Below are positions 1 to 38,949 of a DNA stretch of 38,949 nt, piece after piece. Below the pieces are notes generated by a model. That model saw only the letters and a list, made by a program, of their open reading frames with translations. It did not search any database and had not been told where the DNA came from. The position numbers and the translations under genes are program-made. Within the stretch, counting starts at the first letter, position 1. Each line of letters opens with the position of its first letter. The DNA lies in NCBI GenBank assembly GCA_025355995.1, contig JANXYQ010000018.1:1-38949 (forward strand), read 5' to 3'. The stretch is from Spirochaetaceae bacterium. Its GTDB lineage: Bacteria; Spirochaetota; Spirochaetia; Treponematales; Rectinemataceae.

Positions 1-198
1 GTGCTTTCCTGAGTTTATTGAATCTCGATCCGACAGAGAAACGTGTTTGGCTTAAGTCCTTTCCCACACCTGGTATGAATCGAGCCGCTTATTTGCCGGC
101 CTTCGCCTTAGGTTGAGAGAAGAGAAAACCAAGGTTCGTAACACTACCCAAGGTACGCTAAAGTTCGCGAAAGCAGGGGTCACTTCTACGCAGAATAC
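1..198. other. non-coding left edge
   Basis: No convincing gene, tRNA or repeat is seen here. It lies downstream of the UPF0303 gene on the minus strand. No stem followed by a T-run was found, so the 3' end of that operon is not defined by the sequence. Confidence 0.5.
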
Positions 199-681
199 TT
201 AATTAGCGGCTCCCAGGAACTCCCGTATGCACTCGACGACCAGGGCGTGGTCTTCTTCCTGAGGCAGGCCCGAGACGGTCACCGCGCCCACGAGGCCCGT
301 GCCCTCGAGGTTCACCGGAAAGGACCCGCCGTGCGCCGAGTACTCGAGGCCGCTGACGAAGTACTTCTCCTCGAGGCTGAGCTTCGCCAGCTTGAGCCTG
401 ACGCCGGTGAGGAAGGAGGAATGGCCGAAGCGCAGGACCGCCCTCGCCTTGCGCAGCGCCCATTGGTCGTTGTCCGCGCTGGTGCCGTCGAGGGCGCAGT
501 GGAAGAGCTGCTGCTCTCCGCGCCGAATGTCCACGGTGACCGCCTGGCCCCGCGAGCGAGCCTTCTCGGCTATCGCCGCGCCGAGGGCTATGGCCTGGGT
601 ATTGGAGAAGGAGGGGAAGCGGAGCTCGGCCTCCTGGGCCTCGATCTCGGCAATCAAGGATTCGAGCTCCGCTTCGTCCAT
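199..681 (-). CDS. UPF0303 / haem-degrading-domain (GlcG-HbpS-like) protein
   Basis: This is a 160-residue protein resembling the UPF0303 branch of the haem-degrading (DUF336, GlcG/HbpS) superfamily. It has an N-terminal helix rich in Glu and Ala, then an alpha/beta fold with the motifs WALRKARAVLRFGHSS and SAHGGSFPV, and the C-terminal ECIREFLGAAN typical of the group. The ATG at 681 overlaps the hcp stop codon by one base (TGATG). It has a GGGAGG ribosome site a few bases upstream, inside hcp, so translation is probably coupled to hcp. The longer upstream reading frame is only a shadow of hcp. Members bind haem or small ligands, and the biochemical role of UPF0303 is not settled. Its place behind hcp suggests a part in redox or nitrosative stress, which is inference. 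It ends with TAA. Confidence 0.8.
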   Translation of the reverse strand: MDEAELESLIAEIEAQEAELRFPSFSNTQAIALGAAIAEKARSRGQAVTVDIRRGEQQLFHCALDGTSADNDQWALRKARAVLRFGHSSFLTGVRLKLAKLSLEEKYFVSGLEYSAHGGSFPVNLEGTGLVGAVTVSGLPQEEDHALVVECIREFLGAAN

Positions 682-2336
682 CACTTCCCTCCCATCATCG
701 ACGCGACGTCTGCCTTCGCGTCCGTTATGCCCATGATACCGAACTTCTCCACGAGGACGCCAGCCACGCCGGGAGAGAGGAAGCCGGGCAGGGTGGGCCC
801 GAGGCGGATCTTCTTGAAGCCCAGGGAGAGGAGGGCGAGGAGGACGAGGACGGCCTTCTGCTCGTACCAGGCGATGTCGAAGGAGAGGGGCAGGTCGTTC
901 ACGTCGGCGAGGCCGAATACTTCCTTCAGCTTGAGCGCGATGAGGGCGAGGGAGTAGGAGTCGTTGCACTGCCCGGCGTCCAGGACGCGGGGGATCCCGC
1001 CTATGTCGCCCAGGCCCAGCTTGTTGTACCGGTACTTGGCGCAGCCTGCGGTGAGGATGATCGCGTCCTTCGGGAGCTCGGAGGCGACGTCGGTGTAGTA
1101 GCCCCTCGAGGAGGCCCTGCCGTCGCAGCCCGCCATCACGACGAAGCGCTTGACGTCGCCCGACTTGACCGCGGCGACTACCTTGTCCGCCAGGGCGAAG
1201 ACCTGGTCGTGGCCGAAGCCCCCGACGATCGAGCCGTTTTCCAGCTCCTCGGGAGGCTGGCAGGTCTTGGCCATGGCGATGACGGCGGAGAAGTCCTTCA
1301 TCGGGTTTCCGTTCCTGTCCGGGACCTGGGGACAGCCGTCGAAGCCCACGACGCCGGTCGTGAAGATCCTCGCCTTCTGGCTCTCCCTCGGCGGGACGAT
1401 GCAGTTGGACGTGAAGAGGACGGGGCCGTGGAATTTCTCGATCTCGGGGCCCTGGGACCACCAGGCGCCTCCGTAGTTGCCGTAGAGGTTGTCGTACTTC
1501 TCGAAGAAGGGGTAGTAGTGCGCGGGCAGCATCTCTCCGTGCGTGTACACGTCGACGCCGGTGCCCTTGGTCTGCTCGAGGAGGTCGTGCAGGTCGCGCA
1601 GGTCGTGGCCCGAAATAAGGATGCCCGGCCTGTCCCGGACGCCGGTCTTCACCGTCGTGGCGCGAGGCGAGCCGTAGGTCCCGGTGTTCGCGCCGTCGAG
1701 GAGGGCCATGGCCTCCACCCCCATCGCTCCGGTCTCGAGAACGAGGGCGGTGAGCGCGTCGGCGCCGAGGCCGTCGTCGGTGAGCTGGCCCAGGGCGCGG
1801 AGCATGAAGGAGAAGACCTTGCGCGAGGATTTCTCGAGCGCGTAGGCGTGCTCGACGTAGGCCGCGATGCCCTTGAGCCCGTAGAGCACGAGGGAGCGCA
1901 GGCTCCGGACGTCCTCGTTCTCGATCTCGAGCCAGCCGCCCTTGCCGGCCGCGGCCAGGGCGCGCACCGCGGAGGAATCGGCAGCAGAAAAAGAGGCCGC
2001 GTCGGGCACCGCGGCGGGGACTGCGCCGCCCGCGGCGGCGAAGGCGGCGCGGGCCTTGTCGCGCCTCGCAACGGCGGCGAGGATGTTAGTCACGAAATAG
2101 TCGGCGGAGAAATTGGCGTTCGTGATCGTGGCGAACAGGCACTTGTCCACGAAGAAGGCCGTGCCCTCGTCGTAGATCCCCTTCTCCTCGCCCTTGGCGG
2201 ACCAGTAGCCTATGCCCTCGCAGGCATGGATCAGGAGGTCCTGCAGGTTGGCGACCTCGTCCGTCTTGCCGCACACGCCCTTGGCCAGCGAGCAGCCGGA
2301 ATTCTTCATCGTCTCTTGGCACTGGTGGCAGAACAT
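681..2336 (-). CDS. hcp: hydroxylamine reductase (hybrid-cluster protein)
   Basis: This is a full-length hybrid-cluster protein of 551 residues. The N-terminus has the cysteine set for the cubane cluster (Cys3, Cys6, Cys15, Cys22). The hybrid-cluster ligands appear in order: HGEMLPAHYYP, FTSNCIVPP, the persulfide-site motif GCDGR, TAGCAKYRYNKL, GQCNDSYSLA and WYEQKAV. The compact N-terminal spacing resembles class I enzymes of strict anaerobes. Hcp reduces hydroxylamine to ammonia in vitro. In vivo it is linked to nitric oxide reduction and protein S-nitrosylation. No hcr reductase gene is present, so the electron donor must be encoded elsewhere. The start has AAGGAG about 9 bases upstream. 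It lies 56 bases downstream of the Rrf2 regulator gene and overlaps the next gene by one base, so it is probably the middle gene of a three-gene operon. Confidence 0.97.
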   Translation of the reverse strand: MFCHQCQETMKNSGCSLAKGVCGKTDEVANLQDLLIHACEGIGYWSAKGEEKGIYDEGTAFFVDKCLFATITNANFSADYFVTNILAAVARRDKARAAFAAAGGAVPAAVPDAASFSAADSSAVRALAAAGKGGWLEIENEDVRSLRSLVLYGLKGIAAYVEHAYALEKSSRKVFSFMLRALGQLTDDGLGADALTALVLETGAMGVEAMALLDGANTGTYGSPRATTVKTGVRDRPGILISGHDLRDLHDLLEQTKGTGVDVYTHGEMLPAHYYPFFEKYDNLYGNYGGAWWSQGPEIEKFHGPVLFTSNCIVPPRESQKARIFTTGVVGFDGCPQVPDRNGNPMKDFSAVIAMAKTCQPPEELENGSIVGGFGHDQVFALADKVVAAVKSGDVKRFVVMAGCDGRASSRGYYTDVASELPKDAIILTAGCAKYRYNKLGLGDIGGIPRVLDAGQCNDSYSLALIALKLKEVFGLADVNDLPLSFDIAWYEQKAVLVLLALLSLGFKKIRLGPTLPGFLSPGVAGVLVEKFGIMGITDAKADVASMMGGK

Positions 2337-2392
2337 CGCTCGTACTCCTTCGGCGCGCGCTCCACTCGGCGGGACCGCGTTCGCCTATATCG

Positions 2393-2800
2393 CTAGAAAC
2401 TCGCCGCGAGGGCGGAGACCGAAGTGGATTCGAGGGCGGAACGGACGGACTTCTCCACGCGCTCGCACATAACCCGGAGCGCGCATCCGCCCTTGGCGCA
2501 AACCGCCCGGCCGAAAAGGCAGTCGCGGCTCGGGAGGCGTCCCTCGACGAGCTCGATCACCTCGAGGCAGCTGATATCCGAGGCCTCGCGCGCGAGCTCG
2601 AAGCCCCCCGCCGCTCCCCGCCTCGACGAGAGCAGGCCGCCTCGGACGAGGACCTGCAGCACCTTGGCGAGGTAGCTCGGCGACACGCCGAGCTCGGCCG
2701 CGCAGTCGGCGGCGGTCACGCGGCCGCCGCCCGCCGCGGCGAGGGCGAGGGCGTGGATGGCGGCGTTGCCCTTGTCCGAGACGTTGACGATCCTATCCAC
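2393..2800 (-). CDS. Rrf2-family Fe-S transcriptional regulator
   Basis: This is a 135-residue Rrf2-type winged-helix repressor. The N-terminus has the family pattern VSDKGNAAIHAL, followed by a recognition-helix region (ELGVSPSYLAKVLQVL) and the wing RRGAAGGFELAR. Four cysteines follow in the stretch DCLFGRAVCAKGGCALRVMC. Three clustered cysteines bind the Fe-S cluster in NsrR and IscR, so redox or NO sensing is likely. I chose the GTG at 2800 because GGGGAG lies 7 bases upstream. A TTG 15 bases further up is in frame but poorly placed. It is first in the operon with hcp, as is common for NO-responsive Rrf2 regulators, and probably controls that operon and itself through the dyad at 2835-2866. 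NsrR is the closest functional analogy, but I cannot assign the subtype. Confidence 0.9.
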   Translation of the reverse strand: MDRIVNVSDKGNAAIHALALAAAGGGRVTAADCAAELGVSPSYLAKVLQVLVRGGLLSSRRGAAGGFELAREASDISCLEVIELVEGRLPSRDCLFGRAVCAKGGCALRVMCERVEKSVRSALESTSVSALAASF

Positions 2801-2834
2801 GGCGGCGCTCCCCAACCTGATCTAGATGGCGGTA

Positions 2835-2866
2835 ATTATTAGGATTCTGGAGTCCGATATAGTAAT
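2835..2866. promoter_or_regulatory. candidate Rrf2 operator (imperfect dyad)
   Basis: An imperfect dyad, GGATTC-TG-GAGTCC with AT-rich flanks, is centred near 2848. On the minus strand it reads ATATCGGACT then AATCCTAATAAT, which recalls the GACT/AGTC half-sites of IscR-like Rrf2 operators. It starts at the -10 box of the rrf2 promoter and extends into the expected start of transcription, a position suited to repression. Binding by the adjacent Rrf2 protein is inference. Confidence 0.45.
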
Positions 2867-2890
2867 AAATAAAATTCCTCCTCGAGTCAA
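2862..2890 (-). promoter_or_regulatory. sigma-70-type promoter of rrf2-hcp operon
   Basis: On the minus strand TTGACT (2890-2885) is followed by a 17-base spacer and TATTAC (2867-2862). The -35 box matches 5 of 6 consensus bases and the -10 box 4 of 6. It is about 60 bases upstream of the GTG start. Confidence 0.55.
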
Positions 2891-2925
2891 GCCCCGGGAG
2901 GGGCCGCGCGCTGTACATTAGCCTC

Positions 2926-3669
2926 ATGAGCCTATATGAGACCCTCGCGCCCCTGTACGACCAGCTCTTCCCGGTCGACCCCGCGGCCGCGCCCTTCCTG
3001 GATTCCCTGGTCCCCGGCGCGGGGCGGACGCGCCGCGCGCTCGACTCCGGCTGCGCGACGGGGGGCCACGCTATCGCCCTCGCGGATCTCGCCTGGTACG
3101 CGGTCGGCATCGATTCCGAGGCGGGCATGATCTCTCGCGCGCGTACCCGCGTCGCGAGTACGCGCGTCGCGAACGGGAGCGCGACCTTCATCGAGGCCGA
3201 CCTGCTCGAAATCGGAGAACGCTTCAGTAACTGCCTCTTCGACCTTATACTCTGCCTCGGCAACACCCTCCCCCACCTCCCCGGCTCGGGGGCGGCCTCC
3301 TTCCTTTCGCAGGCCCGCGGCCTGCTCTCGCCCGGAGGCGCCCTCGTGATCCAGGCGCTCAACTTCTCCTACCCGGGCGTCGGCCCCGGCTTCGCCTTCC
3401 CCGAGCTATCCGCCGGGGCGGCGGTCATGCGCCGGAGCTACCGAGCTCCGCCGAGCGACCGGCCCGACTCCTTACGCTTCGTCGTCGAGCTCGAGAGCGG
3501 CGGGCGCGCTCAGTCCGGCGAGACGCTGCTGACGCCCCTTAAGCCCCGACGCCTCGCTTCCCTCCTCGGCGAGGCGGGCTTCGGGAACCTAGCCAGCCAC
3601 CCTGGATGGGACGGCCGCCTCTTCGATGAGGCCAGGGACCTCTTCTACGTCGCCGTCGCGCGGGCTTGA
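2926..3669 (+). CDS. class I SAM-dependent methyltransferase
   Basis: This is a 247-residue methyltransferase with a Rossmann-type SAM fold. Motif I is [15 protein letters not shown] (about residues 39-53), with an acidic residue ending the second strand (VGIDSE). [14 protein letters not shown] is the motif IV region and [15 protein letters not shown] the post-motif strand. This layout is typical of the methyltransferase 11/25 families, for which the substrate cannot be read from sequence. The gene diverges from the Rrf2-hcp operon with 125 bases between the starts. No clear ribosome site precedes the ATG. Its last 81 bases overlap the 3' end of the convergent chemoreceptor gene. Substrate and pathway are unknown. 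Confidence 0.85.
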
Positions 3670-5595
3670 GCTCCGCCCGCTTCGACCGGTTCGGCCCGGG
3701 CGGCCCCTCGCCCTCGACGTTCCGTCGCGCCGATCCGAGTCCGGCTCGATCGCCCATCCTTCCTCGTCGCCGCGGTCTTCCCCGGTCTTGAAGAAGGCGA
3801 TCGCGTTCGTCAGGAGCTCGGCCTGGCTGGCCAGCTCCTCCGCCGTGCTCGCGAGCTCCTCCGCCGTCGTCGAATTGCGCTGAACCACCTCGTCGAACTG
3901 CTGCACCGCGGTCGCGATATGCTCCGTGCCCACGGACTGCTCGCGGGTGGCGCTGGCGATCTCCTCGGCGAGCTCCGCCGTCTTGTGGATATCGGGCAGG
4001 AGTCCGTCCAGGCGCTTTCCAGCCTCTTCGGCCCTGTTCACGCTGAGGGCGGCGAGTTCCGTGATCTCCCGGGCCGCGGTGGCGCTGCGCTCTGCCAGCT
4101 TCCGGACCTCGCTCGCGACGACCGCGAAGCCCTTGCCGGCCTCGCCCGCCCTCGCCGCCTCTATCGCGGCGTTCAGCGCGAGGAGGTTCGTCTGCCTCGC
4201 TATCTCCTCGACGATCACGATGCGGCTCTTGATGTCGCGCATATGGACGGCGGTCTCCTTGACTACCGCGCTCGAGCCCTCGGCCTCCAGGCCGACTTTC
4301 TTGGCGAGCTTGTCGGCTCCGCCCGAAGAATCGGCGTTCTGCCTCGCGGTGGAAGCCTGCTGCTCGGCGGAGGCCGAGAGCTCCTCGACGCCGGCTGCCT
4401 GCTCGCTCGCGCCGCTCGAGACGCTCTCCGCAGTCGCCGAGAGCTCCTCGGCGCCGGCGGAGACCTGGGTCGCGGCCTCGGCGATCTGGATGACTATTCC
4501 GGCGAGGGTCTCCCTCGTCGTCTCCGCGGCGTTGACCGCCATGCCTATCTCGTCCGTCCGGCGCGAGGCCTTCGCCAGCTTGCCTGCGGAATCCCCATCG
4601 ACCCTGAGCTCGCCGCGCGCCAGGCGCTCCACCGTCGAGGTCACGATCATCACCGGCCCGGTTATATACCTGCCGAGGACGCTCGAGGCCAGGACGGCAA
4701 TGCCGAGGGCCAGGACGAATACGATCAGCAGGTTCTGGACGAGTGCGACCGATTCCTTGTTCAGCTCGACGGTCGGGATCGTGATTCCCATGCGCCACTC
4801 GGGCACGCCGGGCACCGCCTTGGCGAACATGGTGATCGCGGTGCCGTCGGGCTTCGTATAGTGGGTCATCGCGGAATCCGAGGCCAGGGCGGCCTGGGCG
4901 GCGGTATCGAGCCCTACCCATCCGTCCTTCGCCGAGTTGAGCATGTCGAGCTTCAGCACGTAGTCCTTGTTCCTGTGGGCGATGATGATGCCGCGCCTGT
5001 CCATGATGTAGGCATAGCCCTTGTCGCCCATCGTTATGCCAGAGACGTAGGCGCTGAAGTAGTCGATCGAGATCACCGCGCCGACGAGGCCCCCGAGCTT
5101 CCCCTTCGGGCCGGCGAAGGGACGGGCGAGGACGAGCACGGGCTGGCCGTCCACCTTTGAGAGGACGGCGTCGGAAACCACCCGCGCCTTTCCTCCCGTC
5201 ATGATATCCTTGAAGTACTCCCTATCGGATATGTTACCTGCGGCCCCGTCCGAGGTATAGAACCTTCCCGACGGCCCCGCCCACAATACGTAGCGGATCT
5301 CGGGCGGCAGGCTCGCCTTCTGGCCTCGCACGAAGGAATCTACGGTCGCCGCGCCCTCGACCATGTCGGGGTCGTTCGCGATGAAGTCGAGCTGGAGGAA
5401 GGCTTTTTCCGCCAGGCGGCCCAGCTCGGCGGCCCGGGCGGCGACGATCGCCTTCGCGTCCCGCGAAGTGAGGTCCACGGTCACTCGGTGCGCGACTATC
5501 GCGACGGAGACGGCCGAGGCGGCGAGGACGACAGTGACGAGGGCGGTGACGACGAGCGCGACCTTGGTCGCCAGGTGCGTACGCTTTTTAGTCAT
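3589..5595 (-). CDS. methyl-accepting chemotaxis protein, dCache sensor (MCP1)
   Basis: This is a 668-residue transmembrane chemoreceptor. TM1 spans about residues 11-35, a periplasmic double-Cache (dCache_1) domain about 40-275, TM2 about 286-308, then HAMP to about 361. The cytoplasmic signalling coiled coil is centred on the hairpin tip [20 protein letters not shown]. The signalling region is colinear with the receptor at 5881-7848. The ATG at 5595 has GGAAGAG just upstream. After the coiled coil ends at about residue 604 there is a 64-residue polar tail, rich in Arg/Gly/Ser and then acidic. Its last 26 codons overlap the convergent methyltransferase gene. The tail has no CheR-binding pentapeptide and looks like a 3' extension. 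dCache domains usually bind amino acids, organic acids or other small molecules, so the ligand is not predictable. Confidence 0.93.
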
Positions 5596-5880
5596 AGGGA
5601 CTCTTCCTTTTTTTACGATCGGCCGAGAAGAGCCTCCGCCGATCCCGTAAGGGATCGGCGAAAAGGAGCCGAAGCGCGGCCACCGCGCCGTTCCGAGGCT
5701 CGTCCGTTCGAAAGTCGTATCACCCGCGCGAGGGAAGGAAGAGCGAAGATGCCGCGCCGAGGCGCTCCGGGCGATTTTTAACCATACTAAAAGCTTAGGT
5801 CATGAATCGCCTTTGTCAACAGCGGGGGAGCGGGGTTTCTCGATAGGAACCGCGGCTCCCTTTTATTGACAGTGATATAT
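5596..5880. other. intergenic region between the two dCache receptors
   Basis: These 285 bases carry no gene. On the minus strand they hold a TTGACA at 5818-5813 without a convincing -10 box, a long GC-rich leader, and the hairpin at 5637-5660. A weaker dyad around 5824-5862 (GGGAGC...GCTCCC) follows the upstream receptor's stop codon but has no T-run. I looked for a GEMM cyclic-di-GMP riboswitch, which often precedes chemoreceptor genes, and did not find its conserved core. Confidence 0.4.
5637..5660 (-). repeat. perfect hairpin in MCP1 leader
   Basis: CGCCGATCCC and GGGATCGGCG form a perfect 10-bp inverted repeat with a 4-base loop, about 40-65 bases upstream of the MCP1 start codon. No T-run follows on either strand. 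It could be an mRNA structure or a protein site; the function is unknown. Confidence 0.5.
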
Positions 5881-7848
5881 TTAAAACTCCTCGAAATCTG
5901 AATCCGAGCTCTCCTCGGCAGTCTTGGGCAGGGGAGCGATCGCCCTGCTGGGCGCGCGGGCCTTGGCGACCTCGCCTGTCTTTGCCGCGCTAGCTTTCAC
6001 CAACCGCGGCTTCGCGACGCGCCTCTCCTCCGTCCCGACCTTGAAGAACCCGATGGTCTCGGCCAGCTTCGTCGCCTGGCCGGCGAGCTCCTCCGAGGTG
6101 GCGGCCAGCTCCTCCGAACTCGAGGCGTTCTGCTGGACCACCATGTCCATCTGCGTCACGCCCTTGGACAGCTGCTCGGCCCCGCTCGACTGCTCCCTGG
6201 ATGCGGCCGCGATCTCCTGGATCAGCTCGGCGGTCTTCCTGATATCCGGGACGAGCTCCTCCAGGCGCTTGCCTGCCTCGCCGGCCACGGTGACGCTCTT
6301 GGCCGACAGCTCGTTGATCTCGCCGGCGGCGGTAGCGGAGCGCTCCGCCAGCTTGCGGACCTCGCTCGCGACCACGGCGAAGCCCTTGCCCGCCTCGCCA
6401 GCCCGCGCCGCCTCGATGGCGGCGTTGAGGGCGAGGAGGTTGGTCTGCCTCGCGATCTCTTCGATTATGGAGATCCTCGACGCGATCTCCTTCATGCTCG
6501 CGACTGTCTGGCCGACCGCCTTCCCGGATTCCTCCGCGTTCGTGGCGACGCGACGGGAGAGGGCGTCCGCCTGCGTCGTGTTGTCGGCGTTCTGCCTGAT
6601 CGTCGACGCGAGCTCCTCCACCGAGGCGGAGAGCTCCTCGATGCTCGCCGCCTGCTCGTTGGAGCCCTGGGCCAGCCCCTGCGCCATCTCGGAGAGCTGC
6701 TCCGAGCCCGTGGAAACCTGACCCGACGAGCTGGAGATGTCGCCCGTAATGGAGACGAGGCTCGCGATGAGGCCGTCGATGGAAACGCCCACCGAGCCGA
6801 TCTCGTCGTTCCTGGCGGCGATCTTCCTCATGTCGGCCCGGTCGATCCCGGGCAGGCCGAGGTCTCCCTCGGACAGGAGACCCATTGCCTGCACGACCAG
6901 CGCGAGCGGCTTCACGATAGAACGCCCGATCAATATCGAGACGAGGATCGCGATCAGAACGCCCGCCCCGAGCGCCACGTAGAGAAGGGCTAGGAGGGCG
7001 TCCCTGGTGGCGTTGACTTCCTTGACCGGCACCGCGAGGCCTAGGCTCCAGCCCGGGCTGTTCGCGACCGGAGAGAAGAAGGAAATAACGTCCGTGCCGT
7101 CGGGCTTATGGTACTGCATCGCCCCTGCCTGGCCCGCCTGCATGGCCTTGCCCACGGCGTCCAGGCCTTTCCACCCGTCCTTCGCGGACTCGAGGAAATT
7201 GAGCTTGAGGATGAGATCCTTGTTCGGGTGCGCGATGATCAACGAGCGTCGGTCCACCAAATAGGCATAGCCGGTGACCCCGATCTTGACATCCGCCACG
7301 ATGGCGCTCAGCACCTCGGCCTTCATCTCGAAGGCCACGAGGCCGCCCACGGTCCCGTCGGCCTTCTTGACCGCCTTGGCGAGGACGACTACCGGCACGC
7401 CCAAGGACTTGGAGATAGCCTCGTCGGCGATGACATAGTCGACTCCGTTCTTCATGATCTCGGCGAAGTAGGCCCTGTCCCCGATATTCCCTTGGCCGTT
7501 CGCCGTCGTGAAGTAGGAGCCGTCGGGATAGGCGAAAATCATGTCGCCGCCCTCGGTGGAAGTGGCCTTCACGTATTCCTTGAGCGCCGCCTCGACTCCC
7601 TTCCTGTCGCCGGCGCGGACCTGGGGCGAGGCAGCCACGAGGTCGAGCTGGGAGCGGAGCTTGTCCAGGAGTTGGCCCATCTCGTCCGAGCGGGCGTTCG
7701 AGATCTGCAGGTTCTCGTCCCTCACGAGAGAGGCGATAGCCGTCGACAGCCTTAGGCCGATGACGAGGGTGATGAGTCCGAGCAAGAGGGCGACCATGAT
7801 ACTGACGATCGCGGCGATGCGGAGCGAAAGGGAAAAGCTCTTCTTCAT
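5881..7848 (-). CDS. methyl-accepting chemotaxis protein, dCache sensor (MCP2)
   Basis: This is a 655-residue chemoreceptor with the same plan as its neighbour. TM1 is at about residues 10-33. A dCache sensor carries the typical strand pattern [20 protein letters not shown] and the membrane-proximal [21 protein letters not shown]2 lies near residues 283-306, followed by HAMP and a long signalling hairpin with tip [21 protein letters not shown] flexible linker rich in Lys/Ala/Pro leads to the C-terminus, which ends DSDFEEF. DFEEF fits the CheR/CheB-tethering pentapeptide form (aromatic-x-x-aromatic), so this receptor could tether adaptation enzymes for other receptors. The start is well supported by AAGGAGGGGTT directly upstream of the ATG. 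It lies 95 bases downstream of ymdB with an intervening dyad. Confidence 0.94.
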
Positions 7849-7858
7849 AACCCCTCCT

Positions 7859-7872
7859 TACAAATCTGTAAA
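7859..7872. repeat. small dyad TTACA-N4-TGTAA upstream of MCP2
   Basis: TTACA and TGTAA form a perfect 5-bp dyad with 4 bases between, immediately upstream of the MCP2 ribosome site. It could be an operator or a weak hairpin that hides the ribosome site. Such short dyads also arise by chance. Confidence 0.25.
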
Positions 7873-7914
7873 CGAGTTTTTACTTGCTGGGGTCGAATAA
7901 GTACCTATGCCGAA

Positions 7915-7944
7915 ATTTGACGCATGGCCCGAGGATTGTCAAAT
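7915..7944 (-). repeat. inverted repeat at ymdB 3' end / MCP2 upstream region
   Basis: ATTTGAC and GTCAAAT form a perfect 7-bp inverted repeat with a 16-base spacer. It starts at the last base of the ymdB stop codon and contains a TTGACA that could serve as a -35 box for MCP2 transcription. It has only TTT after it on the minus strand, so it is a poor terminator. A regulatory site is possible. Confidence 0.3.
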
Positions 7945-8735
7945 CAGGCGCGGATCCTCTCCACCGAGAGGCAGCGCCTCGTCTCCGGATCGATGCTGAA
8001 AAGCACGCCCGAGATGAAGGCGTCGCCGTCGGCGGACTCCATCTTGATCGGCATCTGGGTGAGCCCGCGCCGGACGCAGATATCGATCTTGACGCCGATG
8101 ACGGAATCCAAGGGGCCGCTCATACCGATGTCGGTGATGTAACCCGTCCCCTTGGGGAGGATACGCTCGTCGGCCGTCTGCACGTGGGTGTGCGTCCCGG
8201 CGATCGCGGCGACTCGGCCGTCGAGGTAGAAGCCGAGGGCTTCCTTCTCCCCGACGGACTCGGCGTGGAAGTCGACGAGGACTATCGCCCCCGGGGCCTC
8301 CGCCTCTATCGCAGCGAGCTCGGCGTCGGCCGTGCGGAAGGGGCAGTCGATAGGCGACATGCCCTCGCGCCCCTGCAGGTTCAGCACCGCCCAGCTCTCG
8401 CCGCACGACTCGAGTACCGCCCGCCCGGCGCCGGCCGCCCCAGGGGGGTAGTTGGCTGGCCTGAGGAGCCTGGGAGTCGCCGCGAGGAGCTCCGCCGAGC
8501 CCGGCCGCTCCCAGACGTGGTTGCCCGTGGTGATCACCTGGACGCCTATGGAGAAGAGGCGGTCCGCCTCCTCCTTGCCGATCCCGAAGCCGCCCATCGC
8601 GTTCTCGCCGTTCGCGATCACGATATCGGCGCCGGTCGACCTGACGAGGGGGCCCAAGCCGGCGAAGAGGGCCTTCAGGCCCGGCTGACCGATAACGTCT
8701 CCGATCATCAAGGCCTTGACCACCGACTGCGACAC
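7944..8735 (-). CDS. ymdB: YmdB-type metallophosphoesterase (TIGR00282 family)
   Basis: This is a 263-residue calcineurin-like phosphoesterase of the TIGR00282/YmdB family, matching the family length. Metal-site motifs are IGDVIGQPG at the N-terminus, ANGENAMGG, TTGNHVWE, VDFHAES and GTHTHVQTAD. B. subtilis YmdB hydrolyses 2',3'-cyclic AMP and affects biofilm and motility decisions. It lies directly downstream of rny in B. subtilis. Here it is also downstream of rny on the same strand, but a broken gene and a terminator separate them. I chose the GTG at 8735 because GGAGG is 6 bases upstream and the protein then begins MSQSVVKALMIGDV. Reading frames running further upstream belong to the remains of the neighbouring gene. 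Confidence 0.93.
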   Translation of the reverse strand: MSQSVVKALMIGDVIGQPGLKALFAGLGPLVRSTGADIVIANGENAMGGFGIGKEEADRLFSIGVQVITTGNHVWERPGSAELLAATPRLLRPANYPPGAAGAGRAVLESCGESWAVLNLQGREGMSPIDCPFRTADAELAAIEAEAPGAIVLVDFHAESVGEKEALGFYLDGRVAAIAGTHTHVQTADERILPKGTGYITDIGMSGPLDSVIGVKIDICVRRGLTQMPIKMESADGDAFISGVLFSIDPETRRCLSVERIRA

Positions 8736-8750
8736 CTGGTACCTCCGCGA

Positions 8751-9818
8751 GCCACCACCATAGTCGCAAAGGCCGAGGCTTGTCCATGAACCCGGCGGCG
8801 CCGGTGTTGCTGCTGCGGTCGGCGGAGGGGGACCTGAAAGCGCTGGGCCAGAATACAGGCTGATAGTAGTAGCCTGCCCTGAGGGTGAGGGCCAGTCGCT
8901 CGCTGATGAGGTACTCGGCGCTGGCCTGAAGCCAGGCCCCGAATAACGGACCGCCACCGAGGTTGAGCCTGGGGCTGGGCGATACGTAGCCTTCGGTGAA
9001 CAAGTTGATCCCGGTCGCGTTGTAGGTCACATAGCGGCCCGAGCTGGAAGCATCGCTGAAGGCTATCTCCGCGGGATCGTAGTTGAATTGCGAGCTCATG
9101 TAGACCGTGCCGCCCAGTCCCGCCGAAAGGAAGGGGAGGAAGCGGTAGCCCGTCTGAATCTGGGCTATGCCTGCGAGAGGCTTCCCCGCCTTAAATTCGC
9201 TCGAACCGGAGCTGGTCTGGACCTGGTACCCCTCGTGGGTCAGCATGAGATAGGAAATCTCCGGCGTTACGAAGATGCCGTTGGGGCTCTGAAAGGTGGA
9301 ACGAACGAAGCTCTGCGCAGAGGCGAGGATGTCCTGCCGCGCGTAGGCCACCGTCTCGGCCGCCTCGACCTTGGCGGTGGAGGCGTCCACGAGCTGAAGG
9401 GCCAACTGGACCTGGTCGCCCAGCTAGGTGACGCCTCCCGTGAGGAAGAGATCGGCCCCGAGAAGGAGCCCGACTTTTGGAGCAGTGTCCGGATTGACTG
9501 CGCCGGGCAGCCCCAGCTCAAGCTCGCCGAGAAGCTTGTCGGAGTTCTCGCGCTCCACCAGCGTGAAGATAGTCGAGCGGCTGAGCCTTTCCTTAAGAAA
9601 GGCGCCCAGGCTTTGGCCAACGGCTGCCTCCTTCAGCCTCGCGCTTTCGGCCGTCGGCGTGAACACGGCGAGGTTCTTTTGGAAAAACAGGTCGGGATGG
9701 GCCTTCCTGTAGCTTTCCGACAATCTCTGCACAGCCGACCACGTCGTCGACCGTACGTCGGCGCAGAGGGGGTAATGGTCAGGGCCAATGATTGCAGAAC
9801 GACGACAGATTTCTTCAT
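8751..9818 (-). pseudogene. decayed CsgG/FlgO-like and outer-membrane protein gene
   Basis: This is the remains of an exported protein gene in pieces. An ATG at 9818, with AGGAGGGCGATAGG before it, begins a signal-like sequence (MKKSVVVLQSLALTI). Around 9740-9785 the sensible frame shifts. The second frame reads SESYRKAHPDLFFQKNLAVF and a CsgG/FlgO-like stretch (IFTLVERENSDKLLG...GADLFLTGGVT). It then meets an in-frame TAG at 9424-9426 and continues as LGDQVQLALQLVDASTAKVE in the same frame. A beta-barrel-like segment follows (LPFLSAGLGGTVYM, LALTLRAGYYYQPV). The frame has no natural stop before ymdB, so the 3' end is also damaged or missing; the exact right boundary is unclear. It may have been an outer-membrane lipid- or envelope-associated protein. 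The lesions suggest it is no longer made intact. Confidence 0.75.
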
Positions 9819-9849
9819 CCTATCGCCCTCCTGACTCGATCGATGGTCG

Positions 9850-9889
9850 AAAAAAACGGGGGCGGCCCGGCCAAGCCGGACTGCCCCCG
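9850..9889 (-). terminator. rho-independent terminator of rny
   Basis: On the minus strand CGGGGGC and GCCCCCG form a stem with an inner GTCCGGC/GCCGGGC-like extension around a short loop, followed by seven T. It lies 125 bases after the rny stop, so transcripts starting at the rny promoter should end before the decayed gene and ymdB. Confidence 0.85.
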
Positions 9890-10014
9890 TCCCGCGCTTC
9901 GCTCGGGATGATTATCGCGCTTCGATTTGCCCTACGCCAGTACAAATATAGAGAAGCTCGCTATCGCGCATACAACGCTCGGCAGATGGCCTCGCGAGAT
10001 ACGCGCCTTAATCC

Positions 10015-11544
10015 TTATCGCGCGTATTCCACTATGCGCGTCTCGCGGATTATCGTGACCTTGATCCTGCCCGGATAACGAAGGTCGTTCTCGATCTTCT
10101 TGGCGATGTTCTTGCAGAGCTCCTTGGCGCCCTCGTCCGAGACCTGCTCGGTGTTGACGAGGATGCGAAGCTCGCGGCCCGCCTGAATGGCGTAGGCCTT
10201 GTCGACCCCCGAGAAGCTTTCCGCGATGTTCTCGAGGTTCTCGAGCCGCTTGATGTAGTTGTCCAGCGTCTCGCGCCGCGCGCCGGGCCTCGCGGCCGAT
10301 ATGGCGTCGGCGATCTGGACGATCACACTCTCGATGCAGATCGGCTCCACGTCGTTGTGGTGGGCGCCGATCGCGTTGATGATGCGGGGGTCCTCGCCGA
10401 GCTTGCGCACGAGCTCCATGCCGATCTCGGCGTGGTTCTGGTCGCCGTCGGTCTCTATGCCCTTGCCGATGTCGTGCAGCAGCGCGCCGCGCTTCGCGAT
10501 CTCGCGGTTCGCCCCGATCTCGGCGGCTAGCATGCCGGCGATGACCGCCACTTCCTTGGAGTGGGCCAGCACGTTCTGGCCGTAGCTCGTCCGATAGTGC
10601 AGGCGCCCGAGGGCCTTGATGAGCTCAGGCGCCATGTTGTGGACGCCGATGTCGAATACGACCTTCTCGCCCTCTTCGTAGATCTTCTGCGCGATCTCCC
10701 GAGTGACCTTCTGGACGATCTCCTCGATGCGCGCGGGGTGGATCCGGCCGTCGGCTATGAGCCGCTCGAGCGAGACCCGCGCTATCTCGCGGCGCACGGG
10801 GTCGAAGCAGGAGATGACGACGGCCTCGGGCGTATCGTCTATAATGACGTCGACGCCGGTGAGGGTCTCGAGGGTCCGGATGTTGCGGCCCTCTCGGCCG
10901 ATGATGCGGCCCTTCATCTCGTCGGAGGGCAGGCTGACGGAGGTGACAGTCACCTCGGTCGTCACTTCGGTCACGATGCGCTAGATCGTCGTGATGAGGA
11001 TGTCGCGCGAGCGCCTCTCGGCCGAAAGCTGCGCTTCCTGCTCGATCTTGTTGATGATTATCTGGGCGTCGCGCTTGGCCTCGTTCTCGAGGCCCTGGAT
11101 GATGAGCTTCTTGGCTTCCTCGGCGGAAAGGCCCGAAATGCGCTCGAGCTCGAGCCTGTAGCGCTCTTCCTGGCCCGCGAGAGCCTCTTCCTTCTCCGTA
11201 GCCGCCTTGAGCCGAGCCTGCAAGGCTTGCTCTTGGCGATCGAGAGTCTCTATCTTCTTATCTAGCGTCTCTTCTTTCTGCTGAACCCTTCGCTCGTAGC
11301 GCTGGAGCTCGGCGCGCCTTTCCCGTATCTCCCGTTCTTGCTGGTTGCGTTCTCGAATGATCTGGTCTTTCGCCTCTACCAACATTTCTTTTGTCTGAGA
11401 TTCGGCCTCTTTGGCCGCGTCTCTTTTAATACGCTCCGCCTGTCGTTCGGCGGAGGCGAGTTGGAATCTGGCGTATAGCCAGCGGATCGTCCATCCAAGA
11501 ATTACACCAGTAAGAGGAAGGGCAGCTATCCAAATTGCTGTCAT
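10015..11544 (-). pseudogene. rny: ribonuclease Y with in-frame amber codon (possible readthrough or disrupted)
   Basis: The frame encodes a colinear RNase Y of 509 codons, close to the usual 510-520. An N-terminal membrane helix (residues 1-25) is followed by a long coiled coil rich in Glu/Lys/Arg. Next come a KH domain ([19 protein letters not shown]) and an HD domain ([23 protein letters not shown]). Codon 188 (10983-10981) is TAG, in the linker between coiled coil and KH domain, just after RDILITTI. Homologues often have Gln there (pattern ...AIQR). The frame is otherwise intact on both sides. No ribosome site precedes the possible GTG restart at 10974. RNase Y is a membrane-anchored endonuclease that starts mRNA decay. 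Options are amber suppression or readthrough, two polypeptides, true loss, or a sequencing error. The ATG at 11544 has AGGAGG 5 bases upstream. Confidence 0.85.
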
Positions 11545-11578
11545 GGTCCCTCCTACTTCTACATCGCTGTAGGTCTCG

Positions 11579-11606
11579 ATTATATGGACAGTGCTGTTTT
11601 TGTCAA
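11579..11606 (-). promoter_or_regulatory. consensus sigma-70 promoter of rny
   Basis: On the minus strand TTGACA (11606-11601), 16 bases, then TATAAT (11584-11579). Both hexamers are perfect. The expected transcript begins near 11572, about 28 bases upstream of the ATG. A small CTACA/TGTAG dyad follows in the leader. Confidence 0.85.
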
Positions 11607-11644
11607 GGATAAGGGGGAATTCCCTAATTTTATTGGAATTTCAA

Positions 11645-11674
11645 TTGACGGCTCTAGACTTGACACTGTATATT
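11645..11674 (+). promoter_or_regulatory. sigma-70-type promoter, probably of the RRM gene
   Basis: TTGACG, an 18-base spacer and TATATT (11669-11674); each box matches 5 of 6 consensus bases. It would give a leader of about 345 bases before the RRM start. Long structured leaders are common on cold-induced RNA-binding protein mRNAs, which makes post-transcriptional control plausible. Confidence 0.6.
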
Positions 11675-12027
11675 CCAAATGGATTCCCGGATGGGTTTCC
11701 GCGAACTTTCGGAGGGATGAGTTCACCTTCTCGAGTTTTGAGGCAGAAAACCGGGTCCGCATCGCTGTTCCTACTTGCATGCAGCGGCTTACAAATCCGG
11801 CGGTCGGGTTGGTAAAAAACCGCGGTACGAATTTCGTAGGTAAAGAAAGAGTCTACCTCTCTCTCGCCTCGCCCGTTTTAAACTCCTTCAAGCCCAAAGG
11901 TTCCCAGAACGGCCTTCTAGAAAGCCGCCGTACGTCCGCGCCGAGCCAGGCGGGGGCGCGCTCGCCTTAGGCGGGCGAATCCGGCTCCGCGAGCGTCAGC
12001 GAGCGGGGTCTATGAGGGTTCTTTCGC

Positions 12028-12309
12028 ATGTCCAAGAAGGTTTACGTCGGCAACATGAACTACGCCACCACTGAGAACGCGCTCAGGGATCTATTTACCC
12101 AGTACGGCGAGGTCGCATCGGTCAACATCATCGTCGACCGCTACACGGGCAAGGCCAAGGGCTTCGGGTTCGTCGAGATGAACACCGAGGAAGAGGCTCG
12201 CTCCGCCATCGAGGCGCTCAACGGGTTCGAGTTCATGGGCAGGCAGCTCCGCGTGAACGAGGCTGAGGATAAGCCGAGGCGGGACAATTTCCGCCCCCGC
12301 AATTACTGA
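12028..12309 (+). CDS. small RRM-type RNA-binding protein
   Basis: This is a 93-residue protein that is essentially one RNA-recognition motif. It has RNP2 (VYVGNM) at residues 5-10 and RNP1 (KGFGFVEM) near residues 44-51, followed by a short basic, Asn-rich tail (RRDNFRPRNY). Stand-alone RRM proteins of this size occur in cyanobacteria, spirochaetes and some other bacteria. There they act on mRNA, often in the cold. A weak GAGGG precedes the ATG by about 9 bases. The gene has its own likely promoter, a long leader and its own terminator, so it appears monocistronic. Its RNA targets cannot be predicted. It stands beside rny, which may be coincidence. Confidence 0.93.
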   Translation: MSKKVYVGNMNYATTENALRDLFTQYGEVASVNIIVDRYTGKAKGFGFVEMNTEEEARSAIEALNGFEFMGRQLRVNEAEDKPRRDNFRPRNY

Positions 12310-12359
12310 AATCCACTCGTAGGCGAACGACGGGCGTCGCTCGCTCCGCCACGGGGAAC

Positions 12360-12398
12360 CGAGCCGCGCGAGGCCGCCGCGCGGCTCGTTTTATTTTT
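12360..12398 (+). terminator. strong rho-independent terminator of the RRM gene
   Basis: CGAGCCGCGCG and CGCGCGGCTCG form a perfect 11-bp stem with a 7-base loop, followed by TTTTATTTTT. A further GAGCCGCG copy just after the T-run lets an alternative stem form on the minus strand, so the element may also help stop the convergent AraC transcript. Confidence 0.92.
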
Positions 12399-12413
12399 AA
12401 CGAGCCGCGCCCC

Positions 12414-13265
12414 TCAGTCGCTATTCATGTGCATATGCGAATACATCCTCCGGAAGGCGCCCGGCGCGAGCCCCTCCCGGCGCTTGAACATGCGCCGGAA
12501 ATACACCGCCTCCGCGTAGCCGCTCCTTTGGGCGATCTCGTTTACGTTGAGGTTCTCGTCGAGGAGGAGCTTCTTGGCCAGCTTGATCCTGTGGGCGTGG
12601 ATATCCTCCGTGATCGAGATGCCGAAGCTCTTCTTGTAGATCCTCCCGAGGTAGTCGGGGTTGCAGGCCAGCCGCTCCGCCAGGATCGAGGTGGTCAGGT
12701 GCTCCTGGCTGGATTTCTTCACCATTCGCCTGGCCTCGCGGGCCAGCCTCGCGACGCGATCGTTCGGGCCGGCGACGACGTCCGGCCTCCGCCCCGCCAC
12801 GACCAGGATCATGGCGCAGAGCATGTCGGCCAGACGGCTGTCCAGTTCGCCCTTCTCCTGGGAATCCAGGAACCACCTGAAGAGCTCGACGAGCCGCTCG
12901 CCCTCGCGCACCTCGCCCCGGCGCGGCAGGGCTAGCCCCGAGCGGAAGTAGTCCCCTTCCGCGCCCTCCGCGAGGCGGAAGTGCAGCCAGTAGAATTCGA
13001 GGTCGGGAGGATAATCCTCCGCGCCCCAGTGACGGAGCCCCGGCACGAGGATGAGAAACCCGCCGTGGGCTATACGGTATTCGCGCTCGCCCTCGCGGAG
13101 CGCGAGGCTGCCTTTGACGACGTAGATGATCTCGTACGAGGAAATGATCCGGTCGGGGTGACGACCGAAGCCTCGGCTGATGAATAGGCCCCCGTTCTCG
13201 GACACGAAGGGCAGCTTGAGTCCGAGATTGGGGCTCCAATCGTGGAAAGTCGGAATCGTTCTCAT
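12414..13265 (-). CDS. AraC-family transcriptional regulator
   Basis: This is a 283-residue AraC/XylS regulator. The N-terminal half is a cupin sugar-binding domain (SYEIIYVVKGSLAL...GGFLILVPGLRHWG). The C-terminal half has the two helix-turn-helix motifs: TTSILAERLACNPDYLGRIY, and NVNEIAQRSGYAEAVYFRRM with the family ending FKRREGLAPGAFRRMY. It diverges from the plus-strand transporter/GH127 operon and is its obvious candidate activator. I prefer the ATG at 13265. Upstream in-frame ATG (13283) and TTG (13310) would place the promoter-like sequence and the perfect dyad at 13272-13291 inside the gene. No ribosome site precedes any of the starts. The effector is probably an arabinose-containing sugar, inferred from its neighbours. 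Confidence 0.9.
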   Translation of the reverse strand: MRTIPTFHDWSPNLGLKLPFVSENGGLFISRGFGRHPDRIISSYEIIYVVKGSLALREGEREYRIAHGGFLILVPGLRHWGAEDYPPDLEFYWLHFRLAEGAEGDYFRSGLALPRRGEVREGERLVELFRWFLDSQEKGELDSRLADMLCAMILVVAGRRPDVVAGPNDRVARLAREARRMVKKSSQEHLTTSILAERLACNPDYLGRIYKKSFGISITEDIHAHRIKLAKKLLLDENLNVNEIAQRSGYAEAVYFRRMFKRREGLAPGAFRRMYSHMHMNSD

Positions 13266-13271
13266 ATTATA

Positions 13272-13291
13272 CGGCAAGCTCATTCTTGCCG
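13272..13291. promoter_or_regulatory. perfect 7-bp dyad between araC-type gene and transporter operon
   Basis: CGGCAAG and CTTGCCG form a perfect inverted repeat around 6 bases. It sits over the likely -10 region of the AraC gene (TTGACA at 13310-13305, 17 bases, AAGAAT) and upstream of the divergent binding-protein gene. It is a good candidate operator for autoregulation. Confidence 0.5.
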
Positions 13292-13310
13292 ACGCGGAGC
13301 ATCCTGTCAA
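13282..13310 (-). promoter_or_regulatory. possible promoter of the AraC gene
   Basis: On the minus strand a perfect TTGACA (13310-13305), 17 bases, then AAGAAT (4 of 6). It would start transcription only about 10 bases before the ATG at 13265, leaving no room for a ribosome site. Confidence 0.4.
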
Positions 13311-13404
13311 TACTGCCTAATCGTCGCAGAAGGCCTATGCGCGCAGGGTCTAGCAAACGACGGTATCCGCACCCTCCCAGTACGAGAGGTGCAAGGAGGA
13401 ATTG

Positions 13405-14664
13405 ATGAAAAGAGGGTTACTCGCGTCTGCCGCCATCGCTCTTTTGCTGACAGTCTCGATATCGGCCTTCGGGCAGAGTCTCAAGGGAACGGTCTCCTTC
13501 ATGGGTTGGGGAGACGAGGCCGAGCGCCTCATGTACGAGACGGTCTTCAAGGACTTCGAGGCCCAGAACCCCGGCGTCAAGGTCAACTACATCTTCACGC
13601 CGGACGACTATTACACCAAGCTGCAGACGATGATCGTCGGCAAGACGGCGCCGGACCTCTTCTACCTCGGCGAGGGCATGATACCCCAGTTCGCCAAGGA
13701 CGGCGTCTGCCTCGACCTCGACCCCTACATCAAGAAGAATCCCGAGCTGACCGCGGACTTCGTCGACGGCCTCCTTCGCTACGGAAGCTACCAGGGCAAG
13801 CAGTACGCGATCCCGAAGGACTGGGAGCCCATCCTGATGTACATCAACGCGGACATATTCAAGGCCGCCGGCGTCCCGATCCCGACCTCCGCCTGGACGA
13901 TGGACGACTACCTCGCCGTCGCCAAGAAGCTCACGCTAAAGGACGCCAAGGGCAAAGTGACCCAGTGGGGCGCCGCGGTCGAGAACTACCGCGCGGACTG
14001 GATGGTCTTCGCCCGCAACTACGGAGGCGAGTGGTTCAAGGACGGCAAGTCCAACTGGAGCGACCCGAACGTCGTCAAGGGAATGGAGGCGATGTGCAAG
14101 GTCATCGCCGACGGCAACGCGCCCTCGCCCGCCACGCTTGACGGCATGGGCCAGTCCCAGACCCAGCTCTTCGAGACCGGGAAGGTCGGCATGTTCCCCA
14201 CCGGCCGCTGGGCCGTCCCGACCTATCGCGACAGCTGCAAGGGTTTCAATTGGACGGCGGTCGAGATGCCCAAGGGCACGACCCGCTCGAACCCGATCAT
14301 CACCGCAGCCCTCGCCGCGAGTTCGACGACGAAGAGTCCCGAGCTGACGATCGCCCTCCTTCGCCATATCCTGAGTGACAAGAGCCTCGCGACGGTCATG
14401 AAGCTCGGCATCGGCATGCCCGCCTACAAGCGCCTGCTCTCGAAGAGCGAGTACGTCTCCGGACCGCCGGCGGTCGAGCCCTTCATCGCGACGGGCGCCT
14501 ACATCGACCAGAAGGTCCAGTTCACCGCGGTCGCCACCGGCGTCTATGCCAAGTACCAGTCCATCATCTCTGCCCAGCTAGACCTGGCCATGAACGGCAA
14601 GATATCAATGAAGGATGCCGCCGCGGCCATCGACAAGAAGGCCAACGCAGAGCTCTTCAAATAG
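13405..14664 (+). CDS. ABC sugar transporter, extracellular solute-binding protein (family 1)
   Basis: This is a 419-residue family 1 binding protein. A signal peptide (MKRGLLASAAIALLLTVSISAFG) precedes a mature region with the fold's usual marks: VSFMGWGDE at the first strand, KLQTMIVGKTAPDLFYLG, YAIPKDWEPILMYINADIFKAAG, and GKVGMFPTGRWAVPTY near the hinge. There is no lipobox cysteine. The start is the ATG at 13405, preceded by AAGGAGG with 5-base spacing; the TTG just before it is not needed. It is first in an operon with two permeases and a GH127 glycosidase, so the cargo is probably an arabinose-containing oligosaccharide. Specificity is inferred only from the neighbours. Confidence 0.93.
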   Translation: MKRGLLASAAIALLLTVSISAFGQSLKGTVSFMGWGDEAERLMYETVFKDFEAQNPGVKVNYIFTPDDYYTKLQTMIVGKTAPDLFYLGEGMIPQFAKDGVCLDLDPYIKKNPELTADFVDGLLRYGSYQGKQYAIPKDWEPILMYINADIFKAAGVPIPTSAWTMDDYLAVAKKLTLKDAKGKVTQWGAAVENYRADWMVFARNYGGEWFKDGKSNWSDPNVVKGMEAMCKVIADGNAPSPATLDGMGQSQTQLFETGKVGMFPTGRWAVPTYRDSCKGFNWTAVEMPKGTTRSNPIITAALAASSTTKSPELTIALLRHILSDKSLATVMKLGIGMPAYKRLLSKSEYVSGPPAVEPFIATGAYIDQKVQFTAVATGVYAKYQSIISAQLDLAMNGKISMKDAAAAIDKKANAELFK

Positions 14665-14681
14665 GCTTCAGGAGAAACGGA

Positions 14682-15566
14682 ATGGCCATGAGCACGAGGC
14701 TCCGCGACAACATCGAAGGCTATCTTTTTATCGCTCCTGCCTTCGCAGGGTTCCTCGTGTTCATGGTCTACCCCATCATCGCGTCCTTCGTGCTGGGCAC
14801 CTACGAGTGGACGCTGACCGGGAAGCCGAATTTCATCGGCCTCGCGAATTTCCGGGAGCTGGCGAGGGACGAGGTCTTCTGGATCAGCATCAGGAATACC
14901 GTCAAGTGGGTGATAGCCTACGTCCCCGCGAGCATCATCTTCGCCTTCCTGCTGGCGAACGCGATGGACAAGCCGATGCGGGGAGTGATCGCGTACAGGA
15001 CCATCTTCTACCTCCCCTCCGTATCGCCGCTCATCGGAGTCGCCCTCCTCTTCGTCTGGCTGTACAACCGGGACTTCGGCCTGCTCAACTACGTCCTCTC
15101 CTTCGCCGGTCTGGGGCCCGTGGGTTGGCTCTCCGACCCGAGGATATCCATCTTCAGCGTCGCCCTCATGTACCTGTACAAGGAGGTGGGCTACAACATC
15201 CTCATCCTCCTCGCGGCCATGCAGGGCATTCCGCGGCAGCTCTACGAGGCGGCCGACCTGGACGGGGCCACCGGCTTCAAGAAGCTCTGGTACGTCAAGC
15301 TGCCCCTGCTGACGCCCGCTTTCTACTACATCGCCATCATATCGCTCATCTACGCCTTCCAGGTCTTCACCGAGATCTACGTGATGACCAAGGGCGGGCC
15401 TGGCAACTCCACCTATACCCTGGGCTACTATATCTACGCGAACGCCTTCCAATACCAGAGGATGGGCTACGCGAGCGCCCTGGCGATCGTCCTCTTCTTC
15501 GTGATCCTTGCCGTGACCCTGCTGCAGAACCGCTTCCTGGGCAGGAAGGTGCAATATGACCTCTAG
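14682..15566 (+). CDS. ABC sugar transporter permease (MalF/UgpA type)
   Basis: This is a 294-residue permease with six predicted membrane helices. It begins with the family's N-terminal helix (YLFIAPAFAGFLVFMVYPII). The EAA loop that contacts the ATPase is EAADLDGATGFKKLWYVKLPLL-like, near residues 187-208. FTEIYVMTKGGPGNSTYTL is the conserved stretch before the last helices. It follows the binding-protein gene by 17 bases with AGGAGA upstream of the ATG. It overlaps the next permease by 11 bases. No ATPase gene is in the operon. Such systems normally share a MsmX/MsiK-type ATPase encoded elsewhere. Confidence 0.94.
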   Translation: MAMSTRLRDNIEGYLFIAPAFAGFLVFMVYPIIASFVLGTYEWTLTGKPNFIGLANFRELARDEVFWISIRNTVKWVIAYVPASIIFAFLLANAMDKPMRGVIAYRTIFYLPSVSPLIGVALLFVWLYNRDFGLLNYVLSFAGLGPVGWLSDPRISIFSVALMYLYKEVGYNILILLAAMQGIPRQLYEAADLDGATGFKKLWYVKLPLLTPAFYYIAIISLIYAFQVFTEIYVMTKGGPGNSTYTLGYYIYANAFQYQRMGYASALAIVLFFVILAVTLLQNRFLGRKVQYDL

Positions 15567-16410
15567 GCGCATGGCGAGCACCGCTCGCAATATCGCGGTT
15601 TCACGCGTCCTCACCTACACCGTCCTCACCCTCTTCGCCATAGTGGACCTCTTCCCCTTCGTGTGGATGATCCTCTCCTCGCTCAAGTCCCAGTCGGAGA
15701 TATTCCTCCAGCCGCCGATCCTCTTCCCCAAGGTCCTCGCCCTGAAGAACTACTCCATCGCATGGAGGGCCGGCGGCCTCGACTTCACGCGGATGTTCCT
15801 GAACTCCGTCACCATCGCCATACCCGGCACCTTCCTGTGCATGATCTCGTCATCCCTCGCGGCCTACGGCTTCGCGCGGATCCGCTTCTACGGCAGGGAG
15901 ACCATCTTCATGCTCTTCGTGGCCTCGATCATGATGCCCACCATGATGATCCTGATCCCCACCTTCCTCCTCATGCGCCCGTTCATCGACACCTTCATAC
16001 CCCTCATCGCCCGCGTGATGTTCGGCGTGCCCTTCGTCATCTTCCTCTTCAGGCAGTTCTTCATGACCATCCCGCAGGAGCTCGACGACGCGGCCAAGGT
16101 CGACGGCTACTCGCGGTTCCGCATCTGGTGGTCGATCATCATGCCTCTCTCGAAGCCCGTCCTCGCCACCCTGGTGATATTCACCTTCCAGGGACTCTAC
16201 AACGATCTCCTGAACCCCCTCATCTATATAAACTCGAAGTCGCTGTTCACGGTCCAGCTCGGCCTGGCCTCCTTCCGAGGCATGTACACGACGCGCTACG
16301 ATCTCCTGATGGCGGCCTCGGTCTTCACCCTGGCGCCCATACTCGTGCTCTTCGTCGCCGCGCAGAAGTATTTCGTGGAAGGCGTCGTGATGACGGGGCT
16401 CAAGGGCTAG
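15556..16410 (+). CDS. ABC sugar transporter permease (MalG/UgpE type)
   Basis: This is a 284-residue inner-membrane permease of the MalG group. TM1 is near residues 18-37, followed by the conserved periplasmic segment SLKSQSEIFLQPPILFP. The EAA-type loop is ELDDAAKVDGYSRFRIWWSI, and the C-terminal KYFVEGVVMTGLKG is characteristic of the group. The start overlaps the previous permease, with GGAAGG upstream, so translation is probably coupled. It pairs with that permease to form the heterodimeric channel. A GH127 gene follows 43 bases later. Confidence 0.94.
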   Translation: MTSRRMASTARNIAVSRVLTYTVLTLFAIVDLFPFVWMILSSLKSQSEIFLQPPILFPKVLALKNYSIAWRAGGLDFTRMFLNSVTIAIPGTFLCMISSSLAAYGFARIRFYGRETIFMLFVASIMMPTMMILIPTFLLMRPFIDTFIPLIARVMFGVPFVIFLFRQFFMTIPQELDDAAKVDGYSRFRIWWSIIMPLSKPVLATLVIFTFQGLYNDLLNPLIYINSKSLFTVQLGLASFRGMYTTRYDLLMAASVFTLAPILVLFVAAQKYFVEGVVMTGLKG

Positions 16411-16453
16411 CCGGGACCGGACCTCGAATACAATCCAGCAAGGAGCTTTCTCT

Positions 16454-18376
16454 ATGATCCCCGTCGGAATGGAAAACGCGCGCGTCGAGGACGCCTTTTG
16501 GACCAGGTATATGGACGTAGTGCGCGACGTGATGATCCCCTATCAATGGGAGGTCATGAACGACCGCGTCGAAGGCGTGGAGAAGAGCCACGCGATCGCC
16601 AATTTCCGGATAGCGGCCGGGCGGGAAGAAGGCGAGTTCTACGGCTACCGCTTCCAGGACAGCGACGCCTACAAATGGCTGGAGGCGGTCGCCTATTCCC
16701 TGATGCGGACTCCCGATCCCGCCCTCGAGTCCCTCGCCGACTCCTTGATCGAGCTGGTCGGCGCCGCCCAGGGACCGGACGGCTACCTCAACACCTTCTT
16801 CACGATCAAGGATGCCGACAAGCGCTGGAGGAACGAGCGCGACAGCCACGAGCTCTACGTGGCCGGGCACCTTTACGAGGCCGCGGCCGCCTACTTCCGC
16901 GCCACCGGGAAGAGCGCCATCCTCGACATCGCGAGGCGCAACGCCGACCACGTGAGCTCGATCTACGGCAGGGAGGAAGGCAAGAGGCGCGGCTACCCGG
17001 GCCACCAGGTGACGGAGATGGCCCTCGTCTCGCTCTACGAGGCGACGGGGGAGACGCGCTTCCTCGACCTCGCCCGCTTCTTCGTCGACGAGCGCGGCGC
17101 GGAACCCAAGTACTTCGAGGTCGAAGCCGCCGCGCGGGGCCAGGAGGGCGACAAGGGCCGCTTCGGCGACCGGGCCTCCGAGTACCTGCAGGCCCATCTC
17201 CCGGCGAGGGAGCAGCGCGTGGCGGTCGGCCACGCCGTGCGCGCGGTCTACATGTATAGCGCGATGGCTGACCTCGCCGCGATCGACGGCGACGAGGGCC
17301 TCGCCGCCGCCTGCCGCGCCCTCTGGGAGGACGTCACGCGGCGGCAGATGTTCATCACCGGCGGCATCGGCCAGGAGGAATTCTGGGAAGGCTTCTCTCG
17401 AGACTACGACCTCCCCAACGACATGACCTACAACGAGACCTGCGCCTCGGTCGGCCTGGTATTCTGGGCGAGGCGCATGGCCGCCCTCGAGCTCAAGGGC
17501 GATTACTACGACGTCGCCGAGAAGGCCCTGTACAACGGCGTCCTCTCCGGCATGTCGCTCGACGGCAAGAGGTATTTCTACGTCAACCTCCTCGAGTCCG
17601 ACCCCAAGGAGATCGCCGCCCGCAGGGACACCGATTACGCGGCGCCCACCCGGCAAGGCTGGTTCGCCTGCGCCTGCTGCCCCCCGAACCTGGCGAGGCT
17701 CATCGCCTCGCTCGGCTCATACCAATTCTCGCGGGACGACGGAAGCATCGCGATCCACCTCTATTCCTCCGGAGAGGCGGCCATCGAGACGGCCGGTACC
17801 CGCGTCGCGATCGCGGTGGAGGGCGAATATCCCTGGAACGAGAGTATCCGAGTACGCGTGGATCCCGAGGCCGGGGCGACCTTCGCCCTGCGCGCGCGAG
17901 TGCCCGGCTGGTGCGAGTCCTTCGAGGCCTCGGTCGCGGGAGAGAGCTTCCGCGAGCTCAGGGACGGCTATCTCATCATCGACAGGGCCTGGGCGCGGGG
18001 CGACGTCGTCGAGCTCCTCCTCCGGATGCCGGTCAGGCGCATGCGCGCCCATCCCTCCGTAAGGGCCGATGCGGGCAAGGTGGCGCTTACCCGCGGTCCC
18101 GTCGTCTACTGCCTCGAGGAGAAGGACAACGGCCCCGAGCTGTGGGACATCGCCCTCGCGCGGGAGAGCGCCTTCGAGGCGCGCTTCGAGCCGGAGCTCC
18201 TCGGCGGCGTCGTCGCGATCTACTGCGACGGGACGAGGTCGACGGGCGACTGGGAGGGCAGGCTGTACGCGGAGGAGTCGCAGGAAAGAAGGCCGGTACG
18301 GCTGAAGGCCGTGCCCTACTTCGCCTGGGACAATCGAGGCCTGAACGCCATGGAAGTCTGGATCAACCAGCGCTGA
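16454..18376 (+). CDS. GH127 beta-L-arabinofuranosidase-like glycosidase (copy A)
   Basis: This is a 640-residue glycoside hydrolase of family 127 (DUF1680). The Zn-thiolate active site of HypBA1-type enzymes is complete. Glu328 and Cys330 lie in YNETCAS, Cys408 and Cys409 in FACACCPPN, and Glu312 lies 16 residues before Glu328, as for the acid/base Glu322 of HypBA1. Cys408 would be the nucleophile. There is no signal peptide, so the enzyme should act on imported oligosaccharides in the cytoplasm. Family members remove beta-L-arabinofuranose, typically from hydroxyproline-linked or other plant-derived arabinosides; some GH127 enzymes have other specificities. AAGGAG stands 8 bases before the ATG. 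It is last in the plus-strand operon and convergent with the serine-hydrolase gene 42 bases away. Confidence 0.93.
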   Translation: MIPVGMENARVEDAFWTRYMDVVRDVMIPYQWEVMNDRVEGVEKSHAIANFRIAAGREEGEFYGYRFQDSDAYKWLEAVAYSLMRTPDPALESLADSLIELVGAAQGPDGYLNTFFTIKDADKRWRNERDSHELYVAGHLYEAAAAYFRATGKSAILDIARRNADHVSSIYGREEGKRRGYPGHQVTEMALVSLYEATGETRFLDLARFFVDERGAEPKYFEVEAAARGQEGDKGRFGDRASEYLQAHLPAREQRVAVGHAVRAVYMYSAMADLAAIDGDEGLAAACRALWEDVTRRQMFITGGIGQEEFWEGFSRDYDLPNDMTYNETCASVGLVFWARRMAALELKGDYYDVAEKALYNGVLSGMSLDGKRYFYVNLLESDPKEIAARRDTDYAAPTRQGWFACACCPPNLARLIASLGSYQFSRDDGSIAIHLYSSGEAAIETAGTRVAIAVEGEYPWNESIRVRVDPEAGATFALRARVPGWCESFEASVAGESFRELRDGYLIIDRAWARGDVVELLLRMPVRRMRAHPSVRADAGKVALTRGPVVYCLEEKDNGPELWDIALARESAFEARFEPELLGGVVAIYCDGTRSTGDWEGRLYAEESQERRPVRLKAVPYFAWDNRGLNAMEVWINQR

Positions 18377-18418
18377 GGAAGATCCCCCTCGTCCCGAGCG
18401 GCGCCCATCCCGGCCGGA

Positions 18419-19474
18419 CTAGCGCGCGGCCGGGACGATGTAGAGCGAGAGCAGGGGGAATATCGCCTTGTGGCCGTGATCGGGCGTCGAGGCGGTCGTT
18501 ACAACGACGAGGTTTTTTTTCGGGATTACCAGGATGGTCTGCCCGTCGAGGCCCAGGGCCGCGAAGCCATCGACCGCCGGATAGACCCACCACAGGTATC
18601 CGTAGCCCAGCCCGTCGGGATTGCCGAAATCGGGAACCCGCGGGGCCGCCGCGACGTCGAGCCAAGCCCTCGAAACGATCCGCTTGCCGTCCCACTCCCC
18701 GCCCCGAAGGACAAGATAGCCCAGCTTCGCCATGTCGCGGGGAGTCAGCCTGAGCCCCCAGCCGCCTATGGAGATTCCATTACGGTCCTTTTGCCATTCG
18801 AAGCGCTTGATGCCGAGCGGCTCGAACAGGAAATTGCGGGCGAAGTCGGCGCTTTCCATCCCCGTGCTCCTGCGTATCAGCGAGGACAGTATATGGACGG
18901 CGCCCGAATCGTAATTGAAAACGGTGCCCGGTTTGGCGATTAGGGGCAGTCCCATCACGTAGGCGATCGGATCGGAGGCGGACATCATGGACCAATACGC
19001 CTGGTCGCCTTCGACCCATCCCAACCCCGAAGTCATGGTGAGGAGGTTCCCGATGGTGATCGATCTCTTCCGGGGATCGGGATTCCGGAACGAGTCATAG
19101 TTCAGGATATCCGTGAACGGGACATCGACGCTCGCGATCTGGCCCCTGTCGATTCCCATGCCGATCAAGGTCGAGACGACGCTCTTGGTCACGGAGTAGA
19201 GATCTGCCAACCGGTTCTTGTCGTAGCCCTGGAAGTAGTTTTCGCTGACGAGGTAGCCGTTCCGGACGATGAGAAGGCTATGGATGCCGGTATCGTTCTT
19301 TCGGATGATATCGAGGGCCTCCGCGACCTTGCCGGGATCGATTCCCTGCGCCTCGAGTGTCGAGGTCCGCCATGAGCGGGTAGGCCACTCGGATTCGCGC
19401 CCGGCGCAGGAGGCCAGGGCCGCCGCGGAAGCCGCCAAGAAGATGAACGAGAGAAAGCCGTTTGGAAACTTCAC
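18419..19474 (-). CDS. serine hydrolase lipoprotein, beta-lactamase/PBP4*-like family
   Basis: This is a 351-residue member of the serine beta-lactamase-like superfamily (Pfam Beta-lactamase). An N-terminal lipoprotein signal ends in the lipobox LASC, with Cys23 or so as the lipidated residue, so the enzyme should sit on the cell envelope. The catalytic SxxK is SVTK, the second motif is YDSG, and the third-motif position near the C-terminus reads LDGQ rather than KTG. Many such proteins are esterases or peptidases rather than beta-lactamases. The start is a GTG six bases after the chemoreceptor gene's stop, with no close ribosome site, so coupling is likely. As the last gene of the arabinan operon it might remove ester groups from plant polysaccharide; that is inference. 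Confidence 0.88.
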   Translation of the reverse strand: MKFPNGFLSFIFLAASAAALASCAGRESEWPTRSWRTSTLEAQGIDPGKVAEALDIIRKNDTGIHSLLIVRNGYLVSENYFQGYDKNRLADLYSVTKSVVSTLIGMGIDRGQIASVDVPFTDILNYDSFRNPDPRKRSITIGNLLTMTSGLGWVEGDQAYWSMMSASDPIAYVMGLPLIAKPGTVFNYDSGAVHILSSLIRRSTGMESADFARNFLFEPLGIKRFEWQKDRNGISIGGWGLRLTPRDMAKLGYLVLRGGEWDGKRIVSRAWLDVAAAPRVPDFGNPDGLGYGYLWWVYPAVDGFAALGLDGQTILVIPKKNLVVVTTASTPDHGHKAIFPLLSLYIVPAAR

Positions 19475-19479
19475 CGCGA

Positions 19480-21330
19480 TCAGGATAATCCCTCCTCATA
19501 GGCAGGGGAAGAGACCGATGCGCCGTCCGCCCGGGTCTTGTAGCCCGAGACGCTCGCGTGGAGCTCCTTGACGGATTCGGCGATAGTCCAGCTGAGGTCG
19601 CGCAGGTGCTGCATCGCGGCTCCGCTGTCCTTCGACCCCGCCTCGATCTCGCCGATGCCGCCCTTGATCTCCTGGCCCAGGCCCGTCACGGCCGCGGCCG
19701 CCTCGGAGGCGCTCCGGGAGCTCTCCAGGATCTCCCCCGACCGCGCCTTAGCCTCCCGCGAGTTGCCCGCGACCAGCTCGACGTCGCCGGCCACGCCCAT
19801 GGCCGCGGCCGACAGCTCGCGCAGGAGGCCCTGCAACTCCCCCATGCTCGACCTCGCCTCTCGCGTCATCTTCTCTATGCCGCGGAAATCCGCGTCGGTC
19901 TGGGAGCTCGCGCCCGAGACCTCCTCGATCTTCTTCGCCATGTGGCTGATCGTGTCCCCGATCAGCACGGAGTTCTCGTTGGTGGACTCCGCGAGCTTGC
20001 GTATCTCCTCGGCGACCACGGCGAAGCCTCGCCCGGCGTCGCCCGCGTGCGCCGCCTCTATCGCGGCGTTCATGGCGAGTATGTTGGTCTGCTCGGCGAC
20101 CGCGTTGATGATGTCGACGACGTCCTTGACCTTGCCGACGTCCTCCACGGTGCCGGCGATCGCCGCGTTCATCTGGGCGAGCCGCTCCAGCTCTACCGAG
20201 GCCAGCGCCTCGAGTCTCGTCGAATCCTCGCCCTGCCGGATCGCTATCGCGTCCGCCCTCGACGCGGCCTCCCTCATCTCGCCCGCCCGCCTGCTCGAGC
20301 GCGCCAGGGCCTCGCTCTGCGCCGCGAGCCGCTCGTCGAGGGCGCCGACGCTCAGCCCGATCGCCGTCGAGGCCTCGCTCGAAGAGTCCATGCGCGACAC
20401 CAGCTCATCGATCCGCGCCCGGATCGAGCCGATGTTGGCCGCGATCTGCTCTATGGAGGCAGCGGTTTCGCTGGACGCGGAGAGTATCTCCTCGCGCACG
20501 GCCGTCGCCCCCTCCGCCATCCCCGATACGCGGCCGATGAGGCCGGCGAAGTCCGAGATGGTGCCGTTGATCTCGGAGGCCAGGACCGAGAGCTCGTCCG
20601 TGCCGCCGAGTGTGACTTTCACTGAGAAGTCCCTCGCGTTCCAGGTCTCTATCGCCCTGCCGAAACTTCCCAGCGAGCTGGCGAAGGCCCTCACGAAGCT
20701 TATCAGCAGGATTCCCGTCGCGGCGCCGGCCCCGATCGAGAGGATTATGACGAGGAGCGAGAGGGAACGCTCCGTGGCTTCGGCCCTCCGGGACACCGAG
20801 AGGTTTATCTTGACGAGCGCGCCGTCGAGGTAGGTGTCGAGGGTCGTGACGAATAGGGGCAGGCGCTTATCGAGGGCGTAGGCATCGGCCGAGGAGTTGT
20901 CGAGGCTGAGATTGATCGCCCTCGTCGGGACGCCGGCGCTCGAAAGGGCGTCCCCGGCCTCGGCCACCGCCGAGGATTGCTGCTTCGCGAGCTCCCAGAC
21001 TTTCGCCAGGGCCTCGCGCAGCTTCGCGTCGTCGCCCGATCCGAGTGCCCGCGCGAGCGTCCTGTTCTGCGCGAAGGACTTGATGAGCGCGTCGGTGGAT
21101 TTGATGGAGGCCGCCCAGGCCGCGTAGCTTTCCCGGAAGTTGGTCGACGTGAGGAGCTCGTCGCTGAGGAAGCGCAGGCGGAATATCTCCTTGCCCAGGT
21201 TGGAAGAATCCAGCTTCAATTCCTGGAGGCCGCCATTCGCGCCTTTATAAATGAAGAACATCGAGACGCTCATCAACAATGCGGCCAGGGTCACGAATAG
21301 TAAAAGGGTCATTCTCCTGCGGATCTTCAT
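19480..21330 (-). CDS. methyl-accepting chemotaxis protein with helical sensor (MCP3)
   Basis: This is a 616-residue chemoreceptor of a different class from the two dCache receptors. It has TM1 ([20 protein letters not shown]), a mainly helical periplasmic domain of about 170 residues resembling a four-helix bundle, and TM2 ([20 protein letters not shown]). HAMP and the signalling coiled coil follow, with tip [21 protein letters not shown]. The C-terminus ([12 protein letters not shown]) has no CheR pentapeptide. The start is the ATG at 21330, preceded by TTGGAGG with good spacing; the upstream frame overlaps the GH127 gene and is not used. It lies in a glycan-utilisation operon, 44 bases after GH127 copy B and 5 bases before the lipoprotein gene. 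A role in sensing the same sugars or the loaded binding protein is plausible. Confidence 0.93.
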
Positions 21331-21374
21331 GCTCGCCTCCAAAAAATGGGAACCCAGGCGAGTTTTAAATATGG

Positions 21375-23402
21375 CTATTCCTTCGAACGCAACCAGACTC
21401 GCATTTCTCCGCCGGGGGCGCGGTTTCCCCATTGATGGTATGGAACGAGCTTTATGGCGGTAGGGGCGAGGCGGCTCTCGCCCGCGTCCTCGTAAGGCAT
21501 GGCGCTCGAGCGATGCGTATCCATGCTTCGCAGATCCTCGCGATACCCTTGGGCCTCGATCAGGACGGATCCGCCCATGAGCGAGGGATCGTATTCGGCC
21601 CGCAGCTCGCTCTTCCTATCGAGGACGAGGGCGTGGAGCCCTTCGCCGTTGTCCGTCGACTCGACGCAATAGACGAGGGGGCCCCTCTGCACCGCTAGCT
21701 TGCCGGCCAGCTCGGGTATCCTGCCATCGGCGCGGATGAGGCTGGGCTCCATCGCCAAGTCGAGCTCGACCCTGTCCCCGGGCTTCCAGTTCCTGCGGAT
21801 GGACAGGTATCCCTTGGATACGTCGGCGGTCTCGGCCCTGCGGCCGTTGATCGAGCAGGCGAAAGACCGGCACCAGCCGGGGATCCGGAGCTTGAGGGAG
21901 AACTCGACCTCCCTATCGGGGTCGACGAAGAGGGCGATGGAGCCCGACCAGGGATAATCGGTCCTCTGGGAAACGCGCAATCTCGTCCCCGAGACTTGCG
22001 TCTCCGATTCGCTCTCGGCGTAGTGATGAACCCAGAGCGCGTCTCCCCCGACGCCGTAGGCGTACGAAGCGATGGAGGCGACGAGGCGGGCGATGTTCGG
22101 CGGGCAGCAGGAGCAGCCGAACCATTGCACTCGCTGGCCCTTCACGTGCTCGTGGTCCTGGCGGCAATCGACCACCTCGGGGATGACCTCCAGGGGGTTC
22201 ACGTAGAAATAATGAGTGCCGTCCAAGGAGACGCCGCTCAGGGCTCCGTTGTAGACGACGCGCTCGAGGACGTCGGCGTAGCGCGAATCGCCCTCGACCT
22301 CGGTCATCCGTTTGGCCCAGTTGGCCAGGCCGATCGAGGCGCAGGTCTCGGAGTAGGCAGTGTCCGAGGGAAGGTCGTAATCGGCCGTGAAGCGCTCGCC
22401 GTGGGACTGAGAGCCTATCCCTCCGGTGATGTACATGCGTCGCGATACGGCGCTGTCCCAGAGCCCGCGAAGCGCCTTCAGCAGGGCCTCGTCGCCGGTC
22501 GCGGAGTACAGGTCGGCCATCGCCAAGTAGAGATAGACCGCGCGGACGGCATGGCCGGTCGCGTCCGGCTGGGAGCGAACGGGAGCGTGGTTCTGCATAT
22601 AGTCGCGCTCGAACCACTTGGTCTTCGGGATTTCGAAACCGTAGTAACCCGCCATCTCGGGCCATGGCGTCGAAGTAGACGCCCCCAGGGGCTTCTTGCC
22701 GTCGAAGGCCGCTGGGTCGCTGCCGCGCTGGTCGACGAAGAAGGCCGCGAGATCTCGGTACCGGGTCTCGCCGGTCGCCCCGTAGAGCCGGAACAGGGCC
22801 AGCTCGATTTCCGGATGGCCACAGACGCCGCGGATCTTGCCGGGCGCGGTCCCGAAGGCCCGGTCGATGCAGTCCGCGTAGCGGCGCGCCACTTCCAGGA
22901 GCTTGGATTTCCGTTTTTCCGCGTCAGGCGAAGCCCTAGCGTATGCGTCATGCGCGACGGCAGCCTCTATGAGGTGACCCGCGCAGTAAAGCTCGTGCCC
23001 CCATGCCAGGTCGGCCCAGCGATGCTCCGGCGCTGTGACGATAAAGTAGGTATTCACGTAGCCGTCGGGCCGTTGGGTTTTGGCGATGAGGCGGATAACC
23101 TCGTCGACCCGCCGCTCGAGCTCCGTATCGGGGTGGTGAGAGAGGCTGTAGCTCGCCGCCTCTAGCCACTTCGCCACGTCGCTGTCCTGGAAGACCGTGC
23201 CCATGAAGCGCCCGGACGCTTCGCCGGCGGCGATACGGAAATTTTCGATGGCGTGCGAAGGCACGGCGCCCGGCACCTCGTCGTTGAGCGCCAGCCACTG
23301 ATAGGGCAGCATCTCCTTCGCGACCATGTCGATCTTACGCGCCCAGAAGCCCCCCGTGATGCGGGCCTCGTCCAGCCCGAGTCCCCTGATACTAGTCATC
23401 AT
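21375..23402 (-). CDS. GH127 beta-L-arabinofuranosidase-like glycosidase (copy B)
   Basis: This is a 675-residue second GH127 enzyme, clearly diverged from copy A but with the same active-site layout. Glu336 is in SHGERF, Glu352 and Cys354 in YSETCAS, and Cys432 and Cys433 in GCSCCPPN. It has no signal peptide and is predicted cytoplasmic. Compared with copy A it has an insertion of roughly 24 residues before the conserved [11 protein letters not shown] helix, which may change substrate range. Two ATGs stand together at the start; AAGGATGAA precedes them. It follows two permease genes on the same strand and precedes the chemoreceptor gene, so it belongs to the minus-strand arabinan operon. 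Confidence 0.93.
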
Positions 23403-23467
23403 TTCATCCTTGCCCCGCGCTCCGCGCGGTTATTTTATGTGCGGCCCGGGCAGCCGCCCCGCCCGAG

Positions 23468-24298
23468 TCAAGACTTGAGGCCCGAGAGCACGATGCCCTC
23501 GATGAAGTACTTCTGTCCGAAAAAATACAGCGCGACCGCGGGCGCCACGGACATCACGGAGGCGGCCATGATCGCCTTGTAGTCGGTGCCGAAGCCCGCC
23601 CGGAAATTCGCGAGCCCCTGGGCGATGGTATTCTGGTCGTTCCGGTTTATGTAGATGAGGGGCCCGAGCACGTCGTTCCAATAGAGTATGAAGGCGAACA
23701 GGCCGATCGAGATGAGGACGGGCTTGATCAACGGCAGGAGCACGCGGAAGAGGATGGTGGCGTGACCCGCACCGTCGATGTGGGCCGCCTCGTCGAGGTC
23801 CTTGGGGATGCCCATGAAGAATTGCCTGCTCAGGAAGATGTTGAAGGCGCCCCCGCCGAGGAAGGCGGGCACGATGAGCGGCACGTAGCCCGAGGGGAAG
23901 CCCAGGGCCACCCAGCCCTTGAAGATCGGGATGATGGTCACCGTGCCGGGCATGAGCATGGAGGCCAGGACCAGCGCGAAGATCGTCTTCTTGAAGGGGA
24001 AGTCGATCCGCGCGAGGGCGTAGGCGGCCATCGTGGACGTGAGAAGGATGCCGAAGACCGAGGGCAGGGTGATCGTCAGCGTGTTGACTAGGTACTTCCC
24101 AAAGGGGAAGAGCGTGAGGGCGTTCGGGTAGTTCTCGAACTTGAAGACCTTCGGGAAGAACACGGGGGGGTACGAGTAGATCTCGAGGTTGCCCATGAAG
24201 GAGGAGCGGAGCATCCAGTAGAAGGGGAAGACGCAGGCCAGCCCCATGAAGGCGACGACGAGCGAGAGCGGCAGGTTGGTTCGGTTCTGGGTATTCAT
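23468..24298 (-). CDS. ABC sugar transporter permease (MalG type), second system
   Basis: This is a 276-residue MalG-like permease with six predicted helices and the conserved periplasmic segment SSFMGNLEIYSYPPVFFPKV. Its ATPase-contact loop is DLDEAAHIDGAGHATILFRV and its C-terminus is KYFIEGIVLSGLKS. The ATG at 24298 lies 7 bases after the preceding permease stop and has GAGG about 6 bases upstream. The in-frame extension further upstream overlaps the other permease gene and is unlikely. It is related to, but distinct from, the plus-strand permease at 15556-16410, so the locus has two parallel importers. Confidence 0.94.
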   Translation of the reverse strand: MNTQNRTNLPLSLVVAFMGLACVFPFYWMLRSSFMGNLEIYSYPPVFFPKVFKFENYPNALTLFPFGKYLVNTLTITLPSVFGILLTSTMAAYALARIDFPFKKTIFALVLASMLMPGTVTIIPIFKGWVALGFPSGYVPLIVPAFLGGGAFNIFLSRQFFMGIPKDLDEAAHIDGAGHATILFRVLLPLIKPVLISIGLFAFILYWNDVLGPLIYINRNDQNTIAQGLANFRAGFGTDYKAIMAASVMSVAPAVALYFFGQKYFIEGIVLSGLKS

Positions 24299-24305
24299 GC
24301 TTTCC

Positions 24306-25187
24306 TCACTCGCCCTCGTAGAACATCCACTTGCGGGACGTGGCATAGGTGATCGCCGTCACGACCGCGATCAGCGCGAAGAATATGAGCGACACGGCCG
24401 CGGAGTAGCCGAAGCGGTTGTTCTGGAATCCCGTCCGGAAGATATAGTAGACCATGTAGAGGGTCGTCATGTTGGGCGCCCCGCGCGTGACCTGCGCCGG
24501 GACGAAGACCTGGAGGTTGGCCACGATGCTCGTGAGCACGTTGAAGAGGATGACCGGCGAGAGCAGAGGGAGGGTCACGTGGCGGAACTTGTGCCAGGCA
24601 TTGCCCCCGTCCATCTCCACCGCCTCGAGATAGGTCCTCGGGATGCCCTGCAGGCCCGCGAGGTAGATGACGATGAAGTTGCCGAAGCTCCAGATGGTCA
24701 TGAGCCCGAGGGCCGGCGTCGCGGTGAGCTCGTCCCCCATCCATTTGATCTTGTCGATGCCTACGAACCCGAGGACGTAGTTGATGACCCCGAAGTTGGC
24801 CTCGTACATCCACATCCAGACGATGACCGCTCCGATGCTGGGCACGATGAAGGGCAGGAAGAAGATGGAGCGGAACAGGCCGCGCCCGATGATCTTCTGG
24901 TTCAATAGGAGGGCCGCAAGGAAGGCGTAGACCGTCCCGATTATGACCGTGAACAAGGCGAAATAGATCGTGGACCTGGCCGAGGTCCCGAAGAACATGT
25001 CGTCGGTGAAGATCTCCTTGAAATTCTGGAGGCCTACGAAGACGGGCGCCTTCAGCGCGTTCCACTGCGTCAGGCTCATGCCCGCGACGCCGAGAAGGGG
25101 AACGAAGGTGTAGAGCACCAGCCCCAGGATGGCCGGCGCCAGGAATAGGTACGCCGCGACGGCGTTTTTGGTACTAGCTCTGCTCAT
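24306..25187 (-). CDS. ABC sugar transporter permease (MalF type), second system
   Basis: This is a 293-residue MalF/UgpA-like inner-membrane permease. The first helix is AAYLFLAPAILGLVLYTFVP. The family segment LTQWNALKAPVFVGLQNFKE leads into the core, and the EAA loop is YLEAVEMDGGNAWHKFRHVT. It forms the channel with the permease encoded directly downstream. The binding-protein gene is upstream, separated by a perfect 12-bp hairpin. No ATPase is encoded nearby. Confidence 0.94.
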   Translation of the reverse strand: MSRASTKNAVAAYLFLAPAILGLVLYTFVPLLGVAGMSLTQWNALKAPVFVGLQNFKEIFTDDMFFGTSARSTIYFALFTVIIGTVYAFLAALLLNQKIIGRGLFRSIFFLPFIVPSIGAVIVWMWMYEANFGVINYVLGFVGIDKIKWMGDELTATPALGLMTIWSFGNFIVIYLAGLQGIPRTYLEAVEMDGGNAWHKFRHVTLPLLSPVILFNVLTSIVANLQVFVPAQVTRGAPNMTTLYMVYYIFRTGFQNNRFGYSAAVSLIFFALIAVVTAITYATSRKWMFYEGE

Positions 25188-25232
25188 GTCTCGGCACCCT
25201 TGTATGCGGAATCATCGCGCGCGGCCATAGTT

Positions 25233-25260
25233 CCCCGGGCGGCCGGTCGGCCGCCCGGGG
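25233..25260 (-). repeat. perfect 12-bp hairpin between binding-protein and permease genes
   Basis: CCCCGGGCGGCC and GGCCGCCCGGGG are perfectly complementary around a 4-base loop. There is no T-run. Stable hairpins at this position in ABC operons protect the upstream binding-protein mRNA or partly stop transcription, which gives more binding protein than permease. Here that function is inferred from position. Confidence 0.75.
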
Positions 25261-25276
25261 AGGGGAATCGCCAGAC

Positions 25277-26611
25277 TTACTTGGCCTTGTGCTCGTCGAA
25301 ATACTTCTGGAGCTTGGGCATGATCGAGGCGATGTAGGCCTTCGCGGTGGTCTTGCCGTTCCAGACGGCGTCGACGCCGGACTCGAGGATGTCGTTCAGG
25401 CCCTGGTAGCCGTTGAAGTAGTACCAAGGAACCTGGACAGCGTTGTTCATCGCGTAGTCGATGACCGCGGTCTTGTACTGGGCGAAGGCGGGCCTCGGCG
25501 GATGGTCGGCCCACTCGCGCATGGCCGCCTCGCTGGTGTACCACTTGGACATGACCGGCATCAGGATGCCACCGGTGATCAGGCTCCACTGGTTCTTCTC
25601 GTCGGCCCACCACTTGATCCACTCCATGGCCTCGGGGAGGTGCTTGGAGGTCTTGAAGATGCCGAAGGGGGCGCCAGTGTTGTAGGTGACGGCCTTCTTC
25701 ATCTTGGGGAGGACGCCGACGCCGTACTCGAGGCCGTCCTTGAGGGAGTTGTTGAGCGAGACGCCCATCTCCCACTGGCCCGACGTCGCCATCGCGACCT
25801 TTCCGGTCAGGAGGGTGAGGTCGAGGCTGGGCATGGCCGCCTTGTCCGCGACTGAGGGAGCGACCTTGTCCTTGAGGTAGAGGTCGGCGAGCATCTGCAT
25901 GGCCTCGGTGGACTCAGGGCGGTCGATGAGGAGGTTCTTGCCGTCGGGGCTGATGAGGCCGCCGCCGTTGGAATAGCACACGATGGGCCACATCCACGAC
26001 AGGCGGTTGAAATCGACGCCGTACTGGACGACGTTCTTGGGGTCGAATCCGGCCTGGTCGGCGGACTTCCCGTTCTTGTCCTTGGTGAGCTTCTTGGCGA
26101 CCGCCACGAAGTCCTTCCAGGCCCAGGCCTTATCGGCGGAGGCGGGAGGATAGGGGATCTTGGCGGCGTCGAAGAGCTTCTTGTTGTAGTAAAGGAGGAG
26201 GACTTCGTTGCCCGAGCTGTAGCCGACCGGCTTCCCATTATAGGTGAAGGTCAGCGACTTGAGGGGCGCGGCGTCCTTGGGGTACATCGTGCCGACGTCG
26301 GCGAGGAGGTCGGCGGCCGCGAATTCGATCGTCATGGCCTCGGAGAGCTGGGTGCAGTCTGGGAGCTGCCCGGCGGCGGCCATCGTATTGACCTTGGTCT
26401 CGTAGCCGTCGCGCGGGATCGCCAGCATCGTCACGTGGATCTTGCTCTGCGACGAGTTGAAGGTGTCGATGATGGCCTGGTTGCCCTGGGCCTCCGACTG
26501 CGTGGTGTTGTACCAGCACATGTACGTGACCTCGACCGGCGCCGCGACCGCGATTCCGACGAGGACCGCGGACATGAGCGCGCATACTAAAAGCTTCTTC
26601 GAGAAAGTCAT
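25277..26611 (-). CDS. ABC sugar transporter, extracellular solute-binding protein, second system
   Basis: This is a 444-residue family 1 binding protein. The signal peptide is MTFSKKLLVCALMSAVLVGIAVAA, without a lipobox. The mature start is VEVTYMCWYNTTQSEAQGNQ. VNTMAAAGQLPDCTQLSEAM, GKPVGYSSGNEVLLLYYNKKLF and LLTGKVAMATSGQWEMGVSL are typical fold landmarks. The ATG at 26611 has AAAAGGAGAGAG upstream; the longer frame starting at 26725 runs through the leader and is not used. It is only distantly similar to the binding protein at 13405-14664. It heads the six-gene minus-strand operon, and an AraR-like site lies about 60 bases upstream. Confidence 0.93.
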   Translation of the reverse strand: MTFSKKLLVCALMSAVLVGIAVAAPVEVTYMCWYNTTQSEAQGNQAIIDTFNSSQSKIHVTMLAIPRDGYETKVNTMAAAGQLPDCTQLSEAMTIEFAAADLLADVGTMYPKDAAPLKSLTFTYNGKPVGYSSGNEVLLLYYNKKLFDAAKIPYPPASADKAWAWKDFVAVAKKLTKDKNGKSADQAGFDPKNVVQYGVDFNRLSWMWPIVCYSNGGGLISPDGKNLLIDRPESTEAMQMLADLYLKDKVAPSVADKAAMPSLDLTLLTGKVAMATSGQWEMGVSLNNSLKDGLEYGVGVLPKMKKAVTYNTGAPFGIFKTSKHLPEAMEWIKWWADEKNQWSLITGGILMPVMSKWYTSEAAMREWADHPPRPAFAQYKTAVIDYAMNNAVQVPWYYFNGYQGLNDILESGVDAVWNGKTTAKAYIASIMPKLQKYFDEHKAK

Positions 26612-26673
26612 TCTGCTCTCTCTCCTTTTATTCGATGCCCGCTGGACCGTGACCGGGCCGTTCGCGGGACAAC

Positions 26674-26687
26674 GATAACCTGATATC
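26674..26687. promoter_or_regulatory. candidate AraR-type operator upstream of second transporter operon
   Basis: The sequence GATAACCTGATATC closely resembles GATAACCATGATAGC in the araR promoter. It lies 63 bases before the binding-protein start, where a repressor site would be expected. One short match, so confidence is moderate to low. Confidence 0.4.
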
Positions 26688-26735
26688 TGTACGCTCGATC
26701 GCCTTCGCGGATATAATCGGCGCACCCGACGACTT

Positions 26736-26776
26736 GCGGTACCGGGGTTTTGCTTCCAGGCGGATCCCGGTACTGC
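26736..26776 (-). repeat. inverted repeat between araR and binding-protein gene
   Basis: GCGGTACCGGG and CCCGGTACTGC pair over 11 positions with one mismatch around a 19-base loop. It lies after the araR stop and could shape or weaken read-through from araR into the transporter operon. No T-run follows on the minus strand. Confidence 0.4.
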
Positions 26777-26832
26777 GGTTGTTGGCCATTAGCCGGCGAA
26801 GGCCGGCCTCTGCTCCTTCAATCTCCCCCTCT

Positions 26833-27978
26833 TTATCGCTTCACCTCCTTGCACGATTCGCGGACGATCAAGTCGATGGGATATTCCAATCTCACGGGGG
26901 GCAGGGCCCCGCCCTCGATGCGCTCGAGCACGCGCTTGACGGCGGAGCGGGCCATGTCCCGCGAGTAGATCCTCATGGTGGTCAGCGGCGGCGAGGAGTG
27001 CCGGGCCAGCTCGGTGTCGTCGAAGCCCACGACGCCGACGTCCTCGGGGACGCGCAGCCCGTGCTTGGCCAAGGCCGAGAGGGCGCCGACGGCCAGCAGG
27101 TCGTTGGCGCAGAAGACGGCCGTTATGTCGGGCCTGCGATCGACCAAATCTTCCATGGCCGCGTAGCCCGCCTCGGCCGACCAGCCCTCGCCGCCGCAGG
27201 CGAGGCCCTCGTCGGCCTGCGTCTCGTCCTTCCACGCGGCGAAGCGCACGCGCGCCGACTCGATGCTCAGGGGGCCGTTGACGATGCCGATGCGCTCGTG
27301 GCCGAGGCCCCGCATGAAGCGGAGGGCCTTGCGCACGCCCGAGCCGATGTCCATCGTCACGCAATCGAGGCGCTCATGGATGGCCGTGGGCGCGAGCAGG
27401 GCGGTGGGCACGCCGGAACGCTCCAGCAGGTCGAGGAAGGAAGGATCGCGGGCCTCCTCCACGACGAGGCCGTCCACCTTGTCGAGGAAGCTCCTGAAGG
27501 CGGCGACCTCTTCCGCGCTGCCCTCGTCGAGGTAGGTGAAGAGCATGTGTCTGCCCGACCGCACGCTCTCCTCCTCGATGCCGGCGAAGACGTCGAAGTA
27601 GAAGGCCTCGGAGGATATCGGCTTCCGGAGAGAACGCTCCTTGCAGATCACGTAGCCGAAGGTGCCTTTGGCGGCAGGCCGCGCGGGCTGCACGGCGCCC
27701 GGGCGCTGGCGAACGAAGGTTCCCTGCCCGATCTTGCGGTCGAACATGCTCCTCGTAGTCAATTCCTGGATCGCGTTCCTGACCGTCGTCCGGCTGACTT
27801 CGAGCTTGATCGAGAGCTCGCGCTCGGAAGGGATCTTCGAGCCGACGGGCCATTCATTGGATTCGATCTTGCCCAGGATGAAGTTCTCGACCTGGGTCTG
27901 CATCGAGTCATGGACATTCCGGCGAATGGTATCAAGTGGTTCCATTTCGTCGGAATTACTTTCAGGAATTGATACCAT
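26833..27978 (-). CDS. araR: AraR-type repressor (GntR DNA-binding and LacI sugar-binding domains)
   Basis: This is a 381-residue hybrid regulator. A GntR winged helix at about residues 25-90 (GSKIPSERELSIKLEVSRTT) is joined to a LacI/periplasmic-binding-like effector domain (FGYVICKERSLRKP...FYFDVFAGIEEESVRSGRH). The C-terminal half has the LacI marks AVFCANDLLAVGAL and VGVVGFDDTELARHSSPPLTT. This architecture is that of B. subtilis AraR, which represses arabinose and arabinan genes until L-arabinose binds. The start is uncertain. The ATG at 27978 lies 8 bases after a likely -10 box, as on a leaderless mRNA. The ATG at 27945 (MEPLDTIRRN) would also suit the domain boundary. It diverges from the GH51 gene and precedes the second transporter operon. 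The symbol is given by architecture and context. Confidence 0.88.
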   Translation of the reverse strand: MVSIPESNSDEMEPLDTIRRNVHDSMQTQVENFILGKIESNEWPVGSKIPSERELSIKLEVSRTTVRNAIQELTTRSMFDRKIGQGTFVRQRPGAVQPARPAAKGTFGYVICKERSLRKPISSEAFYFDVFAGIEEESVRSGRHMLFTYLDEGSAEEVAAFRSFLDKVDGLVVEEARDPSFLDLLERSGVPTALLAPTAIHERLDCVTMDIGSGVRKALRFMRGLGHERIGIVNGPLSIESARVRFAAWKDETQADEGLACGGEGWSAEAGYAAMEDLVDRRPDITAVFCANDLLAVGALSALAKHGLRVPEDVGVVGFDDTELARHSSPPLTTMRIYSRDMARSAVKRVLERIEGGALPPVRLEYPIDLIVRESCKEVKR

Positions 27979-27992
27979 TGATAACCATGATA
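27969..27992. promoter_or_regulatory. candidate AraR operator over the araR promoter
   Basis: The plus strand reads TTGATACCATT followed by GATAACCATGATA, two similar half-sites in the same orientation. The right end covers the -10 box of the araR promoter. A third GGTATCAA-type copy lies inside the gene at 27928-27935. Similar paired sites precede the GH51 gene. Confidence 0.5.
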
Positions 27993-28014
27993 GCACTCCT
28001 TTATAGTCTGTCAA
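27987..28014 (-). promoter_or_regulatory. sigma-70-type promoter of araR
   Basis: On the minus strand a perfect TTGACA (28014-28009), 16 bases, then TATCAT (27992-27987), 5 of 6. Transcription should begin near 27980, two bases before the ATG at 27978. Confidence 0.65.
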
Positions 28015-28166
28015 GAGTGAATATTTTCAAGCTCACTCAGATATTTGTTGATATTATTAGATTTCTTGTTAATACTCAGAGAAACCTGAAGACCCTTTCC
28101 AATTGAAATTGAGGACATGGTGAATTATTGGTATCTAATGGTATCATGCCAAAAGTAAGGAGAACT
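28015..28166 (+). promoter_or_regulatory. AT-rich promoter region and leader of the GH51 gene
   Basis: This is a marked AT-rich stretch in otherwise GC-rich DNA. It contains GAGTGA-N12-TCACTC (28015-28038). Candidate boxes such as TTGAAA-17-TATTGG can be drawn here, but none is compelling. The paired operator-like repeat GGTATC-TAAT-GGTATC lies at 28130-28145, and AAGGAG precedes the ATG at 28167. Confidence 0.5.
28129..28148. promoter_or_regulatory. candidate AraR operator upstream of GH51 gene
   Basis: Two direct copies of GGTATC are spaced 10 bases start-to-start (TGGTATCTAATGGTATCATG), matching on the opposite strand the GATACCATTgATAaCCAT arrangement at the araR promoter. The position is 20-40 bases before the start codon, suited to repression. 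Confidence 0.5.
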
Positions 28167-29678
28167 ATGAAAGCTCGAATGACCATCGATCGCGACTACA
28201 GAATCGGGGATATCAATAGACGATTATATGGTTCTTTCATCGAGCACCTCGGCAGGGCAGTGTATGGCGGCATCTACGAGCCGGGCCACCCCGACGCCGA
28301 CGGCCGGGGATTCAGGCGCGACGTGCTCGGCCTCGTACGAGAGCTAGGAGTACCGGTGGTGCGCTATCCGGGAGGCAACTTCGTCTGCTCCTTCGATTGG
28401 GAGGACTCGGTCGGCCCGGTCGAAGCCAGGCCCGCGCGCCTCGACCTCGCCTGGCGCTCCCTGGAACCCAACCTCTTCGGCCTCAACGAATTCATGGCCT
28501 GGGCGAAGGAAGCGGGAACCGAGGCCATGATGGCCCTCAACCTGGGCACGCGCGGAATCGACGCAGCCAGGAACCTGCTCGAGTACTGCAATTACCCGGG
28601 CGGAACCTACTGGTCCGACCTGCGCAGGAGCCACGGCGTATCGGAGCCATACGGCATCAAGCTCTGGTGCATCGGCAACGAGATGGATGGCCCCTGGCAG
28701 GTCGGCCAGAAGACAGCCGAGGAGTACGGGCGCCTGGCCTACGAGACCGCGAAGGCGATGCGGCTCTTCGATCCTTCGCTGGAGCTCGTGGCCTGCGGCA
28801 GTTCCTTCGCCGCGATGCCCACCTTCCCCGACTGGGAGGCGACGGTCCTCGGCCACTGCTACGAGCAGGTCGATTACGTTTCGCTCCATTCATACTACCA
28901 GAATACGGCCGACGACCTCGGCGAGTACCTCGCGGATTCGGTCGGGATGGGCGAGTTCATCGACTCGGTGGCGAGCGCCTGTGATTTCGTCAAGGCCAGG
29001 AAGCGGAGCCGCAAGACTATGATGCTCTCCTTCGACGAGTGGAACGTCTGGTTCCACACCAACGCGGATGACCGCCACGTGGATCCCTGGAGGGTCGGTC
29101 CTCCCCTCCTCGAGGATGCCTACACCTTCGAGGACGCCCTCGTCGTCGGCTGCCTCATCATCGCTCTCCTGAAGCGCGCCGACCGCGTGAAGATCGCCTG
29201 CCTCGCCCAGCTCGTCAATGTGATCGCCCCTATCATGACGGCGAGAGGAGGCCAGGCGTGGCGACAGACCATCTTCTACCCCTTCCTCCACGCCTCGCGC
29301 TACGGCCGCGGGACGGCGCTGGACCTCCGCGTGGACGCGCCGACATACGAGAGCAAGCGCTTCGGCCCGGTGCCCTACGTGGACGCGGTCGCCACGGTCG
29401 ACGAAGGAGCCGGCGAGATGGCGGTCTTCGCGGTCAACCGCTCGCTCACTGAACGAGCGGAGGTGGAGCTGCGCCTCGGGGGTTACGAGTCCTGGGCCTT
29501 CGCGGAGCGCATCGAGCTCGCTGGCTTCGACCCGAAGGCCGCCAACACGGCCGAGCGCCCGCTCGCCGTGTTCCCGCGGAGCTCGCCCGAGGGCGCCAGC
29601 GTCGAGGGCGGGATGCTGAGGACCAGCCTGCCGCCGTTATCGTGGAGCGTGATCCGCCTGGCCGCCCCGCGCCGCTAA
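28167..29678 (+). CDS. GH51 alpha-L-arabinofuranosidase
   Basis: This is a 503-residue intracellular arabinofuranosidase of glycoside hydrolase family 51, at the usual length. The N-terminal motif GDINRRLYGSFIEHLGRAVYG and VPVVRYPGGNFVCSFDW are diagnostic. The acid/base is Glu172 in CIGNEMDGPW and the nucleophile Glu291 in SFDEWNVW. A C-terminal beta-domain ends SWSVIRLA. There is no signal peptide. It releases alpha-L-arabinofuranose from imported arabino-oligosaccharides and so complements the two GH127 enzymes. I chose the ATG at 28167 because TAAGGAG precedes it. The in-frame TTG at 28128 would place the operator-like repeat within the coding sequence. The 3' end overlaps the convergent pseudouridine synthase gene by 42 bases. 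Confidence 0.96.
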   Translation: MKARMTIDRDYRIGDINRRLYGSFIEHLGRAVYGGIYEPGHPDADGRGFRRDVLGLVRELGVPVVRYPGGNFVCSFDWEDSVGPVEARPARLDLAWRSLEPNLFGLNEFMAWAKEAGTEAMMALNLGTRGIDAARNLLEYCNYPGGTYWSDLRRSHGVSEPYGIKLWCIGNEMDGPWQVGQKTAEEYGRLAYETAKAMRLFDPSLELVACGSSFAAMPTFPDWEATVLGHCYEQVDYVSLHSYYQNTADDLGEYLADSVGMGEFIDSVASACDFVKARKRSRKTMMLSFDEWNVWFHTNADDRHVDPWRVGPPLLEDAYTFEDALVVGCLIIALLKRADRVKIACLAQLVNVIAPIMTARGGQAWRQTIFYPFLHASRYGRGTALDLRVDAPTYESKRFGPVPYVDAVATVDEGAGEMAVFAVNRSLTERAEVELRLGGYESWAFAERIELAGFDPKAANTAERPLAVFPRSSPEGASVEGGMLRTSLPPLSWSVIRLAAPRR

Positions 29679-30698
29679 AGACCCGCCGCGGCCGAACTCG
29701 GCCGCCAGGGCGAGGAGTGCCTCCTTGAATCGCGAGGGAAGCGGGGCCTTGAAGAGACTGGGCTCGGCCCTGCCCGGCAGCGCTATCTTAAGCCTGTAAG
29801 CGTGGAGCATGAGAGTCGCCGCCGGGAAGCGGCCGTCCTTCTTGCCGTAGATGGGATCGCCGAGGATGGGCGTACCCAGGCCGGCCATGTGCACGCGCAG
29901 CTGGTGGGTGCGGCCGGTCTTGGGCCGGAGCGAGACGAGGGCGTAGCCGCCGCTCGCACCGCCTCCCCAGGAGGACAGCACTCGGTAGTCCGTGACGGCG
30001 GCCCTGCCGCCCTCCCCGACTGCGGTGAAACGCTTGCGCTCGCGGGGGTCGCGGCCGAGTCGGTCCGCGATGCGCCCCGAGGCGGGCGAAGGCAAGCCCC
30101 TCGTGATGGCCAGGTACTCCTTCCGTGCGAGCCTCTCCTTGAATTGCGCTGCCAGGAAGACCTGGGCCTCGAGGTCCTTGGCCAGGATTATTGCCCCGGA
30201 GGTGTCCTTATCCAAACGATGAACGATGCCCGAGCGCGCGGCCGGCAGCCTGGCCCCCTCGCCAGCGGCAGCCACGCGCTCGCGTCGGGCGATAAAAAGG
30301 GCGGCGTTGGCGAGGGTGCCGCGCCAATTCCCGGCGCCGGGGTGGGTGACCATGCCCTGAGCTTTGTCTACGACGAGGACGCGCTCGTCCTGGTAGAGGA
30401 TATTCAGGGGGAGGTCCTCGGCCTCGACGACGGAGGAATCCTCCTCGGTCCAGAGCAGCTCGAGGCGATCCCCGGATTTCAAGGGCCTGGAAGGCTTGGC
30501 GACCGCCCCGTTCACGAGGATGACGGCTCCCCTCGCCTTGAGCTGGGAGCGGCTCATGACGCAGGCAGTCTCGGCGAGGTAGACGTCGGCGCGCGCCGCG
30601 CCTTCGGGCCCCACCTGCCCACTCCAGCTCCGAGCGAGGTCGGGATTGGGATCGGGGGGCGGCCCGGCGGGAATAGGGGGCTTCTTGGCCTTCTTCAT
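29637..30698 (-). CDS. RluA/RluD-family 23S rRNA pseudouridine synthase
   Basis: This is a 353-residue protein. A Pro-rich N-terminal extension leads into an S4 RNA-binding domain (RADVYLAETACVMSRSQLKA...GAVILVNG). The pseudouridine synthase domain has catalytic Asp in HRLDKDTSGAIILAK, then RKEYLAITRG and KTGRTHQLRVHMAGLGTPILGD. The order fits the RluD type, which makes pseudouridines in 23S rRNA helix 69, but RluA-family subtypes cannot be separated safely by eye. An extended -10 box, TGCTATAAA, ends only 7 bases before the ATG and no ribosome site is visible, so the mRNA may be leaderless. It is convergent with and overlaps the GH51 gene, and diverges from the sod gene. Confidence 0.93.
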   Translation of the reverse strand: MKKAKKPPIPAGPPPDPNPDLARSWSGQVGPEGAARADVYLAETACVMSRSQLKARGAVILVNGAVAKPSRPLKSGDRLELLWTEEDSSVVEAEDLPLNILYQDERVLVVDKAQGMVTHPGAGNWRGTLANAALFIARRERVAAAGEGARLPAARSGIVHRLDKDTSGAIILAKDLEAQVFLAAQFKERLARKEYLAITRGLPSPASGRIADRLGRDPRERKRFTAVGEGGRAAVTDYRVLSSWGGGASGGYALVSLRPKTGRTHQLRVHMAGLGTPILGDPIYGKKDGRFPAATLMLHAYRLKIALPGRAEPSLFKAPLPSRFKEALLALAAEFGRGGSLAARGGQADHAPR

Positions 30699-30705
30699 CG
30701 TCGTT

Positions 30706-30714
30706 TTTATAGCA
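30706..30714 (-). promoter_or_regulatory. extended -10 promoter element of the pseudouridine synthase gene
   Basis: The minus strand reads TGCTATAAA, an extended -10 element. The expected transcript start is within a base or two of the ATG at 30698. No good -35 box is needed for this class, and none is obvious. Confidence 0.4.
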
Positions 30715-30754
30715 TGGATCGAAGGAGCCCTTCGCCTCGCTTTACTCGATCCTC

Positions 30755-30783
30755 ATATATTAGTATTTTCATTATATATTAGT
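30755..30783 (+). repeat. 10-bp direct repeat in the sod promoter region
   Basis: ATATATTAGT occurs exactly twice, 19 bases apart start-to-start, in an AT-rich patch just upstream of the sod gene. It supplies -10-like sequence and might bind a metal or peroxide regulator; nothing more specific is visible. Confidence 0.4.
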
Positions 30784-30805
30784 TTCACTATCAAAGGAGC
30801 CCTGT

Positions 30806-31417
30806 ATGTCGTTCAACGTTCCCGACCTAAAATACCCCTACGAGGCGCTCGAGCCCTATATCGACGCGGAGACCATGCGCATCCACCACGACAAGCACCA
30901 CGGCGCCTACGTGGCGAACCTCAACAAGGCCCTGGACGGCACCGAATTCGCGGCCTGGACGCCCGAGGACCTCGCCAGGGACTGGATCAAGCTGCCCGAA
31001 GCCCTGAAAGCCGCCGCGCGGAACAACGGCGGAGGCCATTACAACCACAGTCTCTTCTGGGAGCTCATAGGTCCGGACTCGGGCGGCAAGCCGAGCGGAG
31101 CCCTAGCCGCGGCCATCGACGGCGACCTGGGCGGCTTCGACGCCTTCAAGACCGAGCTAACGAAGGCTGGCCTGGGACGTTTCGGTTCGGGCTGGGCCTG
31201 GCTCGTCCTGGGCGCGGACAAGAAGCTCGCGATAGTGTCCACGCCTAATCAGGACAATCCCCTGGCGGAAAATCGCGTGCCCCTGCTCGGAGTAGACGTC
31301 TGGGAACACGCCTATTATCTGAAATACCAGAACCGGCGCGCCGACTATCTCGAGGCATTCTATAATGTCATTGACTGGAAGGCAGTGGCCGAACGCTTCG
31401 CGAAGGCGAAGAGTTAA
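30806..31417 (+). CDS. superoxide dismutase, Mn/Fe type
   Basis: This is a 203-residue superoxide dismutase of the Mn/Fe family. The four metal ligands are visible: His27 in RIHHDKHHGAYV, His81 in HYNHSLFW, and Asp164 and His168 in DVWEHAYY. GGHYNHSLFW and the NQDNPL segment are closer to Mn-type or cambialistic enzymes than to strict Fe types, but metal choice is uncertain. The absence of a signal peptide indicates a cytoplasmic enzyme that converts superoxide to peroxide and oxygen. The ATG is preceded by AAAGGAG. A strong hairpin follows the stop codon, so the gene is probably monocistronic. In an apparent anaerobe it would protect against brief oxygen exposure. Confidence 0.96.
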   Translation: MSFNVPDLKYPYEALEPYIDAETMRIHHDKHHGAYVANLNKALDGTEFAAWTPEDLARDWIKLPEALKAAARNNGGGHYNHSLFWELIGPDSGGKPSGALAAAIDGDLGGFDAFKTELTKAGLGRFGSGWAWLVLGADKKLAIVSTPNQDNPLAENRVPLLGVDVWEHAYYLKYQNRRADYLEAFYNVIDWKAVAERFAKAKS

Positions 31418-31433
31418 ACGGCGAGGAAGCTAG

Positions 31434-31468
31434 CAGCACCGCCCCAGAATGGGCGGTGCTGATTTCCT
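31434..31468 (+). terminator. terminator of the sod gene
   Basis: CAGCACCGCCC and GGGCGGTGCTG form a perfect 11-bp stem with a 6-base loop, 17 bases after the stop codon. The following run (ATTTCCTT) has few T, so it may terminate imperfectly. Confidence 0.75.
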
Positions 31469-31592
31469 TCGCTAATGTATCTGCCTTATCAACGGCATAC
31501 GCAAATGTCGTCAATCCCTACATATTGGTCTCTACACGGCTAGGGTGCAAAAAAGGCAGTTTCAACAATCCAACATAAATGTGGAATTCATT

Positions 31593-31643
31593 TAATGCTA
31601 TTTTATTTAACTGTATAATGTTACAAGCAACAACTTAGCATTA
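31593..31643. promoter_or_regulatory. TATAAT box framed by an 8-bp inverted repeat
   Basis: TAATGCTA (31593-31600) and TAGCATTA (31636-31643) are perfect inverted copies. Between them is TGTATAATGTTACA (31612-31625), a dyad that contains a perfect -10 hexamer without a good -35 box. It may be a second promoter or a regulator site for amtB. Confidence 0.35.
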
Positions 31644-31682
31644 TGTAGAAATCGTACTGATTTTTCCTACTCCCATGAAGGT

Positions 31683-31698
31683 CGGCATGAGGTTTGCA
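31683..31698 (+). promoter_or_regulatory. sigma-54 promoter of amtB-glnK
   Basis: CGGCAT-N5-TTGCA matches the -24/-12 consensus TGGCAC-N5-TTGCA at 9 of 11 defined positions, with the invariant GG and GC exactly 10 bases apart. Transcription would start near 31709, about 27 bases before the ATG. Nitrogen-controlled amtB-glnK operons commonly use sigma-54, which supports the call. Confidence 0.75.
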
Positions 31699-31735
31699 AT
31701 AGTAACAGCTGACTGCCTGGGAAGAAGGAGAATCA

Positions 31736-33010
31736 ATGATCGCTACGCCTGTGCTGAGCGGGGGAAACACCGCCTGGGTGTTGATGGCAACCGCCCTCGT
31801 CATGTTCATGACGGTTCCCGCCCTCGGATTGTTCTACGGCGGGCTCGTGCGCAAGAAAAACGTCCTCAGCGTGCTTATGCAGTGCTTCATCACGCTAGCC
31901 CTGGTCTCCGTCCTCTGGGTTTCGTTCGGCTACAGCCTCGCCTTCAGCGACGGGGAGCTCATCCCCGGGGTGCTCGGCGACTTCAAGTGGGCCTTCCTCA
32001 ACGGGATAACCCCGGACCAGCTCTCGCCCTATTACGTGTCCGACGCGACGGGCCGAGTGCCCCACCTGACCTTCGTGATGTTCCAGTGCATGTTCGCCGT
32101 CATCACGCCGGCCCTGATAATCGGCGCCTTCGCCGAACGGATGAAGTTCTCCTCCTTCCTGATCTTCACCGCCCTGTGGGAGGTGCTGATCTACAGTCCC
32201 CTGGCCCACATGGTCTGGTCGTCGAACGGCTGGCTGTTCAAGCTCGGCGTGCTCGACTTCGCGGGAGGCACCGTCGTCCACGTCAACGCGGGTTTCGCGG
32301 CGCTCGCCGCGGCCCTCGTCATCGGCAGGCGCAACAACCTGAAGGCCCTGCCCCCCCACAACCTCCCGTATACGCTCATTGGCGCGGCGATGCTCTGGTT
32401 CGGCTGGTTCGGCTTCAACGCCGGCTCGGCCCTCGCGGCGGACGGGATCGCCGCCAGCGCCTTCATGGCGACGACCGTCGCCGCCGCCGCCGCCGGCCTG
32501 ATGTGGCCCATCCTCGACAGGATCGTCAACAAGCGGCCGACCATCCTCGGCGCGGCGACGGGAGCCGTGGTGGGGCTCGTGGCGATCACCCCAGCGGCGG
32601 GCTATGTCGGAGTGGGCGGCGCGCTGGCCATAGGCGCGATAGCCAGCGCCGTATGCTTCGTGATGGTCACCGTGGTGAAGGAGAAATTCGGCTACGACGA
32701 CGCGCTCGACGCATTCGGCTGCCACGGCATCGGAGGCCTCGTCGGCGCCCTGCTCACGGGCGTATTCGCCGACCCAGCCCTGTGGAAATCCTACGGGGCC
32801 TCGCCGGCCGGGGCGCTCCACGGCAACCCCCGGCAGTTCCTGCTCCAACTCCTCGCCTCGGGCGTGAGCATCGCGATCGCCTTCGGCGGGACCCTGGCCC
32901 TCCTGAAGATACTCGAGGGGACGATAGGCCTGCGCGTCGACGCCAAGGACGAGGCGATCGGCCTGGACATTTCCCAGCACCACGAGCGCGCCTACACGGT
33001 GCTCGAGTGA
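31736..33010 (+). CDS. amtB: ammonium transporter Amt/MEP family
   Basis: This is a 424-residue ammonium channel with eleven predicted membrane helices. Family motifs include FYGGLVRKKNVLSVLMQ, FAGGTVVHVNAGFAALAAAL with the first pore His, MLWFGWFGFNAGSAL, and FGCHGIGGLVGALLTG with the second pore His. There is no cleavable signal peptide. The ATG has AAGGAG upstream. glnK follows 10 bases after the stop. P-II proteins of the GlnK group plug the channel when nitrogen is plentiful, so the pair forms one functional unit. The sigma-54 element upstream suggests expression under nitrogen limitation. Confidence 0.97.
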   Translation: MIATPVLSGGNTAWVLMATALVMFMTVPALGLFYGGLVRKKNVLSVLMQCFITLALVSVLWVSFGYSLAFSDGELIPGVLGDFKWAFLNGITPDQLSPYYVSDATGRVPHLTFVMFQCMFAVITPALIIGAFAERMKFSSFLIFTALWEVLIYSPLAHMVWSSNGWLFKLGVLDFAGGTVVHVNAGFAALAAALVIGRRNNLKALPPHNLPYTLIGAAMLWFGWFGFNAGSALAADGIAASAFMATTVAAAAAGLMWPILDRIVNKRPTILGAATGAVVGLVAITPAAGYVGVGGALAIGAIASAVCFVMVTVVKEKFGYDDALDAFGCHGIGGLVGALLTGVFADPALWKSYGASPAGALHGNPRQFLLQLLASGVSIAIAFGGTLALLKILEGTIGLRVDAKDEAIGLDISQHHERAYTVLE

Positions 33011-33020
33011 GAGGCGCGGC

Positions 33021-33362
33021 ATGAAAATGGTGATCGCGATAATCCAGCCCTATAGGCTCGAGGAAGTGAAGCAGGCCCTCTACGCGGCGGAGGTCAACCT
33101 GATGACGGTCTCGGAGGTCCTCGGCCACGGCCGCCAGGGGGGCCAGCACGAGATCTACCGCGGCAACAAGGAGACGGGGAACCTCCTGCGGAAGATCCGG
33201 CTGGAGATAGCCGTGAACGAGGCCTTCGTCGAGCCCACGATCCAGGCCATCCTCGCCGGCGCGCGCACCGGCGAGCTCGGCGACGGGAAGATCTTCGTCT
33301 ACGACCTCGCCGAGACGGTGCGGATCAGGACGGGCGAGCGGGGCCCGGAGGCGATCGGGTAA
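33021..33362 (+). CDS. glnK: P-II nitrogen regulatory protein, GlnK-like, without Tyr51
   Basis: This is a 113-residue P-II protein. The start MKMVIAIIQPYRLEEVKQAL, the T-loop region GRQGGQHEIYRG and the C-terminal GDGKIFVYDLAETVRIRTGERG are characteristic. Tyr46 of the loop is kept, but the position of the uridylylated Tyr51 in E. coli GlnB/GlnK is Glu (sequence RGNKETGN). So GlnD-type uridylylation at that site is not possible. Control may rest on ATP/ADP and 2-oxoglutarate binding, or on another modification. It probably gates the ammonium channel encoded just upstream. GAGAGG precedes the ATG. Confidence 0.95.
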   Translation: MKMVIAIIQPYRLEEVKQALYAAEVNLMTVSEVLGHGRQGGQHEIYRGNKETGNLLRKIRLEIAVNEAFVEPTIQAILAGARTGELGDGKIFVYDLAETVRIRTGERGPEAIG

Positions 33363-33372
33363 GCCCCCTGCC

Positions 33373-33401
33373 TTGACGTCCCGACCGGCTTCTCCTATCC
33401 T
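33373..33401 (+). promoter_or_regulatory. sigma-70-type promoter of the cyclic-nucleotide-binding gene
   Basis: TTGACG, 17 bases, TATCCT: 5 of 6 and 4 of 6 consensus bases. It lies between glnK and the next gene and gives a short leader containing the ribosome site. Confidence 0.5.
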
Positions 33402-33419
33402 TCCACGGAAGGAGCAACC

Positions 33420-33869
33420 ATGGACAAGGAGCAGGCCCTCGCGAAGGTGGGGCTTTTCGAGGGACTCAACCCTAAATTCCTGAAGGGGCTGGCGAGCATC
33501 GCCACCGAGAGGTCCTTCAAGGCCGGCGAATACCTGATGCGGCAGGGCGAGAGCGGGATCGGACTTTTCATCCTCCTCTCCGGCAAGGTGCGGGTCGAGA
33601 AGGCGGACGCGTCCGGCCGGAGCGTGGAGCTGGCCGAGAACGGGCCCGGTGATATCCTCGGCGAGATGGCCGTGTTCGACGGCTCGCCAAGGTCCGCGAG
33701 CGTGGCCGCCTCCGAGGAGACGGCATGCCTCGTCCTCGCATCCTGGGAATTCAACGCCTTCCTCAAAGCCCATCCCGAGGCCGCCCTCGAGCTCCTGCCG
33801 ATAGTGGTCAAGAGATTCCGCGAGACCAACGACGCGCTGATCAACCTCGGCGCGATGAGGAACTGCTAG
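33420..33869 (+). CDS. stand-alone cyclic-nucleotide-binding domain protein
   Basis: This is a 149-residue protein made of a single CNB (CRP-like) domain. It has the beta-roll start FKAGEYLMRQGESGIGLFIL, the phosphate-binding cassette region LGEMAVFDGSPRSASVAA with the key Glu and Arg, and a C-terminal helix. There is no helix-turn-helix, kinase or membrane segment, so it cannot act as a DNA-binding CRP. It must work through a partner or as a nucleotide buffer. AAGGAG precedes the ATG. It has its own likely promoter although it follows glnK by 57 bases. It is convergent with truA, separated by 6 bases. The ligand (cAMP, cGMP or none) is not known. Confidence 0.9.
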   Translation: MDKEQALAKVGLFEGLNPKFLKGLASIATERSFKAGEYLMRQGESGIGLFILLSGKVRVEKADASGRSVELAENGPGDILGEMAVFDGSPRSASVAASEETACLVLASWEFNAFLKAHPEAALELLPIVVKRFRETNDALINLGAMRNC

Positions 33870-33875
33870 CCCGCC

Positions 33876-34760
33876 TCACCCGATAGGACCGAGGCCGGGC
33901 ACGAGGCGCGGCGCGGCGGCCTCGTCGCCCCCCGGGCCCTCGCCTCCGGCCGCGCCGTCCTTGCCGACCGTCCAGTAATCGCCCCGGCCCGGGCGCGTGG
34001 GGCTCGCGTAATATTCGACGTTCCACAAGAAGAGCCCGCGGGAGGGCGCCGTGGGACCCGCCAGGCCGCGGTCCCCGGATCGGAGCGCACGCTCCATCAG
34101 CCCCGCCGCTCCCTCCGCCGCTTCGGCTTCGTAATGCAGCATCGAGCCCACGAGCGAGCGCACCATGCGCCAGAGGAAGGCGTTGGCGGCGATCTCGTAG
34201 ACGAGGGCGTCCCCCTCCCACCTGAAAGAGGACTCGGAAACGAAGCGCGATCGGTTCGCCGACTCGTCCTTGGCCGAGCTGAAGGCGGTGAAGTCCGTCT
34301 CGCCCAGGATCAGCGCCGCTGCCGCGTTGAGCGATTCCAGCGATGGCCTGCGCCGAAGGTGGTGGGCGTAGCGCAGCCGCATCGGGTCGGGAGAGCCCCC
34401 GCAGAGGGCGAAGAAGCGGTAGCGCCGGAGCCGCGCGTCGTAGCGGGAATGGAAGTCGAAATCCGCCTCCGCGGCGGAGAGGACCCGGACGTCGCGGGGC
34501 AGGAGCTTGTTGAGGGCCGGGAGGAAGCGCCCGGGCGAGATACCCGCGATGTCGGTGTAGAAATTGGCGACTTGGCCCAGGGCGTGGACGCCCGAATCGG
34601 TCCTGCCCGCGCCAAGGGTGGGGACGGGATGGCCGTGCATCCGGCTCAGCGCGGACTCGAGCTCGCCCTGGACCGAGCGGGCGTTCTTCTGCCGCTGCCA
34701 GCCCCCGAAGTCCGTACCGTCGTAGGAGAGTACGAGCCTTACGTTACGCTTGTTCCTCAT
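33876..34760 (-). CDS. truA: tRNA pseudouridine38-40 synthase
   Basis: This is a 294-residue TruA. The N-terminus VRLVLSYDGTDFGGWQRQ, catalytic Asp in GAGRTDSGVHALGQ, RRYRFFA and ANAFLWRMVRSLVGSML are all family marks. The enzyme makes pseudouridine at positions 38-40 of tRNA anticodon stems. A C-terminal tail of about 30 residues rich in Gly, Ala and Glu goes beyond the usual family end. The start overlaps the DUF2225 gene by 17 bases, and it is the last gene of the minus-strand operon. Confidence 0.96.
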   Translation of the reverse strand: MRNKRNVRLVLSYDGTDFGGWQRQKNARSVQGELESALSRMHGHPVPTLGAGRTDSGVHALGQVANFYTDIAGISPGRFLPALNKLLPRDVRVLSAAEADFDFHSRYDARLRRYRFFALCGGSPDPMRLRYAHHLRRRPSLESLNAAAALILGETDFTAFSSAKDESANRSRFVSESSFRWEGDALVYEIAANAFLWRMVRSLVGSMLHYEAEAAEGAAGLMERALRSGDRGLAGPTAPSRGLFLWNVEYYASPTRPGRGDYWTVGKDGAAGGEGPGGDEAAAPRLVPGLGPIG

Positions 34761-35634
34761 CCTCTTCTTCGTCCTGGTGAAGCTCCTTCTTGAGGGCGTC
34801 GTAGAGGTCCCGGACCTTGTCGACCAGGGGGCCGGGCTTCGACTTGCTCTTGCGCCCGATGCCGAACATCTTGGCTATGGTGCGCTTGTTGGCGTCCATG
34901 ACCTCCAGGCGCTTGGCCTCGTCCTCGCGCGGGCCGTACTTCAGCTCGAGCATGGCGCAGAGGTAGAGCACGCCCTCGAAGCCGTAGTTCTTGTCGGTGT
35001 CGGGTCCGAGCCATTTCACCGTTGTGAGCTGCTCCTTGCCCTTCTGCTCGAGCTCCACGGCGAGGCGATAGAGGAAGCGGGCCTTGCCGTAGAGCACGCG
35101 GGCGGCGTAGGCGAAGTTCTCGCCGGGCTGCTTCTTCTCGAGGTAGCCGCAGAGCCAGGCGGCTCGCAGGGCGGAGATGCCCTGCTTGATCGTCGGGCTG
35201 AATTCCTTGGGCAGGAGCTCGTAGCACAGCATCGCGAGGTGATAGGAGGCGGCGCCTTCCATGAGGCCGCGCGGCGCGTTGAAATCGGCCGCGCCGAAGA
35301 CGCGCTGCGCCGCCTCGATGCGGCCCGCGGTCTCGTCCTTGAGCAGCGCGGCGTGCTTGGGCGCGATGCCGAGGAAGTCGGGCCTATAAGCCGAGTACCA
35401 GCAGGCGGGGCAGACCGTCAGCTCGTAGACGAGGGGATGGACCTCGCCGTAATTGTGCATGGGGATATAGGTCCTGTGCAGCTCGTCGGTGAGGTCGCCC
35501 GCGTTGACTCGGCCGGAGAAGAGCTCCTCCCTGTTGAAGGACGCCTCGCAGACGGGGCAGATTATCGGCTCCTTGGAGACGAAGGTGACCTTCTTCTCCT
35601 TGTCGCTCTCGGGCTTCTGCGCGTACCTGACCAT
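34744..35634 (-). CDS. DUF2225 protein
   Basis: This is a 296-residue cytoplasmic protein of the DUF2225 family, common in spirochaetes and Firmicutes. It has two CxxC pairs (CPVC near residue 26-30, CPAC near 75-78) that probably bind zinc or form a rubredoxin-like knuckle. A helical, TPR-like region and a Lys-rich then acidic C-terminus (HQDEEEDEEQA) follow. The function is not established. It lies between acpS and truA in one operon. The ATG at 35634 is 5 bases from the acpS stop. Confidence 0.9.
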   Translation of the reverse strand: MVRYAQKPESDKEKKVTFVSKEPIICPVCEASFNREELFSGRVNAGDLTDELHRTYIPMHNYGEVHPLVYELTVCPACWYSAYRPDFLGIAPKHAALLKDETAGRIEAAQRVFGAADFNAPRGLMEGAASYHLAMLCYELLPKEFSPTIKQGISALRAAWLCGYLEKKQPGENFAYAARVLYGKARFLYRLAVELEQKGKEQLTTVKWLGPDTDKNYGFEGVLYLCAMLELKYGPREDEAKRLEVMDANKRTIAKMFGIGRKSKSKPGPLVDKVRDLYDALKKELHQDEEEDEEQA

Positions 35635-35639
35635 TCTTG

Positions 35640-36011
35640 CTACCCCTCTATGATGGCTATGGCGATCGCGTTGTCGCTCTCGTGCGTCAGCGAGACGTGG
35701 ACCCGCGAGCCTCCGAAAGCGTTGAAGCGCGCGAGCGCGCTGCCGTGCAGGACCATATCGGGCCTCCCGTTCGGATCGTTCACCACCTGGATGTCGCCGA
35801 GGCGGATCCCCGCGAGACCGGTGCCCAGGGCCTTGCCGAAGGCTTCCTTGGCCGCAAAGCGGGCGGCCAGGGAGAGTGACTCGCCGGCTCCGCGCCTGCG
35901 CGCGTCGGCGACCTCGTCCCGGTGGAAGAAGCGCTCGACTAGGCCCGGCACCGACTCCCAGTGCCTGATGCGCCCGACGTGGACGACGTCCACTCCGATG
36001 CCGAGTATCAT
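35640..36011 (-). CDS. acpS: holo-[acyl-carrier-protein] synthase
   Basis: This is a 123-residue AcpS. The Mg-binding GIGVDVV at the N-terminus, the motif ARFAAKEAFGKALGTG and the C-terminal VHVSLTHESDNAIA identify it. The enzyme transfers phosphopantetheine from CoA to apo-ACP and acts as a trimer. The start shares the ATGA overlap with the cdaR stop codon. The association of acpS with cdaA-cdaR is chromosomal context rather than a shared pathway. Confidence 0.96.
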   Translation of the reverse strand: MILGIGVDVVHVGRIRHWESVPGLVERFFHRDEVADARRRGAGESLSLAARFAAKEAFGKALGTGLAGIRLGDIQVVNDPNGRPDMVLHGSALARFNAFGGSRVHVSLTHESDNAIAIAIIEG

Positions 36012-36991
36012 CTCGCGCTCCCTTGGGCCTTCGCGCCGTCGGCGGGCGAGGGCGCGGCGACGACGGTCACCTGGACCGCCTGCGGATCGAAGCGCTCTAC
36101 GGTGAAGCCGTCCGGGGAGCGCGCCTGGACCTTAGCCTGGTACGTTCCCGCCTTCCTCAGGCCGGAGAGGTCGACGTAGAGCAGGCCCGGGGTCGGCGCG
36201 AAGCCCGAGATGTCGGCCGTCGAGGAGCGGACGCGGAAGCTGCCCGCGGGCAGGCCCTGCGCGAGCGCGAGGTCGGGCGGGAGCCCTTCCCCGGCGATGG
36301 CCACGCCTACGAAGGTCTTGACGGCGAGGGACTTCTGCACGACGGCCCGGAATTCCACGCTATCCGGCCCCGACACCGAGACAAGGCTCTCCTTCTTGAC
36401 GACCCGCGCCTTCACCGTGAAGTCGGAGTTGCGCCCCGCCAGCTCGATGAAATCGGTCTGGACGTCGTCTACCCGGGCTACGGCGCTCGCGGGCCCGGAG
36501 ACCTCCACCTCCGAGGGCTTCAGGTCGAAGGCCACGAGCTCGTAGCCCGGCTCCAGGAAGCCCTTGAACGAGGGCGTGACGGGCACGACGCGCGTTACGC
36601 GCTTCTCGATGGCCACGGCCACCTCGGCGGGATCGGTGCGTATCTCAAGGGGATCCACGCCCAGGGCCGTTCCCTTGCGCTCGACCTGCACCGGGGCGCG
36701 GTACTGCCCCTCGGCGCGGTACGAGGAGAGATCGAGGCTAGCCTTGACGTCGTCCTCCTGGATGGTGAAGAGGGCGTTCGACTCGCCCCGGAGGGTCACG
36801 CGCACGGATCGCGGGGCCTGGCTCGCGAGCGCGTACTCGTCGTTCACCGATACCGTCAGCGGGGTCGAGATATAGCGATCCTCGAGGCGGTTGAGGCGGT
36901 AGAAGAAGAAGAGGAGCAGCGCGGCCGCGAGGGACAGCACCTTGGCGGGCCAATTGGAGAGGAGGCGCTTGGCCAAGCCCTTATTCGGCAT
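36008..36991 (-). CDS. cdaR: CdaR/YbbR-domain regulator of diadenylate cyclase
   Basis: This is a 327-residue membrane-anchored protein. One N-terminal transmembrane helix (VLSLAAALLLFFFYRL) is followed by YbbR repeats, for example PRSVRVTLRGESNALF, PSEVEVSGPASAVARVDDVQT and GPDSVEFRAVVQ. CdaR binds the membrane-embedded diadenylate cyclase CdaA and modulates c-di-AMP synthesis. The 11-base overlap with cdaA supports coupled translation of the two partners. The C-terminus is Ala-rich and low in complexity. Confidence 0.93.
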   Translation of the reverse strand: MPNKGLAKRLLSNWPAKVLSLAAALLLFFFYRLNRLEDRYISTPLTVSVNDEYALASQAPRSVRVTLRGESNALFTIQEDDVKASLDLSSYRAEGQYRAPVQVERKGTALGVDPLEIRTDPAEVAVAIEKRVTRVVPVTPSFKGFLEPGYELVAFDLKPSEVEVSGPASAVARVDDVQTDFIELAGRNSDFTVKARVVKKESLVSVSGPDSVEFRAVVQKSLAVKTFVGVAIAGEGLPPDLALAQGLPAGSFRVRSSTADISGFAPTPGLLYVDLSGLRKAGTYQAKVQARSPDGFTVERFDPQAVQVTVVAAPSPADGAKAQGSAR

Positions 36992-37787
36992 CGGCGGCCT
37001 CCTCGGCCTCTTCCTCGGCGGCCTCGGGGAATTCGAGGAGCTCGCCGAGGCGGCGCCGGATCTGCTCGGGCGCGAGCCCGTAATAGAGCTTGGACTCGTA
37101 GGCGAGCGAGAGGGCGCCGGTCTCCTCGGAGACGACGAGGATGACGGCGTCCGCCTCCTCAGATAGGCCGAGGGCCGCGCGATGCCGGGTGCCGAAGCTC
37201 TTGCGGATGTCCTGCTGCTCCGAGAGGGGCAGGAAGCAGCCGGCCGCCGCGACCCGGCCCTCCTGGACCACGAGCGCGCCGTCGTGCAGGGGTGTGTCGT
37301 GCCCGAATATCGTGACGATGAGGCTCGACGAGAGGAGACTGTCCAGCCGAGTCCCGGTATCCACGATGTTCTTGAGCCCCACGTTCCTCGCGAAGACGAT
37401 GAGCGCGCCGCGGCGGATCGAGCTGAGCCTCTCGGCCGCGTTTAGGACCGCCTCGATCTGGGTGACTCGCGGGCGGGCCGCCCCGCGAAAGATCGAGCCC
37501 TGGCCAAGCCGCATGAAGATCTTGCGAAGCTCGGGCTGGAACACGATGGCGAGGGCGATGACGAGGCCAGGCGCGAGGATGTTGAGTATCCAAGTGACGG
37601 TCGTGAGCTGCAGGAAGAAGGCGGCGGCGTAGAACACGGCCAGGATCAGCGCGCCTTTGACGAGCTGGATGGCCTGGGTCTTCACCATGACCTCGTAGGC
37701 CTTGTACACGAGGTAGGCAAGGAGGACTATGTCGAGGGCGGGCCTCACGTAAAGCGAGAAGAATTGCCCGATGGCTGCGGCGCTCAT
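36981..37787 (-). CDS. cdaA: diadenylate cyclase, CdaA type
   Basis: This is a 268-residue membrane diadenylate cyclase. Three N-terminal helices (about residues 15-85) are followed by the DAC domain with catalytic DGA in DTPLHDGALVV and RHR in GTRHRAALGLSEEADA. It joins two ATP to c-di-AMP, which controls osmolyte and potassium transport and wall homeostasis. The C-terminus is a run of Glu and Ala. It overlaps folP by four bases (ATGA) and cdaR by 11, so it is part of the same transcript. Confidence 0.97.
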   Translation of the reverse strand: MSAAAIGQFFSLYVRPALDIVLLAYLVYKAYEVMVKTQAIQLVKGALILAVFYAAAFFLQLTTVTWILNILAPGLVIALAIVFQPELRKIFMRLGQGSIFRGAARPRVTQIEAVLNAAERLSSIRRGALIVFARNVGLKNIVDTGTRLDSLLSSSLIVTIFGHDTPLHDGALVVQEGRVAAAGCFLPLSEQQDIRKSFGTRHRAALGLSEEADAVILVVSEETGALSLAYESKLYYGLAPEQIRRRLGELLEFPEAAEEEAEEAADAE

Positions 37788-38698
37788 CGCCCGCCTCCCG
37801 CCATCGAGGCGCCGCCGCAGGCGACACCGCCGCAGGCGACACCGCCGCAGGCGGTGAAGGCCGCCAGGGCGTCCACTGTCTCGGTTACGTCGTGGACGCG
37901 CAGGACCGCCGCCCCTCCCGCATAGGCGGCGCAGGCCGCCCCTAGGCTGCCCGCCAGCCTATCCCCGACCGCCTTCCCGACGATGTGGCCCACGAGAGCC
38001 TTCCGGGAGAGGCCGACGACCACGGGATAGCCGAGGGCCGCGAGGAGGCCGAGGCGCGTCAGGATATCCAGGTTGTCCTCCGCCCGCTTGCCGAAGCCGA
38101 TGCCGGGATCGAGGAGGATGAGGCCGGACGGGATCCCCGCCGCGATGGCGGATTGCGCCGCGAGCGCGAGGAAATCGCGGACCTCGGACGCGCAATCGGA
38201 GTAGGCGGGCGAGTCCTGCATGGTCTCGGGGCTGCCCTTCATGTGCATGAGGATGACGGCAGCGCCCGTCCGGGCCGCGAGGGCGGCCATCCCGGGATCG
38301 TGCCTCAGCGCCGAGACGTCGTTGATCGCATCCGCGCCCGCCTCGATGGCTGCGCGCGCGACGGCGGCCTTGCGCGTGTCGACCGAGATCGGCAGGCCGC
38401 TCCTGGAGCGGATGGCTACGATGGCGGGAACGACCCGATCCAGTTCCTCCGCTTCGCCCAGGGCGGCGGAGCCGGGCCGCGTCGACTCGCCGCCGACGTC
38501 CACGATGGCAGCGCCGGCGGCCTCCATCGCCAGGGCCGCCTCGGCGGCCTCGGACGCGCCGCGGCTGCGGGAGCCAGGATAGAAGGAATCGGGCGTGACG
38601 TTGACGATCCCCATCACGAGGGGGCCGCGGTCGAACCTTAGCGATCGCCCATGGGATAAAACGATCGCTGGCGATCGCCCCTGGGATAAAGCGATCAC
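37784..38698 (-). CDS. folP: dihydropteroate synthase
   Basis: This is a 304-residue DHPS. All core motifs are present: MGIVNVTPDSF, VDVGGESTRPGS, ISVDTRKA, NDVSALRHD, ILMHMKG, LDPGIGFGK, VGLSRKAL and AVLRVHDV. It condenses pterin pyrophosphate with p-aminobenzoate in folate synthesis. The GTG start overlaps the dxs stop (GTGA). Both ends carry short tandem duplications outside the catalytic core. A 10-residue repeat (ALSQGRSP/VLSHGRSL) lies at the N-terminus and a 5-residue CGGVA repeat at the C-terminus. These probably do not disturb the TIM barrel. Confidence 0.96.
   Translation of the reverse strand: MIALSQGRSPAIVLSHGRSLRFDRGPLVMGIVNVTPDSFYPGSRSRGASEAAEAALAMEAAGAAIVDVGGESTRPGSAALGEAEELDRVVPAIVAIRSRSGLPISVDTRKAAVARAAIEAGADAINDVSALRHDPGMAALAARTGAAVILMHMKGSPETMQDSPAYSDCASEVRDFLALAAQSAIAAGIPSGLILLDPGIGFGKRAEDNLDILTRLGLLAALGYPVVVGLSRKALVGHIVGKAVGDRLAGSLGAACAAYAGGAAVLRVHDVTETVDALAAFTACGGVACGGVACGGASMAGGGR
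37812..37853. repeat. 15-bp tandem repeat in the folP 3' end
   Basis: The unit CCGCCGCAGGCGACA occurs twice exactly and a third time in part. It encodes CGGVA repeats at the protein's C-terminus. Because the unit is a multiple of three, copy changes alter length without breaking the frame. Confidence 0.85.
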
Positions 38699-38700
38699 GA
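38641..38700. repeat. 30-bp tandem duplication at the folP start
   Basis: Two 30-base units match at about 25 of 30 positions. Each begins GCGATCGCCC and contains TGGGATAAA. The duplication spans the folP start and the end of dxs, and adds a ten-residue repeat before the conserved barrel. Confidence 0.8.
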
Positions 38701-38949
38701 GCCCTCCCTGGCGGCGCGGAACACGAAGATCCTCTTCCCCGAGGGAGAGAGCTCGGCGTCGCGCAGCCTCGACAGGATACCGGCGGAGTCGAGGCCGGCG
38801 CGAGCGAGAAGCTCGTCGCGCGTAGCCTGGGCGAAGGGCTCGGAGGGGAAGCCTGCAGCCGAGACGGAGACTCGCGGGAGACGGGTCGCGATGAGCGACA
38901 CCAGGAACTCGCCGAAGCCGCCGCGCTCGACGCCCTCCTCCATCACGAG
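38695..38949 (-). CDS. dxs: 1-deoxy-D-xylulose-5-phosphate synthase, C-terminal end (partial)
   Basis: Only the last 84 or so residues lie in the window; the gene continues past the right edge. The stretch MEEGVERGGFGEFLVSL, followed by VSAAGFPSEPFAQ and RDELLARAGLDSAGI, matches the C-terminal transketolase domain of DXS. There a GGFG motif and a SREELL-x-x-x-GLD motif occur in this order. DXS makes the first intermediate of the MEP isoprenoid pathway. Another thiamine-dependent transketolase-like enzyme is possible from so short a piece. Its stop overlaps the folP GTG by four bases, so it is upstream in the same operon. Confidence 0.7.
   Translation of the reverse strand, partial: LVMEEGVERGGFGEFLVSLIATRLPRVSVSAAGFPSEPFAQATRDELLARAGLDSAGILSRLRDAELSPSGKRIFVFRAAREGS

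Follow-up and report, generated by a model that had tools for sequence, protein, structure and literature searches.

A chemoreceptor gene and a lipoprotein hydrolase gene behind a predicted arabino-oligosaccharide importer in a variable island of a spirochaete genome

Does a bacterium that makes an importer for a plant sugar also make, from the same transcript, a receptor with which to swim toward that sugar? The question is raised by a run of six minus-strand genes (26611-18419) in a 38,949-nucleotide stretch of Spirochaetaceae DNA, the whole of which is here called the window. In order, they encode a solute-binding protein (SBP2, 25277-26611), two ABC permeases (2A, 24306-25187; 2B, 23468-24298), a predicted GH127 beta-L-arabinofuranosidase (GH127-2, 21375-23402), a chemoreceptor of 616 aa (MCP, 19480-21330) and a serine-hydrolase lipoprotein of the S12 / beta-lactamase fold with a GTG start (18419-19474). 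All six products score above Pfam cut-offs: SBP_bac_1, BPD_transp_1 (twice), the three GH127 domains, MCPsignal and Beta-lactamase (PF00144, 119 bits). An original prediction, made from the sequence alone, had given this order, strand and pair of outer coordinates, all of which were borne out.

The genes lie 5 to 89 bases apart when measured from gene starts picked by codon usage: 89 bases between SBP2 and permease 2A, 7 between the permeases, 65 between permease 2B and GH127-2, 44 between GH127-2 and the MCP, and 5 between the MCP and the hydrolase. The MCP start was taken as 21330; a longer reading frame would begin at 21432. Because the six genes are tightly packed on one strand, and the last two gaps hold no predicted terminator-like or sigma70-like site, their co-transcription, as originally proposed, is probable. 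A flagellar sigma28-type promoter for the MCP was dropped as a candidate, since the pattern matches at chance frequency and is absent upstream of the gene. Between SBP2 and permease 2A lies a strong intercistronic hairpin (25185-25280, minus strand; -50.2 kcal/mol, z -3.5) that none of 200 shuffles equalled in stability and that no T run follows. By analogy with other sugar importer operons, it would set the level of SBP2 above that of the permease.

The likely cargo is indicated by solved relatives. The closest to SBP2 is the Geobacillus arabino-oligosaccharide-binding protein AbnE (6rjy, E 4.8e-24), and the closest to GH127-2 are the Geobacillus stearothermophilus enzyme 4qjy (E 6e-199) and then Bifidobacterium HypBA1 (E 1e-144). 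By these two Geobacillus matches, the glycan importer of the original prediction is one for arabinose-containing oligosaccharides. The locus in this respect resembles the arabinan utilisation system of G. stearothermophilus, in whose arabinan cluster we know of no chemoreceptor. GH127-2 has the full three-domain architecture (PF07944, catalytic; PF20736, middle; PF20737, C-terminal), and alignment with 4qjy and 3wkw shows its active-site and metal-site motifs to be present (G-E at 335-336, ETC at 352, CSCCP at 430). The GH127 family also includes aceric acid hydrolases; the match of GH127-2 to the NCBIfam model for these is under the cut-off. Divergent from the operon is a GH51 alpha-L-arabinofuranosidase gene (28170-29678, plus strand; NCBIfam ArfA, 777 bits against a cut-off of 625), so that SBP2, GH127-2 and GH51 each point to arabinosyl substrates. 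Since GH127 enzymes cut beta-linked and GH51 enzymes alpha-linked arabinofuranose, the substrate is best put, on these family assignments, as arabinose-containing oligosaccharides of the plant cell wall and not as pectic arabinan only. The locus contains no ATPase gene, and the importer likely uses a putative shared ATPase encoded elsewhere. To judge from homology, then, the operon core combines an importer of arabino-oligosaccharides with a beta-L-arabinofuranosidase, and is of a known type.

Ahead of the operon lies a gene for a GntR-LacI (AraR-like) regulator (26833-27945, minus strand; Pfam GntR and Peripla_BP_3), whose start at 27945 is inferred, the longest reading frame beginning at 28014. 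The regulator gene accompanies the operon in G002, G003 and G004 too, which represent three other genera of the family. This dedicated regulator and the divergent GH51 gene had both been overlooked. The sequence ATGGTATCA or its complement TGATACCAT occurs three times in the window (at 27926, 27970 and 28138, spanning 27926-28146), always between the 5′ end of the regulator gene and GH51, and these candidate operator boxes recur in the orthologous GH51/regulator region of the same three genera. The box is absent from the binding-protein leader, and none lies upstream of the MCP. A sigma70-like promoter (TTGACA-16-TATCAT, 11 of 12 matches; 27987-28014, minus strand) would serve the regulator and probably the operon too; its TTGACA is conserved in G002 and G003. 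On the simplest interpretation, the regulator would hold down both GH51 and its own promoter, and transcription of the operon would run through the regulator gene.

The two genes at the 3′ end are not conserved along with the core. In the same three genera the core order GH51, regulator, binding protein, permease, permease, GH127 is retained, and neither an MCP nor a hydrolase follows the GH127 gene. Among 42 GH127 loci drawn from the family, the order and the phylum, these three included, the arrangement GH127-MCP-hydrolase was not found once; low-GC relatives were read by six-frame search, the gene caller having been trained on the high-GC window. Only one of the 42 (L150, in the sister species G001) has an MCP-domain protein directly after GH127, which was dropped as a counterpart: it is an MCP of the iron-hydrogenase/ferredoxin type with an unrelated sensor part. 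Also dropped was a weak MCP-like match within another importer-GH127 operon (L179), which is a histidine kinase. The original prediction had treated the six-gene composition as a system and named a lack of conserved gene order in relatives as grounds for refuting it. Conservation of the composition is not supported, and the refutation applies in part, to the MCP and the hydrolase: the orthologous operon ends at GH127 in all three core-bearing genera, and the sister species lacks the island in which the operon lies. From gene order, the MCP and hydrolase are read as a recent, lineage-specific addition to the operon. The novelty lies solely in this particular combination, which the available data show in a single genome.

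That island is a 17-kb stretch (12310-29636). Its left border is an RNA-binding protein gene (12028-12309, plus strand) and its right border an RNA pseudouridine synthase gene (29637-30698, minus strand; Pfam PF00849), the latter placed by comparison with empty sites. The two border genes adjoin each other directly in G001, where they are 142 bases apart, and the site is likewise empty in G003 and G005. Besides the operon, the island carries a second complete GH127 cassette that converges on it and that had gone unnoticed: SBP1, two permeases and GH127-1 (13402-18376, plus strand), with an AraC-type regulator (12414-13310, minus strand; Pfam HTH_18 and AraC_binding). By itself, this cassette is present in G002 (L154) and G004 (L152). 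At the island site, G002 and G004 carry just one cassette each: in G002 it is AraC-SBP-permease-permease-GH127, with an additional gene within it, and in G004 it is the other one, together with its regulator and GH51. Both are present in the window, where they converge, and the MCP and hydrolase genes lie exactly at their seam. Neither a tRNA gene in the window nor direct repeats at the island borders were found, and a tRNA-borne integration site was dropped on the first of these grounds.

The MCP and hydrolase genes may be passengers: a core chemoreceptor copied by duplication, together with an unrelated hydrolase, would have been inserted during island assembly and would be read through from upstream, with no part in arabinan use. 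Such an origin fits the empty site (between 12309 and 29637) of the sister species and two other genera, the single cassette at that site in G002 and G004, the position of the two genes exactly between the convergent cassettes, and the lack of conservation of their order. It accounts less well for their orientation on the operon strand with gaps of only 44 and 5 bases, for the intact state of both reading frames, and for the enrichment of MCP genes behind importers elsewhere in the genome. We hold this explanation to be quite possible and nearly as likely as a function in the operon, if slightly less so.

The enrichment is as follows. In this genome, 38 MCP genes and 156 importer permease domains were counted. 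Computed from domain positions, seven of the 38 MCPs are found no more than 5.5 kb downstream of a same-strand permease, against 2.2 expected at random placement (P 0.005, a guide only, as the 5.5-kb limit was chosen after examples had been seen); the corresponding controls gave one on the opposite strand and none upstream. Six of the seven appear to form unbroken runs with their importer on one strand: the present operon and those at C30, C121, C32, C80 and C67, the C30 run having the order importer, GH112, GH29, MCP. In the seventh (C126), iron-sulphur genes lie between importer and MCP. It is possible, and we put it forward tentatively, that importer operons of this lineage repeatedly capture a 3′ chemoreceptor of their own, from various subfamilies, and that such receptors are induced singly with the uptake system they serve.

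The receptor, a predicted membrane-spanning sensor, comprises TM1, a ligand domain at about residues 34-188, TM2, a HAMP region and a signalling domain, whose hairpin is conserved (MCPsignal, 99.6 bits; tip residues invariant in the alignment). The ligand domain is predicted with high confidence to be a four-helix bundle (pLDDT about 90), and its Foldseek matches, though weak (best E 0.009), include chemoreceptor domains of that kind (Vc1313, Tsr, Tar, PcaY and MCP2201). The receptor is of a type capable of reading a loaded binding protein, in keeping with the mode of sensing first proposed. Taken with the enrichment of MCP genes downstream of importer permeases, the predicted fold makes chemotaxis toward the imported sugar plausible.

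The receptor is closest to a paralogue elsewhere in the genome (C70; 69% identity overall) and to the G001 orthologue of that paralogue. Identity between the window's receptor and the paralogue falls from 80% in the cytoplasmic part to 50% in the ligand domain. This contrast does not indicate a different ligand, because the paralogue and its own G001 orthologue show a similar contrast (50% in the ligand domain, 73% in the rest). Paralogue and orthologue have a common neighbourhood without an importer: RelA/SpoT-TPR upstream, and downstream genes named, from N-terminal sequence only, as thioredoxin, aminotransferase and elongation-factor-like. Two further relatives lie in tandem in G001, behind a carbohydrate esterase (SASA) gene. 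A scan of the named genomes with two short ligand-domain patterns returned three relatives, all already among those known.

That the receptor belongs to the island but senses something other than loaded SBP2, by directly binding, for example, a free amino, organic or aromatic acid from the plant cell wall, is unlikely in our judgement. In favour of this reading, the weak fold matches are to direct-binding four-helix-bundle domains (Vc1313, D-amino acids; PcaY, aromatic acids; MCP2201, malate), and the paralogue's surroundings lack an importer. Against it, fold alone cannot separate direct from indirect sensing, Tar doing both.

The reading we prefer, to which we give an even chance, is that a locally regulated arabinose-oligosaccharide uptake operon gained a 3′ chemoreceptor and a lipoprotein hydrolase, the receptor being induced with the importer and sensing loaded SBP2 or a released product. 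The GntR-LacI repressor, on the ATGGTATCA boxes, would block the GH51 promoter and its own, which would also serve the operon, until an arabinose-derived signal relieved it. SBP2 would then capture the oligosaccharide and the permeases import it, powered by the ATPase encoded elsewhere, for cleavage by GH127 and GH51 in the cytoplasm. Since the receptor would come from the same transcript as the importer, its level should rise when the sugar is in use. Most probably it would either dock loaded SBP2 on its four-helix-bundle domain or itself bind a released sugar or acid. What speaks against this reading is that no relative with the core has the two genes behind GH127, that the closest receptors lie in a conserved neighbourhood of another kind, and that the best fold match is weak.

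Binding proteins common to import and taxis are described for MalE, MglB, TogB of Dickeya and SPH1118 of Sphingomonas A1 (PMC9314435, PMC7055323, PMC4990184), with MglB or RbsB docking on Trg and MalE on Tar (PMC9314435, PMC7055323). The ligand domain considered here is predicted to be of the same broad class, and docking of SBP2 is presumed. For the SPH1118 system, the passages concerned name no specific MCP (PMC9314435, PMC7055323). An MCP gene in an ABC locus for arabinose glycans has already been reported, in the Roseburia gpPUL Ros-7 (PMC5320581). Ros-7 and Ros-8 resemble the present locus in combining a regulator, an ABC importer and arabinan or arabinoxylan hydrolases (PMC5320581). In Roseburia, however, the MCP and GH127 are in separate loci, Ros-8 having GH51 with GH127 and Ros-7 GH51 with a methyl-accepting transducer that is classed as a regulator (PMC5320581), whereas here the MCP and GH127 genes adjoin each other, an S12 lipoprotein gene is next to them, and the host is a spirochaete. 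Of the features that define a gpPUL (PMC5320581), the locus has degrading enzymes (two GH127 and one GH51), transport (a binding protein and two permeases) and a regulator (GntR-LacI); a Gram-positive host is the feature it lacks, its relatives being Spirochaetaceae. It works like a gpPUL, and is not one in the strict sense because its host is not Gram-positive.

Should the receptor read loaded SBP2, this locus would give a genetically clean example, from a spirochaete, of taxis toward a plant cell-wall oligosaccharide that is induced by that same substrate. The island sites that stand empty or half filled in relatives would then show how importer and receptor came to be paired. The six importer-MCP operons should make receptor ligands guessable from the adjoining importer, usually the hard part of chemoreceptor work.

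The last gene is less easily placed. The original prediction had the lipoprotein removing side groups from the glycan at the surface; we found no specific support for this, nothing tying the hydrolase to such a role, and around four homologues no recurrent neighbours were seen. Its closest solved relative is Leptospira Lsa45 (8dc1, residues 45-331), at only moderate similarity (139 bits), followed by 6-aminohexanoate-dimer hydrolases; we know of no functional tie of Lsa45 to sugar use. The protein has a signal peptide with the lipobox LASC (residues 20-23), an S-V-T-K (SxxK) motif and the Beta-lactamase domain, the features of an S12 / family VIII esterase lipoprotein, and would be a lipid-anchored S12 esterase or peptidase.

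The genome that carries the window (G000) holds a second importer-glycosidase-chemoreceptor operon, on its contig C30 (locus L098, 9686-18602). Genes for a binding protein (SBP), two permeases, a lacto-N-biose phosphorylase (GH112), an alpha-L-fucosidase (GH29) and a chemoreceptor (MCP) follow in that order, and abut or overlap from the permeases onward. Another four MCP genes of this genome, at L078 (C32), L084 (C121), L097 (C80) and L100 (C67), lie immediately 3′ of sugar importers of the BPD_transp_2 type, with gaps of 22-151 bases.

Two tandem relatives of the window operon's MCP are found in the sister species G001 (L064, 7195-12957, contig C197), where they follow a carbohydrate esterase (SASA) gene whose end the first MCP overlaps by 4 bases. 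This arrangement is another tie between the receptor family of the operon MCP and glycan genes. Elsewhere in the same species (L150, 10735-14617, contig C51), the gene after a GH127 gene encodes an iron-hydrogenase/ferredoxin protein whose MCP signalling domain is truncated.

Positions 12310-29636 of the window form a variable island site, bordered by genes for an RNA-binding protein and a pseudouridine synthase; comparison with loci L198, L199, L200, L148 and L154 shows that its content differs by genus, with no cassette, one or two.

Two further tandem MCP genes (window 3589-7848) lie near HCP and YmdB/RNase Y genes, and one of them is retained at the same position in G004, from another genus of the family. 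The minus-strand RNase Y gene (window 10015-11544) is broken after residue 187 by a single in-frame TAG at 10981-10983 (..LITTI*RIVTEV..), which may reflect misassembly of the MAG or a mix of strains in it; the frame is open in relatives, at about 500 aa.

Follow-up and report, generated by a model that had tools for sequence, protein, structure and literature searches.

Several described systems share parts with the locus analysed here, an amtB-glnK operon on a 38,949-nucleotide stretch (contig 41, called the window, in all its length) of a Spirochaetaceae draft genome of 4.5 Mb that is 95% complete. In the GlnD-GlnK-NtrBC system of E. coli, amtB and glnK lie in one sigma-54 operon with paired enhancers upstream. 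The window likewise has a sigma-54-type amtB/glnK operon with paired, putative upstream elements, but it differs in gene order (amtB-glnK), in the glutamate at residue 51 of its P-II protein and in a genome with no GlnD or NtrC over cut-off. The T-loop of archaeal and Firmicutes GlnK differs from that of the window. For those proteins, a review reports no covalent modification (PMC4285133), a feature that the window's GlnK would share, here behind a sigma-54 promoter instead.

Receiver-less activators provide a second set of comparisons. The AnfA/NifA class has the domain order GAF-AAA+-HTH, which recurs in eight of the 14 relatives' activators that we scanned; the activator discussed below differs in that it adjoins glnN or amtB rather than nitrogenase genes, and in that no GAF domain was detected in the copy from the window genome. 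PMC7294313 gives the AnfA site of alpha-proteobacteria as TAC-N6-GTA, in two copies, and the NifA site as TGT-N10-ACA; PMC8743547 gives the NtrC element as TGCACCAnnnTGGTGCA. The element found here, a doublet of TACA-N4-TGTA palindromes, has the same TAC-N6-GTA dyad as the AnfA site and differs from these NifA and NtrC sites. In Leptospira, according to a review (PMC12655853), amtB is controlled by EbpA, also a receiver-less sigma-54 activator in a spirochaete. EbpA differs in having two putative GAF domains and in being called FhlA-like there, but it offers a precedent from within the spirochaetes.

Taken as a whole, the material is best explained by a NifA/AnfA-like activator that acts through the doublet on a sigma-54 regulon of amtB-glnK and glnN, with a Glu51 GlnK that goes untagged; we regard this explanation as reasonably probable.

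The amtB-glnK operon and its promoter

The features of the operon and its upstream region are collected in Table 1. By P-II protein, the closest named loci are Spirochaetaceae assemblies (L072, 89% identity), among matches that may omit records of the source genome itself. The window's GlnK passed the P-II domain test (best PDB match, E 1.6e-31), and its coupling to amtB is present, with 10 bp between the amtB stop and the glnK start. Directly 3' of glnK, at 33420-33869, lies a gene for a lone cyclic-nucleotide-binding domain protein with no DNA-binding domain match; the promoter scan reported a sigma-70-like site at this gene (33373-33401). The same genome holds a second amtB-P-II pair (L001, 1435-1821), whose amtB reaches the contig end and whose P-II has Tyr51 and Trp46 in the T-loop WRGTAYQMDM.

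Table 1. Features of the amtB-glnK operon and its upstream region (window coordinates)
Feature	Coordinates	Strand	Description	Basis
Terminator-like hairpin	31434..31461	+	11-pair stem; between superoxide dismutase gene and amtB promoter region	
Putative enhancer, half 1	31468..31479	+	TTCGCTAATGTA; 2/8 mismatches to TACA-N4-TGTA; weak	
Putative enhancer, half 2	31498..31509	+	TACGCAAATGTC; 2/8 mismatches; exactly 30 bp after half 1; weak	
Further single palindrome	31572..31583	+	AACATAAATGTG; 110 bp upstream of sigma-54 site	
TATAAT	31614..31619	+	possible sigma-70 element	exact match
Predicted sigma-54 promoter	31682..31698	+	TCGGCATGAGGTTTGCA; GG-N10-GC	motif score, shuffles, recurrence in relatives
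amtB	31736..33010	+	ammonium channel, 424 aa	TIGR00836, 448.9 bits
glnK	33021..33362	+	P-II protein, 113 aa, T-loop YRGNKETGNLLRK	PF00543, 92.9 bits (cut-off 25)
Codon 51 of glnK	33171..33173	+	GAG, Glu; replaces the GlnD-modified tyrosine	sequence read and alignments

The first-pass annotation had described a GG-N10-GC promoter in front of a sigma-54-type operon, and both readings are borne out. The predicted promoter keeps the GG (31684-31685), the GC (31696-31697) and the flanking consensus, and transcription would be expected to start near 31709. When the stretch 31418-31735 was shuffled 2000 times with dinucleotides preserved, 18 shuffles reached or exceeded the sigma-54 score on either strand. 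Across the genome, the 2-mismatch sigma-54 pattern is not enriched (96 matches versus 181 for the reversed control), so the motif by itself is weak proof, the genome-wide count was dropped as evidence and the main weight falls on recurrence 5' of amtB in relatives. There, sites of at least 19 out of 22 precede amtB in all five spirochaete Glu51-type loci in which amtB was found (L072-L075 and L084; amtB was not identified in L076, L079 and L085). The rpoN gene, which the annotation had proposed looking for along with ntrC and glnD, is present, and the sigma-54 activator domain has 21 matches in the genome, 14 of them strong. Near-perfect sigma-54 sites, with 0-1 mismatch, also occur elsewhere in the genome (L026, L027, L028 and L029).

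Main transcription could alternatively come from a sigma-70 promoter at the TATAAT, with the sigma-54 match a chance or secondary one. The hexamer is exact, a perfect copy precedes amtB in the congener L072 as well, about 17 bp farther from the gene, and genome-wide the control is at least as frequent as the sigma-54 pattern, but the amtB genes of relatives are repeatedly preceded by sigma-54 sites and the promoter scan reported no sigma-70 site at the TATAAT, which leaves this alternative distinctly improbable. Lacking a sigma-70 partner in the scan, and out of register with five relatives in what is a poor alignment, the TATAAT was set aside as a promoter. Given the counterpart in the congener, an additional sigma-70 start, from a second promoter in front of amtB, is possible.

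The Glu51 T-loop, GlnD and NtrC

The replacement of Tyr51 by glutamate, also noted in the first-pass annotation, stands, and comparison of T-loops reveals a recurrent type. Among 115 P-II frames, a set that includes duplicate loci and the window itself, Glu51 occurs in 50, Glu51 together with Gly53 in 48, and Tyr51 in eight. One of these eight belongs to the family member G001, where it is linked to amtB and accompanied by a sigma-54 site. The best-scoring 25 new P-II loci of the order include none with Tyr51 and one of the window type (L279). Hosts of the Glu51 type are named, as deposited, as Spirochaetes, Omnitrophota, Planctomycetota, Lentisphaerae, Elusimicrobia and others. A sigma-54 site is absent in the Glu51-type loci L077, L078, L080, L082 and L087 (labelled Marinamargulisbacteria/Omnitrophota) and present in others, L110 and L113; T-loop type and sigma-54 control are therefore separate traits. 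When 129 distinct P-II sequences were placed in a tree with the T-loop left out, those with Glu51/Gly53 fell into clades of 22 and 21 (support 0.97) and one single sequence, and a single origin of the type is thus unsupported.

All 48 Glu51/Gly53 frames share Tyr46, Arg47, Leu56 and Lys58, and each has a basic residue, Lys or Arg, at position 50. Positions 49 and 52 show no such constraint, and Tyr46 is the sole invariant hydroxyl residue within 46-58, which makes another modification at the loop tip, once suggested for this protein, unlikely. All 44 distinct Glu51/Gly53 sequences have Gln39, Arg47, Lys58, Lys90, Arg101 and Arg103, and Gln at residue 9, which we take to be ligand or channel residues of P-II. 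Glu51, being negatively charged, might also serve as a permanent mimic of modified P-II and lock the protein towards the nitrogen-starved form. Fixation of Glu51 with Gly53 in the two well supported clades is in keeping with such a mimic, whereas the retained amtB coupling and Arg47 are as expected if the protein still plugs the channel, and residue 51 is V, I, M or F in other relatives. We consider the mimic improbable; it is compatible with the other readings.

GlnD (TIGR01693) exceeded its cut-off in none of the 48 genomes searched, comprising the window's, 37 that hold a Glu51-bearing locus and 10 others. The best match in the window genome reached 20.3 bits versus a cut-off of 519.4, and its two weak matches (20 bits), an HD protein and a tRNA nucleotidyltransferase, span only model positions 371-558. 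Sub-cut-off matches occurred in 29 of the 48 genomes; the five that we scanned by Pfam were rejected as GlnD, four being tRNA nucleotidyltransferases and one an HD protein. The control search detected GlnD in five known genomes, over cut-off in only two, so a divergent GlnD could fall below the cut-off. The earlier statement that GlnD cannot uridylylate residue 51 holds, and with no GlnD over cut-off and Tyr51 often missing, the absent tyrosine is no paradox.

NtrC fared similarly. Of the genome's 14 strong activators, 13 were scanned with the NtrC model (TIGR01818, cut-off 558.6 bits) and none reached it, the best scoring 446.5 bits; the fourteenth, L015, was scanned by Pfam only, and the score of L010, truncated by a contig end, is a lower bound. 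With no match over cut-off in those 13, NtrC was rejected as an identified regulator, and the first reading of the locus as an NtrC-type operon with a broken P-II gives way to one in which the best candidate is a receiver-less, NifA/AnfA-like activator. Eleven of the 14 strong activators have receiver domains, and one of these eleven may act like NtrC. L007 is another receiver-less activator, with a GAF domain; one of the thirteen other activators could control amtB. The classical GlnD-P-II-NtrBC cascade, running through the genome's second, Tyr51-bearing P-II, would draw on that protein and on the eleven activators with receiver domains, but it has against it that neither GlnD in a 95% complete assembly nor NtrC in 13 of the 14 activators exceeded its cut-off. 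This cascade was already disfavoured, and we hold it to be very improbable.

A receiver-less activator beside glnN and a paired palindrome

In the explanation that we prefer, a receiver-less NifA/AnfA-like activator is the likely controller of amtB-glnK, judging from gene neighbourhood and shared sequence elements. Its gene (contig 133, L164) lies directly upstream of glnN, which encodes glutamine synthetase III, with the site TTGGCACAAAGATTGCT between the two. The best PDB sequence is a Nif-specific regulatory protein, its nearest solved relative, yet the best curated model, NifA (TIGR01817), scores 437.1 bits, under the cut-off of 528.85. Pfam GAF was over cut-off in the activators L207, L208, L247, L249, L253, L254, L260 and L236, below cut-off in L258, and not detected in L164 (window genome), L209, L211, L229 and L232.

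The activator model, A1, was built from the last 75 residues of the window genome's activator. At E <= 1e-13, an activator was found in 62 of 146 genomes of the order, drawn evenly and at least 85% complete. Within the family, 17 of the 18 genomes searched (the exception is G015) have glnN as the activator's next neighbour, read in the same direction, and a sigma-54 site of at least 18.5 separates the two genes in 16 of those 17, with G014 the seventeenth; automated glnN placement was off in L221, L230 and L239, and the sites for L221 and L239 were taken from L186 and L169. Among 20 further loci of the order, one of them same-family, 17 have amtB (11) or glnN (6) directly downstream of the activator.

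Upstream regions also contain a recurrent palindrome. The word TACAT was first spotted by eye in 21 regions. A search of the same regions (4415 bases) with all 5-bp palindromic half-sites at gaps of 0-8, amounting to 9216 motifs with 30 shuffles, ranked TACAT-N2-ATGTA first, in 10 of 21 regions versus a shuffle maximum of 5 for any motif. Its copies then proved to be paired. Of 46 regions with a sigma-54 site, which include the discovery regions, 15 hold a doublet with at most two mismatches spaced by 30 bp; spacings of 29 and 31 bp occur in 5 and 4, compared with 0.16 for each other spacing. Where a strong sigma-54 site was lacking, the 30-bp doublet turned up in four of 39 regions. Outside the discovery set, the 30-bp doublet is present in 13 of 17 loci, or in 14 if spacings of 29-31 bp are allowed, compared with 0.27 for each other spacing (L250, L252 and L255, in which amtB or glnN was not found, were left out). 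Doublet and activator also occur together: across 46 genomes (G036 and G068, without activator data, left out), 25 have both, one has the doublet only (G057), eight the activator only and 12 neither. Fisher tests that ignore relatedness gave p values from 3e-5 at best to 0.002 at worst over four threshold pairs. This neighbourhood and co-occurrence suggest that the activator may bind the TACA-N4-TGTA doublet.

At the window itself the doublet is degenerate, with 4/16 mismatches and a shuffle fraction of 0.057, and as an enhancer it is suggestive only; the doublet at glnN of the same genome has five mismatches. With four and five mismatches, the genome is counted among the eight with an activator and no clear doublet. 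Scanned at up to one mismatch, the genome has TACAT-N2-ATGTA in 16 places per strand versus 5 for the reversed control. None of these lies at amtB-glnK; the window's contig carries one, at 11560.

P-II and the proposed circuit

Whether the activator needs P-II bears directly on how nitrogen status could be sensed. In 15 of the 62 activator-bearing genomes, with completeness of 87-99%, no P-II match was found, and G117, which is absent from a complete list of positives, appears to be a sixteenth. We looked at nine family genomes without P-II, namely eight of the 15 plus G010 (79% complete). Each has the activator and glnN side by side, and in eight a sigma-54 site of 20-22 separates them; automated placement of glnN went wrong in the remaining one. 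P-II is therefore no obligate link, and the activator as a rule does not depend on it. If P-II were instead an obligate nitrogen sensor, binding the N-terminal domain of the activator by ligand state alone as proposed for NifA/AnfA, these 15 genomes (16 if G117 is included) and the conserved activator-glnN pairs of the nine would be hard to accommodate. Such a role draws on the proposal, in PMC12093980, that P-II binds the AnfA GAF domain, and on order-mates such as G106, in which amtB occupies the interval of about 1.7 kb between the activator and P-II; we rate it unlikely, if still worth weighing. The first-pass suggestion that ligand binding alone conveys nitrogen status thus survives in part: it fits the gating of AmtB, but P-II is not needed as a general link to the activator.

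The circuit that we propose, with a self-sufficient activator, starts from elements read in the DNA, namely the sigma-54 site, rpoN, no GlnD over cut-off and a receiver-less activator gene beside glnN (amtB or glnN in relatives), and adds binding, ligand and direction of response, which we infer. The amtB-glnK operon and glnN would form a small sigma-54 ammonium-assimilation regulon. Nitrogen shortage would switch the activator on, sensed through its N-terminal (GAF-derived) domain rather than by NtrB phosphorylation, and the activator would then bind the two palindromes 30 bp apart and open the sigma-54 promoters of amtB-glnK and glnN. The Glu51 GlnK, untagged, would read ATP, ADP and 2-oxoglutarate directly and, on the return of ammonium, would plug AmtB with Arg47 according to its nucleotide/2-oxoglutarate state. 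P-II, where present, may also touch the activator, a contact not required across the group. In E. coli, according to PMC4274968, GlnK binds and leaves AmtB irrespective of uridylylation, and GlnK Tyr51Ala still cycles on AmtB.

The original puzzle dissolves, and interest shifts to the system around it. What looked like a broken GlnD target gives way to a testable circuit, the doublet provides an enhancer signature for seeking regulon members, and the P-II-less genomes are a place to test direct sensing by the activator. Our results suggest that activators of the NifA/AnfA class, known for nitrogenase, run the basic assimilation of ammonium in a number of phyla that have received little study. 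Somewhat short of an even chance, in our estimate, is the wider proposal of an apparently undescribed, NtrBC-independent sigma-54 system for ammonium assimilation across spirochaetes, planctomycetes, Omnitrophota and Lentisphaerae, in which a self-sensing, receiver-less activator of this class would act through a 30-bp TACA-N4-TGTA doublet and P-II, often without Tyr51 and sometimes absent, would only gate the channel. We found no description of an activator-doublet regulon in the literature searched, a body in which most subscription journals fell outside coverage.

P-II genes also occur in other arrangements. In G015 (L215), about 0.5 kb separates a P-II gene (C3:25305-25622) from glnN (from 26083), and both are on one strand. 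The congener G025 has two extra tandem P-II genes (L070 and L071), which we take to be NifI-like from the shape of their T-loops, presumably a hint of nitrogen fixation in G025. Finally, in many order-mates P-II is contained in long single open frames of about 570-620 aa (L266, L268-L275, L278, L280, L286 and L288-L290), which suggests that these are putative Amt-P-II fusions.
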